This document shows positions 1-64,000 of a stretch of DNA of 64,000 nt, piece after piece; the stretch's first letter is position 1, and every line of letters begins with the position of its first letter. Source of the stretch: Paucibacter sp. B2R-40 (GTDB lineage: Bacteria; Pseudomonadota; Gammaproteobacteria; Burkholderiales; Burkholderiaceae_C); contig NZ_JAJIRP010000004.1 in assembly GCF_025717555.1 (NCBI RefSeq), positions 187,426 through 251,425 on the forward strand, written 5' to 3'. The translations under genes were made by a program, and so were the position numbers. The notes below the pieces were generated by a model. It ran no database searches. It saw only the letters and a program-made list of their open reading frames with translations, and was not told where the DNA came from.

Positions 1-1
1 C

Positions 2-568
2 GGCCGTATTGTGCAACGCATCAGGCAATTTTTGACCCGCCGCGAACCGCAGCGCGAGGCCTGCGACCTGCAGCAAGTGCTCACCGACGCGGTGGCCTTG
101 CTGGGTCGCGAGCTCAGGCGTGCCCAGGTGCAGGTCGATTTGCAGTTAGCCGCAGAATTGCCCCCTTTGTTTGCCGACGCCGTGCTGATTGAGCAGGTCG
201 TTATCAATCTGGTGCGCAACGCCGCTGATGCCTTGCAGGCCCGACCACAAGACCGGCGCATCATCATTTGCAGCAGTCGTAGCGCTGGCTCCGCCATATC
301 GGACGTCGACTTCCTGCGCATTGACGTCAGCGACAACGGCCCCGGGCTGGCAGGGCGCAGCGCCGAGGCCTTGTGCGCACCTTTTTACTCGACCAAGCGT
401 GAGGGCATGGGCATGGGCTTGGCGATTTGTCGCTCCATCATCGAGGCCCATCAAGGTTTGCTCGAGGTTGGCGAATCAAGCAGCGGTGGCGCACGCTTCT
501 CCTTCAGCCTGCCTTTGCAGCAGCCAGCCGGCGAAGCCGGCAACAGCGGAGAATCCAAGCATGACTGA
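2..568 (+). CDS. Sensor histidine kinase, C-terminal part (cut by window edge)
   Basis: This is the catalytic end of a two-component sensor kinase; its sensor and most of its dimerisation region lie before the window. The reading frame is open from base 2, so the GTG at 11 is probably internal. The HATPase_c domain shows an N box (NLVRNAADAL), a G1 box (DNGPGL) and a G2 box (GMGMGLAI), which bind ATP for autophosphorylation of a histidine outside the window. The stop overlaps the following response regulator by 8 bp, so the two are co-translated partners. The signal sensed cannot be inferred. The pairing with a FixJ-type regulator resembles FixL/FixJ- or DctB-like systems. Confidence 0.9.
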   Translation, partial: GRIVQRIRQFLTRREPQREACDLQQVLTDAVALLGRELRRAQVQVDLQLAAELPPLFADAVLIEQVVINLVRNAADALQARPQDRRIIICSSRSAGSAISDVDFLRIDVSDNGPGLAGRSAEALCAPFYSTKREGMGMGLAICRSIIEAHQGLLEVGESSSGGARFSFSLPLQQPAGEAGNSGESKHD

Positions 569-1172
569 TCCCCACATCTATCTGGTTGATGATGACCCGG
601 CGGTCCGCGACGCGCTGGCCTTCCTGCTCGGCTCACGCGGCCTGCAGGTGCTGACCTTCGATGGTGGCCCGGCCCTATTGGCTACCTTGGATGCACAACA
701 AGCGGCCGCGCCGCAAGGCGTTTTTCTGCTCGATGTGCGGATGGAGCCAATGACCGGTACCAAACTGCATGACGAGTTACTTGCGCGCGGCCTGCGCAAC
801 CCGGTGCTGTTCCTGACCGGCCACGGCGATATCCCGATGGTGGTCGAGGCCCTCAAGAAAGGCGCCTTCGACTTTCTCGAAAAACCCTACAGCGACAACG
901 CCTTGGCAGACCGGCTGGAGCAGGCGCTGGCGGTCGACGCGGCCATGCGCATCGTAGGCGCACATGCCGGCGAGCGCCAGGCCCGCATGGCCAGCCTGAC
1001 CGAGCGTGAACGCGAGGTGATGGGCCGGGTCGCTTCCGGCAAGCTCAACAAGGTGATCGCCGACGAGTTGAATGTCTCAGTACGGACTATCGAGGTCCAC
1101 CGCGCCCGGGTGTTTGCCAAGTTAGGCGTGCGCTCGGCGGCCGAGGTGGCGACCCTGCTGGCGCAGGGCTAG
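561..1172 (+). CDS. FixJ/NarL-type response regulator
   Basis: A 203-residue two-domain DNA-binding response regulator. The receiver domain (about residues 5-118) has the acidic pocket (VDDDPAV) and a phospho-acceptor Asp58 in LLDVRMEPMTG. A LuxR/FixJ-type helix-turn-helix follows (LTEREREVMGRVASGK to the end). The ATG at 561 overlaps the end of the upstream kinase gene, giving translational coupling. The KGAFDFLEKPY sequence is typical of the FixJ/TodT/StyR group. Target genes are unknown. It converges on nagZ, leaving only 7 bp and no visible terminator between the stop codons. Confidence 0.93.
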   Translation: MTDPHIYLVDDDPAVRDALAFLLGSRGLQVLTFDGGPALLATLDAQQAAAPQGVFLLDVRMEPMTGTKLHDELLARGLRNPVLFLTGHGDIPMVVEALKKGAFDFLEKPYSDNALADRLEQALAVDAAMRIVGAHAGERQARMASLTEREREVMGRVASGKLNKVIADELNVSVRTIEVHRARVFAKLGVRSAAEVATLLAQG

Positions 1173-1179
1173 CCGGCGT

Positions 1180-2262
1180 TCAAGTCAAGCTGACCAAGGC
1201 CTGGTGGTACGCCGGCTCGTGCATCAATTCGTCCCAGGTGAGCGGCGCCGTTTGTGGCAAGAGCCCGGCGCGCCGGGCTTCGCTTTCGGCGCTAGGCACC
1301 CAGGTTCCTGAAGCCTGCGCCTGGCTCAGATCGGCCAACACTTCGTCGAGCGCACTGCCCTCGTCAACGCCGGATTGGTTGCAGAGCAAGACCATGTCGC
1401 AGCCGGCCTGCAAGGCGGCCAATGCGGCTTGCGTGTAGCCGATGGCCTGACCATCCAAAACGCGCGCGCCGGCCATGCCGAGGTCATCACTGAAGATCGC
1501 CCCGCCAAAACCAAGCCGCTCACGCAGGATTTCCTGCAACCAGCGCTCGCTGAAGCCGGCCGGCCTGGCATCAACCTTGGGGTAGATCACATGTGCCGGC
1601 ATCACCGCGCCCATGCTCATGACCAGCCATTCAAATGGCTTCACATCCTCGCCCATGATGGCCTTGAGGCTGCGCTTGTCGACCGGCACATCCACATGGG
1701 AGTCGGCCTTGACGAAGCCGTGGCCCGGGAAATGCTTGGCGCAGGCCTGCATACCGGCCAGCAAGAGCCCATGCATCAAGCTCTTGGCCAGCAACGCGAC
1801 CACGCGCGGGTCGCGGTGGAAGCTGCGGTCGCCGATCACCGAGCTGACGCCATAGTCGAGGTCAAGCACCGGCGCAAACGAGAAATCCACGCCGCAGGCA
1901 CGCAACTCAGCAGCCAGCACATAACCAGCCGCCGTGGCGGCAGCGGTGGCGCGCATCGCGTCTTCCTTCCACAACTCGCCCAAGGAACGCATCGAAGGGA
2001 TGTGGGTGAAACCGTCGGTCTGGAAGCGCTGCACACGGCCGCCTTCGTGATCGACCGCGATCAAGACATCGGGGCGGATGGCCTTGATCTGCGAGGTCAG
2101 CGCGGTCAGCTGGGCGCGACTCTCGAAGTTGTGCGCGAACAGGATCAGGCCACCGACCAGCGGGTGCTTGAGCCGGCGCCTGTCGTCGCTGTCCAGCGCC
2201 AGCCCGGCGATATCGAGCACCAGCGGCGCGTGGATCGATGCTTTGTCTTCGCTCATCATCAT
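1180..2262 (-). CDS. nagZ: Beta-N-acetylhexosaminidase NagZ
   Basis: A cytoplasmic glycoside hydrolase of family 3 that removes GlcNAc from anhydromuropeptides during peptidoglycan recycling. At 360 residues it is the usual length of single-domain proteobacterial NagZ. Diagnostic sequences are [10 protein letters not shown] near residue 71, the catalytic-loop KHFPGHG at about 176-182, and the nucleophile Asp in FSDDLGM. No signal peptide is seen, as expected for a cytosolic enzyme. Three consecutive Met codons (2262, 2259, 2256) leave the start slightly uncertain. It is the last gene of a run beginning with pdxJ/acpS, with 6 bp to acpS. Confidence 0.95.
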
Positions 2263-2268
2263 GATTGT

Positions 2269-2676
2269 TCAGTCCTTGTTCTTTGCGTCTATTTCGACGA
2301 TTACAAAAGTGCTGGCGTAGTCGGTTTCGTCGCTGACCGAGACATGGGCTTTGAGACCCTTGCTCTCAAACCAGCGCGCTAACTCGCCATGCAAACGGAT
2401 CTCGGGCTTACCACTGGCGGCATTGATGATTTCGCAGTCGCGCCAGGTCATCGGCATGCGCATGCCCATACCGATCGCTTTGGCAAAGGCCTCCTTGGCG
2501 GAGAAGCGAGTGGCCAGATAGCTGACACCGCGGGCCGCGAACTTGGCGCTGCGCTGGCGGAACACCAGCAACTCCTGCGGGCCCAAAACCTTCTCGGCGA
2601 AGCGCTCACCACGCCGCTCCAAGGTGTCGCGGATGCGGCGGACGTCGCAGATGTCGGTGCCAATGCCGTAAATCAT
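2269..2676 (-). CDS. acpS: Holo-[acyl-carrier-protein] synthase AcpS
   Basis: Transfers the 4'-phosphopantetheine of CoA to the serine of apo-ACP; its substrate AcpP is encoded at 13871-14110. The 135-residue protein starts with [12 protein letters not shown], whose Asp binds magnesium, and contains the signature [13 protein letters not shown] with the catalytic Glu. The frame is open further upstream, but the ATG at 2676 is chosen because the N-terminal motif must begin there and it overlaps the upstream acetyltransferase stop as ATGA. The pdxJ-acpS-nagZ order is typical of Burkholderiales; here a GNAT gene sits between pdxJ and acpS. Confidence 0.95.
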
Positions 2677-3200
2677 TCCAAGCGCTCCAGGGCAGCCCAG
2701 CCCAGCACCTCGTTGCGGTGCTGCTCGCCGCCCAACTCGAACCAGGTTTCGCCCCAATAGGTGGCGCCCTCACGGCGGTAGAAACGCAGCGCACCTTCAT
2801 TGCCGACCCAGGCGCTCAGCCACATGGCTCGCTCGGGCCACTCCTGCCGGCATTGGCGCAGCAAGCGGGCGCCCAGACCCTGGCCCTGGCTGCGTGGCGA
2901 CACATAGAGCCGCTTCAATTCGACGGCAGCACCGGCCGCCTCAACCGGGCAGGCAGCCGCGTCATCGAGTTGTGCCCAGGCCAACAAGGTGGTTCCGCGT
3001 TCTGCCAGCCAATGGCGCCCCAGATCCAGGGCCTGGCGCAGCAATGGCTCATCAAACTCCCGCTTCAGGTAGTCGGCCACATCACCATTGACGCCGCCGC
3101 CAAGCGCATAGCGATCCAGCCAGACCCAGCGTGCCAAGGCGGCAATGCGCAAGGCATCATCCGGCCTGGCGCGTCGCAGCACAACTTCTTCAGTCGCCAT
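2673..3200 (-). CDS. GNAT family N-acetyltransferase
   Basis: A 175-residue single-domain acetyltransferase of the Gcn5-related fold. The acetyl-CoA pyrophosphate loop is visible as [12 protein letters not shown] after the strand LKRLYVS, and [16 protein letters not shown] matches the conserved motif B region (N..A..FY...G). The acceptor substrate is unknown. The stop codon overlaps the acpS start by 4 bp, and pdxJ ends 6 bp upstream of its start, so it is co-transcribed in the recO-pdxJ-acpS-nagZ operon without an obvious functional link. Confidence 0.85.
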
Positions 3201-3206
3201 TGGGCC

Positions 3207-3998
3207 TCACAAGGGCGCGTAAGCGCGTTGAATGCAGCGCTGGTAGTCACGCACCGTCTCGGTATAGCCGAGCTCCAAAGCGTCCGCGACCAGCGCATGG
3301 CCGATAGAAACTTCTTGCACACCCGGCACGGCGCGCAGAAAAGCCGTCAGGTTGTCGCGATTCAGATCGTGCCCGGCGTTGAGGCCAAGACCAAGTGCCA
3401 GTGCCGCCTCAGCCGTGCGCGTGAAACCGGCCAATACTTCGGCCTGACGTTCGGACCCAAAGGCACTCGCATAGGTCTCGGTGTACAGCTCGACCCGCTC
3501 GGCCCCGAGTTCGGCCACATAGGCCATCGCTTCGGGCACAGGGTCCATGAACAAGCTGACCCGCACACCGCAGGCTCGGGCCTCCTCGACCAAGGGACGC
3601 AAACGGTCCATATCGGCAGGGAACTGCCAGCCATGGTCGGAGGTGAACTGATCCTCGCTGTCGGGCACAAAAGTCACTTGATGTGGCCGCACTTCGCGCA
3701 CGAAGTCCATCAGGTTCTGCGTCGGGTTGCCTTCGATGTTGTATTCCACCTGCGGCCAGGCCTTCAGCAGCGCGGCCAGCTCATGCACATCTTGCGTGCG
3801 GATGTGTCGGCCGTCCGGGCGCGGATGTACGGTAATGCCTTGCGCGCCTGCAGCTATGCAGGCTTCAGCCGCCCGCAACACGCTGGGGATGCCCAGATGG
3901 CGGGTATTGCGCAGCAGAGCCACCTTGTTGACATTGACCGACAAGGCGCAGCGCGCGCTGTGCGTGCGGGAGGATTCGGGAGCGACAAGTGGGTTCAT
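3207..3998 (-). CDS. pdxJ: Pyridoxine 5'-phosphate synthase PdxJ
   Basis: Condenses 1-deoxyxylulose-5-phosphate with 3-amino-2-oxopropyl phosphate to form pyridoxine 5'-phosphate in the DXP-dependent vitamin B6 route. Family sequences include LSVNVNKVALLRN (residue Asn-rich substrate site), GITVHPRPDGRHI and the catalytic YNIEGNP. The ATG at 3998 (263 residues) fits the family length. A TTG at 4016, immediately after the recO stop, would add six residues and is less likely. It follows recO closely and shares its transcript. Confidence 0.95.
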   Translation of the reverse strand: MNPLVAPESSRTHSARCALSVNVNKVALLRNTRHLGIPSVLRAAEACIAAGAQGITVHPRPDGRHIRTQDVHELAALLKAWPQVEYNIEGNPTQNLMDFVREVRPHQVTFVPDSEDQFTSDHGWQFPADMDRLRPLVEEARACGVRVSLFMDPVPEAMAYVAELGAERVELYTETYASAFGSERQAEVLAGFTRTAEAALALGLGLNAGHDLNRDNLTAFLRAVPGVQEVSIGHALVADALELGYTETVRDYQRCIQRAYAPL

Positions 3999-4016
3999 GG
4001 GGAGCTCATCAAACAA

Positions 4017-4811
4017 TCAATCAAGAAGTTTCTGCAGATCCTGCATCACCTGACGGGTGCGCAGCGGCCGCTGCCCCAGATGATAGTGAAGCAGACCGCG
4101 CAAGGTCGATCGCAGGGCCGGCAGCACCGGTGCACAGGCTTGCTGCAAAGCCGCCATGCTGCCATGCAAGAGAGCCGCCTGCAGTTGCACCAAGGCCATG
4201 CCGCTGAAGGCTGGCGCATCGGCCAGTGGCGGCAGCACGCCGGCTTCGGCACTCAACATGTATTGCCGCTCCAACTCCAGCGGCTGCTGCGTCAGCGTTG
4301 ACAAACTCAGATCCGGCAGCAGCCCGATTTCACGCAACAAGCGCAACTCGAATGCGCGCAGCGCCGCTTGCGACTGTGCATCTTCGTTGGCATGCAGCTG
4401 CGGCAAGGTGGCGGCATAGGCATCAAACAAAGCGGTATGCGGGTCTTGCCGCGCCAGCAACTTGAGCAGCAACTCATTCAGGTAGTAGCCAGAAAATAGC
4501 GCCGCACCGGCCGGCATGGTCGCACCGCCGGCCCATTCGGCGCCGCGCAGCGTCACCACCTCGGGCCCGGGTGCATCACTCAAACCGTCAGCTGATTTGA
4601 CCGGCTTGGACAGGCTGACCTGGATGCGCTGGAACGGCAGCAAAACCGCACGCAATTGCGAGTACGGCCGCTTGGCGCCCTTGGCGACCACCGCGATGCG
4701 GCCCTGCTCGCGCGTGAACAGATCAAGGATCAGACTTGACTCGCTCCAGTCATACTGATGCAGCACAAAAGCCTGCTGGATCGCCGGTGCGCGCGCTCCG
4801 CGAGTTGCCAT
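4017..4811 (-). CDS. recO: DNA repair protein RecO
   Basis: A mediator of the RecFOR pathway that helps RecA load onto SSB-coated single-stranded DNA and anneals strands. The 264-residue protein has the N-terminal OB-fold region (QAFVLHQYDWSESSLILDLFT, shown by the short core RPYSQLRAVLLPF) and the helical C-terminal domain (LRAFELRLLREIGLLPDL). Betaproteobacterial RecO often lacks the zinc-binding cysteines, and none are seen here. The start at 4811 (MATRGARAP) is preferred over an upstream in-frame start because it matches family N-termini. It sits between era and pdxJ. Confidence 0.93.
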   Translation of the reverse strand: MATRGARAPAIQQAFVLHQYDWSESSLILDLFTREQGRIAVVAKGAKRPYSQLRAVLLPFQRIQVSLSKPVKSADGLSDAPGPEVVTLRGAEWAGGATMPAGAALFSGYYLNELLLKLLARQDPHTALFDAYAATLPQLHANEDAQSQAALRAFELRLLREIGLLPDLSLSTLTQQPLELERQYMLSAEAGVLPPLADAPAFSGMALVQLQAALLHGSMAALQQACAPVLPALRSTLRGLLHYHLGQRPLRTRQVMQDLQKLLD

Positions 4812-4840
4812 GAGCTTGAAGCTCGAAAGAAGGCCAGAAC

Positions 4841-5851
4841 TTACTCGTACCCGTAGCTGCGCACGCGCTCTTCGGTATCGGCCCAGCCCGAGCGGACCTT
4901 GACCCATAACTCCAGAAACACGCGGCCCTGCATCAGATGCTCAAGCTCTTGACGTGCTTCGGAGCCGATGCGCTTGAGGCGCTCGCCGCCCGAGCCAATG
5001 ATCATGCCCTTGTGCGCATCGCGTTCGACCACGATGGAGGCCGAGATACGGCGCAACTCGCCCTCGTCTTCCCATTTGTCAATGACGACGGTGGAGGTGT
5101 AGGGCAACTCGTCGCCGGTCAGACGGAACAGCTTTTCACGAATGATCTCGCTGGCCAGGAATTTCTCCGAACGGTCGGTCAGCGCATCTTCCTCATAGAA
5201 CCAGCCCTGCTCGGGCAGATAGGGCTTGAGGATCTTGAACAGCCGGGTCACATCGGACTCTTTTTTGGCCGACAAAGGCACGAACTCGGCGAAGCTGCGG
5301 CGCTCGGCCATGCTTTTCAGCCAAGGGGCCAGCTCAGCTCGGCGCTGCACCGCGTCGAGCTTGTTGGCGATCATCACGACCGGCTTATCTTCGGGCAGCA
5401 GCGACAGCACTTTGGCGTCATCCAGCCCAAAGCGCCCTGCCTCCAGCACATACAGCACCAGATCCACGTCGCCCAGCACGCTGTGCACGGTGCGGTTCAA
5501 GGTTCGGTTGAGGGCCGCGTTATGCTTCATTTGAAAGCCAGGCGTATCGACGAAGACAAACTGCGCTTCGTCGATCGTGCGCACGCCGGTGATGCGGTGG
5601 CGCGTGGTCTGCGCCTTGTCAGAGGTGATGCTGACCTTTTGGCCGACCAAGGCATTCAACAAAGTCGACTTGCCGACATTGGGCCGACCGACGATGGCGA
5701 TCAGGCCGCAGCGTTTCGGGACCGAAGGGTCCAGCGCCGCTCCAGAGCTTGCAGCGCTAGCAGAGGGAGCAGGCGTAGACGCCGCTGCAGCGCTATCCGG
5801 CAATTCAGCCGCCGGAGAAGCAGCGCTCGGTGAGGGGGTGTTTTCGTTCAT
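4841..5851 (-). CDS. era: GTPase Era with Ala/Pro/Ser-rich N-terminal extension
   Basis: Era binds the 3' end of 16S rRNA and helps 30S subunit maturation. The G domain carries GRPNVGKST (P loop), DTPGFQ (G3) and NKLD (G4). A C-terminal KH domain holds the RNA-binding [11 protein letters not shown] loop. The start at 5851 (MNENTPS) gives 336 residues. The first 45 or so are Ala/Ser/Pro-rich, low-complexity residues absent from the roughly 300-residue E. coli protein. It lies between rnc and recO, an order shared by many proteobacteria, where RNase III and Era both act on rRNA. Confidence 0.95.
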
Positions 5852-5879
5852 GGTGTGGGCGGCTGCGAGGCCGGCTCCT

Positions 5880-6584
5880 TCAGTCGCGCAAGCCAGAGCC
5901 TGGCTTTTCACGGGCAATCAATTCGTCGAGTAGGCGACGGGCGGCGTTCTGTTCGGCAATGCGTCGCGAACGACCCTCGCCGCGCTTGGAAATTTTCAGG
6001 GCCGGCACCGCGCATTCGATCTCGAAGGTCTGCGCATGGGCTTGGCCACGGGTTTCGGTAATGGTATAGCTTGGCACGGCCATTCGGCGCGCTTGCAACC
6101 ATTCTTGCAAGGCTGTTTTGGCATCTTTGGCCCAGTTATCCATCACCGAACCATCGATCAACTCACCCAGCAAGCGTCGCACCACTTCGTGCGCCGCTGG
6201 ATAGCCCGCATCCAGAAACACCGCACCGATCAAGGCTTCGGTGGCGTCTGCCAGTATCGAAGGCCGCTGCGCGCCGCCCCCTTTGGCTTCACCTTCGCTG
6301 ATGCGCAGCACCTTGGGCAAGTCCAAACCAAGCGCCAAGCGGTGCAAACTCTCCTCGCGTACCAAGTGAGCACGCACGCGGGTCAAATCGCCTTCATCGG
6401 AGGCGCCAAAGCGCTCATACAGCAAGGCCGACACCGCCAAGCTGAGCACAGCATCACCAAGGAACTCGAGGCGTTCGTTGTGATCGGCGCTAAAGCTGCG
6501 ATGCGTGACTGCCCGGGTCAACAGCTCGGGCTTCTTAAAGCTGTAGCCGAGCCGCTGCTGCAGGGAAGCAAGCTGCGGACTCAT
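5880..6584 (-). CDS. rnc: Ribonuclease III
   Basis: A double-strand-specific endoribonuclease that processes rRNA precursors and some mRNAs. The 234-residue protein has the signature [11 protein letters not shown] with the metal-binding Glu and Asp, a second catalytic site in [13 protein letters not shown], and a C-terminal double-stranded RNA-binding domain ([13 protein letters not shown] to [13 protein letters not shown]). It is encoded between a DUF4845 gene and era; the lepB-rnc-era-recO run is a classic cluster. Confidence 0.96.
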
Positions 6585-6601
6585 GAAGACTGATCTCGCA
6601 T

Positions 6602-7003
6602 TTAGCGCGAGCGCCCTTCGTACTTGATCAACAAGTACACCGGGCCGCCGAGCTCGATCTGTTTGTCGTAGGCGAAGCTGATCTGCAACTTGTCATTTTC
6701 TTTGCTGATCACCAAGTCCTTGGAGTTGATGCTGACGATCGAGTATTCGATTTGCTGGGTCCGATCAAACGCCTCTCGAACCGCCGGCACCGTGGCGGGG
6801 TTTGAAGCTGCGATCCGGTTCACTGCTGTTTGAATGGTGTAGAACTCCAACACAGTCGGGAACACACGCGCAGCTACCACGCCGGTAAAGGCCAGCAAAA
6901 CTCCCCAGAACAACAGACCCAGCAGACTGATACCGCGTTGCCCACGAGCTTGCCCCCGAAGCTGCAAGTTGCGCCTGGCACTGACAAATTCGGTCTGACG
7001 CAT
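6602..7003 (-). CDS. DUF4845 single-pass membrane protein
   Basis: A small protein of about 133 residues found between lepB and rnc in betaproteobacteria. After a basic N-terminus it has one membrane segment (about residues 25-48, with GISLLGLLFWGVLL) and a periplasmic-type domain ending in GPVYLLIKYEGRSR. I recognise it as DUF4845 by sequence and position; its function is not established. The ATG at 7003 (MRQTEFVSAR) is preferred; an upstream ATG at 7042 would overlap the end of lepB and add 13 His/Arg-rich residues. Confidence 0.82.
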   Translation of the reverse strand: MRQTEFVSARRNLQLRGQARGQRGISLLGLLFWGVLLAFTGVVAARVFPTVLEFYTIQTAVNRIAASNPATVPAVREAFDRTQQIEYSIVSINSKDLVISKENDKLQISFAYDKQIELGGPVYLLIKYEGRSR

Positions 7004-7038
7004 GGGTTGCTTGCTCCGATGTTGATGGCGATGGAAGT

Positions 7039-8016
7039 TCAATTAAAGGCGCCGATGCGCTTGAGATTACCGAAATTCATCCAAACAAAAAAGGCCTTGC
7101 CGACAATGTTTTCATCCGGCACAAAACCCCAGAAGCGTGAATCGCCGGAATTGTCGCGGTTGTCGCCGACCATGTAGTAATGGCCTGCAGGAATTTTGCA
7201 GCTCACGCCCTCGGGGCTGTACTTGCAATTTTCCTGGAAGGGGAATGGGCCACCGGCTCGGTTGGGGCTGAACAGCGGCGAACGCTGGGGGTCCACCAGC
7301 AACTGATGCTCCTTCTCGCCCAGCTTCTCGGTGAAGCGCGGCCGATAGACCATCGAACTTTCGTCATAGAAGTCGCCCTGCGCCTGCACAGGCACCAACT
7401 CGCCGTTGACGTAGAGGCGTTGATTCAGATAGCTGACCTGATCTCCGGGCAGACCGACCACACGTTTGATGTAGTCGATGCTGGTATCGCCGGGCCAGCG
7501 GAACACCATCACATCACCCCGCTTGACATCATTGTTAGCGATGATCTTCTTGTTGATCACCGGCAGGCGAATGCCGTAGTGGAATTTATTGACCAGAATC
7601 AGGTCCCCCACCAACAGTGTCGGCACCATCGAGCCGGACGGGATCTTGAAGGGCTCGAACAGGAATGAGCGCAGCAAGAAGACCGCCAGAATCACCGGAA
7701 ACAGACCCGCCGTCCAATCCAGCCACCATGGCTGGCGAAGGATCTCCTGACGGGCCACTTCAACGTCACCGTCCACCCGCTTGATGCCTTGTGCAGCCAG
7801 AGTTTGGCGGCGCTGGGCGTCAGCCTCCAACAATTGCGCCGCCGCGCGCGCGCGTTTGGGCTCGAAGTGGAAACGTTCGGCCAGCCAGAAGCACAGCGTG
7901 ACCATCGTCAAGACGAACAGCAGGAAAGAAAAGTTACCGCTCCAGAAGCCGGTGTACCAGCCTCCCAGATAGGCGGCGAGCAAGGCGTAAAGAATTCCGG
8001 TCAGAGCACTCATCAA
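7039..8016 (-). CDS. lepB: Signal peptidase I
   Basis: A membrane protease that removes signal peptides from exported proteins. Two N-terminal membrane segments (about residues 3-20 and 28-45), a cytoplasmic loop and a third segment (about 101-117) precede the periplasmic catalytic domain. The Ser/Lys dyad is visible as Ser129 in IPSGSM and Lys184 in DYIKRVVGLPGD. The conserved GDNRDNSGDSRFWG box is also present. At 325 residues it matches the E. coli-type enzyme. It lies directly downstream of lepA (22 bp), the usual lepA-lepB pair. Confidence 0.96.
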   Translation of the reverse strand: MMSALTGILYALLAAYLGGWYTGFWSGNFSFLLFVLTMVTLCFWLAERFHFEPKRARAAAQLLEADAQRRQTLAAQGIKRVDGDVEVARQEILRQPWWLDWTAGLFPVILAVFLLRSFLFEPFKIPSGSMVPTLLVGDLILVNKFHYGIRLPVINKKIIANNDVKRGDVMVFRWPGDTSIDYIKRVVGLPGDQVSYLNQRLYVNGELVPVQAQGDFYDESSMVYRPRFTEKLGEKEHQLLVDPQRSPLFSPNRAGGPFPFQENCKYSPEGVSCKIPAGHYYMVGDNRDNSGDSRFWGFVPDENIVGKAFFVWMNFGNLKRIGAFN

Positions 8017-8038
8017 TGGTCTACTTGGGTTCGTTCAA

Positions 8039-9847
8039 TTAATCGTCAACTTGCAGAATAGCCAAGAACGCTTCCTGAGGCACCTCGACGGAGCCGATTT
8101 GCTTCATGCGCTTCTTGCCGGCTTTTTGCTTCTCGAGCAGCTTGCGCTTGCGCGATACGTCACCGCCATAGCATTTTGCCAGCACGTTCTTGCGCATCGC
8201 CTTGATGTTCTCGCGCGCGATGATGTTGGAGCCGATCGCCGCCTGAATGATGACGTCATACATCTGGCGCGGGATATGCTCGCGCATCTTGGCCGCCACA
8301 CCGCGGCCACGGAACTGGCTCTGCACCCGGTGCACGATGATGGACAGCGCATCGACCCGGTCACCGTTGATCAAGATATCGACCTTGACCACATCCGACG
8401 CTCGGTACTCTTTGAACTCATAGTCCATCGAGGCATAGCCGCGCGACACGCTCTTGAGCTTGTCGAAAAAGTCCAGCACGATCTCGGCCAGCGGCATCTC
8501 GTAGGTCAGCATCACCTGGCGACCGTGGTAGGCCATATTCAGCTGATTGCCGCGCTTCTGATTGGCCAGCGTCATCACCGGGCCGACATAGTCTTGCGGC
8601 ATATAAAGATGGACCGTCACGATCGGCTCGCGGATCTCCTGGATCTGGCCCAGCTCGGGCATCTTGGACGGGTTCTCGACCGAGATCACCGTCCCATCAT
8701 TCAGCATCACTTCGTACACAACACTGGGTGCCGTGGTGATCAGGTCTTGATCGAACTCACGCTCCAAGCGCTCCTGCACGATTTCCATGTGCAGCAGGCC
8801 CAAGAAGCCGCAGCGGAAACCAAAGCCCAACGCCTGCGACACTTCGGGCTCATAGCGCAGCGAGGAGTCATTGAGCTTGAGCTTCTCGAGCGCGTCGCGC
8901 AGCTGGTCGTACTCGCTCGCCTCGGTCGGGTACAGACCGGCAAACACCTGCGGCTGAATTTCCTTGAAGCCCGGCAAGGCCTGCTCGGACGGGCCCAGAT
9001 TGTTCGGCAACTTCTTGTCGACGGTGATGGTGTCACCGACCTTGGCGGCCTGCAGCTCTTTGATGCCGGCGATGATGAAACCCACCTCGCCCGCATTGAG
9101 TTGATCACGCGGCTCGGACTTGGGCGAGAACACACCCAGGTTGTCGGCCGGGTAGACGGCGTTAGACGCCATCATGCGGATGCGCTCGCCCTTCTTGAGC
9201 GTGCCGTCGACGACGCGCACCAACATCACCACACCCACATAGGCGTCGTACCAAGAGTCGATGATCATTGCGCGCAGCGGCGCGTCCACCACGCCCTTGG
9301 GCGGCGGCATGCGGGCAATCACGGCTTCGATGATTTCATCAATGCCCATGCCTGTTTTGGCACTGCAAGGAATCGCGTCGGTGGCATCAATGCCGATGAC
9401 GTCCTCGATTTCTTCCTTGGCGTTTTCCGGATCTGCATTCGGCAGATCCATCTTGTTGAGCACCGGCACCACCTCGACGCCGAGTTCCAGCGCGGTATAG
9501 CAATTCGCCACCGTCTGCGCCTCCACACCCTGGCTGGCATCCACCACCAAGAGCGCGCCTTCGCAGGCCGACAGCGAGCGACTCACCTCATAGGAGAAGT
9601 CCACATGGCCGGGTGTGTCGATCAGATTCAGGTTGTAAGTCTTGCCATCCTTGGCCTTGTATTGCAACGCGGCGGTCTGCGCCTTGATGGTGATGCCGCG
9701 CTCGCGCTCGATGTCCATCGAGTCCAGCACCTGCGCCTCCATCTCACGATCGGCCAGCCCTCCGCAGCGCTGAATGATGCGATCCGCCAGCGTGCTTTTG
9801 CCGTGGTCGATGTGGGCGATGATGGAGAAATTGCGGATGTGATTCAT
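8039..9847 (-). CDS. lepA: Elongation factor 4 (LepA)
   Basis: A ribosome-associated translational GTPase related to EF-G, implicated in translation under stress and in 30S biogenesis. The 602-residue length is exactly typical. G-domain motifs are AHIDHGKST (P loop), DTPGHVDF (G3) and NKMDLP (G4), followed by EF-G-like domains and the LepA-specific C-terminal domain rich in Lys/Arg ([18 protein letters not shown]). A long open frame on the opposite strand over the same stretch is a compositional shadow. The leader upstream contains an inverted repeat and an intrinsic terminator, so lepA probably has its own promoter within the about 110 bp before the gene. Confidence 0.97.
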
Positions 9848-9906
9848 GCGTTATCTGGCAGTACTTAGCCGGGGGTTACAACGGCCTTCGCCGTTGCGCC
9901 GTTCGC

Positions 9907-9927
9907 TAACTTCATGCAGTGAAGTTA
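9907..9927. repeat. 8-bp inverted repeat in the lepA leader
   Basis: TAACTTCA (9907-9914) and TGAAGTTA (9920-9927) form a perfect 8-bp inverted repeat around a 5-nt loop, about 60 bp upstream of the lepA start. There is no T tract, so it is not a terminator. It could be an operator or an RNA hairpin in the leader; its function is unknown. Confidence 0.5.
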
Positions 9928-9955
9928 AGTGCGGCATAGCCGCGCGGCGAGAGGC

Positions 9956-9989
9956 AAAAAAAAGGCACGTCGAAATGGTGACGCGCCTT
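9956..9989 (-). terminator. Intrinsic terminator upstream of lepA
   Basis: On the minus strand AAGGCGCGTC and GACGTGCCTT pair as a 10-bp stem with one G-U wobble around an 8-nt loop, followed by a run of at least six further T residues (A run at 9956-9961). This is a strong Rho-independent terminator shape. It would end transcripts coming from mucD, or from a promoter inside the gap, before lepA. Confidence 0.72.
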
Positions 9990-10100
9990 CCAACAAAACG
10001 TTTGGCAACTGCATGCTGGGCATCCATTGTAGCCAAAAGCCCCGATTTGGACATCGAGCCACGACCAGAAAACCAGTCGTTGCGGCCCGCCAACAATGAC

Positions 10101-10146
10101 TTATCAACAAGTTACCAACAGGTTATCAGCAAATGCCTGTGGATAA
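10101..10146. promoter_or_regulatory. Cluster of four DnaA-box-like 9-mers
   Basis: TTATCAACA (10101-10109), TTACCAACA (10112-10120) and TTATCAGCA (10123-10131) lie as direct repeats exactly 11 bp apart. TGTGGATAA (10138-10146) is the reverse complement of the consensus DnaA box TTATCCACA. The first differs from the consensus at one position and the next two at two positions. The regular one-turn spacing resembles arrays where DnaA binds cooperatively. No dnaA, dnaN or other origin marker gene is nearby, so a DnaA-titrating or DnaA-regulated site is as plausible as an origin. Confidence 0.55.
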
Positions 10147-10410
10147 TTTTGGCGTTTGATCGACCCGACGGGCGTTGCCTCGCGTCAGCAAAGCAAAGAA
10201 TGCCTTGCAACCCCGGATTCTATCCGACGACACCAGCAATCGCAGCCGGCGAGCACCATTTAGCAAGTTGATCCGCCAGAATCCCCAGCTTATTGAAGCC
10301 GGCGGCAAATCATCGTCGGGTCAAAATAGTTCACCATGCGAAAAGACCCGCAACTCTGCTCAGCCATAAGCAGCGGCTTGCAGGCCCCCTCCTGCACTTT
10401 TCAGCGCCGA

Positions 10411-11901
10411 TTAACGCGCCGGGCGCAGCAGTACAAAGCTGACGATGTCATCGCGGCGCACCATCAGATTGATCAGCTTGGCCTTTTCCGCCTTGCTCAT
10501 CAAGGCCTGGAATTGCTTGACGCTGCTCACCTCGGTGTTGTCCACGGCCAGAATCAAATCGCCCTCGCGCAAACCGGCGCGGGCCGCCACACCGCTGGCA
10601 GCATCAACGCGCACGCCTGCGCGCAACTTCAGCTCGCGCCTTTGGGCATCGCTCAAATCGGAGACCTGCAGACCCAGCGCCGCTACCGCGCCCGCAATCG
10701 GCTTGGGCTCGGCCTCCCCGGTGCGTGCTTTAGCGTCGTCAGGCATCTCGCCCACTGTGAGGTTCAGCTCCTTCATCGCACCGCGCCGGAACACCTGGAC
10801 CACGACCTTGCTGCCCGGCTTCATGCCGCCGACGATGCGGCGCAAATCAGTCGCCTTGTCCACCGTCTTGCCGTCGAACTTGGTGATCACGTCACCGCCT
10901 TCGATGCCGGCCTTGTCCGCCGCGCCACCAGAAGTAACGCTACGAATCAAGGCACCCGAGGCCTTGCCAAGTCCGATCGACTCGGCCACCTCCTTGCTCA
11001 AATCATCCGGCGCTACGCCGATATAGCCGCGCACCACGCGGCCGCTGCCGCGCAGCTGATCGGAGACCCGGACCGCTTCGTCGATCGGGATCGCGAACGA
11101 GATGCCCATGAAGCCGCCGGACTGGCTGTAGATCTGCGAATTGATGCCGACCACCTCGCCACGCATATTCAGCAGCGGGCCACCCGAGTTGCCTGGATTG
11201 ATCGCCACGTCGGTCTGGATCAGCGGCAAGAAGTCGCCGGTATCGCGCGCCTTGGCGCTGACGATGCCCGCTGTCACGGTGTTGTCGAAACCAAAGGGCG
11301 AGCCGATCGCCATCACCCATTCCCCAACCTTCAGGCGGCCCACATCGCCGATCTTCACAGCTGGCAAGCCAGTCGCCTCGATCTTCAAGACGGCCACATC
11401 GGAGCGGCGATCGGCGCCGACCACCTTGGCCTTGAACTCACGCTTGTCGGTCAAGGTGACCCAGACTTCGTCGGCGCCGCTCACGACATGGGCATTGGTC
11501 ATTACATAGCCGTCGGCGCTGAGGATGAAGCCGGAGCCCACCCCGCGGCGCTGCGGAGCCTGGTCATCATCGGTGCCGCCCTCATTGCCACGATCACCAC
11601 GTTCACCGCGCGGCGGCGCACGGCGCTGCCCCGGCACAGGAATGCCAAAGCGGCGCAAAAACTCCTGCATCTGTTCATCAATCTCGGGCCCGCCGTTCGC
11701 GGCCGCATTGCGCGCGCGCTCCGAGGTACGAATATTGACCACTGCCGGGCCTACTCTTTCAACCAACTCGGTGAAGTCCGGCAGGTCCCGCGCCTGTGCA
11801 TGACTCTGCCCGGGCAGCAAACTCAGGCTCAGTGACAGCGCGGCAGCGGACAGAATCAGACGCGAGAGGCGCAGTGGACGATAAGCAGACTGAAATTTCA
11901 T
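10411..11901 (-). CDS. mucD: Periplasmic serine protease, DegP/MucD family
   Basis: A periplasmic HtrA-type protease/chaperone that degrades misfolded envelope proteins. The 496-residue protein starts with a signal peptide ending near SHAQA (residue 36). The trypsin-like domain shows the triad His138 (TNAHVV), Asp168 (RRSDVAVLKI) and Ser239 (NPGNSGGPLL). Two PDZ domains follow (about 270-365 and 390-490). An Arg/Gly/Asp-rich insert lies near residues 91-118. The ATG at 11901 is chosen because the signal peptide begins there. It normally follows rpoE-rseA-rseB in Burkholderiales, but those genes are missing here. Confidence 0.94.
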   Translation of the reverse strand: MKFQSAYRPLRLSRLILSAAALSLSLSLLPGQSHAQARDLPDFTELVERVGPAVVNIRTSERARNAAANGGPEIDEQMQEFLRRFGIPVPGQRRAPPRGERGDRGNEGGTDDDQAPQRRGVGSGFILSADGYVMTNAHVVSGADEVWVTLTDKREFKAKVVGADRRSDVAVLKIEATGLPAVKIGDVGRLKVGEWVMAIGSPFGFDNTVTAGIVSAKARDTGDFLPLIQTDVAINPGNSGGPLLNMRGEVVGINSQIYSQSGGFMGISFAIPIDEAVRVSDQLRGSGRVVRGYIGVAPDDLSKEVAESIGLGKASGALIRSVTSGGAADKAGIEGGDVITKFDGKTVDKATDLRRIVGGMKPGSKVVVQVFRRGAMKELNLTVGEMPDDAKARTGEAEPKPIAGAVAALGLQVSDLSDAQRRELKLRAGVRVDAASGVAARAGLREGDLILAVDNTEVSSVKQFQALMSKAEKAKLINLMVRRDDIVSFVLLRPAR

Positions 11902-11966
11902 GACTTGACTCAAAGTGCTAACTGTTGAATTGATGAATGCGCCTACCATCATGGCAGCGCAGACGC

Positions 11967-11995
11967 AGCATAGCGAAAGTCATGCGCGACTCCAA
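11967..11995 (-). promoter_or_regulatory. mucD: Possible sigma-70 promoter for mucD
   Basis: On the minus strand TTGGAG is followed after 17 bp by TATGCT, about 65 bp before the mucD start. Both hexamers match the consensus only partly. No clear sigma-E type GAACTT/TCTGA pair was seen in the same interval. It overlaps only the region just after the stop of the upstream gene. Confidence 0.3.
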
Positions 11996-11996
11996 G

Positions 11997-12497
11997 CTAG
12001 GGCGAGCTTTGCCTAGCGCTGTAGAGCACGGCCCGCAGCTGAGCCCAGTGCGCGCCCTGGGTCGACCGAGTCAAGGGAAGATAAGCAGGTGCTGCCCAGG
12101 TTTGCGCCGTGCGACGAGCGCGCAGCAGCAAACAAAATCCAAGGTCGAAGGCGACCAGCAGATGCACCGGCGCGGCTGTGTCCAGGGCTGGATTGAAGGT
12201 CGTCGTGCGGGGCAGCACCCCTTGCGCGTACGGCAACAGTTGCACCGGCTCATGCAGATGCCAGGCCTGCCCGTCCCAGCGCAGCACGCGCGGCACGACC
12301 CTGGCGCTGCGCCAAGCTGCGCAGCCACCCAAGGGCGACAGCCCAAGCAGTAGCCAACATTCGGGGAAATGCTCAATAAAGGCCAAAGCCAGCGACAGCA
12401 CAGCGCATAGGCCAACAAAAGCCATCAAGCCTTGCAGCGCCGGCAAAGGCTGCAACTGCAAGTGGAAAGGCGCAGCGGATCGTTTCAAGGCAAACAC
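11997..12497 (-). CDS. YgfX/CptA-like membrane protein (tentative)
   Basis: A 166-residue hypothetical protein with two adjacent hydrophobic segments (about residues 24-40 and 47-62) and a soluble C-terminal half. The arrangement of two membrane helices, then a short Trp-containing strand (WDGQAWHL) and a final W..LR..L motif resembles the YgfX/CptA family, whose E. coli member affects cytoskeletal proteins. The similarity is by pattern only. It lies between fabF and mucD, where many relatives have a hypothetical gene followed by rpoE-rseA-rseB. Confidence 0.5.
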   Translation of the reverse strand: MFALKRSAAPFHLQLQPLPALQGLMAFVGLCAVLSLALAFIEHFPECWLLLGLSPLGGCAAWRSARVVPRVLRWDGQAWHLHEPVQLLPYAQGVLPRTTTFNPALDTAAPVHLLVAFDLGFCLLLRARRTAQTWAAPAYLPLTRSTQGAHWAQLRAVLYSARQSSP

Positions 12498-12577
12498 CTC
12501 TTGCCTTCAGCTACCTAAGCCAAAATCTCCACGCAGCGTGAGCAAGCAGCTTGCCTGCCCAAGCGACCCGACGAGCG

Positions 12578-13822
12578 CTAGATGCGCTTGAAGATCAAGG
12601 TGCCGTTGGTGCCGCCAAAGCCAAAGTTGTTCTTGGCGGCGTATTCCATCTTCATAGGTCGTGCAACGTTCGCGCAGTAATCAAGGTCGCATGCTGGATC
12701 TTGATTGAAGATGTTGATGGTCGGAGGTGCCACCTGGTTCTGCAAGGCCAGCACCGTGAAGACCGACTCGATGCCACCGGCACCGCCGAGCAGATGCCCG
12801 GTCATCGATTTGGTTGAGCTGATCACCAGATTGCTGGCGTCGGCACCGAATGCCAGCTTGATGGCATTGGTTTCGTTCAAGTCACCCAGCGGCGTTGAGG
12901 TGCCGTGGGCGTTCATGTATTGAATTTGATCGGTGTTCAAACCAGCATTGCGCAGCGCCGCACGCATCGAGCGCTTGGGGCCGTCAACACTTGGAGCGGT
13001 CATGTGATAGGCGTCAGAGCCCATGCCGAAACCAACCAGCTCGGCGTAAATCTTCGCGCCGCGCTTCTTGGCATGTTCGTATTCTTCGAGCACCAGCACG
13101 CCGGCACCCTCACCCAGCACAAAGCCATCGCGGTCTTTGTCCCATGGGCGGGAAGCGGTTTTTGGATCCTCGTTGCGCGTTGACAAAGCACGCGCCGAGG
13201 CAAAGCCTCCGAGGCCCAAAGGCGAAATGGTGGCCTCGGAACCACCGGCCACCATCACATCCACGTCACCGTATTCAATCATCCGACCGGCCTCGCCAAT
13301 GGCGTGCAAGCCAGTGGTGCAGGCGGTCACGATGGCCAAATTGGGGCCGGTAAAGCCGTACTTGATCGAGACATGGCCCGAGATCATATTGATGATCGAG
13401 GCCGGCACAAAAAACGGTGAGACCCGACGCGGGCCGCGCGTCATCAGTTCGCCGTGGGTGGCTTCGATCATCGGCAAGCCGCCGATACCCGAACCCACCA
13501 ACACGCCGATGCGCTCGGCCTGCTCTTCGGTCAACTGATCCCCGGTCGGCAAGCCGGCATCCTGCACCGCTTGGATGGACGCAGCCATACCGTAGTGGAT
13601 GAAGGTATCCATCGCGCGCGCATCTTTGGCCGAAATGTATTCGGTCACATCGAAGCCCTTGACCTCGCCTGCGATATGGCAGGAGAAGCCCGAGGCATCG
13701 AAATGTGTGATGCGGTCAATACCGGACTGACCGGCCAGGATGTTGCTCCAGGCCTCAGCTACCGTGTTACCCACGGGGCTGATCAGACCAAGTCCAGTAA
13801 TGACAACGCGACGACGGCTCAT
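12578..13822 (-). CDS. fabF: 3-oxoacyl-ACP synthase II (FabF)
   Basis: Catalyses the elongating Claisen condensation of malonyl-ACP with acyl-ACP in type II fatty acid synthesis. The 414-residue protein has the catalytic Cys168 in VTACTTG and the two active-site histidines in [11 protein letters not shown] and [10 protein letters not shown]. The C-terminus ends with the usual [10 protein letters not shown]. It is directly downstream of acpP (48 bp), in the plsX-fabH-fabD-fabG-acpP-fabF operon. Confidence 0.97.
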
Positions 13823-13870
13823 GCGATTAGGGGATTAGTTAGTGACTGCCAGACAAGCTCAGGGGCTTGT

Positions 13871-14263
<393 letters not shown>

Positions 14264-14274
14264 TCAAATTCAAT

Positions 14275-15024
14275 TCAGCTCATGTACATGCCACCATTGA
14301 CATGCAATTCGGTACCCGTAATGTAGGCTGCCTTGTGCGACGCGAGGAAGGCAACTGCATCGGCAATTTCCCGCGGGTCACCCAGACGCCCGACCGGAAT
14401 CTGCGCCAACAGCGCTGTTTTTTGGGCCTCGGGCAAGACTTCGGTCATATCGGTCGCGATGAAGCCAGGCGCTACGCAATTGACAGTGATGCCGCGGCTT
14501 CCAAGTTCGCGCGCCAGCGCGCGCGTCATGCCCGCCACGCCGGCCTTGGCGGCCGCGTAGTTGGCTTGGCCCGCGTTGCCCGACGCACCGACCACCGAAG
14601 TGATGCTGATGATGCGGCCGAAACGCTGCTTCATCATGGTACGCATCACCGCACGACTCATGCGGAAGACCGCCTTCAAATTGGTATCCAGCACCGCATC
14701 CCAGTCCTCGTCCTTCATGCGCATGGACAAGGTATCCCGCGTAATTCCGGCGTTATTGACCAAGACTTGCAGGCCGCCATGGGCTTTGACAATGCCATCA
14801 ACAGCTGCTTCCACCGCCGCCGCGTCATTGACATCCAAGACCAAGCCGCGACCACCAAGAGGCGCCAGCGCCTCGCCAATCGCTGCGGCTCCGGCTTCGC
14901 TGGTGGCCGTGCCGATGACCACAAAGCCCTGCTCGGCCAGAGTCATCGCAATCGAGCGGCCAATGCCGCGGCTCGCGCCGGTCACCAGGGCAACCTGGCC
15001 TTTTTCAGATGAATTTTCGGTCAT
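14275..15024 (-). CDS. fabG: 3-oxoacyl-ACP reductase FabG
   Basis: NADPH-dependent reductase of the 3-ketoacyl-ACP intermediate, from the short-chain dehydrogenase family. The 249-residue protein has the cofactor loop TGASRGIG near residue 15, NNAGITRD, the catalytic Ser in ITSVVGASGN and the YAAAKAG tyrosine/lysine pair. The C-terminus YITGTELHVNGGMYMS is typical of FabG. It starts 9 bp after fabD ends. Confidence 0.97.
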   Translation of the reverse strand: MTENSSEKGQVALVTGASRGIGRSIAMTLAEQGFVVIGTATSEAGAAAIGEALAPLGGRGLVLDVNDAAAVEAAVDGIVKAHGGLQVLVNNAGITRDTLSMRMKDEDWDAVLDTNLKAVFRMSRAVMRTMMKQRFGRIISITSVVGASGNAGQANYAAAKAGVAGMTRALARELGSRGITVNCVAPGFIATDMTEVLPEAQKTALLAQIPVGRLGDPREIADAVAFLASHKAAYITGTELHVNGGMYMS

Positions 15025-15033
15025 ATTCTTCTT

Positions 15034-15975
15034 TCAGCCCAGCAAGGCGCGCGCTTCGGCCAGCGTGGCAGCATCCAGCACCGAAGCGCCAATGAGTTCA
15101 CTGTCAATTCGCTTGACCATGCCGGCCAAGACCTTGCCAGGGCCGCATTCGATGATGTGCGTCAAACCCTGCGCCTTCAAGGCTTGCACCAGCTCGACCC
15201 AGCGCACGGGGCCAAAAGCCTGGCGGTACAGCGCATCACGCAGGCCGTCGGCATCAGCCACCATGGCCACGTCCACGTTGTTGATGACAGGGAACTGCAG
15301 CGGCGCGAATTGGGTGGTGGCCAGCTTGGCCTTCAAGGCCTCGGCTGCCGGCCGCATCAGGCTCGAATGGAACGGAGCCGAAACGGCCAAGAGCAAAGCG
15401 CGCTTGGCTCCTGCTGCCTTGAGCAGCTCGCAGGCCTTGTCCACGCCGGCCTTGGTGCCAGCAATCACGGTCTGCTTCGGGTCATTGAAGTTGGCCGCCT
15501 CTACCGCCTCGCCCGTCGCCAAGGCTGCTGCTGCACAGCCTTCGCGCACGGCCTGGGCGTCCAGACCCAAAATCGCTGCCATCGCACCGACGCCGACCGG
15601 CACCGCTTCTTGCATAGCCTGGGCACGAAAACGCACCAGCGGCAAGGCCTCGCTCAGGCTGAGGGCACCGGCCGCCACCAAGGCGCTGTACTCGCCCAAT
15701 GAATGACCCGCGGCAAAAGCCGGTTGCAAACCCGTTTCGGCGATCCAGGCACGGTAGCAAGCAATCGCTGCGGTCAACATCACCGGTTGCGTGTTGGTGG
15801 TCAGGTCGAGCTGCTCTTTCGGGCCGGCATGAATCAGCGCCGCCATATCTTGGTCGAGCGCCGAAGAGGCTTCGGCCAGCGTGCGCAGCACTTCGGGATG
15901 ATCACCCCAGGCATCCAACATGCCGACGGCTTGCGAGCCCTGGCCGGGAAAGACAAATGCAAATTTAGCAGTCAT
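15034..15975 (-). CDS. fabD: Malonyl-CoA:ACP transacylase FabD
   Basis: Loads malonyl groups from CoA onto ACP. The 313-residue protein carries FPGQGSQ near the N-terminus and the nucleophile Ser92 in GHSLGEY. The His of the dyad lies in VSAPFHSSLM. Length and gene position between fabH and fabG are standard for the proteobacterial fatty acid cluster. Confidence 0.97.
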   Translation of the reverse strand: MTAKFAFVFPGQGSQAVGMLDAWGDHPEVLRTLAEASSALDQDMAALIHAGPKEQLDLTTNTQPVMLTAAIACYRAWIAETGLQPAFAAGHSLGEYSALVAAGALSLSEALPLVRFRAQAMQEAVPVGVGAMAAILGLDAQAVREGCAAAALATGEAVEAANFNDPKQTVIAGTKAGVDKACELLKAAGAKRALLLAVSAPFHSSLMRPAAEALKAKLATTQFAPLQFPVINNVDVAMVADADGLRDALYRQAFGPVRWVELVQALKAQGLTHIIECGPGKVLAGMVKRIDSELIGASVLDAATLAEARALLG

Positions 15976-16008
15976 ATTTTTTTATTCAAAGGGAGTCAGA
16001 TCGAGCGC

Positions 16009-17040
16009 TTAGAAATCAAGCAGCACGGCGCCCCAGGTGAAGCCGCCGCCCACGCCTTCCAGCATGACCGTCTCACCGGCCTTGATCTTGCCCGCACGTA
16101 CCGCCGCATCAAGCGCCAAGGGGATGGACGCGGCCGAGGTATTGCCATGCTGATCCACGGTCACGATCAGCTTGTCCAAGGGCAATTTCAACTTCTTGGT
16201 GGTGCTGTGCATGATGCGGATATTGGCCTGATGCGGAATCAGCCAATCAATATCGGCGGCATCGCGGCCGGCTTTTTCAAGCACGCCGCGCGCGACCTTC
16301 TCCAGCACACCAACAGCCAGTTTGAACACCGCTTGGCCATCCATCTTCAACAGCGGATCACCGGTCACCTGGCCGCCGACAACCGTCCCTGGGACGCACA
16401 AAATGCCGGCGTGGCTGCCGTCCGCATGCAACTCGCAGGCCAAAATGCCCGGCACCTCGCTGGCGCCCAGCACCACGGCACCAGCCCCATCGCCAAACAA
16501 GACACAGGTGGTGCGGTCTTTGAAATCAAGAATGCGTGAAAACACTTCGGCGCCGATGACCAAGGCCTTTGAAGCGGCGCCGGTGCGAATCATCGAATCC
16601 GCCACCGTCAAGGCATAGACAAATCCCGAGCAAACCGCCTGCACATCAAAGGCTGCAGCACCGGCCACACCCAATTTGGCCTGCAGCAAGCAAGCGGTGG
16701 ACGGGAAGATCATGTCCGGCGTGGAGGTCGCGACGATGATCAGATCGATCTCGCTGGCATCTACCCCCGCAGCCGCCAAGGCCGCTTGGGCAGCAGGCAG
16801 CGCCAAGTCACTGGCGGTGACACCTGCGTCAGCGAAGTGGCGCGCACGAATGCCGGTGCGCTCAACAATCCACTCATCCGAAGTCTCGATGCCGTCCTTG
16901 GCCAATTGCGCGACCAAGTCGGCATTGCTCAAGCGCTTCGGGGGCAAGTAGCTGCCGGTACCCAGAATACGTGAGTAACGAGCAATACCTGCAGCAGCGT
17001 GGGAAGCAGATTTTTGGACGGTCTGGGTGCTTGATGTCAT
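16009..17040 (-). CDS. fabH: 3-oxoacyl-ACP synthase III (FabH)
   Basis: Initiates fatty acid synthesis by condensing acetyl-CoA with malonyl-ACP. The catalytic Cys137 lies in VCSGFVYA, His in PHQANIRI and Asn in [10 protein letters not shown]. At 343 residues it is slightly longer than the E. coli enzyme owing to about 20 extra N-terminal residues rich in Ser/Ala before RYSRILGTG; a later start is possible. The start overlaps the plsX stop by 4 bp. Confidence 0.96.
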
Positions 17041-18200
17041 GCAGCTTGAACGATTGGTGTCGCCTTGTCTTCGGAATCCACTGCCCCGACAAGCGCTTCT
17101 TCAGTCACTGAAGGTGCGGCCTGCAAGGCGGCGATGATGCGATCGTGCACCCGGTCGAGTAGGCGATTGCGGGCGGCATCATACGCCCGGTTCAAGGCCG
17201 TCCCGAAGGCCAACTGATCGGCCGCACCATGACTCTTGAACACCAAACCACGCAGCCCCAAGAGTGCTGCGCCGTTGAAGCGGCGATGATCAACCCGCGA
17301 CTTGAAACGCTTCAGCACCGGCATCGCCAGCACAGCAGCAGCCTTCGTCAGCCAACTGCGCCCAAATTCCTGCCGAATGATGGAGATGATCATCGTCGCC
17401 AGACCTTCTGCGGTCTTCAGAGCAACGTTGCCGACGAAGCCATCACAGACCACCAGGTCCACTTCGCCAGTGAAAATATCTTTGCCTTCGACATTACCAA
17501 TGAAGTTCAGCTGACCGCTCGCGCCGGCCTGACGCAACAATTCACCCGCACGTTTGATCGTCTCACTGCCCTTGATGACTTCTTCGCCGATATTGAGCAA
17601 ACCAACTTTAGGCTCTTCCTTGCCATCGACCGCCGACACCAGGGCGCTGCCCATCAGCGCAAACTGCAGCAAATGCTCGGCCGTGCAATCGACATTCGCG
17701 CCCAAGTCCAGCATGGTGGTGTAGCCGCCGGTTTGGGTCGGCATCACCGAGGCAATCGCAGGCCGGTCGATGCCGTCCAAGGTCTTCAGCAAATAGCGTG
17801 AGACCGCCATCAAGGCGCCGGTATTGCCGGCCGACACGCAGGCATCAGCCAGCGGAGGAGCGCCATCAACCGACTTCAGCTGATTGATGGCCACGCGCAT
17901 CGACGAATCCTTCTTGCGCCGCAAGGCCACCTCGACGGTATCGTCCATCTGCACGACCTCGGACGCCGCCACGATGCGGCAACGCGGCCAACTTGCGGCC
18001 TCCTTCAAGACTTCAGGCAAGCCTACCAAGAGCAATTCGGCATGCGGGTGGAGGGCCAAAAAGGCCTTGGCCGCCGGCAGGGTGACCGAGGGGCCGTGAT
18101 CGCCACCCATGCAATCAATCGCCAAGCGCACAACATCGAGTGGCGCGGCCGACTGAGCGACAGGCTTGGTTGGCAGACTTGGGTCGAGTGTTGACATCAA
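17037..18200 (-). CDS. plsX: Phosphate acyltransferase PlsX
   Basis: Makes acyl-phosphate from acyl-ACP, supplying PlsY for phospholipid synthesis. The 387-residue protein has the family N-terminal [12 protein letters not shown] and internal [12 protein letters not shown] and [13 protein letters not shown] motifs. About 25 extra residues precede the conserved core, and a C-terminal extension follows LLDRVHDRI. It lies between rpmF and fabH, and an intrinsic terminator separates it from rpmF. Confidence 0.95.
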
Positions 18201-18250
18201 AGCAGGCCGAGGAGTGAGCTCGGCAAAATAGACAAATCAAATTGCGCTAC

Positions 18251-18292
18251 AAAAACACAAAAACCCGGCACTGCAACAAGGCACAGGCCGGG
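18251..18292 (-). terminator. Intrinsic terminator between rpmF and plsX
   Basis: On the minus strand CCCGGC (18292-18287) pairs with GCCGGG (18269-18264) around a 17-nt loop, followed by TTTTTGTGTTTTTG. It sits 64 bp downstream of rpmF and 51 bp upstream of plsX, so it can end or attenuate the ribosomal protein transcript before the lipid genes. Confidence 0.6.
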
Positions 18293-18355
18293 GATTTGTG
18301 AGCCATAGCAGATCAAAGCAACGCACCGCTCGAGAGCCGTGCGCAAGCAGAAATC

Positions 18356-18541
18356 TTAGGAGGCGTCAGCCTTGGTCTTCAGGACCTTGCGGCCACGGTA
18401 GAAGCCGGTTGGGCTGATGTGGTGACGCAGATGCACTTCACCCGTTGTAGGCTCGATACCGGTGCCTGGGGTGGCCAGGGCAGTATGCGAGTTGTGCATA
18501 CCGCGCTTGGATGGGGACTTTTTGTTTTGCTGAACTGCCAT
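18356..18541 (-). CDS. rpmF: 50S ribosomal protein L32
   Basis: A 61-residue basic ribosomal protein of the large subunit, with the conserved start [15 protein letters not shown] and the C-terminal RGRKVL. The cysteines of zinc-binding L32 paralogues are absent (a C-minus form). A good AGGAG ribosome-binding site lies just upstream. It stands in the standard yceD-rpmF-plsX-fab order. Confidence 0.97.
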
Positions 18542-18871
18542 GAAATTCTCCTAAGGCTCCGGTGATTGAGAGCACGCCCAACGATGATCAGACCGAGCTG
18601 TTCATCACTGATCTTGCGGCCCTGACTCCCCGGGAGCCGCGTTGTTTTGCTAAGTAAATTTGCTATGTACTCAAGCGTCACGAGCTTCTGCGCACCATGC
18701 GCCGGCCGCCTGCACACATTGACTCTGGCTTCGGGCTCGCATTTTTGCTCACCTTCTTGCCTTCCGCCAATCCCTGCGACATGCCATCTTGATTCTCGAA
18801 CCGGGGAAAGCCCGCGATTGTAGCATGCAGCAACACGAACTCAAAGCACCTGCTTCATTTGAAGCCAAACC
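18542..18871. other. Intergenic region between yceD and rpmF
   Basis: A 330-bp stretch without a supportable gene. In many proteobacteria yceD and rpmF are only a few bases apart, so this gap is longer than expected. A short GC-rich near-palindrome (CTCCCCGGGAG) lies near 18627-18637. An rpmF promoter is likely here, but no clear -35/-10 pair was recognised. Confidence 0.5.
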
Positions 18872-19438
18872 CTATTGAGCCGGCCCTTGCTTCTTCAGGG
18901 CCGCGAGCGCCGCGAAGGGGTGTGGCCGCTCCGACTGCGGCTCGCCCTCGGACAAGGCCGGATCAAGAGGCGCCGCCAGCGGCTCGGGACATTCCTCGTG
19001 GCGCGGCACCAAGGGCAGCGACAAGAGCAACTCATCTTCGATCAACTCGAACAAATCGAAGTTGCGCGAGAGCACCAGCACATCTTCTTCAGTTTCGGCA
19101 TCAATCTCCGCCGCAGCCGCCTCGTCGTGAACAAACCGGAACCAGCGCGCGAATTCAACATGCTCCTGCACCGGCCGCAAGCAGCGCTGACAAGTCAGCT
19201 GAGCTTCAGCCGAGGCCTCCAGATGCAACCAAGCTTGCGCCTGAGCACCACGCGGCTCACGCCGCTCGCCGGTGGCCGACCATTTGACTGCAGCCCACGC
19301 GCTGGCGGGAGCCTCAGGCGCGGCCGCATCGGCCAATCGCAACAAGCTGGCTGCTGGCAACTCGCCATTCAATTGCCCACCATCGCGCGCAAATGCCGCG
19401 ACATCCAATTTTTCCGGGAAAAACAAATGCTCTTTCAT
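18872..19438 (-). CDS. yceD: YceD/DUF177 family protein
   Basis: A 188-residue protein of the DUF177 family, found beside rpmF in most bacteria and implicated in 23S rRNA accumulation in work on the E. coli and plant homologues. A CQRCLRPV motif is visible and the acidic stretch AEIDAETEEDVLVL follows the conserved centre. The C-terminus ends with a PFAALAALK helix typical of the family. It is divergent from maf with about 70 bp between them. Confidence 0.88.
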   Translation of the reverse strand: MKEHLFFPEKLDVAAFARDGGQLNGELPAASLLRLADAAAPEAPASAWAAVKWSATGERREPRGAQAQAWLHLEASAEAQLTCQRCLRPVQEHVEFARWFRFVHDEAAAAEIDAETEEDVLVLSRNFDLFELIEDELLLSLPLVPRHEECPEPLAAPLDPALSEGEPQSERPHPFAALAALKKQGPAQ

Positions 19439-19507
19439 GCCTCAAGTGTAGAGGCCGACGCGAGCAAGCTGGCGCGGAGCCGCCGCTGGCAATGCGAAAA
19501 TCAATAA

Positions 19508-20131
19508 ATGAACGACACCCTCCCCACCCGAAACCTGATCCTCGGCTCCAGCTCACGCTATCGACGCGAGTTGCTGGAACGCCTGCGCCTGCCCTTTGAT
19601 GTGTTTGCGCCGGACTTGGACGAAACCCCGCAGCCAGGAGAGACCCCACTGCATTTGGCCACACGCCTTGCAATGGCCAAGGCGCAAGCGGTGGCCCAAC
19701 AATTCCCTCAAGCTGTCGTCATTGGCTCCGACCAAGTCGCCGAGCTCGACGGGCAAGCGATCGGCAAGCCCGGCAATCACCAACGCGCGGTCGAGCAGCT
19801 CAGCGCAATGAGCGGCCAAGAAGTGGTGTTCCACACCGCCGTCGCGGTGGTTTGCGCCGAGACCGGCTTCGCCGCCGGCGACATTGCTGCGGTGCGGGTT
19901 CGGTTCAGAAATTTGAGCGCCGCCGAAATAGAAAATTATCTGCACGCCGAGCAACCTTACGACTGCGCCGGCAGCGCCAAGTCCGAAGGCCTGGGCATCA
20001 CCCTGCTCGCGGCGATCGAATCGGACGACCCCACGGCCTTGATCGGCCTGCCCTTGATACGTACCACGCAGCTGCTGCGCCAGGCCGGGCTAGAGCCCTT
20101 GACCGCACCTAAAACCGGAGCCTCAGCATGA
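19508..20131 (+). CDS. maf: Maf family nucleotide pyrophosphatase (YceF type)
   Basis: A nucleoside triphosphate pyrophosphatase thought to clean modified nucleotides; the YceF branch hydrolyses 7-methyl-GTP. The 207-residue protein begins with ILGSSSRYRRELL and contains the catalytic Asp in IGSDQVAELDG and the GKPGNHQRAVEQL motif. The EQPYDCAGSAKSEGLGI motif is characteristic of the YceF subgroup rather than the dTTP/UTP subgroup. Its stop overlaps the next methyltransferase gene by 4 bp. Confidence 0.92.
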   Translation: MNDTLPTRNLILGSSSRYRRELLERLRLPFDVFAPDLDETPQPGETPLHLATRLAMAKAQAVAQQFPQAVVIGSDQVAELDGQAIGKPGNHQRAVEQLSAMSGQEVVFHTAVAVVCAETGFAAGDIAAVRVRFRNLSAAEIENYLHAEQPYDCAGSAKSEGLGITLLAAIESDDPTALIGLPLIRTTQLLRQAGLEPLTAPKTGASA

Positions 20132-20895
20132 AGAAGGGTCGCCTCTATCTGGTCCCGAACACCTTGGACTTCGGCGTCGAAGGCGCCGCAGTCGACCTGC
20201 AACAAGTGCTGCCGATGCACATCATTCAGACGGCAGCCCGACTGGAATATTGGGCCGCCGAGAGCGCCAAGACAACGCGTGCTTTCCTGAAACGGGTGGA
20301 CGCCTTGGCGCCTCTGACACAGCCTTTGCAGAGCCTGCAAATTACCGAGCTACCGCGCGCACCCAAAGGCCGCATGGCCGACGCTGCCAGCCAGAATCAA
20401 GCCTGGAATGCACTGCTCGCCCCGGCCTTGGCGGGCCATGATCTGGGTTTGATCTCCGAAGCAGGTTTGCCGGCCGTCGCCGACCCCGGCGCCTTGCTGG
20501 TAGCAGCCGCGCACGAGGCCGACATTGAAGTGATCCCCATGAGCGGGCCCAGCGCCTTGTTGATGGCCTTGTCGGCCAGCGGCTTGAACGGACAGAGCTT
20601 CGCCTTTGTCGGCTACCTGCCGGTAGAAGCTCCTGCGCGGACCGCGCGCATCCGCGAGCTGGAGGCGCTGTCCGCCCGCCAGCAGCAGACGCAGCTGATG
20701 ATTGAGACACCCTACCGCAATTCGGCCCTGCTAAGCGCCTTGCTGAGCGCACTCAAACCACATACCAAGTTGTCGATCAGCTGTGGACTCAGCCTTGAGC
20801 AAGGCTGGACTCGCAGCGCGACGGTGGAGCAGTGGCGCAGCTCAGGTGAATCGCTGCCGGACAAGATTCCGGCGGTGTTTGCGCTGCTCGGCTAA
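20128..20895 (+). CDS. RsmI-family SAM-dependent methyltransferase
   Basis: A 255-residue protein of the tetrapyrrole methylase fold, in the family of RsmI (16S rRNA C1402 2'-O-methyltransferase). The SAM-binding loop appears as ISEAGLPAVADPGALLV and the family PMSGPSALLMALSASGL motif follows. The N-terminal GRLYLVPNTLDFG differs from the classical RsmI start, suggesting the paralogous short branch often found beside maf in betaproteobacteria. It overlaps maf by 4 bp and converges on rhlE. Confidence 0.85.
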   Translation: MKKGRLYLVPNTLDFGVEGAAVDLQQVLPMHIIQTAARLEYWAAESAKTTRAFLKRVDALAPLTQPLQSLQITELPRAPKGRMADAASQNQAWNALLAPALAGHDLGLISEAGLPAVADPGALLVAAAHEADIEVIPMSGPSALLMALSASGLNGQSFAFVGYLPVEAPARTARIRELEALSARQQQTQLMIETPYRNSALLSALLSALKPHTKLSISCGLSLEQGWTRSATVEQWRSSGESLPDKIPAVFALLG

Positions 20896-20909
20896 AGCCT
20901 GGGCATCGC

Positions 20910-20933
20910 AGTCCTGAGCCTCGGCTCAGGACT
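20910..20933. terminator. Hairpin between convergent genes
   Basis: AGTCCTGAGCC (20910-20920) and GGCTCAGGACT (20923-20933) form a perfect 11-bp inverted repeat with almost no loop. It lies between the convergent methyltransferase and rhlE genes and includes the rhlE stop codon. It has no T tract on either side, so it may serve as a 3'-end stabiliser or weak bidirectional terminator. Confidence 0.5.
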
Positions 20934-22425
20934 CCAGCGCGCTCGCAGCAGGCTTGGCACCAAACAGCGCCGCGACCTTGCGCTTTGGCCTGATATTGGC
21001 AGACACGCCGCGCGGCGCTACCGCGGTCGCGCCCTTGTCCCAAGACGGCAACTCTGCGCAAGCACTGGCTTCGTAGGGCTTGTCAAAGAATGTATCGCGT
21101 GCGGGGGTCGGAGCCCGATAGCTTGAGCGCGGAACGGCGGCTGAAACAGCAGCATCGCCAGCCGGCCGAGCATCCCATTCGCGTGGCGCACGAGGGGCAC
21201 GCTCGGGTCGCTCCGAGCGCTCGGGCCGTGCACCCGGCCGCGTGTCTTCCAACTCGATGGGTGACAACTCGATGGTGCGCTTGAGCAACTTCTCAAGATC
21301 AGCCATCAAGCGCGCGTCCGAGCGCGTCACCAGGGTCACCGCCACGCCCGAAGCGCCGGCGCGCCCGGTACGGCCGATACGGTGAACATAGTCCTCGGCA
21401 TTGAAGGGCACATCGAAATTGAATACCGCCGGCAAGTCGGCAATATCCAAGCCACGCGCCGCCACGTCGGTGGCCACCAGAATGTCGACCTCGCCCGCCT
21501 TGAAGGCCTCGAGTGACTTCAAGCGCTCGTCCTGCGACTTATCGCCGTGCAGCGCCGAGGTGCGTAAGCCGTCGCGCTCGAACGAGCGCGCCAAGCGAGC
21601 TGCACCGAGCTTCGAATTGACAAACACAATCGCTTGCTTGATGCCGCGCTGACGCAAGGTCTGGGTCACGGCCAAACGCTTTTCATCGTCTGTGACGCTG
21701 TAGAACACCTGCTCGACATTGGTGGCCGTCGCGTTCGGGCGCGCCACTTCCACGAGCAAGGGGTCTTGCAAATAGCTCTGTGCCAAGCGCTTGATCTCGG
21801 GCGAGAACGTCGCCGAGAACAGCAAGGTCTGGCGAGCCTTGGGCAAGAAGCTCAGGATGCGCTGGAGGTCGGGCAAGAAGCCGATGTCCAACATGCGGTC
21901 GGCCTCGTCCAGCACAACGTACTCGACCTGATTCAGCACGCAGTTCTTGGCCTCGATATGGTCAAGCAAACGGCCCGGCGTGGCGATCAAAACCTCAACC
22001 CCGCCTTTCAAAACGGCCGTCTGCGGCTTCATGTCGATGCCGCCAAAAACCACGGTTACGCGTAGATTCGTGTGCTTGGCATAGGCCTTGATATTGTTGG
22101 CGACCTGATCGGCCAACTCGCGTGTGGGCGCCAGCACCAGCGCACGCACCGGATGCCGCGCTGGTGAGGCGCTGGCGTTCTCATGCTTGAGCATGCGCTG
22201 CAACAGGGGGATAGAAAACGCGGCGGTTTTTCCAGTGCCGGTTTGCGCCGCACCCATTACATCGCGCCCGTCCAAAACGATGGGAATCGCTTTGGCTTGA
22301 ATAGGCGTCATCAGGGCGTAACCTGAGTCATCAACGGCGCGCAATAGCTTGGCGTCGAGGGGCAGCGTGTCGAAGCGCGCCGGGGTAGGTTCAGGAGTAG
22401 CGGGCGTGATTTGGGTGTCGGTCAT
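20926..22425 (-). CDS. rhlE: DEAD-box RNA helicase, RhlE type
   Basis: An ATP-dependent RNA helicase for RNA turnover or ribosome assembly. The 499-residue protein shows a Q motif with TPIQAKAIP, AQTGTGKT (motif I), DEAD (motif II), SAT (motif III), and HRIGRTGR (motif VI). The C-terminal 110 residues after the helicase core are a low-complexity, Arg/Pro/Glu-rich tail (GARPERSERPERAPRAP), probably RNA-binding. The RhlE assignment is from overall resemblance; the family has several paralogues per genome in Burkholderiales. Confidence 0.93.
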   Translation of the reverse strand: MTDTQITPATPEPTPARFDTLPLDAKLLRAVDDSGYALMTPIQAKAIPIVLDGRDVMGAAQTGTGKTAAFSIPLLQRMLKHENASASPARHPVRALVLAPTRELADQVANNIKAYAKHTNLRVTVVFGGIDMKPQTAVLKGGVEVLIATPGRLLDHIEAKNCVLNQVEYVVLDEADRMLDIGFLPDLQRILSFLPKARQTLLFSATFSPEIKRLAQSYLQDPLLVEVARPNATATNVEQVFYSVTDDEKRLAVTQTLRQRGIKQAIVFVNSKLGAARLARSFERDGLRTSALHGDKSQDERLKSLEAFKAGEVDILVATDVAARGLDIADLPAVFNFDVPFNAEDYVHRIGRTGRAGASGVAVTLVTRSDARLMADLEKLLKRTIELSPIELEDTRPGARPERSERPERAPRAPREWDARPAGDAAVSAAVPRSSYRAPTPARDTFFDKPYEASACAELPSWDKGATAVAPRGVSANIRPKRKVAALFGAKPAASALES

Positions 22426-22452
22426 CCGCTGATTATCCGCTAGATGCGGAAA

Positions 22453-23601
22453 TCACTGGGGTTTGTCCGAATTCTTCGCGCCGACAGACGCAGCTTGAGC
22501 CCCCATCACGTCTCCACGAAACACCATCCACCGGGGTGTTTTGAAACGCACGATACGCCAATAAATCGCCACATAAGTGACGCCAAACAAGAGCATACAA
22601 GCCAGCAACATCGGCGTTGAATCCCAGAACAGCAGCGCCGGCGCCAGCGAGGACACGCACAAGGTCCACAAATAGGGTGCGGTCATCGAGTTGCGCCGCG
22701 TCATCGCGCGTGCGTCCCGCGCGCCGACCGCCCAACGCATCAAGCGGCGATAGATCAAGGAATGCAAATGAATACCGTCAGGCTCGCCCGATGGCGCAGC
22801 TCGAATGAAACGCCGACGATAAACCGAGAACAAGGTCTCGAACACCGGATAAATGCAGACCGTCAACGGAAACAGCGGCGAAACCTGTGGGTGACGAGCA
22901 ATCAACAAGATGCCGATTTCTGCCATGAAGAAGCCCAGAAAATAGGCGCCACCGTCACCAAGAAAGATCAAACCGGCCGGAAAATTCCAGACAAAGAAGC
23001 CCAAAATCGCCCCCACGCCCGCAAGCGCCCACAAGGCCAACTCAATATCGCCAACCTGAAAGGCGACGAAGCCAAAGGTCATCAGCATCAAGCTGACGCA
23101 CATCGACGACAGTCCGTTGAAGCCGTCAATGATGTTGACCGAATTCGCCACACCTGCCACCGTAAACACAGTTGCCACTAAGGACCCGGCAGTCGTGGCC
23201 ACAATCCAATCGAGCCCGGGAATGTCGGTCCGAGTAATTTGACCCTCCAGCAACCAGAACGCAAGCGCGCCTGACACAGCCGTCGCCAGCAAGCGCTTGG
23301 CCGGTGACACTTTCTTGGTCAAGTCTTCAATCAAGCCCGCAGCAAATGCAGGCAAACCGCATAACAGCAACAAAAAGCCCAATCGAGCATCAATACCACC
23401 GCGGAACCAGACAAGCAAAGCCAAGATCAACAAGCCCACATACATGCCCACTCCGCCAATTCGGGGGACGGGGCTGACATGGAACTTTTGGGGGCCGGAT
23501 AGATCCGTGTCGGCCGACAAATGGCCATGCGACCGCGCCGAATGAATTACGAAAAGCGTGATCACGGCCGAAATGAAAAACGGAAGAAAGAGATGAAGCA
23601 T
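22453..23601 (-). CDS. Polyprenyl-phosphate sugar-1-phosphate transferase (WecA/MraY family)
   Basis: A multi-pass inner-membrane enzyme that transfers a sugar-1-phosphate to undecaprenyl phosphate, starting lipid-linked glycan assembly. The 382-residue protein from ATG 23601 has about ten hydrophobic segments. It contains QKFHVSPVPRIGG near residue 39, the catalytic NSVNIIDGFNGLS, and FLGDGGAYFLGF. The UDP-GlcNAc substrate typical of WecA is inferred, not shown. It is divergent from the exporter gene at 23730, so it marks the left border of the polysaccharide locus. Confidence 0.85.
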   Translation of the reverse strand: MLHLFLPFFISAVITLFVIHSARSHGHLSADTDLSGPQKFHVSPVPRIGGVGMYVGLLILALLVWFRGGIDARLGFLLLLCGLPAFAAGLIEDLTKKVSPAKRLLATAVSGALAFWLLEGQITRTDIPGLDWIVATTAGSLVATVFTVAGVANSVNIIDGFNGLSSMCVSLMLMTFGFVAFQVGDIELALWALAGVGAILGFFVWNFPAGLIFLGDGGAYFLGFFMAEIGILLIARHPQVSPLFPLTVCIYPVFETLFSVYRRRFIRAAPSGEPDGIHLHSLIYRRLMRWAVGARDARAMTRRNSMTAPYLWTLCVSSLAPALLFWDSTPMLLACMLLFGVTYVAIYWRIVRFKTPRWMVFRGDVMGAQAASVGAKNSDKPQ

Positions 23602-23729
23602 GGGCGCAAGTGTAGCCAGTGGTCGAGAGTGCTTCGCCAAGCTTACGCCCACGGAGCCGCTAGAATGCGCCGGGTCAACAAGTCCACTCCGCTGGAGGCG
23701 ACTTGGAAATCAATACCAAGAGAGAGTGC

Positions 23730-25691
23730 ATGAAGGTCAGCGAAATTTGTCAGGCAGCAGCTAGCAAGCAAACTTCACCCGGCATTGCCACCGTCGGCTC
23801 GGCAAAGAAGAATCACTGGCCTCGTCAGACTGTCACTGCAGCGCTCGTCATTGCAGCTCAACTACTCAGCGGACCGCAGAGTCATGCCGCTACTGGCCCT
23901 GTCTCGGAAGAATCCAACCAGATCGGTGGCCCTGTTCGACTCAGAGACGCTAGCCAGAGTGGCAGTGAAGGACAGCAAGATCTGTCCGAGGGGAATTTGC
24001 AGCGCGGCAGCGGGCAACAACAGGGCGGCGGCACAAAGCCGGCCCCCATAGTCCCGAGCGAGTTCGAACGATATGTACAGCGATCGGTCGTCGGTGAAGA
24101 ATTGATTCGCCGCTTTGGCTCAGACTTGATGAGCACCGCCGGTCGCGACGGCAAGTCACAGGAAAGCAATAGCCAAATTCCGCAGGACTACGTGATCAGC
24201 GTAGGCGATGAAATTCTTGTCACGCTATGGGGCTCGGTCGAAGCAGATCTGCGCCTGACCGTTGACCGCAGCGGCCGCATCAACCTGCCTCGCATTGGCC
24301 CCGTTCGCGTATCCGGCGTTCGTTATGTCGATTTGACGTCCACCATCGATGAACGTGTCGGTCAGGTATTTCGCAACTACAAGCTCTCGGCCTCACTCGG
24401 TCGCCTGCGCAGCATCCGCATCTACGTCACCGGCTTCACTCAGCGCCCCGGCGCCTACCACGTCAGTGCTTTGACGACCCTGGTCAATGGTTTGATGCAA
24501 GCAGGCGGCCCATCAGCAGCCGGCAGCTTCCGCCAAATCGAATTGCGCCGTGCCGGCAAGACCATCAGCAACTTCGATTTTTATGATTTGTTAATCAACG
24601 GCAACAAGACTGCAGACCAAACGCTGCAGGCCGACGATGTTGTTCATATCGGCCCCATCGGCCCTCAAGTTGCCCTGCTCGGCAGCGTCAACAAGCCGGC
24701 GATTTTCGAGCTCAAAGCACAAGACAGTTTGGCCGATGTACTCGCCATGGCCGGTGGCTTCAGCGCCGTGGCCGACCGTAGTCGATTCACCTTAGAGCGC
24801 CTCGATGCCCGCAACGAAGCACGCATCGTTGAAATCAGCTTGCCGATACAAATCAAAGACAAGCCGCGCGACGGTGACGTGCTGCGTGCCTTCAGCAGCG
24901 TTGACGCAGCCTTGCCTCAGCACCGCCAGAGCAAGCGCGTCAAGGTTGAAGGCGAAGTGCAGCGGCCGGGCGAATTCATTTTGCCCGCGAGCAGCACCTT
25001 GGCCGACGCCATCAAAGCGGCTGGCGGCTTGACCCCAGGGGCCTACCTCTACGGCACCGATTTCAGTCGCGAAAGCGTGCGTCTCACGCAGACCGAGAAC
25101 TACGAGCGAGCTTTGCGCAACCTGGAAACCGAACTTACTCGCACCAGCGCCAGCCAAAAAGTCGCAGCCGGCGCCGATGGCGCTGCCCAAGCCGCGAAAG
25201 CGCAAGGCAGCGAACGCCTGCTGAGCACTTTGCGAAACGTCAAACCTACCGGGCGCATCGTTTTACAACTGCCCCCAACTGCAAGCAGCCTGCCTGAATT
25301 GGTTGTCGAAGATGGCGACCACATCCAGATCCCCGCCCGCCCTTCCAGCATCGGCGTGTTCGGCAGTGTCTTCAACGGTGGCAGCTATCTATACGCCCAA
25401 GGCAGCTCGGTTGGTGACTTCATGAAGCTTGCCGGCGGACCAACCAAGGGTGCAGACAAAGGCAGCACCTTCGTGGTCCGCGCCAATGGCAGTGTCGTCA
25501 GTGCCAAGCAAAACGGAGGCGGTTGGTTGATGTCCGGCAGCGTCGACGGCCTAGCCGCCGAACCCGGCGACACCGTTTTTGTGCCGGAAGAAATGGACAA
25601 GACCACCTTTATGCAAGAGGCCAAGGACTGGACGCAAATTCTTGCTCAGTTCGCCTTGGGTGCTGCGGCGCTGAAGACCCTCAAGAACTAA
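23730..25691 (+). CDS. Outer-membrane polysaccharide export protein (SLBB/OPX family)
   Basis: A Wza-like exporter of 653 residues with the polysaccharide export domain (about 150-235; DYVISVGDEILVTLWG, near the start) followed by several SLBB domains. The N-terminus has a long basic leader and a hydrophobic stretch ending near SHAAT, so a signal peptidase I site is likely; no lipobox cysteine is present, unlike E. coli Wza. The C-terminus ends in a hydrophobic helix (ILAQFALGAAALKTL). The ATG at 23730 with an AGAGAG upstream is chosen over a TTG at 23703. wzz follows. Confidence 0.88.
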   Translation: MKVSEICQAAASKQTSPGIATVGSAKKNHWPRQTVTAALVIAAQLLSGPQSHAATGPVSEESNQIGGPVRLRDASQSGSEGQQDLSEGNLQRGSGQQQGGGTKPAPIVPSEFERYVQRSVVGEELIRRFGSDLMSTAGRDGKSQESNSQIPQDYVISVGDEILVTLWGSVEADLRLTVDRSGRINLPRIGPVRVSGVRYVDLTSTIDERVGQVFRNYKLSASLGRLRSIRIYVTGFTQRPGAYHVSALTTLVNGLMQAGGPSAAGSFRQIELRRAGKTISNFDFYDLLINGNKTADQTLQADDVVHIGPIGPQVALLGSVNKPAIFELKAQDSLADVLAMAGGFSAVADRSRFTLERLDARNEARIVEISLPIQIKDKPRDGDVLRAFSSVDAALPQHRQSKRVKVEGEVQRPGEFILPASSTLADAIKAAGGLTPGAYLYGTDFSRESVRLTQTENYERALRNLETELTRTSASQKVAAGADGAAQAAKAQGSERLLSTLRNVKPTGRIVLQLPPTASSLPELVVEDGDHIQIPARPSSIGVFGSVFNGGSYLYAQGSSVGDFMKLAGGPTKGADKGSTFVVRANGSVVSAKQNGGGWLMSGSVDGLAAEPGDTVFVPEEMDKTTFMQEAKDWTQILAQFALGAAALKTLKN

Positions 25692-25697
25692 TCAGCT

Positions 25698-25721
25698 GAT
25701 CAGTCGATTGATTGACTGATC
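25698..25721. repeat. Inverted repeat between exporter and Wzz genes
   Basis: GATCAGTC (25698-25705) and GACTGATC (25714-25721) are a perfect 8-bp inverted repeat around an 8-nt loop, directly after the exporter stop codon. There is no T tract. It may form a hairpin in the polycistronic RNA that separates expression of the two genes. Confidence 0.55.
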
Positions 25722-25774
25722 GCGACTACGGAACCCATTTAGCTGTGACTCAAGTGAATTCAACGCAAGCCCAA

Positions 25775-26923
25775 ATGGCACAGACTGACACGCAGGGAGA
25801 TGAAGATGGCATTGATCTTCTGGACTTGTTGACTATCCTCGCAGGGCGCTGGCGCTTGTTGGTCATTGCCCCCATAGCTGTAGGCGCAATTGCACTCGGT
25901 GCGACCTATTTGATCGCACCGACCTACACGGCCAAAACCAGCTTTTTGCCGCCGCAACAGCAGCAGAGTTCGGCGGCTTCGGCTCTGGCTTCCCTGGGCG
26001 CCTTGTCCGGCTTGGCTGGCGGCGCGGCCGGCATCAAAAGCCCCGGCGACCAGTATGTAGCGCTAATGCAAAGCGTCAATGTAGAAGATCGCATCATTGA
26101 TCAATTCAAACTGATGGATGTCTATGAAGCAAAGTACCGTTTTCAGGCCCGCAAAACCCTGGAAAACAATGTCCGCATAGCGTTGGGCAAGAAAGACGGC
26201 TTAATCACGGTGGAGGCCGACGCCACCAGTCCGCAACTGGCCGCCGACTTGGCAAATCAGCATGTGGTCGAACTTCGCCGCCTATCCTCCGAACTGGCCT
26301 TGACCGAAGCCCAGCAGCGCCGCGTCTTCTTTGAGAATCAACTCCAGCGCACCAAGCTCCAGTTGACTGAGGCGCAGACCATTCTGCAGGGCAGCGGATT
26401 CAACGCCGGCGCCCTGAAGGCTGAGCCCAAGGCTGCGGCCGAAGGGTATGCCAGACTAAAAGCCGAAGTCACCTCGGCCGAGGTACGCCTGCAGACGCTT
26501 AGGCGCGCCCTCGCCGATTCGGCGCCGGAGTTGCAGCAGCAACTGGGCTTGCTGGCCGCCCTCAGGGCCCAATTGGCGAAGCTGGAAAGTTCGGCCAACA
26601 GTCCCGACGACTCGGACTATGTCAGCCGCTATCGCGAATTCAAATACCAGGAATCATTGTTCGAATTGTTCTCACGGCAGTACGAAGTCGCCAGGCTCGA
26701 TGAAAGTCGAGAAGGCGCGCTGATTCAAGTGGTGGATGTCGCGACTCCACCTGAATATAAAAGCAAACCGAAGCGGGCATCCACGGCATTGGCTTCAGCA
26801 TTCGCTGTCCTCTTGCTACTGGTGATCGGAATTCCGGTGCGCCACTTTTGGCGAGAGGCCAAGAAGGATCCCAGCAAGGCAGAGAAATTTGGGCGTTTGA
26901 ATGCGGCTTTGGGCCTCAAGTAG
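25775..26923 (+). CDS. Wzz-type chain-length determinant / co-polymerase
   Basis: An inner-membrane protein that sets glycan chain length and works with the exporter. One membrane segment at about residues 28-48 follows a short cytoplasmic leader (IDLLDLLTILAGRW), then a long periplasmic part with coiled-coil potential (VELRRLSSELALTEAQQRR region), and a second membrane segment near 338-355. No tyrosine-kinase domain is fused. The ATG at 25775 is chosen; TTG 25712 lies inside an inverted repeat and GTG 25745 is a possible alternative. It forms an operon with the exporter. Confidence 0.85.
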   Translation: MAQTDTQGDEDGIDLLDLLTILAGRWRLLVIAPIAVGAIALGATYLIAPTYTAKTSFLPPQQQQSSAASALASLGALSGLAGGAAGIKSPGDQYVALMQSVNVEDRIIDQFKLMDVYEAKYRFQARKTLENNVRIALGKKDGLITVEADATSPQLAADLANQHVVELRRLSSELALTEAQQRRVFFENQLQRTKLQLTEAQTILQGSGFNAGALKAEPKAAAEGYARLKAEVTSAEVRLQTLRRALADSAPELQQQLGLLAALRAQLAKLESSANSPDDSDYVSRYREFKYQESLFELFSRQYEVARLDESREGALIQVVDVATPPEYKSKPKRASTALASAFAVLLLLVIGIPVRHFWREAKKDPSKAEKFGRLNAALGLK

Positions 26924-27028
26924 ACCCAAGGATTGATTTCACCAAGCCAGTCAACGGGTTCATGGCGAGAGGCGTGTTAAAGTCGCGGTCCGTTCAAGTC
27001 ATGAACAGATGATTTCGATACGAATTCT

Positions 27029-27364
27029 ATGCAACCCGACGACCTCGACTATCAGTTATTGAGCCAAATAGCCAACCAACAGAACGCGAATCAGCGCGAC
27101 TTGGCGTCACGCTTGGGCGTTAGCGTAGGCAAAGTCAACTACTGTCTGCGTGCCGTTGTGGACCGAGGTTGGGTAAAGGTCAATAACTTCCGACGTGCAG
27201 ATAACAAATGGGCTTATGCCTACGTCCTGACTCCGGGTGGCGCCAGTGCCAAGCTGCAACTGGCGCGCGCATTTCTGGAACGCAAGGAACGTGAGTTTGA
27301 GCAATTGCAAGACGAGATCAGCATGCTGCGTGGTGAAGTTTCACAAGATCAAACTGCCGAATGA
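27029..27364 (+). CDS. MarR family EPS-associated transcriptional regulator
   Basis: A 111-residue winged-helix protein. The helix-turn-helix is visible at about residues 21-51 (ANQRDLASRLGVSVGKV), and a coiled-coil tail (ERKEREFEQLQDEISMLR) follows. I recognise it as the small MarR-like group associated with exopolysaccharide loci; it is placed between the export genes and the sugar-nucleotide genes, as in other EPS regions. It may control the locus or act with an antiterminator; the sequence does not show which. Confidence 0.78.
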   Translation: MQPDDLDYQLLSQIANQQNANQRDLASRLGVSVGKVNYCLRAVVDRGWVKVNNFRRADNKWAYAYVLTPGGASAKLQLARAFLERKEREFEQLQDEISMLRGEVSQDQTAE

Positions 27365-27434
27365 AAGCAATCTTGAAACTCGTTTGCGGCTCTAGTCCCG
27401 ACCAGTTGGCGCCCGCCGGATTGACTCAGACCCG

Positions 27435-28433
27435 ATGAACCTCATTTCCACGACCAACGGCGAGAAGTTTGACGCCCGTGACGGAGAAACTCTGCTTGAT
27501 GCCGCGACGCGCGGCGGTGTAGCGCTTGGATACAGCTGCCGAACCGGGCGTTGCAGCAGTTGCAAGGGCTTGGTACGCAGCGGTTCCACAATAGCTGTTC
27601 ACGACGAGCTGGGATTGACCGCAGCCGAGCGCGATGCTGGCTGGATACTGACCTGCGTGCGGCATGCCAGCTCAAATGTCGAGCTCGACATTGAGAGCCT
27701 GGGGGATATTCAACTCTTCCCGGCCAAAACAACGCCTTGCCGCATTCACTCGCTGGAGCGCCTGTCCGCCGATGTCATCAAAGTCGTTCTGCGCCTGCCG
27801 CCCACTAGCGACTTTTGTTTTCACCCCGGTCAGTACATTGATGTGATCGGGGCAGATGGCTTGCGCCGAAGCTACTCGGTCGCCAATGCGCCGAACGCCG
27901 CCAAGCAGATCGAGTTGCATATTCGCGAAGTTGCAGGCGGTGCTATGAGTCGCTATTGGTTCGAGCAAGCCAAAGTGAACGACCTGCTCCGATTCAATGG
28001 TCCGCTGGGCACCTTCTTCCTGCGCGACACGGCGGGCAAGGATCTGGTTTTCCTTGCCACAGGAACAGGCATGGCGCCCGTCAAGGCCATGCTTGAGGGG
28101 CTGCGAAATAGTGCCGACGACGCCAACAAACCCCGCTCGGTCTCTGTGTACTGGGGTGGCCGCTCGCCGCAAGACTTTTATTGGGATCCCGCCTCGCTGG
28201 CCCCTGGCTTCGTCTACGTACCGGTACTGTCGCGTGCGGAGCCCGACTGGCCAGGCGCCCGAGGCCATGTTCAAGATGCCTTGCTTGCCAGTACGCCGGA
28301 CCTGACCCAAACTGTGGTCTACGCTTGCGGCTCTGACGCCATGATCCACTCAGCCCGCGAGCAGTTGATTGCAAACGGCCTGCCCGACAAATGCTTCCAT
28401 TCAGACGCCTTTGTCTGCTCGGCAAGCAACTGA
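27435..28433 (+). CDS. ddhD: CDP-6-deoxy-delta-3,4-glucoseen reductase
   Basis: The reductase (E3) partner of RfbH in 3,6-dideoxyhexose synthesis; it passes electrons from NADH through FAD and a [2Fe-2S] centre. The plant-type ferredoxin domain is N-terminal with Cys35, Cys40, Cys43 and Cys74. The FAD-binding RSYS is at 145-148, and the NAD-binding GTGMAPVKAM follows near 215. The 332-residue length and domain order match RfbI/AscD/DdhD. It leads the rfbF-rfbG-rfbH gene run with 17 bp to rfbF. Confidence 0.92.
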   Translation: MNLISTTNGEKFDARDGETLLDAATRGGVALGYSCRTGRCSSCKGLVRSGSTIAVHDELGLTAAERDAGWILTCVRHASSNVELDIESLGDIQLFPAKTTPCRIHSLERLSADVIKVVLRLPPTSDFCFHPGQYIDVIGADGLRRSYSVANAPNAAKQIELHIREVAGGAMSRYWFEQAKVNDLLRFNGPLGTFFLRDTAGKDLVFLATGTGMAPVKAMLEGLRNSADDANKPRSVSVYWGGRSPQDFYWDPASLAPGFVYVPVLSRAEPDWPGARGHVQDALLASTPDLTQTVVYACGSDAMIHSAREQLIANGLPDKCFHSDAFVCSASN

Positions 28434-28450
28434 AACTATAGGAATTCAAG

Positions 28451-29224
28451 ATGAAAGCCGTCATCCTGGCCGGAGGCCTTGGCACCCGCCTGAGCGAAGA
28501 AACCGCCGTGCGCCCCAAACCCATGGTGGAGATTGGCGGTAAGCCAATTCTGTGGCACATCCTCAAGATGTACGCCCATCACGGCGTCAATGACTTCGTG
28601 ATCTGCTGCGGCTACAAGGGCTATCTGATCAAGGAGTATTTCGCCAATTACTTCCTGCATACATCCGACGTCACCTTCGATATGCGAAATAACAGCATGG
28701 AGGTGCATCACAAGCGCGCGGAACCCTGGACGGTCACTCTTGTAGACACAGGTGACAGCTCGATGACCGGTGGTCGCTTGGGTCGCGTCGCCGAGTATGT
28801 CAAGGACGATGAGGCTTTTTGCTTCACCTACGGGGATGGCGTCAGCGACGTCGACATCGGCGCTACCATTGCTTTTCATCGCAGCCATGGCAAAGCAGCC
28901 ACCTTGACGGCGGCTTACCCACCGGGCCGGTTTGGCGCTTTGGATATTCAAGACCAGCAGGTCATGAGTTTCAAGGAAAAGCCAAAAGGCGATGGCGCCT
29001 TGGTCAATGGCGGCTTCTTTGTGCTTTCCCCCAAGGTGCTGTCGTACCTGAAGGGTGACGGCACCATCTGGGAGCAAGAACCCATGATGCAACTCGCCAC
29101 AGATGGTCAGTTGATGGCCTATCAGCACCATGGTTTCTGGCAGCCGATGGACACCTTGCATGACAAGCAGACGCTTGAGTCACTGTGGGCCAGCGGTGCA
29201 GCGCCCTGGAAAAAGTGGGGCTGA
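28451..29224 (+). CDS. rfbF: Glucose-1-phosphate cytidylyltransferase
   Basis: Makes CDP-glucose from CTP and glucose-1-phosphate, the first step toward CDP-3,6-dideoxyhexoses. The 257-residue protein has [11 protein letters not shown] near the N-terminus, [15 protein letters not shown], and the conserved TYGDGVSD, where the Asp binds the metal. A good match to the RfbF family over the full length. rfbG starts on the base immediately after its stop codon. Confidence 0.96.
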
Positions 29225-30307
29225 ATGAGTATGGCTATCAACCCAGACTTCTGGCGCGGCAAAAGAGTCTTGCTGACGGGTCACACCGGTTTTAAAGGCA
29301 GCTGGCTGAGCCTCTGGCTGCAATCGCTGGGCGCCGATTTGCATGGCCTAGCACTAGAGCCGCCCTCCTCCCCCAACCTCTTCACTGAGGCGCAGGTGGA
29401 GGCTGGCATGTCCAGCACCCTAGGCGATATCCGCGACTATGAGGCTGTGCTCGCCTGCGTGGCAGCAGTCAAGCCGGAAATCATTATTCACATGGCGGCG
29501 CAACCCCTGGTGCGTCTGTCATACAGCGAGCCGGTAGCCACCTACGCCACCAATGTGATGGGCACCGTCCATGTGCTGGAAGCTGCGCGCAGCGTCGGCG
29601 GCGTAAGCGCGATAGTCAACGTCACGACCGACAAATGCTATGAGAACCGCGAATGGGCCTGGGGCTATCGCGAGGATGAGCCCATGGGCGGGTTCGACCC
29701 CTACAGCAACAGCAAAGGCTGCGCCGAGTTGGTGACCTCTGCCTACCGCCGCTCGTTCTTCCAACACAGCGACATTGCTCTGGGGTCGGCACGAGCTGGC
29801 AATGTGATTGGCGGCGGCGACTGGGCGGCGGACCGTCTTGTGCCCGATATCCTGCGTGCTTTTGAGCAGGACAGGCCAGTTGTCATCCGCAACCCCCACG
29901 CCACTCGCCCCTGGCAGCATGTGATTGAGCCGCTGTCCGGCTACCTGCTGCTGGCGGAGCGCCTGTACAACGACGGCCAGGCCTATGCCGAAGGCTGGAA
30001 CTTTGGCCCACAGGACGACGATGCGCAGCCGGTGCAATGGATCGTGGAGCACTTGGTGCGCGAGTGGGGTCAAGGCGCCAGTTGGCAACTCGACGGCGGC
30101 GAACACCCGCACGAGGCCAACTACCTCAAACTAGACATCTCCAAGGCCAAGGCCCGACTCGGCTGGCGTCCGCGTTGGAACCTCGCCACAGCGCTTCATC
30201 AGATCACCAGCTGGCATCAGGCCTGGCTGGCCAAGCAAGACATCCGCCATCTGTGCCTGACGCAGATCCAGCAGTACACGACCGACCAGAAAGTACGACC
30301 AGCATGA
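29225..30307 (+). CDS. rfbG: CDP-glucose 4,6-dehydratase
   Basis: An NAD-dependent short-chain dehydrogenase-type enzyme converting CDP-glucose to CDP-4-keto-6-deoxyglucose. The 360-residue protein shows the cofactor loop GHTGFKGSW (from residue 19), the TTDKCYEN motif and the YSNSKGCAE catalytic Tyr/Lys. The stop overlaps the rfbH start as ATGA. All residues expected of the RfbG family appear present. Confidence 0.96.
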
Positions 30308-31650
30308 CCACCATCTCGCCGATTCAATTCACCCCGAAGTCCCCTGACGCCATCCGCCGCGAGATCGCCGCGCTGGTTCAACAATACGCCGACATTGCCT
30401 ACGCGCCTCGGCCCTTCGTACCCGGAGAAACCGCAGTGCCGGTCTCAGGCAAGGTCATCGGAGCCAAAGAATTGCAGCTGATGGTCGAAGCCTCGCTGGA
30501 CGGTTGGCTGACCACAGGTCGTTTTAACGCCGAGTTTGAGGAGCGTCTCGCCAAGTATCTGGGCGTAAAGCACCTGATCACGGTGAACTCCGGGTCCTCC
30601 GCCAATCTGGTGGCCTTCTCCACCCTCACCTCGCCGCGCCTGGGTGATCGGGCCATCCAACCGGGTGACGAAGTGATCGGCGTAGCAGCCGGCTTCCCCA
30701 CCACGGTGAACCCGATCCTGCAGTTCGGCGCCGTGCCGGTGTTTGTCGACGTGGACTTGGCTACGCACAATATCGACGCCAGCCTGATTGAAGCCGCGAT
30801 CACCCCAAAGACCAAGGCCATCATGCTGGCCCACTCGCTGGGCAACCCCTTCAACCTCGACGTCGTCACGGCGTTGTGCAAGAAGTACAAGCTGTGGCTG
30901 GTCGAAGACTGCTGCGACGCGCTCGGCGCGACCTACAAGGGTCGGCTGGTCGGCACTTTCGGCGACATTTCGACCCTGAGCTTCTACCCAGCGCACCACA
31001 TCACCATGGGCGAAGGCGGCGCAGTCTTTACCAATAGCAGCGAGCTGAAGCTGATCGCCGAGTCCTTCCGCGACTGGGGTCGCGATTGCTATTGCCCACC
31101 CGGCAAGGACAATACCTGCGACAAGCGCTTCTGCTGGAAGCTGGGTGAGTTGCCCGAAGGCTACGACCACAAATACACCTACAGCCACCTCGGCTACAAC
31201 CTGAAGATCAGCGATATGCAAGCCGCATGCGCGCTGGCTCAACTGGACCGTTTGGACGAGTTCATCGCCAAGCGCCGGGCCAACTTCGACTATCTGAGAG
31301 CGCGCCTGAAGTCTTGCGAGGAATTTCTGCACCTGCCAGAAGCGACACCCGACACCAACCCGTCATGGTTTGGCTTTCCGCTGATCGTGCGCGAAAGTTC
31401 AGGCATCAAGCGAGCCGATCTGATCAACTTCCTTGATCAGAACAAAATTGCCACCCGCCTGCTGTTCGCCGGCAACCTGACCAAGCAGCCCTACATGATC
31501 GGCCGCAACTTCCGAGTCAGCGGTGAGTTGACCAACACCGATGTGGTGATGAATCAAACTTTCTGGTTGGGTACATTCCCGGCATTGGGTGAGCCACAGT
31601 TGGACTACATCACTGACAAGCTCGAAGAATTCTTCGGCATCAATTTCTGA
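30304..31650 (+). CDS. rfbH: CDP-6-deoxy-4-keto-glucose-3-dehydrase (RfbH/DdhC)
   Basis: The PMP- and iron-sulfur-dependent enzyme (E1) that removes the 3-hydroxyl from CDP-4-keto-6-deoxyglucose. The fold is that of DegT aminotransferases, but the PLP lysine is replaced by His231 in [13 protein letters not shown], as in DdhC. The [2Fe-2S] ligand pattern C-X57-C-X1-C-X7-C is matched exactly by Cys204, Cys262, Cys264 and Cys272. The 448-residue length is normal. It overlaps rfbG by 4 bp, and its stop shares one base with the next ATG, so the transketolase is coupled to it. Confidence 0.96.
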
Positions 31651-32504
31651 TGGACACTCTCGCGACCCCTACCGCCGGCTCGGCCGTGGACCAAAGGTTC
31701 CAGGCGGCCCGCATGCGCCGTACCGTCCTGGAAATGGCGTTCGCCGGATCGACCGTTCACATCGGCTGCGCGTTCTCGATCATCGAGCTCGTGGCGGTGC
31801 TGTATCGGAACCATCTGCGCTATCCGGGCAACGACCCGCGGGCAGAGGGTCGCGACTATCTAGTCCTGAGCAAGGGACATGGCGTGATGGCACAGTATGC
31901 GTGCATGCGTGAACTCGAATGGCTGGATGACTCGCACATCAAGGGCTATTTCGCCGATGGCAGTCAGCTAAAGGGACTGTCCGACTCTCGCGTGCCGGGT
32001 CTCGAGGTCACCTCCGGCTCGCTGGGGCATGGCTTCTCCGTTGGCGTTGGCATCGCGATGGGGCTGCGGCGCAAAGGCGGTGACCAGAAGGTCTACGCCA
32101 TCGTCGGCGATGGCGAACTGAATGAAGGCCCGATCTGGGAGGGGGCGCTGGTAGCCGCCCATCACCGGATGGACAATCTGATGCTGATCGTCGACAAAAA
32201 CGGCTTCCAGGCCATGGGCACGACCGACGACGTACTGGCGCTCGGCGACCTCAGCGCCAAGTTCTCCAGCTTCGGCTTCGAAACGCTTGAGATAGACGGC
32301 CATGACGAAGCGGCAATCGACGAGGCGATCAACACCCTATGGCGCACTGGCGCGGGCAAGCCGAAGGCGCTGATCGCGCGAACGGTCAAGGGCAAGGGCG
32401 TTCCATTCATGGAAGCCGACAACCGCTGGCACTACACGCGACTGAACCCGCAGACTTTCGCCGAGGCCGTCAACGCGCTCGGTCTACCCGGAGCGACAAC
32501 GTGA
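31650..32504 (+). CDS. Transketolase, N-terminal (thiamine diphosphate-binding) subunit
   Basis: The pyrophosphate-binding half of a two-subunit transketolase, 284 residues. It shows the loops KGHG (75-78) and TSGSLGHG (121-128) and the ThDP/Mg motif GDGELNEG at 153-160 with Asn184 of VDKN. It lacks the pyrimidine-binding domain, which is encoded by the next gene. Split transketolases act on ketose donors and aldose acceptors. Its tight coupling to rfbH (1-bp overlap) suggests the acceptor here is a CDP-4-keto-sugar; that is inference. Confidence 0.9.
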   Translation: MDTLATPTAGSAVDQRFQAARMRRTVLEMAFAGSTVHIGCAFSIIELVAVLYRNHLRYPGNDPRAEGRDYLVLSKGHGVMAQYACMRELEWLDDSHIKGYFADGSQLKGLSDSRVPGLEVTSGSLGHGFSVGVGIAMGLRRKGGDQKVYAIVGDGELNEGPIWEGALVAAHHRMDNLMLIVDKNGFQAMGTTDDVLALGDLSAKFSSFGFETLEIDGHDEAAIDEAINTLWRTGAGKPKALIARTVKGKGVPFMEADNRWHYTRLNPQTFAEAVNALGLPGATT

Positions 32505-33415
32505 GAGACGCCTTTTCCAATGCGCTGGTTCGGCTGGCGCTGGCCGACCCGAAAGTGCTGCTGCTGACAGGCGACCACGGCTACGCGCTGTTCGACGAGT
32601 TCCGCAAGCGTTGCCCGGATCAATACATCAACGCAGGCATCGCGGAACAGAACATGGTCGGCATGGCTGCGGGTCTGGCGCGGGTCGGCTTCCGTCCGTT
32701 CGTTTACGGCCTGGCGGCTTTCGTGCCGGTCCGCACCGTTGAGCAGATCAAGCTCGACATCGCGCATGACGATCTGCCAGTGGTTTTGCTCGGCGACGGA
32801 GCAGGTTTCGTATACAGCCATCTTGGCACCAGCCATCAGTCGACTGAAGACATCGCATGCACTCGCGCGATCCCCGGCTTGCAAATCCTATCGCCAGCGG
32901 ATCGCTTCGAGATGACGGCTTGCATGGACTTCGCGTACGCAAACAAGGGACCCGTGTATATGCGCATGGGCAAATCGGACCGGGGCGACGTGCATAGCGG
33001 CCCGATCTCAGCATTAGCGTCCGGACGGCTGCTGACAGTGCGCAAAGGCCGAACCGATCGTCCCGGCCTGATTGCAACCGGCTCGATGGTGCGAACTGCC
33101 ATCGACATCGCGCAGGAACAGGATCTCTCGGTCTGGAGCGCCCCCACGCTGAAGCCTATCGCTGCAGAAGATATCCGCGCGGCGGCCCGCACTTCGAACG
33201 GCCTCATCACCATGGAAGAACATTCTGTGCTGGGCGGCTTGGGCGCTGCCATCACCGAGATCACCAGCGAACTCCAGCCGACTCGCGTGCTCCGCATCGG
33301 CGTGCCAGACCGCTTTTCACAACACTGCGGCACCCACGACTACCTGCTACGCGAACATGGCATGGATACGGAAACAGTTCGTCGGAGGATTTGTGAGTAC
33401 ATTGCCTCGCTCTGA
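32501..33415 (+). CDS. Transketolase, C-terminal (pyrimidine-binding) subunit
   Basis: The partner subunit of the preceding gene, 304 residues, with the Pyr domain containing the ThDP-activating Glu49 in GIAEQNMVG and the C-terminal transketolase domain (TGSMVRTAIDIA to the end). The start is GTG at 32501, overlapping the previous stop as GTGA. Cytoplasmic. The pair is complete and intact. Its end overlaps the following SDR gene by 23 bp. Confidence 0.9.
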   Translation: MRDAFSNALVRLALADPKVLLLTGDHGYALFDEFRKRCPDQYINAGIAEQNMVGMAAGLARVGFRPFVYGLAAFVPVRTVEQIKLDIAHDDLPVVLLGDGAGFVYSHLGTSHQSTEDIACTRAIPGLQILSPADRFEMTACMDFAYANKGPVYMRMGKSDRGDVHSGPISALASGRLLTVRKGRTDRPGLIATGSMVRTAIDIAQEQDLSVWSAPTLKPIAAEDIRAAARTSNGLITMEEHSVLGGLGAAITEITSELQPTRVLRIGVPDRFSQHCGTHDYLLREHGMDTETVRRRICEYIASL

Positions 33416-34388
33416 AGCGCTCGACCTGCGCGGTCGGTGGATTTTCATCACGGGCGGAACCGGCTTCATCGGCCGATCCTTGCTCGACTACTTTGATGAA
33501 TCAGCAACCAAAAACGGGCCCAACTTCCAAGTGACGGTGCTTAGCCGCAACCCCGCGAGCTTTCTCCACCGACACCCATGGTACGAATCAAAACCTTGGT
33601 TGAACTTCGTACGCGGTGAGTTGAACGACTTGCAGCTCAACAGCGGTAAGTTCACCGACCTGATCCACGCAGCAGCCGACACGCATCGACGTGGTGACCC
33701 TTTGGAATGGCTAGATCAACTCGTCAACGGAACCCGCCAAGTACTCGATTTCGCCCGGTATCACGGCGTCAAACGTTTCTTGCTTCTGAGCTCCGGCGCA
33801 GCATACGGAACACAGCCAGCAGACGTCGCAGCACTAGAAGAAGATATGCCGTTGGCGCCACTGACAAACAACACGCGCGCTGTCTACGGGAACGGCAAAC
33901 GAACGGCTGAACATCTTTGCGCGCTCTATTCGGTGCAGTACGAAATCGAATGTGTGATCGCGCGTTGTTTCGCTGTAATCAGCAAGCACGTACCTTTAGA
34001 TGGGCCTTACGCGGCAGGAAATTTTCTACGTGACGCAATGCAAGGTTCGAATATTTGCGTCCATGGCAATGGTCGTGCAATTAGATCGTACATAGATGGA
34101 CGGGATGCTGCACATTGGCTCACCACACTTCTGAGCATCGGGAAAGCCGGTGAAATCTATAACGTAGGGTCAGAGAAACCCATCAGCATTCTCCAGCTGG
34201 CGGAAATAGTCCGAGCCCGCACTTCATGCAATGGCGCCGTGACATCAAACCCAGGCGAAAAAGACATCACTCAATCTATATACCTGCCATCTACTGCAAA
34301 AGCCCAAGCACTGGGCTTGTCCATCGAAACAACGCTAGAAGACTCAATCGATACAGCAATAGAAGGAATTAAAGCAATTCAAAGATAA
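33393..34388 (+). CDS. NAD-dependent sugar epimerase/reductase (SDR family)
   Basis: An extended short-chain dehydrogenase of 331 residues with GGTGFIG (21-27) and the catalytic Tyr165/Lys169 in YGNGK, preceded by LLSSGAAYG. The reading frame is open upstream, but a GGAGG sequence before the GTG at 33393 supports that start. It resembles sugar-nucleotide 4-ketoreductases such as the abequose/paratose synthases only in general fold; I cannot assign one. By position it may reduce the product of the RfbFGH-transketolase steps. The 3' half is more AT-rich than the genes before it, suggesting a mosaic boundary. Confidence 0.8.
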   Translation: MSTLPRSEALDLRGRWIFITGGTGFIGRSLLDYFDESATKNGPNFQVTVLSRNPASFLHRHPWYESKPWLNFVRGELNDLQLNSGKFTDLIHAAADTHRRGDPLEWLDQLVNGTRQVLDFARYHGVKRFLLLSSGAAYGTQPADVAALEEDMPLAPLTNNTRAVYGNGKRTAEHLCALYSVQYEIECVIARCFAVISKHVPLDGPYAAGNFLRDAMQGSNICVHGNGRAIRSYIDGRDAAHWLTTLLSIGKAGEIYNVGSEKPISILQLAEIVRARTSCNGAVTSNPGEKDITQSIYLPSTAKAQALGLSIETTLEDSIDTAIEGIKAIQR

Positions 34389-34509
34389 AAAAGCTTTTTT
34401 CATCAGGCAAAACAACAACATTTCAGGTTCCTTGAAATTTAGACAAGCAAGTTAGCCTAGTATTCTTTAATTATGCGACCCGAACAGCAAAAACAATAAG
34501 CAAAAAATC

Positions 34510-35775
34510 ATGCGCGCACAAATAATATTTAATGTATCAGACAAAATAATAAAACTGGGCGCGCTATTCACAACCTCTATCTTTGCCGCTCGACTTTTGG
34601 ATCGCGATCAGTATGGGATATTTGTCTATGTCAATGTTATTTTATCAATAGCAATTGCATTCTCAACATCTGGAATAGACACAATTATTGGAAAAAGAAT
34701 TTCGCAAGACAAAAAAATAGATTTCCACTTCATCAAAAATGCCACGATTATTAAAATAATAATCGCCATTTTGGCCAGCACAGTAACTTATTTATACATA
34801 AAAGATAGATATTCAGAAACCTCATACGCGATTGCATTAGCCGCCGCAACAACAGTAGTTTTAGCAGCCATCGGGTATTCAGAAGTAGTCTTGACTGCGC
34901 TGCAAAAAAATAAGTTAATGCTGCTTTTGACTATTACCATAATAGTTCCATTTGGCGCAATAAAATTACTTGCACTGTCGCACTACGAAGTCCCAAGCGT
35001 CAAATACATAATTGACTCGATTGAATATTTTTCGTTGGGAATATCAGCAATGTTCTTTTTAAGGAAATTGATATTTCGCAGTAATTCCAAAGAAAAAACG
35101 AAATTTTATTTTCTGGTACTTCTCAAAGAATGCCTCCCCTTATGGCTGAATGGCATTATCTTGATTACCTACAGTCGCTACGACCAACTTTTTGTAGGAG
35201 CGATCGGCACGCAAGGCGAAATGGCTGACTATGCCATAGCGACACAACTGAATATGATAGCCTTGATTTTACCAACCTCAGTCTTGACCGTCGCTTTCCC
35301 TAAAATGATGGCACTTAAGGATAGCGACATCTATGCATATGAAAATTTATTAGTAAAATTATACAGGTCACTCGCTCTTTATGGATTTATCTGGGTAGCA
35401 ATAGTTTATCTGGTTGGTGGAATAGCAGTAACGACTCTTTATGGTCAAGCCTATTCCGGATCAATAAATCATCTAAAAATACTGTCCGTAGGCGTAATAT
35501 TCACCATACTTGGCCAGATATCCGGACAATGGACAGTAATAGAGGGCAAGTATTGGATTTCCGTAAAACGAAGCATCATCGGAATATTTTTCATGGCGAC
35601 AGCAAACTATATTTTCAACGATGCAAGGAATATAACAAAAGTCGCAACAATTACCGCAATTAATTTATTCATTGTTAATATTCTTCTATATTTCATTTTA
35701 AATGACACCAAGAAGGCAAAGGAGTTGATGCTTCGTGCAATCTTTGTCAACAAGAAATTGGGATATGAAAAATAA
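34510..35775 (+). CDS. wzx: Polysaccharide flippase, Wzx type
   Basis: A 421-residue polytopic membrane protein with about 12 hydrophobic segments and the MATE/Wzx-like pattern RDQYGIFVYVNVILS near the N-terminus, typical of oligosaccharide flippases that move undecaprenyl-linked repeat units across the inner membrane. Coding is markedly AT-rich (AAA/ATA/TTA-rich codons) compared with the genes to its left, indicating transfer. It follows 121 bp of AT-rich non-coding DNA. The next gene overlaps by 11 bp. Confidence 0.82.
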   Translation: MRAQIIFNVSDKIIKLGALFTTSIFAARLLDRDQYGIFVYVNVILSIAIAFSTSGIDTIIGKRISQDKKIDFHFIKNATIIKIIIAILASTVTYLYIKDRYSETSYAIALAAATTVVLAAIGYSEVVLTALQKNKLMLLLTITIIVPFGAIKLLALSHYEVPSVKYIIDSIEYFSLGISAMFFLRKLIFRSNSKEKTKFYFLVLLKECLPLWLNGIILITYSRYDQLFVGAIGTQGEMADYAIATQLNMIALILPTSVLTVAFPKMMALKDSDIYAYENLLVKLYRSLALYGFIWVAIVYLVGGIAVTTLYGQAYSGSINHLKILSVGVIFTILGQISGQWTVIEGKYWISVKRSIIGIFFMATANYIFNDARNITKVATITAINLFIVNILLYFILNDTKKAKELMLRAIFVNKKLGYEK

Positions 35776-36637
35776 ATTCACATTAAATACCAGTGCAGAT
35801 TCGAAATATTTCTCAAGAGCACTCAACCTAATTGGCTCGGTGCGATATCAAAGCAGGGTACCACCTAATATCCGAGTATGGGATTTAGGCCTGACCCGAC
35901 TTCAAAGACTAATTTTTCGCACCCTGCTAGTTGAAGTATCTGAAATTCAAAAATTTGCACCATGGTGGAATATTTGCTACAGCTGGAAAATGTATGTCTA
36001 TCATGCTGCCCCGGAGCAGATATTTCTTCATCTAGATGCAGGAAATACTATTCTAGGCGATATCGCTTCTGTTTATGAAACGATAGAGTATGACAATTAC
36101 TTTCTAATAGATCAAGGGCAAACGATACGAACTATTAGTCCCGATGATCTTGTTGAAAAATTCAATCCGAAGGCCGACCTAACTAAATTAGCCTTCGCAG
36201 CTGGCAATATCGGATTAAATAAGGGTGACAGTCGCGTGGCTTCCGCAATAAGCGAGGCTTATATAGCTGCAGCAGAGGGATATTGCCTAGGATTTTCTGA
36301 AGTCGAAAAATACAAATATAATCAAGGTTTTTCAAAAGTATTGAGGAAATGCGACGTATTTCGGCATGATCAAACAGTTTTCAATCTAATTTTTACTAAA
36401 TATTATCCAAATTCAAAACTGCATGATCACCAACAATACGCAGCAGTAAAAAATAGACCCGGAACATTGATTTTTAATCAAAGAACGTACAGTTATCGAT
36501 ACATATTAAATGTTTGCGACAAGAAAATTTCCTTACTGATACTTGGGTACTGCCTAATTACTGACACATTTCAACGAGCAACCAGAAAATTAAAGTGGAA
36601 ATTGAGAAATAAAGATGCACCTACACATCTTAAATGA
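35765..36637 (+). CDS. Uncharacterised protein, possible glycosyltransferase
   Basis: A 290-residue soluble-looking protein, AT-rich, without a clear family assignment. The segment HLDAGNTIL contains a D-x-G core that could be the nucleotide-sugar metal site of a GT-A fold, and RHDQTVFNLIF resembles a conserved helix of GT8-like/DUF1647-type transferases. The start at ATG 35765 overlaps the flippase end by 11 bp; a GTG at 35735 is less likely. Placed between wzx and a GT2 gene, it most likely acts on the repeat unit. Function not proven. Confidence 0.55.
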   Translation: MKNKFTLNTSADSKYFSRALNLIGSVRYQSRVPPNIRVWDLGLTRLQRLIFRTLLVEVSEIQKFAPWWNICYSWKMYVYHAAPEQIFLHLDAGNTILGDIASVYETIEYDNYFLIDQGQTIRTISPDDLVEKFNPKADLTKLAFAAGNIGLNKGDSRVASAISEAYIAAAEGYCLGFSEVEKYKYNQGFSKVLRKCDVFRHDQTVFNLIFTKYYPNSKLHDHQQYAAVKNRPGTLIFNQRTYSYRYILNVCDKKISLLILGYCLITDTFQRATRKLKWKLRNKDAPTHLK

Positions 36638-36651
36638 GATGCATTTAATCA

Positions 36652-37449
36652 ATGACTAATCGCACCATGACAGAAACAGAACATTCAACTATACCGAATG
36701 GGGTGACTTTCTCGGTCGTTTCTCACGGGCAAAAAAAATTCATTGAAACTCTTCTCGGTGAAATCTCTGGTTTGATAAATATTGATTTCGAAGTAATATT
36801 AACCATCAATATAGAGGAAGCCACCACACTAGATTTATCAAATTTTAATTTTCCCATCATACTAATAAAAAATGAAATCCCGAAAGGGTTTGGAGAAAAT
36901 CACAACTCAGCTTTCTTGATTTCAAAATTCTCTAATTTTATAGTTATTAACCCCGATATACTTCTACCCAACAAATTTCTTTTTTCTGCACTGGATAAAT
37001 ATAAATTCAGATCTGACGTCGGTATTTGGGGGCCAAGAGTTGTTACGCCGGATGGCCAACTAGAGGACAGCGTACGCCTTTACCCGAGTTTCAAGAGAAT
37101 CTTAAAGCGAGTGCTATTGAATGCGAGATTCGGTGATTATCCACCAGTTGATGGCACGATCGAATGTGACTGGGTCGCTGGGATGTTTATGGTTTTCACG
37201 CGTGCTGCCTTCAAAAAAGTAAAAGGTTTTGATCAAAACTATTTTATGTACTTGGAAGATGCGGATATTTGCAGAAGACTGCACGCAGAAAATTACCGCG
37301 TCGTCTACGACAGCAGTTTCGAGGTCGTTCATTATGCGCAGCGAGCATCTAGAAAAAATATCAGGCATGTAGTTTGGCACCTCTCGAGTCTTTTTCATTT
37401 TCTCGTGATGAGCAAATTCAAAGAACCAAAATCAAAAATAAGTGATTAG
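36652..37449 (+). CDS. Glycosyltransferase family 2, WbbL-like
   Basis: A 265-residue cytoplasmic GT-A transferase. It begins with TFSVVSHGQKKFIETLL and has the nucleotide-sugar site NPDILLP, then DWVAGMFMVFTRAAFKKV and FDQNYFMYLEDADIC, typical of rhamnosyltransferase-like GT2 enzymes. The sugar transferred is unknown. It is followed by the probable polymerase after 34 bp. AT-rich like its neighbours. Confidence 0.82.
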   Translation: MTNRTMTETEHSTIPNGVTFSVVSHGQKKFIETLLGEISGLINIDFEVILTINIEEATTLDLSNFNFPIILIKNEIPKGFGENHNSAFLISKFSNFIVINPDILLPNKFLFSALDKYKFRSDVGIWGPRVVTPDGQLEDSVRLYPSFKRILKRVLLNARFGDYPPVDGTIECDWVAGMFMVFTRAAFKKVKGFDQNYFMYLEDADICRRLHAENYRVVYDSSFEVVHYAQRASRKNIRHVVWHLSSLFHFLVMSKFKEPKSKISD

Positions 37450-37483
37450 TCGTGAATTCAAAAAATTCAGTGTCAACTAAAAT

Positions 37484-38395
37484 ATGCGCAAGAAAAATAG
37501 ATACGTATTGCTGAACATCAGCTCCATATTGGAGTACGTTTTCTTTGCGATAGCTATTATTTCGTTCTCAATAATCGGCGCAAAAAATATTGTAACCTTA
37601 GATGATAATGCTGACCTTACTCGCTATTTATCATCTTCAAGTGACCTGATCGAACAATTCTCTGAACCGCTATCTTCGATAATATTCGATTACATATACA
37701 GTATTTCAAATGGCTTAGAGTTGCCTTGGTTGCTGCCCGCACTGGTTGCCTTTGCAGTCTATTCAACCATATTTTTTTCAAAGCCCAAATCAACTACATT
37801 AAAGTTCTTTTGGTACGTCTCACTTGTGCCAACGCTTTCTCTCATAAATGTCCGTAATGGGCTTATTTTCTTTTTCGTGCCATTTCTACCCGCGCTGGCC
37901 GTCATCTGGACCGGTTTATTTTTGCACTGGAGCTATTTTCTTCTTTTAGCCAGTCGTTTCTATAAATCCATAATCTTCTGGATTATTTTTGGTGCTTCCA
38001 TATTAATATTCTCACTAGCGGTGTTCGACCTAAGTTCGATCGCAAACAAGATTCTTCACTATGTCGGGGACGACAATGATCCAGATTATGGAGTTGGACT
38101 TTTCATATATTTGTCCTTGTTGTGGTTTGGACTAAGGTCAGCGTACATATCAACTGGTGTCAGTCCGTCAGTGCTAGATAGTATTTTTGGACTCGCATTG
38201 TTATTGGCCTCAATAGGACTTCCAGTTCCGTCAGGTCGATTGGCATATTTCACGATAATTCTTTCACTCATTGAGCTAAGAGGGAAAGAATTGAGCAAAT
38301 TTTCAGGGCTATCTCGCGCAGCATTGTTGCTTTCCGCCATATTTCAAGTGTATTTCTTTGGTCGTATGACAAATATTGTTTCTTGGAACATTTAG
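37484..38395 (+). CDS. Polytopic membrane protein, probable Wzy/EpsG-like polymerase
   Basis: A 303-residue integral membrane protein with about eight hydrophobic segments. The pattern DLTRY near residue 47, NVRNGLIFFFVPFLPAL and LHWSYF resembles EpsG-type polymerases that join repeat units in the periplasm (R-N-G-L and H-W-S motifs). No other polymerase candidate is seen in the left half, supporting the assignment, but Wzy proteins diverge strongly and the call is tentative. Confidence 0.6.
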   Translation: MRKKNRYVLLNISSILEYVFFAIAIISFSIIGAKNIVTLDDNADLTRYLSSSSDLIEQFSEPLSSIIFDYIYSISNGLELPWLLPALVAFAVYSTIFFSKPKSTTLKFFWYVSLVPTLSLINVRNGLIFFFVPFLPALAVIWTGLFLHWSYFLLLASRFYKSIIFWIIFGASILIFSLAVFDLSSIANKILHYVGDDNDPDYGVGLFIYLSLLWFGLRSAYISTGVSPSVLDSIFGLALLLASIGLPVPSGRLAYFTIILSLIELRGKELSKFSGLSRAALLLSAIFQVYFFGRMTNIVSWNI

Positions 38396-38468
38396 CACTC
38401 GTAAAAACCCAAGTGCTCAATAATTTAATGCGCAATTAACTTATGCAACCAGCCAAATTAAATATCAA

Positions 38469-39479
38469 ATGATCTGCCGACTTTCAAAAAACAATTTTGA
38501 TTTACTAAGATTTATTTTTGCATCAATCGTATTAATTGTTCATACTTACCAACTTACCGGATTAACTGAACTTAGCCTGATCACGAAATATTTATCTTCA
38601 GAAATTGCAGTTAGATCATTTTTTATAGTCAGCGGTTTCTTGATTCTGATGAGTTATGAACGCTCGAAGTCTTTAGTGGAATATTTCAGAAAAAGATTTT
38701 TAAGAATATATCCCGCCTATGCGTTCACAATACTAATTGTCGCCATAGGATTTTTTGGAGTCAGCTCAAAAAATGCCCCCGAATATTTTGCCGCCAGCTG
38801 GGTATCCTACGTAGTATCCAACCTATTTTTTCTCAACTTCCTTTGCCCGTCGCTTCCGGGCGTATTCGAGTCCAACGCTATTTCAGCTGTTAATGGCGCC
38901 TTATGGACCCTGAAGATTGAGGTTGCTTTTTATATCATAGTTCCAATCATTGCCTATACTTGCCGGAGAAGTAGACCGTGGCTAATGCTCGCTATAATAT
39001 ACTTTGCTTCCTACTATTTCCCTAAATTACTAAATACAGGCAAACTTAGTGGCACCCCCTTAGGAGGTAGTTTAAGCCACCAAATTCCTGCTCAACTTTG
39101 TTTTTTTGTAGCCGGGTCATTTTTTTACTACTACATTGAGTTATTTGAAAAATATTTGTTTTATTTTCTGACATTTGCTATCGTAGTTTTCTTACTGCGC
39201 CCGTTCGCCAGCGTAGGCCCGTTGGAGCCATTCGCATTAGCGACAATTGTCGTTTTCTTAGGTTTGTACCTTTATATTGGTAATTTCGGAAAATATGGTG
39301 ACTTTTCGTACGGAATATATATCGTACATTTTCCTATAATTCAGCTTTTTATTCATTTCAAATTATTCGAAAAATCTCCTTGGTTTTTCCTAATTTCTGT
39401 CTTCAGCTTTTCATTGATTGCTTCTATTTTTCTTTGGAATTTTATAGAAAGCAAATTTCTAAATAGAAAGAGGTCATAG
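38469..39479 (+). CDS. Acyltransferase family 3 (OafA/WecH-like)
   Basis: A 336-residue membrane acyltransferase with about ten hydrophobic segments, of the family that O-acetylates surface sugars. The N-terminal NNFDLLRFIFASIVLIVHTYQL carries the conserved catalytic His (in IVHTYQ). A C-terminal ESKFLNRKRS tail is typical. It is the last gene of the left half; its stop at 39477-39479 abuts the IS21 remnant, so the 3' flank was lost or replaced. Confidence 0.82.
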   Translation: MICRLSKNNFDLLRFIFASIVLIVHTYQLTGLTELSLITKYLSSEIAVRSFFIVSGFLILMSYERSKSLVEYFRKRFLRIYPAYAFTILIVAIGFFGVSSKNAPEYFAASWVSYVVSNLFFLNFLCPSLPGVFESNAISAVNGALWTLKIEVAFYIIVPIIAYTCRRSRPWLMLAIIYFASYYFPKLLNTGKLSGTPLGGSLSHQIPAQLCFFVAGSFFYYYIELFEKYLFYFLTFAIVVFLLRPFASVGPLEPFALATIVVFLGLYLYIGNFGKYGDFSYGIYIVHFPIIQLFIHFKLFEKSPWFFLISVFSFSLIASIFLWNFIESKFLNRKRS

Positions 39480-39484
39480 CGACC

Positions 39485-39757
39485 AACGCCGTAGTCCTTG
39501 GAAACTTCGCTAAGTTGCATATTCAAAAGATAATTTCGGCTAGGGTGATGGCGAATGCTAGGACTTCTAAGAGTATCAAGTACCGTCCAATAGATTCCAA
39601 CTGTCAGCATCCACTCAGCGTCGATCATTCGGTGTAGCCGCGCCTCGACTGAGTGGCTTGGCGGGACTCTTCGGCCAGCAATTCCGACCAAGCCGTCGCC
39701 ATGCCGTACAGATGCCGGGATTTGAGCTGCGCGACGCGGTCAATGGACTTGCTGGCG
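39485..39757 (-). pseudogene. istB fragment (ATP-binding helper of IS21)
   Basis: Residues AQLKSRHLYGMATAWSELL and, in another frame, LHRMIDAEW resemble the N-terminus of IstB. At least one frameshift separates these pieces near 39630, and the P-loop region and the rest are missing. The left limit is approximate. Confidence 0.55.
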
Positions 39758-41236
39758 CCCAAGCAGATGGTCGTGGCGACTGCAGTCGGCCATGGGCTTG
39801 ACTTGCAGGCGCAACTATTCAGGCAGGCTCATGCGCTCGGGCCGCTCGGGCGCCGTCAAACGCCGCAACTCGTTCATGACCACGGCAGCCATGACCACGC
39901 CGCATTCCAGTGTCAGCTCGCAGGCCACTTGCAGCGTATCCAGCCCCACCAGGCGAGCGGCCAGCAGGAGCTCAACAAGGGCGCGGTCGCCTCTGAGCTG
40001 CTTCAAGACGCGGTCGCGCACTGCCTTGACGGCCTTGGGAAGTTCCCACTATACAAACGGCGCCCCGTTGCGAAGTGCGCCAAGCTTCTTCTCCAGCACC
40101 GGTAGGTAGTGCCAGGGATCGAAGATCAACTGATCGCGCCCAAACCGGCGGCCATGCTGGGCGATGACTTGGCCGTCGACGACGAGCCGGATTTGATCCG
40201 CAAACACCCGCACCGACACCTCCTTGCGCGCGAAGTCTGCCGGCACGCTGTAGCGATTGCGATCCACGCGCACCAAGCAGGTACTCGACACGCGCATCAT
40301 CTGTTCGACATAGCCTGCACAGTCGCTCGCCACCGGCCGCAGTCTGGCCCGATCCTGCTCAAAGCAATGCGCAATCGTGCGGTCGGCCTCGGCGGGGTGG
40401 CTTCGAGCCCCCAACTCCTGGCATCGCTTGCTCAGCCATTCATTGAGCAACTCAAAGCGCTTGAAGTGCGCCATCGGCGTGAACAGCCATTCGCGCACAT
40501 TGCCCACCTGATTCTCAACCTGCCCCTTCTTCCAGCCAGACTCCGGGATGCAAGCCACGGGTTGGAAAAAATAGTGATTCGCCAGTGCCATGAAGCGCCG
40601 ATTGAAGCGGCACTCCTTGCCAACCAGAATGGCGTCCACGACCGTCTTCAGGTTGTCGTAGATGAGCCCGCTGCGGCACGCCGCCGAAGTAGGCGAAGGC
40701 CCGGTTATGCGCATCCAGCATCATCTCCTGCGTCTCGCACGGATAGGCCACTACAAACATCCGCGGCTATAGGCCAAACGGAAGTTCGCGACTTTGACGG
40801 TTTGCACGACGCCTTCAATGTCCACTTGCTCCTGGCTCCAGTCAAATTGGCAGGCGTCTCCCGGCACAAACGCCAGCGGCACGAATGCACTCTGGGTGCT
40901 TGGCGGCAACTGAGCGGCCTTCCATTGCTTCACGCAACGCTGTACGCTGTCATTGGTCCCTCGATAGCCTTCACTCTGCAGGCCGTCAAACAATCGCTTG
41001 GCCGTGCGCCGCTGAGTTTTGGGTAAGTGGCGCTCGGTTTGCAGCCAGTTCTCCAGTATGGCTTGAAAGCAGCCCAGCTTGGGCGCGGGCTGATGCTGGA
41101 GGACATAACCCAGCGCTTCAATGGTTTGTAGATGCATGCGCACCGTGGGCCGAGACAATTACAGATCCCGCGCGATGGAGCTAATGCTCTCCTTGCTGAC
41201 CAAATGCTGACGCCGGATCTCGGCAATAGCTTCCAT
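39740..41236 (-). pseudogene. istA transposase pseudogene of IS21 family
   Basis: An IstA-type transposase that would run from ATG 41236 to a TGA at 39740-39742. It has in-frame stops at 41159-41161 (TAA, after 25 residues), 40049-40051 (TAG) and 39815-39817 (TAG), and frameshifts near 40755 and 40680. Recognisable stretches are RRQHLVSKESISSIARDL, ETQEMMLDAHNRAFAYFG (the integrase core region) and GQVENQVGNVREWLFTP. The conserved end DCSRHDHLL precedes the stop. Not functional. Confidence 0.85.
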
Positions 41237-41351
41237 GTTTAACACCCCAGATTCCTCGGCGAAAACGCCGGATGGTTGCACACCCCAGGGTGAAAACTAT
41301 TGGACGCTGTTTACCCCGGGTAATCTGGAAAGTTTTGCACGCTGTTTCACA

Positions 41352-41918
41352 TCTTGCGACTTCCAGCAGTCGGCTGTCGGTCGGGTGGGCAATGGGCTTC
41401 TCCTGCACATTCGACTCGACAATCACGCGTTCCAACTCGACGGGTTTGACGGCCTTCATCGCCACAGCCGCCTCGATGGTAGTCTTGAGCAACTGCTCCA
41501 CGCCGGCTTCGCCGAGCACGCGCCGGACGCGGCCGATCTGCGTGGCATCACAGGGCAGCTTGCTCTGGTAATATTCCATGCCGCCGAAGACTTGGCAGAC
41601 CACGTTCTCGCTCCAGCGCTCGACCAGGGATTCGTCACTCTCGTTGAAGGCGTGTTTGAGGTACAGCAGCGCGACCATCAGGCGGATCGGCAAGCGCGGC
41701 CGGCCGACTCGACTCACACCGCCTGCGGCCACCACCAACGTGGGCCCAAACACATCGGCGTCATCGCGCGACCTTCCCAGTCGGGCCTTGCGCGCAAGCA
41801 GCGGCACCAATGAGGTTTCAATCTGAGACCAGGGCAGGCGCCGAGCTAACACCGCCAGCGGGTGCTGGGGATCCACCATCCCGTCCAACCGTGCGCGGAA
41901 GAAGTCGTCGGTCGCCAT
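41352..41918 (-). pseudogene. IS5-family transposase, truncated
   Basis: The N-terminal half of an IS5-type DDE transposase from ATG 41918: LDGMVDPQHPLAVLARRL, GRPRLPIRLMVALLYLKHAF and RVIVESNVQEKPIAHPTDSR are typical. It continues cleanly to RLLEVAR, where IS21 sequence takes over; the C-terminal catalytic part is gone. Not functional. Confidence 0.8.
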
Positions 41919-42042
41919 CGTTTTGCCCTCCAGAACTCCCAGAAATCAATAGCGATTGAATAGCTTTTTGGGAGGTCTGGCCATTGGCATTCACCCCGAG
42001 ATGTCAGTGGCCATGGGGGTTGGCGGGGTTTTGCAGGGACGA
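41352..42042 (-). mobile_element. IS5-family element remnant interrupted by IS21
   Basis: The left part of an IS5-like element: upstream region (41919-42042) and the first two thirds of the transposase. The right part is missing, replaced by the IS21 remnant. The outer end is placed near 42042, next to the stop codon of the neighbouring glycosyltransferase; terminal repeats cannot be paired because the other end is absent. Confidence 0.7.
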
Positions 42043-42858
42043 CTAATTAGATGTGTCTATTCTCCGATATCCTAACTTAAACAGCCGGATGGGGAACTTG
42101 AAATACTCCAAAATCATCATTGAAATAAGAACCATCTTCGCACGATGGTCGACTTTTTGAAGCAGCATTAGGCATGCTGAGATATAACCAGAGTGCATAC
42201 GAAACACATTTGCCGACAATCCCGCCTCACCAATTGCAGCCTTGTAGCCATGCGCGAGCACTCGGTTAATCAGTACAAACGTTCGCCCAACACTCATCGC
42301 CAAATAAAACGTTGCGAAATCCTCACTATAACGCCGACCGTCCGAAAATCGGAATTCAGGAAACCGAGAGCGATTGACAGATACAGTCGGCGGGTGAATG
42401 TTTCCGCTCAAGTAATATCTATAGTCAACTTCCGAAAATTCGGGCACCGATTCAGTATTTTTCGGAATATTTTCCGGCTTTGGCGCATATCGATGAAACA
42501 AGACATCAGCATGAGGCTTCGCTTCAATCGCAGCCATAACGTAAGAAATCTTTTCCGTACACCAGGCATCGTCGGCATCAAGAAAACTTACGAACTTGCC
42601 TGTGCAATGCTCATAGCCTACATTTCTCGCACTGCCTGGCCCGACATTCTTATCCAATTGGATCAGTCTAATTGACGGCACTTCACTGCGAACTGCATAT
42701 GCTTTTACAAGCACTTCAAGTTCGGACACATCAGCGCTGGCATCGTCTACCAATATTATTTCATCAGGTAAAATGGTCTGTTCATAAATAGATTCTAATG
42801 CATGTGCAATATATTTACTTGAGTTGTATGCCGTAACTACAACGGAATTCAGAATCAT
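42043..42858 (-). CDS. Glycosyltransferase family 2
   Basis: A 271-residue GT-A transferase with SVVVTAYNSSKYIAHALESIY at the N-terminus and the metal-binding SFLDADDAWC. It is AT-rich. The final residues (GYRRIDTSN and the TAG stop at 42043-42045) abut the IS5 remnant, so the natural C-terminus may have been altered. It is the last gene of the leftward operon; acceptor and donor sugars are unknown. Confidence 0.83.
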   Translation of the reverse strand: MILNSVVVTAYNSSKYIAHALESIYEQTILPDEIILVDDASADVSELEVLVKAYAVRSEVPSIRLIQLDKNVGPGSARNVGYEHCTGKFVSFLDADDAWCTEKISYVMAAIEAKPHADVLFHRYAPKPENIPKNTESVPEFSEVDYRYYLSGNIHPPTVSVNRSRFPEFRFSDGRRYSEDFATFYLAMSVGRTFVLINRVLAHGYKAAIGEAGLSANVFRMHSGYISACLMLLQKVDHRAKMVLISMMILEYFKFPIRLFKLGYRRIDTSN

Positions 42859-42867
42859 AAAAATCCT

Positions 42868-43578
42868 CTATAAAAACTTGCTTCGAATATATCGAATCAT
42901 GTCATAGAAAAACCCCGCAATCCTTGTCCACTTGGGTAACTGTAATTTTTTTCTGATCCGTAAATTCTCGAGCATTGCGGGGAATCTCGCTGAAGCTCCA
43001 CCAACATAGAAATCGACAATTGGGAATTCATGGCAGTCAATTCCTTTTAGCTGCTGAAGTCTAAGCATCATGTGATAGTCGGCACTGAATCGAAGTGATT
43101 CGTCGAAGCGGAGTTCATTTTTGGCAATCAGAGTCTTCACAATGGCTCCAGGATGGGGGGCCGGCATTGCGAACTTTCGCTCTATCGTCTTCGCAGGATT
43201 CCAAACATTAAGAATTCTGTGGTTATCCCGGATATTGACGCCGAACAGATGAACCGGTCGATCGCCCTTCGCTTCCAAAATATTCAAGGAAACTTGAGCA
43301 GCTTCGAGGCTTATTGCATCATCTGAATTCACAAACATCGAATATCTACCCGTTGCTGCGTCCAGCCCTTGATTCATAGCACTGTAAATACCGCGCCCAC
43401 GCTGATGAACTACTCTGCAAGAATACCTTTTACAAATATCAAGTGTATTGTCGGTAGATCCACCATCTACTATTAAATGTTCGACTTTGCCACTCTCAAT
43501 CAAGCCCGAAATACTATCCAAGCATCGCTCGACGGTAAGCGCGCCGTTTCTCACGACAGTTATAATAGTGAGAATCAC
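42868..43578 (-). CDS. Glycosyltransferase family 2 (WcaA/WcaE-like)
   Basis: A 236-residue GT-A transferase, start GTG at 43578 overlapping the upstream stop as GTGA. It contains TVVRNGALTVERCLDSI, LIVDGGSTDNTLDIC and NSDDAIS, the last including the nucleotide-sugar-binding aspartates. Such short GT2 proteins occur in colanic acid and O-antigen loci. Membrane association appears limited to a C-terminal helix (FFYDMIRYIRSKF). Confidence 0.83.
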   Translation of the reverse strand: MILTIITVVRNGALTVERCLDSISGLIESGKVEHLIVDGGSTDNTLDICKRYSCRVVHQRGRGIYSAMNQGLDAATGRYSMFVNSDDAISLEAAQVSLNILEAKGDRPVHLFGVNIRDNHRILNVWNPAKTIERKFAMPAPHPGAIVKTLIAKNELRFDESLRFSADYHMMLRLQQLKGIDCHEFPIVDFYVGGASARFPAMLENLRIRKKLQLPKWTRIAGFFYDMIRYIRSKFL

Positions 43579-44546
43579 AATGCGGCCCTTATTGATTTAG
43601 TCAATTTCCTAATGCTTCCACTTTTTCGAGAAATTCCACGATACACGAACCGGAGGAACATTACAGCCGACAAGCCCGGCGACCGCCTCAAAAATCGGAC
43701 TTTCTTCCCAACAGAACTTCGATGCGGTTGTTCTGCGTGCGTTGCCCAGTTTTGCAAGCTTTTGTAAACCTCTGAGGCATCGAAAGATGAACTGTTCTCG
43801 CAAATTTTCAGCACGTAAATATTCCAATAAACACTCCAAGCTGCAAAATGCATCAACGCATCAATACCAGTCGTCCTCGACATACGGTTCTCAGCCTCTA
43901 AAATATTATTAATGCAGGTTTTTAGGTGCGTTTCTGGATCTACAATTTTTGAATTTTCGCAATCAATTGTCGCGTAATTAAGAGAGCTTGCAATGAAACC
44001 GTCCACGTTTGGATGTGTCAGATGCAAAATCATTTCCTGGCGGTCGCAGTCAAGATAATGTCGGCGATGCTCATCACTTACAGAAAAATGTTCATGCAGT
44101 TTATCCGAAAACAGTACACGATTTTTGTTAAAGAAGAATGGAAAATACGACGTATCCCACGGTGATCCAGGGACATGCACCCCAAAGCAGTAGTAACTTC
44201 TTGGGATCATCACGAGATCTTTGCTGGCATCCAATCCGCGCCTAAAAAATTCATATAGGCGAGTCCAAAATTGAACTGGAACCACCTCAGAAGCCACGCA
44301 GACAAATACCCAATCATTCTTTGCTACAGAACAATATGAAGAGAAATCATCAACCCCTTTAGGGGTATACGGACGGTCGACCACTTTTACTGTCGAGCCA
44401 TACTTTTCCTGAATAACACGTTTTGTACCATCAGTGGAGCTTTTGTTGATAACAATGATTTCGTCACAATGGCCAACAAGAGAATCAATTAAGCAAGCTA
44501 CGCGCGCTTCCTCGTTGTAGACCGGAACAATAGCTGTAAAGACCAT
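43575..44546 (-). CDS. Glycosyltransferase family 2
   Basis: A 323-residue GT-A transferase with TAIVPVYNEEARVACLIDSL and IVINKSSTDGTKRVI at the N-terminus. The middle region (RSYYCFGVHVPGSPWD) is typical of enzymes related to SunS/WaaE-like GT2. The start is ATG 44546 because a GAGG ribosome-binding site lies 6-7 bp upstream; an earlier in-frame ATG at 44579 lacks one. It is the first gene of the AT-rich three-gene set. Confidence 0.82.
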   Translation of the reverse strand: MVFTAIVPVYNEEARVACLIDSLVGHCDEIIVINKSSTDGTKRVIQEKYGSTVKVVDRPYTPKGVDDFSSYCSVAKNDWVFVCVASEVVPVQFWTRLYEFFRRGLDASKDLVMIPRSYYCFGVHVPGSPWDTSYFPFFFNKNRVLFSDKLHEHFSVSDEHRRHYLDCDRQEMILHLTHPNVDGFIASSLNYATIDCENSKIVDPETHLKTCINNILEAENRMSRTTGIDALMHFAAWSVYWNIYVLKICENSSSFDASEVYKSLQNWATHAEQPHRSSVGKKVRFLRRSPGLSAVMFLRFVYRGISRKSGSIRKLTKSIRAAL

Positions 44547-45295
44547 TATCGCCTCATCAAAAGTAGCACCAATTTTCAAGATTTAAATTGGTGTTGAATA
44601 AACCATCAAGCTTCAGACTCAGCTAGCCACTATGGCTAACTAACGATAAAAGGAAATTAGTTTCTATCTCGCTTGCCCCCTACCTTTTGGACCATTACCC
44701 GACCAAGTTTGTTAATCGGTCATTATATTCTTATCATCATAGAATTATATTTTTCAACCATTCACATTCGATAATTTTTTGGAACCATGCCAAAGAAGGT
44801 TGTATGCAGGTCTTCAAATATTTTTTCTATTGAAAGCAATCCACTTATTTCAACTAACTGCTACCGTCCGCACTACTTACAGCACATATGCCACTGTCCG
44901 AGGCCACCAGGCAAAACTGATTAAATGATGTTGACACCTACCGACTCGCTTGATTACGCTTAGTAGTGTCAATTACAGCAGAAAGTTTTCAACTTCAGTA
45001 TTGCTCTATTCTCCGAACATTTGTAGACGGATCCGTCGATGGATCCTCTTTCGCCGCATTCGTCACTGTCACCAAGCCCAGATTCGTACCGCGCATCCCA
45101 AAGGTGCGATTCATCGTCTCGACGTTTCCGTCGCTGTGCACTTTTGCTAAGCTCACAGAGCACGATCGTCGGCAGCAGAGAGCATCATCACCTCCCTCCA
45201 CTCGGCGGGCGCTTGGTCCTGATTAGTTGACAAACAGCTTGGGCGAGCGGCCACTCCGGATGGCCCAGTACATCTCCGACAGTCTGCGTTCGCAT
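44547..45295. other. Non-coding stretch with unassigned coding-like remnants
   Basis: A 749-bp gap between the GT2 genes and the PglF-like gene. The first 400 bp are very AT-rich with no gene. From about 44995 to 45290 composition rises; minus-strand pieces such as ERRLSEMYWAIRSGR (stop near 45229) and MNRTFGMRGTNLGLVTVT look coding-like but are broken and unassigned. A 12-bp palindrome GACGGATCCGTC lies at 45026-45037. This is probably mobile-element or gene debris. Confidence 0.5.
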
Positions 45296-47164
45296 TCAAG
45301 GCCGCGCATGAAACGACGCCCCCAATAACTCCCTCAGCGCACTTCGAGCCGACTCATCATCGGCTAGCCTAAGTGAACCCGCACCGTTGTTCAGCCAATC
45401 AATCACGTCCGCACTCTGCCGCCTGTCATCCAAGCGCGCCAGCGCCAAGCCGGAGCAACTCGTCGGCAGCGTGGTGTCGCTGTCGGCCAGCAACTCCTCA
45501 AATAGCTTCTCGCCCGGCCGCAGGCCGCTGAATTCGATCTGGATTTCGTCCTGACCGCGACCGGATAGGCGAATCATGTCCCGCGCCAAATCTACAATCC
45601 GCACCGGCTCACCCATGTCCAGCACTAACACCTGACCGCTTTCGCCGATGGCTGCTGCTTGCACGACCAGGCGCGCGGCCTCGGGGATGGTCATGAAGTA
45701 ACGGGTAATGTCAGGGTGGGTGACGGTGACCGGGCCGCCCTTGGCGATCTGCTGCTTGAACTTGGGGATCACGCTGCCGCTGCTGCCCAATACATTGCCA
45801 AAACGTACAGCCATGAACTTGGTGGCATGCCCTTGGCATGCCATATGACTGAGCACCAGCTCGGCCGCACGTTTGCTCGCCCCCATCACATTGGTCGGGT
45901 TGACCGCCTTGTCGGTGCTGATCAAAACGAAGCGCTCCACGCCGCTTTCGGCCGCGGCCAGCGCCGCGTGGTAGGTACCCAGGGTATTGTTGCGCAAGCA
46001 GACCCAGGCGTTGTCCACTTCCATCAAGGGCACATGCTTGTAGGCGGCCGCGTGAAAAACGATTTGTGGCTTGTGTTTTCCGAATGTGTAGCGCAAGTGT
46101 TCCAAGTCCTTCACATCGCCGACAAGCCGAAGCAAAGGGATGTGCGGAAACTTCTCCGTCAACTCTTGCTCGATCAGATACAGCGCCACTTCGCTCAGTT
46201 CATACAGCACCAGCAAGCGTGGACCATAACGCGCTACCTGTCTGCACAATTCCGAGCCTATCGAGCCGCCGGCGCCGGTGATCAGCACGACCTTGCCGTT
46301 GATGCATTCGCTGATGCCGCCCTCGTCCAGTTGCACCGGCGCACGACCCAACAAGTCCTCGGGCTCGATATCGCGCAGCTGATCCACCTTGCGCCCGGTC
46401 TGCAATTCCTCCAGATTGGGTACGGTCAACACATGCAGACCAGTCTGCCCGGCCAGGTCCAGGGCGCGGCGACGCTGCTCAGTCGCGGCCGACGGCATCG
46501 CCACGATCAGGTGCGTGATGCCGTGCAGCGGCGCAAAGCGCGTAACCTCCTCCAAACGCCCCAGCACCGGAATCCCGGCGACACGCGAATCCTGCTTGGC
46601 CGGGTCATCGTCGAGCCAGCCCACCACCACCCAGCCCTGGTGCTGAATGCCCGCCACCGCCAAACGCCCGGCCTGCCCGGCGCCCAGTACGAGTGCCCGG
46701 TGCGATTCGACCGAACTGCCGCTGATGCGACCCCGCATATGCTCGTACAGCATGCGGTAGCCCAGGCGCATCATGGCCAGTGCGATCAGACAAAACAGTG
46801 GATGCAAGGCCAGTACAGCCCGCGGCACGCCGCTCAAATGAGCCATCAGCACCAGGGTGGCGCCCAACGTGCCGGCGATGGCGCAGGCCACTGCTAGGCG
46901 CTTGACTTCGCCGAAGCCGCTGAAGCGCCACATGCCCTTGGGCACACGCAGCATCCACAGCACGAGCACATACAAGCCCACCAAGGCGAGCATGACCCAA
47001 GCGTCATAGTCCGGGCGCGCCGAAATCCAGCGCTCGAAACCGAGTCGAAACAGATAGGTTGCCTGCCAGGCGAGTGCAACCACCGCCGCGTCAAGCAACA
47101 AGGAGAGCGCCTCGCGGTAGGGGCGAATGCGGGTCAGAAATCCGTCGAGAGATAGCCAGAACAT
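45296..47164 (-). CDS. PglF/WbpM-type UDP-sugar 4,6-dehydratase
   Basis: A 622-residue membrane-anchored nucleotide-sugar dehydratase. Four N-terminal membrane segments (about 20-40, 56-72, 92-110, 116-135) precede a first Rossmann-like domain, and a second contains GAGGSIGSE at 297-305 and STDKAVNPTNVMGASKRAA. Members convert UDP-GlcNAc to the UDP-4-keto-6-deoxy sugar (PglF, WbpM, CapD). Gene order with a PglC-like transferase and an aminotransferase fits a bacillosamine-like or QuiNAc/FucNAc route; which cannot be decided. Confidence 0.88.
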   Translation of the reverse strand: MFWLSLDGFLTRIRPYREALSLLLDAAVVALAWQATYLFRLGFERWISARPDYDAWVMLALVGLYVLVLWMLRVPKGMWRFSGFGEVKRLAVACAIAGTLGATLVLMAHLSGVPRAVLALHPLFCLIALAMMRLGYRMLYEHMRGRISGSSVESHRALVLGAGQAGRLAVAGIQHQGWVVVGWLDDDPAKQDSRVAGIPVLGRLEEVTRFAPLHGITHLIVAMPSAATEQRRRALDLAGQTGLHVLTVPNLEELQTGRKVDQLRDIEPEDLLGRAPVQLDEGGISECINGKVVLITGAGGSIGSELCRQVARYGPRLLVLYELSEVALYLIEQELTEKFPHIPLLRLVGDVKDLEHLRYTFGKHKPQIVFHAAAYKHVPLMEVDNAWVCLRNNTLGTYHAALAAAESGVERFVLISTDKAVNPTNVMGASKRAAELVLSHMACQGHATKFMAVRFGNVLGSSGSVIPKFKQQIAKGGPVTVTHPDITRYFMTIPEAARLVVQAAAIGESGQVLVLDMGEPVRIVDLARDMIRLSGRGQDEIQIEFSGLRPGEKLFEELLADSDTTLPTSCSGLALARLDDRRQSADVIDWLNNGAGSLRLADDESARSALRELLGASFHARP

Positions 47165-47212
47165 ATTGAGCGCGATTGTCGGGCCAAATTCAACGCAGCC
47201 AACGGTGGTGCC

Positions 47213-47809
47213 TCAGCTGACGACGGCTTTCAGGGTTTGCAGCAGCAAAACGAGGTCGCCGCCGAAGCTGCGCGTTTGCACATAGCGCGCCGCCAGCGCC
47301 AGCTTGGCCGGCATCACCTGCTCGGTATAGCAGCGCTCAGGGTCAGCCGCCTCGGCGAGCAAACGACTCTCATCACGATATTCAATCGAGGCCAGATCGG
47401 TAATGCCGGGCCGCACCGACAAGACCAGTTCGGCCATGTCTGCCGGATACAGCGCCACATAGCGCGGAACCTCAGGGCGTGGGCCAACTAGGCTCATGGC
47501 GCCGCGCAAGACATCCCAGAGCTGGGGCAGCTCATCCAGCTTGTAGCGACGCAAGATCTGACCCGCCGCGGTGACACGCGGATCAGCACCGATGGTGATC
47601 TGCGGCCCCAGGCTTGGCGCATCCGGCCTCATGGTGCGGATTTTATGAATCGAGAAGAGCCGGCCATGCCGCCCCACCCGCTCCTGCCGGAACAGCACCG
47701 GGCCGGGCGAATCCAGCTTGACCCACAGAGCAAGCGTCAGCAGCAGAGGCGCCAACAACATGAGTCCAAGCGCTGACAGCAAGATATCAAAAAGGCGCTT
47801 GGCCATCAT
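47213..47809 (-). CDS. PglC-like initiating sugar transferase
   Basis: A 198-residue monotopic phosphoglycosyltransferase that moves a sugar-1-phosphate to undecaprenyl phosphate. The short form has one re-entrant hydrophobic region (KRLFDILLSALGLMLLAPL), FRQERVGRHGRLF, KIRTM, and the conserved LDELPQLWDVLRG. It lacks the large N-terminal multi-membrane part of WcaJ. It starts only 6 bp after the aminotransferase ends, in the order aminotransferase-PglC-PglF. Confidence 0.9.
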   Translation of the reverse strand: MMAKRLFDILLSALGLMLLAPLLLTLALWVKLDSPGPVLFRQERVGRHGRLFSIHKIRTMRPDAPSLGPQITIGADPRVTAAGQILRRYKLDELPQLWDVLRGAMSLVGPRPEVPRYVALYPADMAELVLSVRPGITDLASIEYRDESRLLAEAADPERCYTEQVMPAKLALAARYVQTRSFGGDLVLLLQTLKAVVS

Positions 47810-47814
47810 TTCGA

Positions 47815-48984
47815 TCAGCCAGCGATGGCGCGCACCGCCGCGATCACACGCTGCACATCGACGTCCGTCATCGCCGTATACAGAGGGATGCTCAGCATGC
47901 GCTCAAAGGCTTTCTGCGCATGGGGGAACTGCTCCCGGCGCAGGTCGTAACGCTCGCGCCAATAGGGGTGAAGATGCAGCGGGATGTAATGCACGCTGCA
48001 GCCTATGCCGGCGGCGTACATGCGCTCGATGAAGACATCACGCTCGATCTCCAACTCATCGCTCAAGCGCAGCACATACAAATGCCAGGAATGCACATCG
48101 CCCTCTGGCGCCTCGGGCGGCAGAATCAGTGGCAGATCGGCAAAGGCCGCGTTGTAAGTCTGAGCAATCTCCTCGCGCCTGGCTTGAAAGACTGGCAGGC
48201 GCTTGAGCTGATGAATGCCCAGCGCCGCCGCGATATCGGTCATGTTGTACTTGAAGCCGGGCGCCACGATCTCGTAATACCAGCTCGGCGTTTTTGCGGT
48301 GAAGCGGTCAAACGCATCGCGGTTCATGCCGTGCAAACGCATCACGCGGGCGCGCTTGGCCAACTCGGCATTGCGCGTCACCAGCATGCCGCCCTCGCCG
48401 GTCGTCATGGTCTTGTTGGCATAGAAGCTGAACACCGTGGCGTCGCTGCCCATGGTGCCGATCAGCTCGCGCTCCAAGGTGGTCGGCAAGGCATGCGCTG
48501 CATCCTCAACCACGCGCAGACCGTGCTTGCGGGCAATGTCGAGAATGGCGATCATGTCTACCGCCAGCCCGGCATAGTGAACCGGGATGATGCATTTGGT
48601 ACGCGGCGTGATGGCGGCCTCGACCAGCTTGGGGTCGATATTGAGTGTGGCCGGGTCGATGTCGACCAAGACCACGTCGGCGCCAAGGTAACGCACCACT
48701 TCGGCGGTCGCGGTGAAGGTGTGGGTGGTGGTGATGACTTCGTCGCCGGGGCCGATGCCACAAGCTTCCAGCGCCAAGTGCAGGCCGGCGGTGGCCGAAT
48801 TGACGGCGATGCATTCGATCTGCGGCTCACCCAAGAAGGCCGCAAAGTCCTGCTCAAAGCGCTTGGCCTTGGGGCCGGTCGTGACCCAGCCAGAGCGCAA
48901 GGTGTCCACGACCTCATTGATTTCGTCCTCACCGATCTCGGGCAGGGCGAATGGTAAAAACGGCAACACCGGTATATCGCTCAT
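47815..48984 (-). CDS. DegT/DnrJ/EryC1 aminotransferase
   Basis: A 389-residue PLP-dependent sugar aminotransferase with the PLP lysine Lys191 in [14 protein letters not shown]. The N-terminus [25 protein letters not shown] is typical of enzymes such as ArnB and PglE. The substrate is likely a UDP-4-keto-sugar made by the PglF-like dehydratase, giving a 4-amino sugar; this is from context. The ATG 48984 overlaps the methyltransferase stop as ATGA; an upstream in-frame start is not supported. Confidence 0.87.
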
Positions 48985-49694
48985 GGTTTTTCGATCACGG
49001 CCAGCACATGTGTGCGCAGCCAGGGAATGCTGTTGAACAAGGAATAGGCGCACGGGTGCACGCGGCAGACGATGCGGGCCAAGGGCGGCGCCAGGGTCAG
49101 GCGTTGCCAATGAATGCGCGCGCTGGGGAACAAGTCGCGCACGCGCCCCAGAGGCACGCCGCGTACATCCGGGTTACGCGGATTGTCGACGATGAAGTCA
49201 TACCAGAGGATGGCCCCAGCAGGTTTGAGCCAGCGCCACATGGACTGCGCCACAGCGGCCTGCACCTGGTCCGACAAAATCGACGAGAACACCGTGGATT
49301 GCAGCACGAGGTCTTGGCTGGCTGGAGCTATTGCCGCCTCGGCGGCATTGCCCAGCGTCAGCGTGACCGAGGTGGGCAGCAGCTCGCGGGCCTGCTCATA
49401 TCGCTCGGGCAATAACTCGATGCCACTGAGGTTCGAAGGCGAGAAGCCGACGCGCAACATCTCCAGCAAATTACCGCCCGCGCCGCAGCCGACCTCGGTC
49501 AAGCGCCAATCGGCAACGCTACCCGGGCGTTTTGCCAACACTTTCAACAACGCGCGTTGGCGCTCCTGCAGCATCTGCCAAACCTCCGGGCGCAGCAGGC
49601 TGTAGCGATCGGGTGCGCCCGTTTGCGCGCGACGCGCATAGCGTTCAGCAATCGCTTCCAGCTCTTTCGCTTCGAGCTCGTCCGCTTCGCTCAT
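48981..49694 (-). CDS. Class I SAM-dependent methyltransferase
   Basis: A 237-residue methyltransferase with the SAM loop [16 protein letters not shown] and the acidic ending of strand 2 in [10 protein letters not shown]. No family-specific substrate motif is recognised; sugar or lipid-linked glycan methylation is plausible in this locus. Its start overlaps the GT4 stop and its stop overlaps the aminotransferase start, so it belongs to the operon. Confidence 0.75.
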
Positions 49695-50920
49695 GGCTGC
49701 AGCGCTGCGATGAACTTCGCCGCCAGCACCGGATAGCTGTGATGGGCCAACACGAACGCCCGCCCCCTGGCCCCCATGGCAGCGCGCTCCTCGGCGCCCA
49801 GCGCCGCCAATTGCAAGGCGCCGCGCACCACCGCAGCGGCATCCTCGGGCGCCACGGTAAGCCCGGCCGAGCTCTCAGCCACCGGATCATTGCCGGCCTC
49901 GACCGAATGCAAGACCGCGCAGCCGGCCATCATGTAGTCCATCAGCTTGTTCGGTGCGATGCCGAAACGATAAATAGGCGTGCGCTGCCAGCCGATGTAG
50001 GCGATGTCGAACAGGCTCAGCAGCGCCGGAATCTGCCCCTTCGGTATGGGCTCGAACAAACTCACATTGCTCAAGCCCTCGCTGCGTACGCGCTCGGTCA
50101 AGCGGGCTTTTTCGTGCCCGCCGCCGACCATGACGATGGCGATCTTCTTGCCCTCCGGCGTCGCGCCCAACAACTTGGCCGCGTCGAGCAAGATATCCAA
50201 GGCATTCGGCAGACCATGCGAGCCGGCGTAGCCCAGCACCAGGCGGCCGCTGGCGCGCAAGACGGCAAGATGGGCGGCCAGCTCTGGCTGCAAGGCCTCG
50301 GGCGGGCCTTGCCACTCGTCCAGCGTGATGCCGTTTGGCACCACGCTGAGTTTGCGCAGGTCCAGGCCATGGGCAGACATATGCTCATGCACCTTGGGCA
50401 GCATCGAGATCACCGCATCGGCATCACGATAGGCGTCGTTCTCAGCCTTCTGGCAGAGCAGCGCAAAAGGGTGGCGCGGGCTCATACCGCTCAATTCGAT
50501 CGGAGACAGCGGCCAAAGATCATGCACCTCGTAAACCAGCTTGGCCTTGGCCAGTCGGGCAACGCGGCGGGCCGGCCAAATGTCCATGGGGTAGGTGCTG
50601 GAGGCAATCACCACATCGGGCTTGAAGGCCTCCGCGAGTGCCTCGGCATCGTTCCAGACCTGACGGCAAAACGACCAGATATTGCGCACGCGCCCCAAGC
50701 CATTGCCCGCATAGGCCGGTGTGCTGTACCAGACATAGGAGATGCCATCAATCGTCTGCCCGCCGGCCTGTGGCTGCCGGCTGCGCACATGCGAGTTGGA
50801 GGCCGCCAGAATCAGCACCTGATGGCCGGCGCGCAGCCATTCGCGCGCCAGGTAGAAGGGGCGAAACTCCATGCCATGCTGGGGTGAGCCGGCGTAATGG
50901 TTGATCAGCAATATCTTCAA
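49691..50920 (-). CDS. Glycosyltransferase family 4 (WbuB-like)
   Basis: A 409-residue GT-B fold transferase. The N-terminal LLINHYAGSPQHGMEFRPFYLAREW and the donor-site YAGSHGLPNALDILLDA are typical of WbuB/WcaI-like enzymes. The E-x7-E type motif near the C-terminus corresponds to SVEAGNDPVAESSAGLTV. The acceptor is unknown. It starts 4 bp inside the end of the next upstream gene. Confidence 0.83.
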   Translation of the reverse strand: MKILLINHYAGSPQHGMEFRPFYLAREWLRAGHQVLILAASNSHVRSRQPQAGGQTIDGISYVWYSTPAYAGNGLGRVRNIWSFCRQVWNDAEALAEAFKPDVVIASSTYPMDIWPARRVARLAKAKLVYEVHDLWPLSPIELSGMSPRHPFALLCQKAENDAYRDADAVISMLPKVHEHMSAHGLDLRKLSVVPNGITLDEWQGPPEALQPELAAHLAVLRASGRLVLGYAGSHGLPNALDILLDAAKLLGATPEGKKIAIVMVGGGHEKARLTERVRSEGLSNVSLFEPIPKGQIPALLSLFDIAYIGWQRTPIYRFGIAPNKLMDYMMAGCAVLHSVEAGNDPVAESSAGLTVAPEDAAAVVRGALQLAALGAEERAAMGARGRAFVLAHHSYPVLAAKFIAALQP

Positions 50921-52002
50921 TTCGGTGCATCCAGCGTTCTGAGTCTTTGCAAGAAACCTTGCACGGCCGGCGCGAACAAGCCATTTTGGGCCACCCAGGC
51001 CCGGTTCGCGGCGCCGTAAGCCTCGGCCTGACTTGCCAGCGCCTGCAGCTGCGCAGGCAAGGACGACAAGGCGAGCGTGTCGACAATCAAGCCCTGCCCC
51101 GCCCCTTCGCCCAGCAATTCGCGATTGGCCGGCAAATCGGACAGCAGTGGCACGCAGGCGTGCGCCATGGCCTCCAGTACCGAGACCGAAACCGAATCGC
51201 TCTGCGGCAGGCTGAAGTACCAGCGCGCGCGGGCATAGTGGATGGCCTGGGCCTTGGCGTCGAGGCGCCCGACAAACTGCACCTGCTGCGCCACGCCCAG
51301 CTTGTGCGTCAGCGCCTCCAGCGCCGCGCGCAGCGAGCCGTCATTGGCCACCACCAAGCGGGCCTCAGGGTTCTGCGCGGCCACCGCTGCAAACGCTTCA
51401 ATCACCAACTGCGGCCGGTAAATCGGCTCCAGGCCGCGGTTGGCAAAGAACAGCCAGGGTTGTTTGCGCACATTGGCTTTGGGCATGGCGTCCAGGCCAA
51501 AGGGAAAGGTCATTACCTCGCCCGCGCCCAGCTCATGCATGCGCGCCGTCATGTGCTGCGAGTCCGAAGTGCAGAGCGCGCAGGCTCTGAGCACTTGGGT
51601 CGTGAGCCAGCGATAGGCATAGCCCAGATTGGGCGTCACCAGAATGTCGCTGCCCCAGGCCGAGCCGATGATGCGTGCTCGCAGGCCCCAGCCGCGTCGG
51701 GCCGCCCAGGCCAGCGTGCCATGCGAGGTCAGGTAATGTGCGTGCAGGTAGTCGGCGTCCACGCGCTTGAGCCATGCGCCCAGGGCCGGCAGCTGCATGA
51801 AGAGACCAAAGTTGCCGCCGCCATGGTCAGGCTTGGTTTGCATCGCGTAACGGCGCGCGGCCGGCAGCAAGGCCTCGAACTCGGGCGTGAAACCACGCGA
51901 CGAGGCGGCCCAAAGCTCGACCCCCGGCGCCTGCACCAAGGCGCGCGCCCATTTGAGCAAATGCGGGCTTTCGCCGTCGCCAATCAGGACCAGCTTCATC
52001 AT
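50917..52002 (-). CDS. Glycosyltransferase family 4
   Basis: A 361-residue GT-B transferase with HLLKWARALVQAPGVELWA at the N-terminus, an IGSAWGSDILVTPN stretch and the donor-site SVSVLEAMAHACVPLLSD with an E-x7-type glutamate. Chosen start is ATG 52002, which overlaps the flippase stop as ATGA. It follows the second flippase directly, so it probably adds a sugar to the same repeat unit. Confidence 0.83.
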   Translation of the reverse strand: MMKLVLIGDGESPHLLKWARALVQAPGVELWAASSRGFTPEFEALLPAARRYAMQTKPDHGGGNFGLFMQLPALGAWLKRVDADYLHAHYLTSHGTLAWAARRGWGLRARIIGSAWGSDILVTPNLGYAYRWLTTQVLRACALCTSDSQHMTARMHELGAGEVMTFPFGLDAMPKANVRKQPWLFFANRGLEPIYRPQLVIEAFAAVAAQNPEARLVVANDGSLRAALEALTHKLGVAQQVQFVGRLDAKAQAIHYARARWYFSLPQSDSVSVSVLEAMAHACVPLLSDLPANRELLGEGAGQGLIVDTLALSSLPAQLQALASQAEAYGAANRAWVAQNGLFAPAVQGFLQRLRTLDAPN

Positions 52003-53258
52003 GCGATGGCTCCCGCGCCAGGTCGTGGCCCGCTGCCGCGCAGCAGCCACCAAAGATAGGCAGCAAAAAAAAGCGGCATGCTGAGCGATATGGCCGCCAA
52101 CGCATAACGCAAATCACCGGTCACGCTCAGCGAAACGGCCACAGCCACGACGTAAATCAGATTGCCAACAACACTTAAAACCAAGGCCATCCCCTGCCGT
52201 CCGGTCACCATAGGCGCAACCGTCATAGGTGCTACAACAAAATGTGCCCAGACATAAGGCGTTAGCCAGCGGGCATATTCGCCGGCCACGCGCCAGGGTT
52301 CGCCCAGCGCGTGCTCGAACAATAGCGGCGCAAAAGCGAAAAGCAAGACGCTTGGCGGCAAGGCCCACAGTGCCAAGCGTCGAATTTGTCGCAGCAATAG
52401 AGGCCGCAGATCTTTGCCAACTCGCCAGCCCTGGGCCAATTCCCCCAGCAAGACCTCCGACAAGGCCCCGCCCACCAAGCTGGCCGGCGCCTTCACCAAA
52501 CGCACCATGATGGCGTAGTAGCCGGCGGCAGCCGGGCCGGACACCGCCGCAATCAGCGCAATCACCAATGTTTCCTGCATCGCATTGATGAAAGCATGCG
52601 GGCTGTTGATCAAGGGAAACTGCCGGTAACGCCGCGCCAATCGCCGCAGCGATGAGCTGCGCCCCATGCGCTGAGCGGGCACCGCGGTGCCGCGCCACCA
52701 CAGCCACAAGGGTGCTGCAATGGCGCCCAGCAACTGCCCAATGATCAGGGCCACCATGCCGCCAGCATTGGCCGCTAGCTGGACCACAGTTGCCACGCCC
52801 TGCTGCACCACGCGAGCTTGGGCGATCACGCCAAAGGCTTTGTGCCGGTTGTTCCACAGATTCAGCGCCTGCGTGAGCCCGGCCAGCAAAAATGCCAAGG
52901 GCAGCCACATGAGTTGCCGGCCGAGCCCCTGTATGGGGCCCAGATCCTCGACCAGAATCAGCACGGCAATCACGACTGCCGTCAACAAAGCTGCCATGCC
53001 GGCGCAAACGACCAAGCTCAATTGCAAGACCAGACCCGCCTCAGCGGTGCTGCGAGGCAAGACGATGGCGTATTCATAGCGCGCGCAGGCTACGGTGGCC
53101 AGATTCGCCGCCAGTGCCGCGAACAGCGCCCATTGCCCTATTTCTGCCGCGCTATACCAGCGCGTCAGCAGCGGCGCCGCCAGCATCGGGATCAGCTGGG
53201 AAAATGCCGCTGCGCCGGCCAGCTTGGTGACCGGGCCGAAACGAGCGATCTTGCTCAT
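51999..53258 (-). CDS. Polysaccharide flippase (second Wzx-type)
   Basis: A 419-residue polytopic membrane protein with about 12 hydrophobic segments and the FSQLIPMLAAPLLTRWYSAAEIGQWALF N-terminal pattern (shown in short as PLLTRWYSAAEIGQW) of Wzx flippases. GC-rich, unlike the wzx at 34510, so the two have different origins. ATG 53258 overlaps the upstream aminotransferase stop as ATGA; longer frames upstream are not supported. Confidence 0.82.
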   Translation of the reverse strand: MSKIARFGPVTKLAGAAAFSQLIPMLAAPLLTRWYSAAEIGQWALFAALAANLATVACARYEYAIVLPRSTAEAGLVLQLSLVVCAGMAALLTAVVIAVLILVEDLGPIQGLGRQLMWLPLAFLLAGLTQALNLWNNRHKAFGVIAQARVVQQGVATVVQLAANAGGMVALIIGQLLGAIAAPLWLWWRGTAVPAQRMGRSSSLRRLARRYRQFPLINSPHAFINAMQETLVIALIAAVSGPAAAGYYAIMVRLVKAPASLVGGALSEVLLGELAQGWRVGKDLRPLLLRQIRRLALWALPPSVLLFAFAPLLFEHALGEPWRVAGEYARWLTPYVWAHFVVAPMTVAPMVTGRQGMALVLSVVGNLIYVVAVAVSLSVTGDLRYALAAISLSMPLFFAAYLWWLLRGSGPRPGAGAIA

Positions 53259-54487
53259 GCAGGCGCCAGCGCAAGAGCACGCAAACCGGCGGACTGTGCG
53301 GCGCTCAAATTGGCGTGCAGGCCCAGCGGCAGGTTCAAAATCGCCTGGGCCAAACTTTCGCCGACGGGACATTGTCCATCTGCGTAGCCATAGCGCAAGC
53401 TCCCCTTCGGGTGCACCACATCATCGAACCAACGCCCGGGCTCGATACCCAGCTCCAGCAGTTCTTGGGCAAGCGTCTCCCGGTGCCGTGGATCGACACG
53501 AACGGGATACCGCAGCAGCACGTCTCCCGCCGCGCGCGGCAGCGCATGGATTCGTACTGAGCCCGCCAATAGCTCGTCATAGTGCAGCGCTTGGCGCCTG
53601 CGCAATGCCCACAATGCGCTCGCTCTTGAGACTTGCGGCAAGCCTACTGCGGCGCTGAGCGGATGCAGCGCCTGTGCATAGTCCGGTTGACTGCGACCAT
53701 CCAACTCACTCGCTGGCGTCTGAGCCACCAAGCCGAGCGCCCGTGACGGTGCGCGCAACAGCGTTTGAACAACTTGAAGAACTCGGCGGGGCAAGCTCAT
53801 GCACAAACGGTGGTAGCTCAACGTTAGCAGTTGTTTCAACAAAGTCGCCACAGAGGGCGTGGTCAGCAAGGTCCCTTGCGCCGCCACAAAGCGCTGGCGC
53901 AGGCCGGCGTCGTTGATCAGCAAAGCCCCGCCCAAGCCAGTGCTGAGACATTTTGAGTATTCGAAACTGTAGAAGGCCGCATGCCCGGCCCGGCCGGCGG
54001 CCGTCCCAGCTTGGTCCTTCGAACCCCAGGCATGAGCGGCGTCCTCGACGAAGATCACCGCAGGGAAGGCGGCACGCAACTCCGTCAGACCAGCCGTCAC
54101 GATGCCGAAATTGTGCGGCACCAGCACCAACTTCGTCGAGGGCCCGATGGCCTCCGCCCAGCCCTGCGCGCTGACATTGCAATGCCCGCGCTCAATGTCC
54201 ACATAGCGTACCGAAATACCCAGATGCATAAAAACGTTCGGGACCACGACGCAGGTATAGCCAGGCAGCAGTACTTCGTCACCCTGCTGCAGACCCATCG
54301 CCTTCACGAATGCATGCAGGGCGGCACGGCCGCTGCCGAACAGCCTCACTGCCTCTGTTTGCATGCCCAGGCTGGCTGCAAATGCGGCTCTGAATCGCTC
54401 ATGACAGGCATTGCCAAAAACCAAGTAACTCACGGCCGACAGAGGCAAATCGGACCAACGCAAGGCCGTCGTGACATGGCCTTTCAT
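53255..54487 (-). CDS. DegT/DnrJ/EryC1-type aminotransferase
   Basis: A 410-residue PLP-fold enzyme with the PLP lysine Lys179 in SFEYSKCLSTGLGG. The ending residues and the loop GSGRAALHAFVKAM resemble aminotransferases of surface-sugar loci. It differs from the two other DegT proteins in this operon, and a 4-amino or 3-amino sugar product is plausible. It overlaps the acetyltransferase upstream and the flippase downstream by 4 bp each. Confidence 0.8.
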   Translation of the reverse strand: MKGHVTTALRWSDLPLSAVSYLVFGNACHERFRAAFAASLGMQTEAVRLFGSGRAALHAFVKAMGLQQGDEVLLPGYTCVVVPNVFMHLGISVRYVDIERGHCNVSAQGWAEAIGPSTKLVLVPHNFGIVTAGLTELRAAFPAVIFVEDAAHAWGSKDQAGTAAGRAGHAAFYSFEYSKCLSTGLGGALLINDAGLRQRFVAAQGTLLTTPSVATLLKQLLTLSYHRLCMSLPRRVLQVVQTLLRAPSRALGLVAQTPASELDGRSQPDYAQALHPLSAAVGLPQVSRASALWALRRRQALHYDELLAGSVRIHALPRAAGDVLLRYPVRVDPRHRETLAQELLELGIEPGRWFDDVVHPKGSLRYGYADGQCPVGESLAQAILNLPLGLHANLSAAQSAGLRALALAPA

Positions 54488-55038
54488 GCGCCGCCACCTT
54501 CGCTCTCCAGCGGGCGTAGTGCACGTGCGGGGCAGCCGCCATAGACAAACCCGGAGGCCAATACCCCCCGCACAACCGAGTGCGCAGCGATGACCACATG
54601 GTCGGCGATCTCGGCGCCCGGCAATATGGTCACCCGCGCACCAATGAAGACGTTGGAGCCTATGCGTACATCGGCCCTGTCGTATTGGGACCTAAACAAG
54701 CCAGCCTCGGCGGCCGCATTCGACTCACAGAACAACATCAGGCCCGGACCTATGGCCACATCGTCGCCAATCACCAGCCGCTGCCCGCCCACCAGCAAAT
54801 AGCCGCCGGCTCCGATATGCGAATCCCGGCCGAGACGAAAGCTGCCTGAGCCGGTAGCCAAAATACTGACCCCTCGATAGACGATGCTGCGCTCGCCAAT
54901 GGAACTACCCGGCCCGAAACGCAAAAGGCTGGCCGGATGCACCTGCACGCCGGCCGCAGCAGACAGCCCCAGCAGACTCTGCCAGCGTGCATTGAGCCGA
55001 CTGACTAGTGCGTCCCATTTGTAGCCTAGCAGCGCCAT
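54484..55038 (-). CDS. Hexapeptide-repeat acyltransferase (LbetaH)
   Basis: A 184-residue left-handed beta-helix protein. Repeats such as IGAGGYLLVGGQ and IGSNVFIGARVTILPG show the isoleucine-rich hexapeptide pattern of the WcaF/CapG type of O-acetyltransferase. The acceptor is unknown. The stop overlaps the aminotransferase start by 4 bp. It lies between two aminotransferase genes in the operon. Confidence 0.8.
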   Translation of the reverse strand: MALLGYKWDALVSRLNARWQSLLGLSAAAGVQVHPASLLRFGPGSSIGERSIVYRGVSILATGSGSFRLGRDSHIGAGGYLLVGGQRLVIGDDVAIGPGLMLFCESNAAAEAGLFRSQYDRADVRIGSNVFIGARVTILPGAEIADHVVIAAHSVVRGVLASGFVYGGCPARALRPLESEGGGA

Positions 55039-55040
55039 GT

Positions 55041-56159
55041 TCAGATGACTGGCAAGCTTGCGGACAAAGCCCGCGCCAACTCATGCACGACCCGGTCCTG
55101 CTGCGCCTCGCTCAAGTCCGGACTCATCGGCAGGCTCAACACGCGCTCGGCGGCGCGTTCGGCCTTGGGGAAGCTCTGACCCCGCCCATATTGCGCATAG
55201 GCGGGTTGCTTGTGCAATGGCGTCGGGTAATGAATGGCGGTCGGAATGCCGGCGGCATTGAGCGCTTGTTGAACGGTTTGGCGACTGTCGACCTGCAAGG
55301 TGAACTGTGCCCAGACGCAGTCCCTGTCCTCGCGCAAGCCCAGCGGCTGCACCGCCAAGCCCTGCATCAGGGCTTGATAGCGTGCACCCAGCGCCAGCCG
55401 CCGCGCGATCTCCCACTCGAATCGCTCCAGCTTGGCCAGCACGACCGCGCATTGCAGCGTGTCCATGCGGCCACCGACGCCAACGCGCGTGTGGGTGTAA
55501 CGCTGGCTCTGACCATGGACGCGGATCTCGCGCGCAGTTTGCGCGAGCGCGTCGTCATCGGTGAACAGCGCCCCGCCATCGCCATAGCAGCCCAAGGGCT
55601 TGCTGGGGAAAAAGCTGGTGGCGCCAAAAGTGCTCAAGGCGCAACTCTTCTTGCCCTTGTAGCTCGCGCCAAAACTCTGCGCGGCGTCTTCTATCACGGC
55701 CAAGTTGCCATGGCGCGCGGCGATCGCGTTGATCTCGTCCATATCGCAGACCTGGCCGTACAGGCTGACCGGCATGATGGCGCGGGTCTTGGGGGTGATG
55801 GCCGCTTCAATCAAGCGAGTGTCGATATTGCAGGTATCGGGCTCGATATCCACGAAGATCGGCACGCCACCCAGCAAAACGATGACTTCGGCGGTGGCGG
55901 CGAAAGTGAACGGCGTCGTGATGACCTCATCGCCCGGCCTCAAGTCGAGCGCCATCAAGGCGATCAACAGCGCCTCGGTACCGCTGGAAACGGTGATGCA
56001 ATGCTTGGCGCCGGTATAGGCTGCAAGCGCCGCCTCCAACTCCTTGACCTCCGGGCCCATGATGTACTGGCCATGGTCGAGCACGGCCTGTATGCGCGCG
56101 TCGATGCGAGGCTTGAGGGCCGTGTACTGAGACTTCAGGTCGATAAAGGGCAGACTCAC
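55041..56159 (-). CDS. wbpE: WbpE-type UDP-sugar aminotransferase
   Basis: The PLP-dependent 3-aminotransferase that converts the UDP-3-keto-GlcNAcA made by WbpB into the 3-amino sugar. The PLP lysine Lys187 lies in [15 protein letters not shown], and the N-terminus [10 protein letters not shown] is diagnostic of the family. The start is GTG at 56159, overlapping the upstream acetyltransferase stop; an upstream frame gives an extended N-terminus without support. At 372 residues it matches P. aeruginosa WbpE. Confidence 0.9.
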
Positions 56160-56749
56160 AGCGATCCCTCTTTCACGAGTTTGCATAACTCGCCGCCCAG
56201 GCGATCCAGACGATACTGGTCGCCGGTGTGCGGGCATTCGGCAAAGCCCTTGGCGTCGAAAGATAACTTCTCGCCATAGCGGCTCATCCAGCCTATGCGC
56301 TTGGCCGGCACGCCGACCACGAGTGCAAAATCAGGTACATTTTTTTGCACCACAGCGCCTGCGCCGACAAAGGCATAAGCGCCTATGGTGTGGCCACACA
56401 CAATGGTGCAGTTTGCGCCCAGCGTTGCGCCTTTTTTTACCAAGGTGCGGCGATATTCGCTCTTGCGCGCCACCGCCGCGCGCGGGTTGTAGACATTGGT
56501 GAAGACCATGCTGGGGCCGCAAAACACATCGTCTTCCAGCGTCACCGCGTCATAGACCGAGACATTGTTTTGGATGCGCACGTTATTGCCGATCAACACG
56601 TCATTGCCCACATAGACACCTTGGCCAAGCGCGCAACGCTCTCCGATGCGTGCGCCGGCGCTGATATGGGCGAAGTGCCAGACCTTGCTGCCGTCGCCGA
56701 GTTGCGCGCCGGCATCGACGATCGCTGATTCATGCTGCCAAAAACTCAT
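56156..56749 (-). CDS. wbpD: WbpD-type UDP-sugar N-acetyltransferase
   Basis: Acetylates the 3-amino group of the UDP-sugar made by WbpE. The 197-residue protein is a hexapeptide-repeat acyltransferase with [16 protein letters not shown] and [18 protein letters not shown], a classic WbpD N-terminus. The extra C-terminal part [10 protein letters not shown] fits the family. It lies between the wbpB and wbpE genes in the usual order, with 2 bp to wbpB. Confidence 0.9.
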
Positions 56750-56751
56750 AT

Positions 56752-57810
56752 TCAGAACACCAAAGGCAAGCCAACGCGCTGGCCGTCTCTGGCCGAGCGA
56801 TAGGCGGCGATCAGAATCTCCAGCGAGCGCAGGCCCTCATAACCATCGACCTGGGCGTTAGCCGTGCCGCGCAGCGTCTTGATAACGTTGTCGTAATAGA
56901 GCGGGTGACCAAAGCCATAGACACTGCCAGATTCATAGTTGGCGCTGAGGGCAAGCGCGTCCTCGGGCCTGGAGTCGGCAAACTGCCAATGCTCGATCTT
57001 GTTGACCGCCGTGCCGCCAATCTTGACCGTGCCCTTTTCGCCCAGGATGGTGATCGAGCCCTCCAGGTTTTGCGGGAAGGTCAGCATGGTCACATTGATG
57101 GAAGCCAGGCCGCCGTGGCGCAGACGCACGCTCATCACGCCGGTGTCCTCGGCCTCGATGTCGCGGTCCAACGTGGCGGTGTAGGCGTGCACGCTGTCGA
57201 CCGGGCCGACCAGCCAATCCAGCAGATCGACATAGTGGCTGGCCTGATTCATGAAGGCGCCGCCATCCAGATCCCAACGGCCACGCCAGGGCGAGGCGTC
57301 GTAATAAGACTGCGGGCGGGTCCAGAACACGTTCACCGTGCTCAAGAAAATCCGGCCGAAGCGGCCCTGCTGAATCGCCTCGCGCACTTTTTGTACGGTC
57401 GCATTGAGGCGGTTTTGCTTGACCACAAAGAGCTTGACTTGCGCATCGCGGCAGGCTCGCACCATCGCAATGCCTTCTTCGAGCTTGGTCGCCATCGGCT
57501 TTTCGCTCAGCACATGGCGGCCGGCGGCGGCGATGACACAAGCCTGCTGCGGGTGCAGGCCGCTGGGTGTGGCGAGCACGACGATGTCGGCATCGGAATT
57601 GGCCAGCAAGTCCTCCAGCGATTCAAAACCGGCCGCGCCAGTCAGCGCCACCGCAGCGGTCAGGGCCGCGGGATTGCTGTCGCAGACCGCCACCAACTGA
57701 GCATCGGCGGCATGTGCCGTGATCGCCTCGATATGGTTTTTTGAAATGCGCCCGCAGCCCACCAGGGCGAAGCGGATGGGTCGGTCGGTGAGGGGCAAGC
57801 TGGGGCGCAT
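56752..57810 (-). CDS. wbpB: WbpB-type UDP-GlcNAcA 3-dehydrogenase (Gfo/Idh/MocA family)
   Basis: An NAD-dependent oxidoreductase that oxidises C3 of UDP-GlcNAcA. The 352-residue protein shows the cofactor loop GCGRISKNH near residue 18, the EKPMATK motif and [12 protein letters not shown]-like ([12 protein letters not shown]) region typical of WbpB/WlbA. With WbpE and WbpD it would produce UDP-GlcNAc(3NAc)A. No WbpA (the 6-dehydrogenase that makes UDP-GlcNAcA) is in the window. It is the first gene of the leftward operon and is divergent from lysS. Confidence 0.92.
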
Positions 57811-57914
57811 GGCAAGCCGCGAAGGCAGAAATAGAGAGAAGCGCCAGATTCTACGGGGGGCGATCCGGCGGCCCGTCTAAAATCAGCGGAAATTCAACCA
57901 GTTGACGCCCCCAG

Positions 57915-59438
57915 ATGACCCAGCACACCCCTGCCGCACCGCACCACGCTCCTGTCGCCGTCGACGAGAACCAACTCATCACCGAGCGCCGCGAAAAGCT
58001 CGCCGCCCTGCGCGCCGTCAATTCGGTGCCCTTCCCCAACGATTTCAAACCCCAGCACCGCGCGCTGCCCTTGAGCCAGCGCTACGGCAATCTGGAAAAT
58101 GAAGAGTTGGAGCCCCAAGCGGTGGCGGTGTCGGTCGCTGGCCGCTTGATGCTCAAGCGGGTGATGGGCAAGGCCTCGTTCGGCACCCTGCAAGACGCCA
58201 CCGGGCGGCTGCAGCTGTTCATCACCAAGGACGGCATCGGCGAAGAAAACTATGCCGCCTTCAAGCATCTGGACCTGGGCGACATCGTCGGCGCGGAAGG
58301 CACGCTGTTCCGCACCAAGACCGGCGAGTTGTCGGTGCGGGTCACCAACTTACGCTTGTTGACCAAGAGCCTGCGGCCGCTGCCGGACAAGTTCCACGGC
58401 ATGGTGGATCAGGAACAGAAGTATCGCCAGCGCTATGTCGACCTGATCACCGACGAGGCCGCACGCGCGCGCTTTGTGGCTCGCTCCAAGGCGGTGTCCT
58501 CGATCCGCAGCTATATGGTCGAGCATGACTTCCTGGAAGTCGAAACGCCGATGCTGCACCCGATCCCCGGTGGCGCCAATGCCAAACCCTTCATCACGCA
58601 TCACAACGCGCTGGATCAGGAAATGTTCCTGCGCATTGCGCCCGAGCTGTATCTGAAGCGATTGCTGGTCGGTGGCTTCGAGCGTGTGTTCGAGATCAAC
58701 CGCAACTTCCGCAACGAAGGCATCTCGGTTCGGCATAACCCTGAATTCACGATGATGGAGTTTTATGCGGCCTACTGGACGCACCATGATCTGATGAACT
58801 TCACCGAGGAAGTTTTGCGCCACGCCGCCCGCGCCGCCACCGGCACGGCGGCCATCAGCTATGCCGGCAAGCCGGTTGATTTGGACAAGCCTTTCGCCCG
58901 TCTGTCGGTGCGAAACTCTTTGGTTGAGCATGCCGGCCTGACGCCCGATGAAGCCGACAACGCGCTGGTCTTGCGCGAGCGCCTGGCCACTTTGGGCGAA
59001 GCAGCACCCAAGCACTGGAACCTGCCCGAACTGCAATTCGGCATGTTCGAGGCGGTGGTGGAAGAAAAGCTCTGGCACCCGACCTTCATCATCGACTACC
59101 CCGTCGAGGTGTCGCCACTGGCGCGCGCTTCGGACGCCAACCCGACCATCACCGACCGCTTCGAGCTCTTCATCACGGGAAGAGAATACGCAAACGGCTT
59201 CTCCGAGCTGAACGATGCCGAGGACCAAGCGGCGCGCTTTCAGGCGCAAGTCTCGAACAAAGATGCCGGCGACGAAGAGGCGATGTTCTATGACGCCGAC
59301 TTCATCCGCGCGCTGGAATATGGCATGCCACCGGCCGGCGGCTGCGGCATCGGCATTGACCGTTTGATGATGCTGATCACCGACAGCCCCTCGATCCGCG
59401 ACGTGATTCTGTTCCCTGCCTTGCGCCGGGAAGCTTGA
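57915..59438 (+). CDS. lysS: Lysyl-tRNA synthetase, class II
   Basis: Charges tRNA-Lys with lysine. The 507-residue protein has an N-terminal OB-fold anticodon-binding domain, then class II motif 1 (FLEVETPML), motif 2 (RNFRNEG) and motif 3 ([10 protein letters not shown]). The length and order match bacterial LysS. It ends 24 bp before an intrinsic terminator shared with the convergent echA-like gene. Confidence 0.96.
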
Positions 59439-59462
59439 TCGATCAATCGAACCCGCACTGGC

Positions 59463-59493
59463 AAAAAAGGCGACCCAAGGGTCGCCTTTTTTT
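59463..59493. terminator. Bidirectional intrinsic terminator between lysS and enoyl-CoA hydratase
   Basis: GGCGACCC (59469-59476) and GGGTCGCC (59479-59486) form a strong stem. It is flanked by six A at 59463-59468 and seven T at 59487-59493, so it can terminate transcription in both directions between the convergent genes. Confidence 0.85.
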
Positions 59494-59510
59494 GTCGCCT
59501 GAGCGAAGCT

Positions 59511-60299
59511 TCAGCTCTGCTTGAATGCCGGCTTGCGCTTGTTGATGAAGGCGTCCATGCCCTCGCGCTGATCATCGGTGCCGAACAGCGCGTGGAAGTA
59601 GCGGCGCTCGACCGCCACACCGTCTTTCAGCGGGCCTTGGTAGGCCAGGTTCACGAGTTCCTTGATCAGCATCACCGAGGGGCCGCTGAAGCCGTTGATC
59701 TGCTCGGCGGCGGCCAAGGCTTCCTCCATCAGCTTGTCGGCAGCCACCACGCGTGACACCAGGCCTGCTGCTGAAGCCTCCGCCGCATCCATCATGCGGG
59801 CGGTCAGCAGCATGTCCATGGCCTTGCTCTTGCCCACCGCGCGCGGCAGGCGCTGGGTGCCACCGGCGCCGGGGATGATGCCCAGCTTGATCTCGGGCTG
59901 ACCGAACTTGGCCGTGTCGGCCGCGATGATGAAGTCGCACATCATCGCCAGCTCACAGCCGCCGCCCAGGGCAAAGCCGGCCACAGCCGCAATCACCGGC
60001 TTGCGCACCTGCAAAATGGTTTCCCAGTTCTTCGAGATCAGGCCGCTTTTGAAGGCGCTGATGAAGGTGTGCGGAGCCATGGTCGGGATGTCGGCACCGG
60101 CCGCAAAAGCGCGTTCCGAGCCGGTCAAGACGATGCAACCGACGCTGTCATCGGCGTCAAAGGCCAGCAAGGCCTGGCCCAGTTCGTCCATCAACTGATC
60201 GTTGAGGGCGTTCAGCTGCTTGGGGCGGTTCAGCGTGATCAGGCCGGTCTTGCGATCGCCGTCGCCACGCAACTCAGAGATGATGCATTCGTAGTTCAT
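59511..60299 (-). CDS. Enoyl-CoA hydratase
   Basis: A 262-residue member of the crotonase family that hydrates 2-enoyl-CoA in beta-oxidation. The oxyanion-hole segment AFAAGADIP and the ALGGGCELAM loop are visible, and the two catalytic glutamates expected of hydratases lie in the GCELAM and FGQPEIKLG regions. The C-terminal KRKPAFKQS is typical. A mitochondrial-type FadB/EchA role is inferred from family only. Confidence 0.9.
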   Translation of the reverse strand: MNYECIISELRGDGDRKTGLITLNRPKQLNALNDQLMDELGQALLAFDADDSVGCIVLTGSERAFAAGADIPTMAPHTFISAFKSGLISKNWETILQVRKPVIAAVAGFALGGGCELAMMCDFIIAADTAKFGQPEIKLGIIPGAGGTQRLPRAVGKSKAMDMLLTARMMDAAEASAAGLVSRVVAADKLMEEALAAAEQINGFSGPSVMLIKELVNLAYQGPLKDGVAVERRYFHALFGTDDQREGMDAFINKRKPAFKQS

Positions 60300-60345
60300 G
60301 GTGTTTCCTTTGAATGATTTGGGGCTAACTATAGAGGGCAGCGGG

Positions 60346-61485
60346 TCAGGGAGCGCCCTGCTTGGGCGCTGCGTTCAGCATCAGGTCGATATAGGTCTGC
60401 TCGTCCTGGCGAATACGCAGACGCACCGGCAGGTATTGCAGCGAGGGGGCAATCCAGACCTCGGCCGTCAGATCCCCGCCGCCGGCTGCTTTGGAGGGCT
60501 TCAAATGCCAAGTCTGCAACGGACCCATCGCCGTTTGCAGCTCTTCCTCGCCCAGTATTTCGTAACGCCACAGGTATTGGCGCTTGGGCAGCACCAAGGG
60601 GATGTCGATCACATGGCCGGCGCGCAGCGGCTCGGCACCGGTCAAGAACAACCTGGTCAGTTGCACGAACTGGCTGGCGGCGTCCTGCACCCCGGACGGC
60701 ACCGGCTCGCGGCTGCCATTGGCCATGGTCACGCTGTCACCGTGAAACAGCAGCGTCGAGCGCCGACGCTGGCTGAACATCACCCGCGTGTCTTCGTCAT
60801 AGCGCTGCGGCGCAATGCCGGCTGGCGTCAGCCGTCCGTCGCTGCTCATGCGGCGCGAAATCAGCGGCGCAAAACTCGGGCCGATCGCCACGTCCAGATG
60901 CATCTGGTAATGCTCTCCTTGCCGTATCCACTCGACTTGAGCGTTGCCGTGCACCTCGCCGCGGTAGTTGCCGCTCAGGCGATAGCTGAGCAAAGTAGAA
61001 GGCGGCCATTCGGGGCCGGGCACGACCTCGTCAATGGCGGAGGCACTGGCTGCCGGCTCAGATGCTGCTGGGCTGGTCTGTGCAAGCTCGCTTGTAGGCA
61101 GGGTGCCAGGCTCGCTGGCTGCCTCTGTCGGTGCTTCTACGACCGCTGGTTCAGCAAACGGTGCACTGGCTCCGGCAGCAGCAATACCGGCAACAGCAGG
61201 CTCAGGCGGAACCTTGGCCTGCGCCGGCCTTGCAACAGGTTTTGGTTTGGCCACGCGCTGCGCCACAGGGGCCGCAGGTCGAGCAGCTTTGAGCTCCCGC
61301 ACATAGCTGACCACCAAGCGTGCTGGCATCGGCGCAGCGGCCTCCGTCCATCCCTGACGCAGGCTATGCACGGCCTCGCCCAGCCAAAGGTGAGCCAGCA
61401 ACACCGGCAGTAGCAACAGAGCCAGCCACCGCACGCGCCTTGCAGTCGATGGCTGTGCTGGCCCGGCCCTCAGCCCGCCAGCCAT
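60346..61485 (-). CDS. DUF3108 domain protein, membrane-anchored
   Basis: A 379-residue protein with one N-terminal membrane segment (about 19-34, LALLLLPVLLAHLWLG) followed by an Ala/Pro/Glu-rich linker (about 55-150) and a periplasmic DUF3108 domain with YRLSGNYRGEVHGNAQVEW. The function is unknown; DUF3108 proteins are common in Burkholderiales envelope proteins. It overlaps the M61 peptidase end by 16 bp, so the start may be coupled. Confidence 0.78.
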   Translation of the reverse strand: MAGGLRAGPAQPSTARRVRWLALLLLPVLLAHLWLGEAVHSLRQGWTEAAAPMPARLVVSYVRELKAARPAAPVAQRVAKPKPVARPAQAKVPPEPAVAGIAAAGASAPFAEPAVVEAPTEAASEPGTLPTSELAQTSPAASEPAASASAIDEVVPGPEWPPSTLLSYRLSGNYRGEVHGNAQVEWIRQGEHYQMHLDVAIGPSFAPLISRRMSSDGRLTPAGIAPQRYDEDTRVMFSQRRRSTLLFHGDSVTMANGSREPVPSGVQDAASQFVQLTRLFLTGAEPLRAGHVIDIPLVLPKRQYLWRYEILGEEELQTAMGPLQTWHLKPSKAAGGGDLTAEVWIAPSLQYLPVRLRIRQDEQTYIDLMLNAAPKQGAP

Positions 61486-63245
61486 GCCTTGCGCAGGCTG
61501 GCGGCGCGTCCCGAGGCCTTGTCGGCCGGGCTCAGAATGACGGGTTCGCTGTGGTCGGCCGATGGCAGCTGAACCAGCAAGGTCAACAAGCGCTGATCGC
61601 GCGCGACCAAGAAACTCAGGTTCAAGATCCCGGGCGCCAAGGTCAGCGCGGCATCATCAAGCCGGCGGATGCGCCAGCCGTTGCAGGCCAGCACCTCGTC
61701 CCCTGCACACAAACCGCCCGCCAGCGCGGCCGAACCGGCCAAGACCTGCTTGATCGACAAGTGGGCCGTCGTGCCCGCACCTGACTCATTGACCCGCAAA
61801 CCCAGCCTTTGTGCCAGCGTCGGTTTGTCGCCGCGCAGTTGTACGCCGAATTGTTCGAACAGCTGCGGCAAGGGCAAATCGCCGCTGCCATGCACCCATG
61901 CGCGGAACTGCTCGGCCAAGGCGCTGCCGCCCAGCTCCGCGATCACTGCCAGCACATCCGCCTCGCTGATGGCCCCTTTTGCGCCCGTCGCCAGCCCTGC
62001 ATGGCTGCGCTGCCACAGCCCAAGCATCAGCTCATCCAAATTACTTGGCGCCGCGTTGGCGCTGCGCAAGCTCAGATCCAGCGCCAGGCCGAGCAATGCG
62101 CCCTTGGTGTAGTAGCTGATGGTGCTGTTGGGTGAGTTCTCGTCGGGGCGGTAATACTTGACCCAGGTGTCAAAGCTGGCTTGCGCCAAGCTCTGTACCT
62201 TGCGCCCAGGCGTTGCCAGCACCGAGTTGTAGGTGGTGGTCAGCAACTTCAAATAGCGCGCCTCGTCGATCAGGCCGCAGCGCACCAGCATCAGCTCGTC
62301 GTAATAGCTGGTGAAACCCTCGAAGAACCACAGCAGCTCGGTGTAGTTCTCCTGCGTGTAGTCCAGCGCTGCGAAGTTGTCGGGCTTGAGCTGTTTGACG
62401 TTCCAGCTGTGAAAATACTCATGGCTGATCAGCCCCAGCAAGCGCACATAGCCCTCGCTCAGCTCGGCCTGCCCCACACGCGGCAGATCGCGGCGCGGAG
62501 CAATCAGCGCGGTGCTGGCACGGTGTTCAAGCCCGCCGTAGCCGTCTTCCACCGCATTCAGAAAGAAAATGTAGCGGCCGAAAGGGGCCAGGCTATGACG
62601 CTTGCCCTGCCAAAATGCCAACTGCGCCTCGCAGATGCGTTGCGAGTCCGCCAATAAACGCTCGCCGTCAAAGACCGGCAAAGCGCCACTCACGACTATT
62701 TTGTGCGGCACGCCGGCGGCCACGAAGTCGCCTTGCCAAAACTGCCCCAGCTCAAACGGGTGGTCGACCAACTCGTCGTAATTTGCCGCCTGGTAATGCC
62801 CATCCGGCGTCTGCGCCATCGCGCTGGCGACTTGCCAGTCCTCGGGCAAGGTGCCAAAGGCGATCACATGGCTATCCTGCTCGTGGCCATGCACACGCAG
62901 GCACAAACCAGTGCCATTGAAGAAGCCCCGGCTGGCATCCAAAAATGCCGCCCGCACCGAGCTGTCAAAAGCATAGACCTGATAGCTCAGCGTCAAGGGC
63001 TCGGAGCCGCTGCAATGCGCCTGCCAAGTGGCCTTGTCCAGCTGCTGCAAAGCCACCGACCGGCCTGCTTGCAAGGCCTCAAGCCCACTCAAATGCCGCG
63101 CAAACTCGCGCAACAAATAGCTGCCCGGAATCCAGGCCGGCAGGCTGAGTTGCTGCAACTCAGCTGGCGTAGCCAGCGTCAGGCTGACTTTGAAGACATG
63201 AGTCTTGGGCTCTGGCAGTTCGATCAGGTAACGGATAGCGCTCAT
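61470..63245 (-). CDS. M61 family glycyl aminopeptidase-like protease
   Basis: A 591-residue metallopeptidase with HEYFHSWNVK supplying the zinc-binding HExxH histidines and catalytic Glu. The N-terminal M61 domain is followed by the protease core, and a C-terminal PDZ domain (HLSIKQVLAGSAALAGGLCAGDEVL) is present. No signal peptide is apparent. It is followed directly by DUF3429 upstream and by the DUF3108 gene downstream. Confidence 0.9.
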   Translation of the reverse strand: MSAIRYLIELPEPKTHVFKVSLTLATPAELQQLSLPAWIPGSYLLREFARHLSGLEALQAGRSVALQQLDKATWQAHCSGSEPLTLSYQVYAFDSSVRAAFLDASRGFFNGTGLCLRVHGHEQDSHVIAFGTLPEDWQVASAMAQTPDGHYQAANYDELVDHPFELGQFWQGDFVAAGVPHKIVVSGALPVFDGERLLADSQRICEAQLAFWQGKRHSLAPFGRYIFFLNAVEDGYGGLEHRASTALIAPRRDLPRVGQAELSEGYVRLLGLISHEYFHSWNVKQLKPDNFAALDYTQENYTELLWFFEGFTSYYDELMLVRCGLIDEARYLKLLTTTYNSVLATPGRKVQSLAQASFDTWVKYYRPDENSPNSTISYYTKGALLGLALDLSLRSANAAPSNLDELMLGLWQRSHAGLATGAKGAISEADVLAVIAELGGSALAEQFRAWVHGSGDLPLPQLFEQFGVQLRGDKPTLAQRLGLRVNESGAGTTAHLSIKQVLAGSAALAGGLCAGDEVLACNGWRIRRLDDAALTLAPGILNLSFLVARDQRLLTLLVQLPSADHSEPVILSPADKASGRAASLRKAWLAG

Positions 63246-63254
63246 CGTGTCGTT

Positions 63255-63716
63255 TCAACTTCCGGCCGCAGCCAAAAAGCAGCACAGGGCCGCCACCGCA
63301 CTGAGCCGAAAACGCAAAGTCAACCAGGCCGCCGCACCCAGCGCCGGATAGAGCCGGCGATCGACCAGATAGCACACGATCAACATCACGCCGTGTAACA
63401 CCAAGCCGGCATAGGCCGGCATCACCAGCGCCACCCAGGCACCCAGCGAAGGCAGCACGCCCCAGACAAAGGGCTGCGCCGAAGCTTCGACCTGCCTGAA
63501 GCCCAAACCCCAGTAAATGCCGCCCAAAAACGAGATGATCAGCGCGGCGTAGGCCGACAAAGCGAAACTGATCCAGGCGTGCGCTTCGGCGTCACGCCCA
63601 CCCACCAACCAGACCAGCGCCGCCCCAATGACAAAGGGCAAAAGCCCCAGATGGCCCAGGCGCAGCGCCAGTGGATTCAGCGGCAATGGCTGGTGAGCAG
63701 TGGCGGCAACAGGCAT
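63255..63716 (-). CDS. DUF3429 membrane protein
   Basis: A 153-residue integral membrane protein with about five hydrophobic segments and GGIYWGLGFRQ, the typical DUF3429 signature. The function is unknown. It starts 42 bp from the DsbC-like gene end, and ends 9 bp before the M61 peptidase start. Confidence 0.8.
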   Translation of the reverse strand: MPVAATAHQPLPLNPLALRLGHLGLLPFVIGAALVWLVGGRDAEAHAWISFALSAYAALIISFLGGIYWGLGFRQVEASAQPFVWGVLPSLGAWVALVMPAYAGLVLHGVMLIVCYLVDRRLYPALGAAAWLTLRFRLSAVAALCCFLAAAGS

Positions 63717-63758
63717 GTGCTCAGACTCCGGGGCTGGTGAACAGAGAGGACGCTTGTA

Positions 63759-64000
63759 TCAAGACTTGCCCAGCGCCTGCAGGCGCTTTTCCAATTGCTC
63801 GGCACTTAGAGCACCCGGAGCGCGGCTACCGTCTTCAAAAATGATCGCCGGTGTGCCGCTGACATGGCTGCGTTTGGACAAGGCAAGATTGCGCTCGATC
63901 GCGCTGTCGTCGCAAGCACCCACGGGCTTGGCCGGTGCCTTGCCGTCGAGCATCCAGGCACGCCAGGTGGCGGTCGTGTCCTTGGCGCACCAGACCGAGC
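63759..64000 (-). CDS. DsbC-like thiol:disulfide interchange protein (C-terminal end, partial)
   Basis: The last 80 residues or so of a periplasmic disulfide isomerase; its N-terminus and CXXC motif lie beyond the window. The segment VWCAKDTTATWRAWML followed by GACDDSAIERNLAL and SGTPAIIFEDGSRAPG matches the cis-Pro-containing (GTP) C-terminal part of DsbC/DsbG. It ends with LEKRLQALGKS. Confidence 0.87.
   Translation of the reverse strand, partial: SVWCAKDTTATWRAWMLDGKAPAKPVGACDDSAIERNLALSKRSHVSGTPAIIFEDGSRAPGALSAEQLEKRLQALGKS

Follow-up and report, generated by a model that had tools for sequence, protein, structure and literature searches.

A split transketolase encoded with CDP-4-keto-3,6-dideoxyglucose genes in Paucibacter sp. 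B2R-40 is a candidate carboligase for C4-branched sugars

Background

Two-carbon branching in the CDP-4-keto-3,6-dideoxyglucose pathway is already known from yersiniose formation in Yersinia pseudotuberculosis, where it depends on YerE, a one-gene AHAS-like decarboxylase whose family includes ErwE and JanthE, and on the accompanying YerF. A passage of PMC4753412 describes the ketoreduction step of this pathway as uncharacterized as of 2016, and the statement in a first-pass annotation of the DNA studied here that YerF is established to reduce the branch was therefore too strong. According to sections of a 2025 review (PMC12247030), a split-gene transketolase (TK) has been proposed to add a hydroxyacetyl unit to a keto sugar in miharamycin and amipurimycin formation, and 13 further putative split-TK sequences, all from Streptomycetes and none tested in vitro, are listed. 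Two-protein systems, AviB1/AviB2 and Pau11/Pau12, are described in a passage of PMC4753412 as installing acetyl branches at C4 of sugars of antibiotics; pyruvate is mentioned as a donor in a passage of the same article. In open PubMed Central (titles and starts of abstracts), no description of a TK in a CDP-dideoxysugar cluster was found, which is weak evidence, as subscription journals lie mostly outside that collection.

The locus described here lies in a 64-kb stretch of a Paucibacter sp. B2R-40 contig (hereafter the window). It has the genes for the acceptor CDP-4-keto-3,6-dideoxyglucose in common with the yersiniose pathway and likewise carries a ThDP enzyme in the cluster, and seven TK clusters share the SDR family of two clusters with AHAS-like enzymes. 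In contrast to YerE, the carboligase of the window is a two-gene transketolase, and its SDR (SDR2) belongs to another SDR family than the YerF type, represented in the comparison by SDRs found beside AHAS-like enzymes. The shared idea with the miharamycin and amipurimycin TKs, likened by description only, is a split TK acting on a keto sugar, but the window type occurs with a CDP-sugar, in polysaccharide-type clusters and in several phyla. With AviB1/AviB2 and Pau11/Pau12 it shares a two-protein composition and the branching of a sugar at C4. The cassette supplies many further split-TK candidates with a defined acceptor, and the question of a ketone acceptor becomes directly testable, since four flanking genes should make that acceptor.

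Results and discussion

The cassette starts with ddhD (27435-28433, plus strand, as are all genes named below), which was outside the interval first annotated and ends 17 bp upstream of rfbF; it encodes a ferredoxin-FAD-NAD reductase (Fer2, FAD_binding_6, NAD_binding_1) that is the likely electron donor for RfbH, and a counterpart with 57% identity was found at the same place in another TK-linked locus (L063). It is followed by rfbF (28451-29224; glucose-1-phosphate cytidylyltransferase, TIGR02623, 474.6 bits, cut-off 300.25), rfbG (29225-30307; CDP-glucose 4,6-dehydratase, TIGR02622, 508.3 bits, cut-off 278.45) and rfbH (30304-31650; CDP-4-keto-6-deoxyglucose 3-dehydrase (E1), NF011936, 742.6 bits, cut-off 423), each above the curated cut-off of its family and hence a member of it. 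In the rfbH translation, His231 (in SFYPAHH) replaces the PLP lysine and the cluster C204-X57-C262-X1-C264-X7-C272 is present, both as first annotated, and residues 14-448 align with the solved CDP-4-keto-6-deoxyglucose 3-dehydrases 3bcx/3bb8. Given the known chemistry of these families, RfbF, RfbG and RfbH/DdhD would yield CDP-4-keto-3,6-dideoxyglucose. Downstream lie TKA (31650-32504), the ThDP-binding half of a split TK, TKB (32501-33415, GTG start), its pyrimidine-binding and C-terminal half, and SDR2 (33393-34388, GTG start), an ordinary extended SDR (Epimerase family, 1.6e-31; motifs GGTGFIG and YGNGK) without an NCBIfam match above cut-off and a candidate branch-ketone reductase. The four sugar genes are intact and rfbF and rfbG abut, while rfbG/rfbH, rfbH/TKA, TKA/TKB and TKB/SDR2 overlap by 4, 1, 4 and 23 bp, the same gene order and overlaps as previously claimed. 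At 34 kb of the window the GC content drops from about 0.58 to 0.40, and a Wzx-like flippase gene (34510-35775; Polysacc_synt) is the first of a low-GC repeat-unit region. No other nucleotide-sugar enzyme was found by Pfam among the plus-strand genes downstream to 39479 (two of five genes without a match).

The transketolase fold of TKA and TKB is clear by sequence, with Transketolase_N (118 bits) in TKA and Transket_pyr (98 bits) and Transketolase_C (54.6 bits) in TKB, although neither half reaches the NCBIfam TK equivalog cut-offs, which were built for whole-length TK. The closest PDB matches, and the nearest solved sequence for both halves, are the N-terminal chain 6yak (TKA) and 6yaj (TKB) of the Carboxydothermus hydrogenoformans split TK; from the two halves, the gene overlap and this solved split TK, we infer that TKA and TKB would form one ThDP enzyme. 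TKA had also been considered as an E1/alpha-KADH2 protein, the type that we take AviB1/AviB2 and Pau11/Pau12 to be, and this identity was rejected on an E1_dh score of 28 bits against the 118 bits for Transketolase_N; unlike those systems, TKA and TKB match transketolase models.

The ThDP motif GDG..N of TKA and the catalytic Glu411 and His473 of TKB are kept, which is what would be expected of an ordinary pentose-phosphate TK located here by chance. Such an enzyme is very improbable and was rejected, as a canonical TK (694-aa frame) is encoded elsewhere in the genome and the acceptor residues His461 and Asp469 are replaced by Gly and Leu in TKB. Arg520 has also become Lys in TKB, and His100 has become Leu in TKA. 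The C. hydrogenoformans TK, by contrast, keeps H461 and D469. In ordinary TK (numbering presumably that of E. coli), we take H461 and D469 to serve sugar-phosphate and aldose-acceptor binding, H461 and R520 to bind the sugar phosphate, and His100 to hold the C1-OH of the donor. The changes at H461 and R520 mean that a compound other than a sugar phosphate may be the donor.

A survey of rfbH beside split TKs, as proposed in the first-pass annotation, showed that the linkage recurs. In a genome scan of 76 split-TK pairs from the best 80 relatives, picked regardless of their neighbours, 11 pairs sit within 10 kb of rfbF/G/H, namely 11 of 31 pairs without H461 and D469 versus none of 45 retaining one or both (Fisher P 1.5e-5). 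Across the whole set read, all 26 linked pairs are without both residues and linkage was seen in 0/48 pairs retaining either or both, including 0/38 of those keeping both, which again argues against an ordinary TK. This correlation in part follows the tree, in which the linked pairs are spread over two TK clades plus three groups of smaller size. Clade I, that of the window (9 rows, SH-like support 100), has Leu at His100 in all rows and is rfb-linked in seven; in the remaining two genomes rfbG-rfbH are located elsewhere, and in one of them rfbF-G-H-SDR2 reaches a contig end and TKA opens another contig. Clade II is linked in 14 of 20 rows and keeps His100 in all 20. In a phylum sample of 398 genomes, at least nine TKA-rfbG pairs lie within 10 kb, compared with an expectation of 0.25 for the 39 other genomes that carry both genes. 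This exceeds chance, with a Poisson P of 8e-12 that assumes independent genomes, the nine representing only five family codes; the counts are lower bounds because at most six or five candidates were scored per genome.

At the DNA level, 52 records matched rfbH-TKA-TKB, and four of them were examined: Methylovirgula sp. HY1 is annotated as rfbF-rfbG-oxidoreductase-rfbH-transketolase-transketolase C-terminal, and in Qipengyuania, Sphingomonas and Azospirillum rfbFGH are present with no TK in the stretch shown. No close TKA relative was found at 1e-60, which clade II members would not pass, in 392 genomes of one family (f58) that we take to be enterobacterial. Among plasmids, 355 records carry a TKA relative, none above 60% identity, and no YerF-type match was found at 1e-30.

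The active site without H461 and D469 is not specific for CDP-sugars, because 46 of 72 such pairs are unlinked to rfb, and some unlinked pairs have as neighbour a DegT aminotransferase (L078, L079) or, in L068, a TIGR01181-type dehydratase. This could mean that the TK contributes to a different sugar constituent of the polysaccharide, such as a ketose or higher-carbon sugar, and that its linkage to rfbH reflects only a shared cluster type. We consider this distinctly unlikely, since the TK genes overlap rfbH in the window, the order rfbH-TKA-TKB or rfbH-SDR-TKA-TKB is repeated in different bacterial groups, and a YerF-type SDR adjoins the TK in seven clusters. Action of the TK pair on CDP-4-keto-3,6-dideoxyglucose, as first proposed, is supported by the recurrence of the linkage, the SDR partner and the loss of aldose-acceptor residues, and the addition of a C4 branch to this sugar is quite probable on these genomic grounds.

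The seven TK-adjoining SDRs (L060, L061, L063, L065, L080, L081, L174) were assigned to the YerF type by likeness to the SDRs of L183 and L186, each of which is encoded next to an AHAS-like enzyme; they have 51-63% identity to these (L081, 35%), with 296-354 bits for the SDRs of L060 and L063. Because the TK adjoins the SDR type that elsewhere accompanies AHAS-like enzymes, it appears to stand in the place of YerE. Two YerE-like queries found no YerE-like gene in the 64-kb window, in agreement with the first-pass annotation, and the window TK lacks the single-chain TPP_enzyme_N/M/C architecture of YerE-like enzymes; the two AHAS-like enzymes encoded in L183 and L186, taken here to represent the YerE type, are only 29% identical to each other. 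Window SDR2 scores only 34-40 bits against the SDRs of L183/L186. At the thresholds used, the 26 TK-linked loci comprise seven with a YerF-type SDR, eight with SDR2, 11 with neither and none with both.

Relatives of SDR2 adjoin the TK in six loci (L066, L082, L083, L088, L160, L211) and are also present in TK-free stretches (L182, L186, L194, L200). L194 had been considered as a YerE cluster and was rejected, as its ORFs of 613 and 318 aa encode a B12/radical SAM protein and a glycosyltransferase, respectively. The occurrence in TK-free stretches such as L194 and the ordinary extended-SDR character of SDR2 would fit a direct reduction of C4 to an abequose- or paratose-like sugar, with the TK acting elsewhere. 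This reading is improbable: SDR2 scores only 21-31 bits against the SDRs encoded after rfbH in L184, L187, L189 and L195. In these loci no ThDP gene was seen, and we guess their SDRs to be C4 reductases. As a branch reductase, the role first assigned to it, SDR2 is retained as a candidate only, being of another family than the YerF type and also found in TK-free clusters.

In the favoured pathway, TKA and TKB would transfer a two-carbon unit, most likely a ketol unit supplied by a sugar phosphate, to the C4 ketone of the CDP-sugar in the role of YerE, as context and active site suggest; SDR2 would then most likely reduce the new branch ketone, the weakest step, to give a 3,6-dideoxy-4-C-(1,2-dihydroxyethyl)-hexose for a surface polysaccharide. 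This complete pathway with its hydroxylated branch, read from gene content, is somewhat favoured: of the earlier claim, branching at C4 is supported, and a glycolaldehyde-type donor is less certain because the clade of the window has Leu for His100. Alternatively, at the same acceptor and position, pyruvate or another 2-oxo acid could be the donor, so that acetyl would be added to give a yersiniose and the TK would be a non-orthologous YerE. In line with this, YerF-type SDRs accompany both kinds of enzyme, clade I is without His100, the presumed ligand of the donor C1-OH, and an acetyl-attaching role has been stated for the two-subunit AviB1/AviB2 and Pau11/Pau12 in passages of PMC4753412, which also mention pyruvate. 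The transketolase-type rather than E1-type domain of TKA and the retention of His100 throughout clade II, including the TK of genome g451, make a 2-oxo acid donor unlikely. A ketol transfer would, if true, explain how bacterial polysaccharides come to contain hydroxylated C4-branched sugars, and it would mean that one type of carboligase replaces another within the same pathway.

More broadly, there is about an even chance that split TKs without the aldose-acceptor residues are, in several phyla, ketone-accepting carboligases on NDP-4-keto sugars (the 3,6-dideoxy sugar with RfbH, CDP-4-keto-6-deoxyglucose without it, perhaps other 4,6-dehydratase products), that they replaced YerE in more than one lineage, and that they make hydroxylated C4-branched sugars of O-antigens or exopolysaccharides. 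These might include a predicted dihydroxyethyl sugar that a Photorhabdus O-polysaccharide reportedly contains (strain not tied to the following genome). The g451 genome, of a luciferase-bearing genus that we take to be Photorhabdus, carries ddhD-rfbF-G-H-SDR2-TKA-TKB together with a C-terminal fragment of an AHAS-like gene (L211), which speaks for the favoured pathway. TK and AHAS-like genes are not always mutually exclusive, because in the rfb-linked locus L109 an AHAS-like gene (30% identity to a YerE-type query) directly precedes TKA.

Gene content of the sugar cassette and proposed pathway

The genes ddhD, rfbF, rfbG and rfbH, two transketolase (TK) halves (ThDP-binding TKA; pyrimidine-binding and C-terminal TKB) and an SDR form a single tight run (27435-34388, plus strand) in the window, which is a piece of contig C34 in a genome of 5.6 Mb with a canonical transketolase at another site. 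The gene overlaps of 4, 1, 4 and 23 bp reported in the first-pass annotation were all correct on re-reading of the coordinates, and RfbH carries the histidine and cysteines of known 3-dehydrase, as had been claimed. RfbF, RfbG and RfbH surpassed curated cut-offs in a family-model search, RfbH residues 14-448 match solved 3-dehydrase sequences, and the best solved match of both TK halves was the Carboxydothermus split transketolase.

From family knowledge, RfbF would convert CTP and glucose-1-phosphate to CDP-glucose, RfbG would yield the 4-keto-6-deoxy sugar, and RfbH with DdhD the 3-deoxy sugar. Context and active site suggest that the TK pair would then transfer a two-carbon unit onto C4, and that the SDR may reduce the side chain, which is the weakest step. 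For yersiniose, the earlier description of branch reduction by YerF as established was too strong, because PMC4753412 calls this ketoreduction uncharacterized as of 2016.

Section 2.3 of a review (PMC12247030) treats split TKs solely as proposals that have yet to be tested, in two antibiotic pathways and in 13 Streptomycetes sequences, and the review assigns YerE-like enzymes to cell-structure sugars such as LPS and TKs to specialized natural products. In contrast, the TKs described here, with many relatives, belong to the CDP-sugar branch of polysaccharide-type clusters, a setting that is therefore new relative to that section; with biochemical proof, the cassette would provide evidence missing from it.

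GC content falls from about 0.58-0.62 in the cassette to 0.35-0.40 in flippase, glycosyltransferase and acyltransferase genes (34000-39500), so the cassette and the flippase/glycosyltransferase part probably have different origins. A second polysaccharide region, on the minus strand and including a WbpM-like dehydratase (45296-47164), is set off from the cassette's cluster by two transposase-domain ORFs (40049-41918; Mu-transpos_C_2 and DUF772).

Recurrence of the TK-rfb linkage

In a phylum sample of 398 genomes, TKA relatives (E 1e-45) were found in 88 and rfbG (E 1e-80) in 94; comparison of the two lists gave 40 genomes with both (about 21 expected). Within the 39 genomes holding both, the window's own excluded, at least nine TKA-rfbG pairs lay within 10 kb, compared with 0.25 expected, and at least eight within 5 kb. 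Since the nine close pairs are spread over only five family codes, the P value is too small; the excess is beyond doubt.

A separate scan of named genomes retained the best 80 of at least 587 TKA relatives, with neighbours disregarded; its query alignment included seven rfb-linked sequences, so the proportion linked among these best relatives does not carry over to split TKs in general. Both halves were found in 76 of these 80 at the thresholds used, and rfbF, rfbG or rfbH lay within 10 kb (hereafter "linked") in at least 11 of the 76 pairs, a lower bound because many contigs stop close to the TK. The linked genomes were Rhodobacterales LSUCC0387, Variovorax PCZ-1, Burkholderia OK233, Janthinobacterium CG3, Paenibacillus chibensis, an actinobacterial MAG, two Omnitrophota, and a member each of Bacteroidales, Lachnospiraceae and Campylobacteraceae. 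The same gene set is carried in the annotation of a Methylovirgula sp. HY1 plasmid. Together with 15 hand-picked stretches (window included), most picked with the link in view, this gave 26 linked loci. Several fetched loci (L066, L073, L074, L104, L107, L109, L161, L174) hold TK pairs with rfbF and rfbG and no rfbH in the stretch read; these pairs would use CDP-4-keto-6-deoxyglucose, retaining the 3-OH.

Unlinked pairs occur in other settings. At L068 a dehydratase-like SDR (10256-11254; TIGR01181 204.7 bits, below the cut-off of 365.1) directly precedes TKA, and L164-L167 have rfbG-like SDRs (21-24% identity) at the equivalent position; TK action on other NDP-4-keto sugars is possible in these loci. 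Unlinked pairs in L078 and L079 adjoin a DegT aminotransferase. A LuxE-like gene lies 2.4 kb from the split TK of L213 (G471 contig 6, 263901-268122), a stretch in which no rfbF, rfbG or rfbH was found and which may be another cluster type, with an acyl-activating enzyme.

Active site and TK phylogeny

In E. coli transketolase numbering, the window's TK keeps H26, H66, H261, E411, H473, R358 and the ThDP motif, and carries Leu at H100, Gly at H461, Leu at D469 and Lys at R520. In transketolase, the aldose acceptor is held through its 2-OH by D469 and through its phosphate by H461 and R520. Of the 124 loci entered, four lacked a TKB match; in 72 of the remaining 120, which have both halves, H461 and D469 were both lost, and 26 of these 72 are linked. 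No rfb link occurred among the 48 pairs keeping H461 or D469 (38 both, 10 one). Because the losses affect 26/26 linked pairs and no keeper is linked, the linked pairs look like enzymes that have abandoned the aldose-phosphate acceptor. The losses track the tree in part, and since 46 unlinked pairs share them, including those of L068, L078 and L079, the change is broader than the CDP-dideoxysugar pathway.

A FastTree tree of the 120 joined TKA-TKB pairs placed the window's TK in the nine-row clade I (support 100; 7/9 linked). The two unlinked rows come from contigs of Microcystis and Polaromonas, and each of these genomes has rfbG-rfbH elsewhere. As rfbF-rfbG-rfbH-SDR2 (SDR2 being the family of the window's SDR) runs up to a contig end in the Polaromonas MAG and TKA starts a different contig, this separation is probably just an assembly break. 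Of the 20 rows in clade II (support 99), 14 are linked, and the remaining five linked loci are spread over three smaller groups (L064 with L112 and L159; L086; L109). The tree required the link label to change 11 times (by starred branches, at least 10), so rfb linkage arose or disappeared repeatedly. Residue H100 is Leu in 9/9 clade I rows versus His in 20/20 clade II rows, and the clade I donor may thus differ from the usual one.

Partner SDRs and AHAS-like enzymes

Twenty stretches around rfbG (L182-L201) were fetched where the phylum search showed no nearby TK. In L183 and L186 an AHAS-like ThDP enzyme adjoins an SDR of 311 aa; AHAS-like matches in L196 and L200 were weaker and more distant. 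The two ThDP enzymes are only 29% identical, and their putative YerE-type label derives from domains and gene place. Their SDRs are closely related (322 bits), and this YerF-type family also stands beside TK pairs in L060, L061, L063, L065, L080, L081 (35% only) and L174; one reductase family therefore partners both kinds of enzyme. The window's SDR lies outside it, in SDR2, which also stands beside the TK in L066, L082, L083, L088, L159, L160 and L211, with a weak match in L109. YerF-type SDRs accompany 7 of the 26 linked loci, SDR2 8 and neither 11, with no locus having both (search radius 5 kb; cut-offs 150 and 100 bits). Two results speak against a simple exchange of AHAS-like enzyme and TK: SDR2 is also present in stretches that lack a TK (L182, L186, L194, L200), and an AHAS-like gene immediately precedes the TK pair of L109.

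The rfbFGH cluster of L182 (5293-13560) contains acetaldehyde dehydrogenase and 4-hydroxy-2-oxovalerate aldolase, both above cut-offs, with SDR2-type and YerF-type SDRs both present; no YerE-like match was found up to the contig end. The cluster may produce the longer keto-acid donor for an erwiniose-like sugar.

A Photorhabdus-like cluster

The O-polysaccharide of Photorhabdus temperata XlNach reportedly contains 3,6-dideoxy-4-C-[(S)-1,2-dihydroxyethyl]-D-xylo-hexose; an open-literature search for this sugar in P. temperata gave one paper, on a different topic. This lead was set down before the genus was sought, through the luciferase gene LuxE. Genus code g451 has full-length LuxE in four sampled genomes (637-661 bits), from which it is taken to be Photorhabdus at genus-code level; a luciferase-family gene adjoins LuxE in the one genome checked (L208). 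One of 12 g451 genomes has rfbH, in a cluster (L211) ordered as four rml-like genes (one scanned), ddhD, rfbF, rfbG, rfbH, SDR2, TKA, TKB and, shortly after TKB, a 116-aa fragment (13677-14060) that matches the end of a TPP_enzyme_C domain. The fragment is likely a remnant of an AHAS-like carboligase gene replaced by the adjoining TK, which retains His100.
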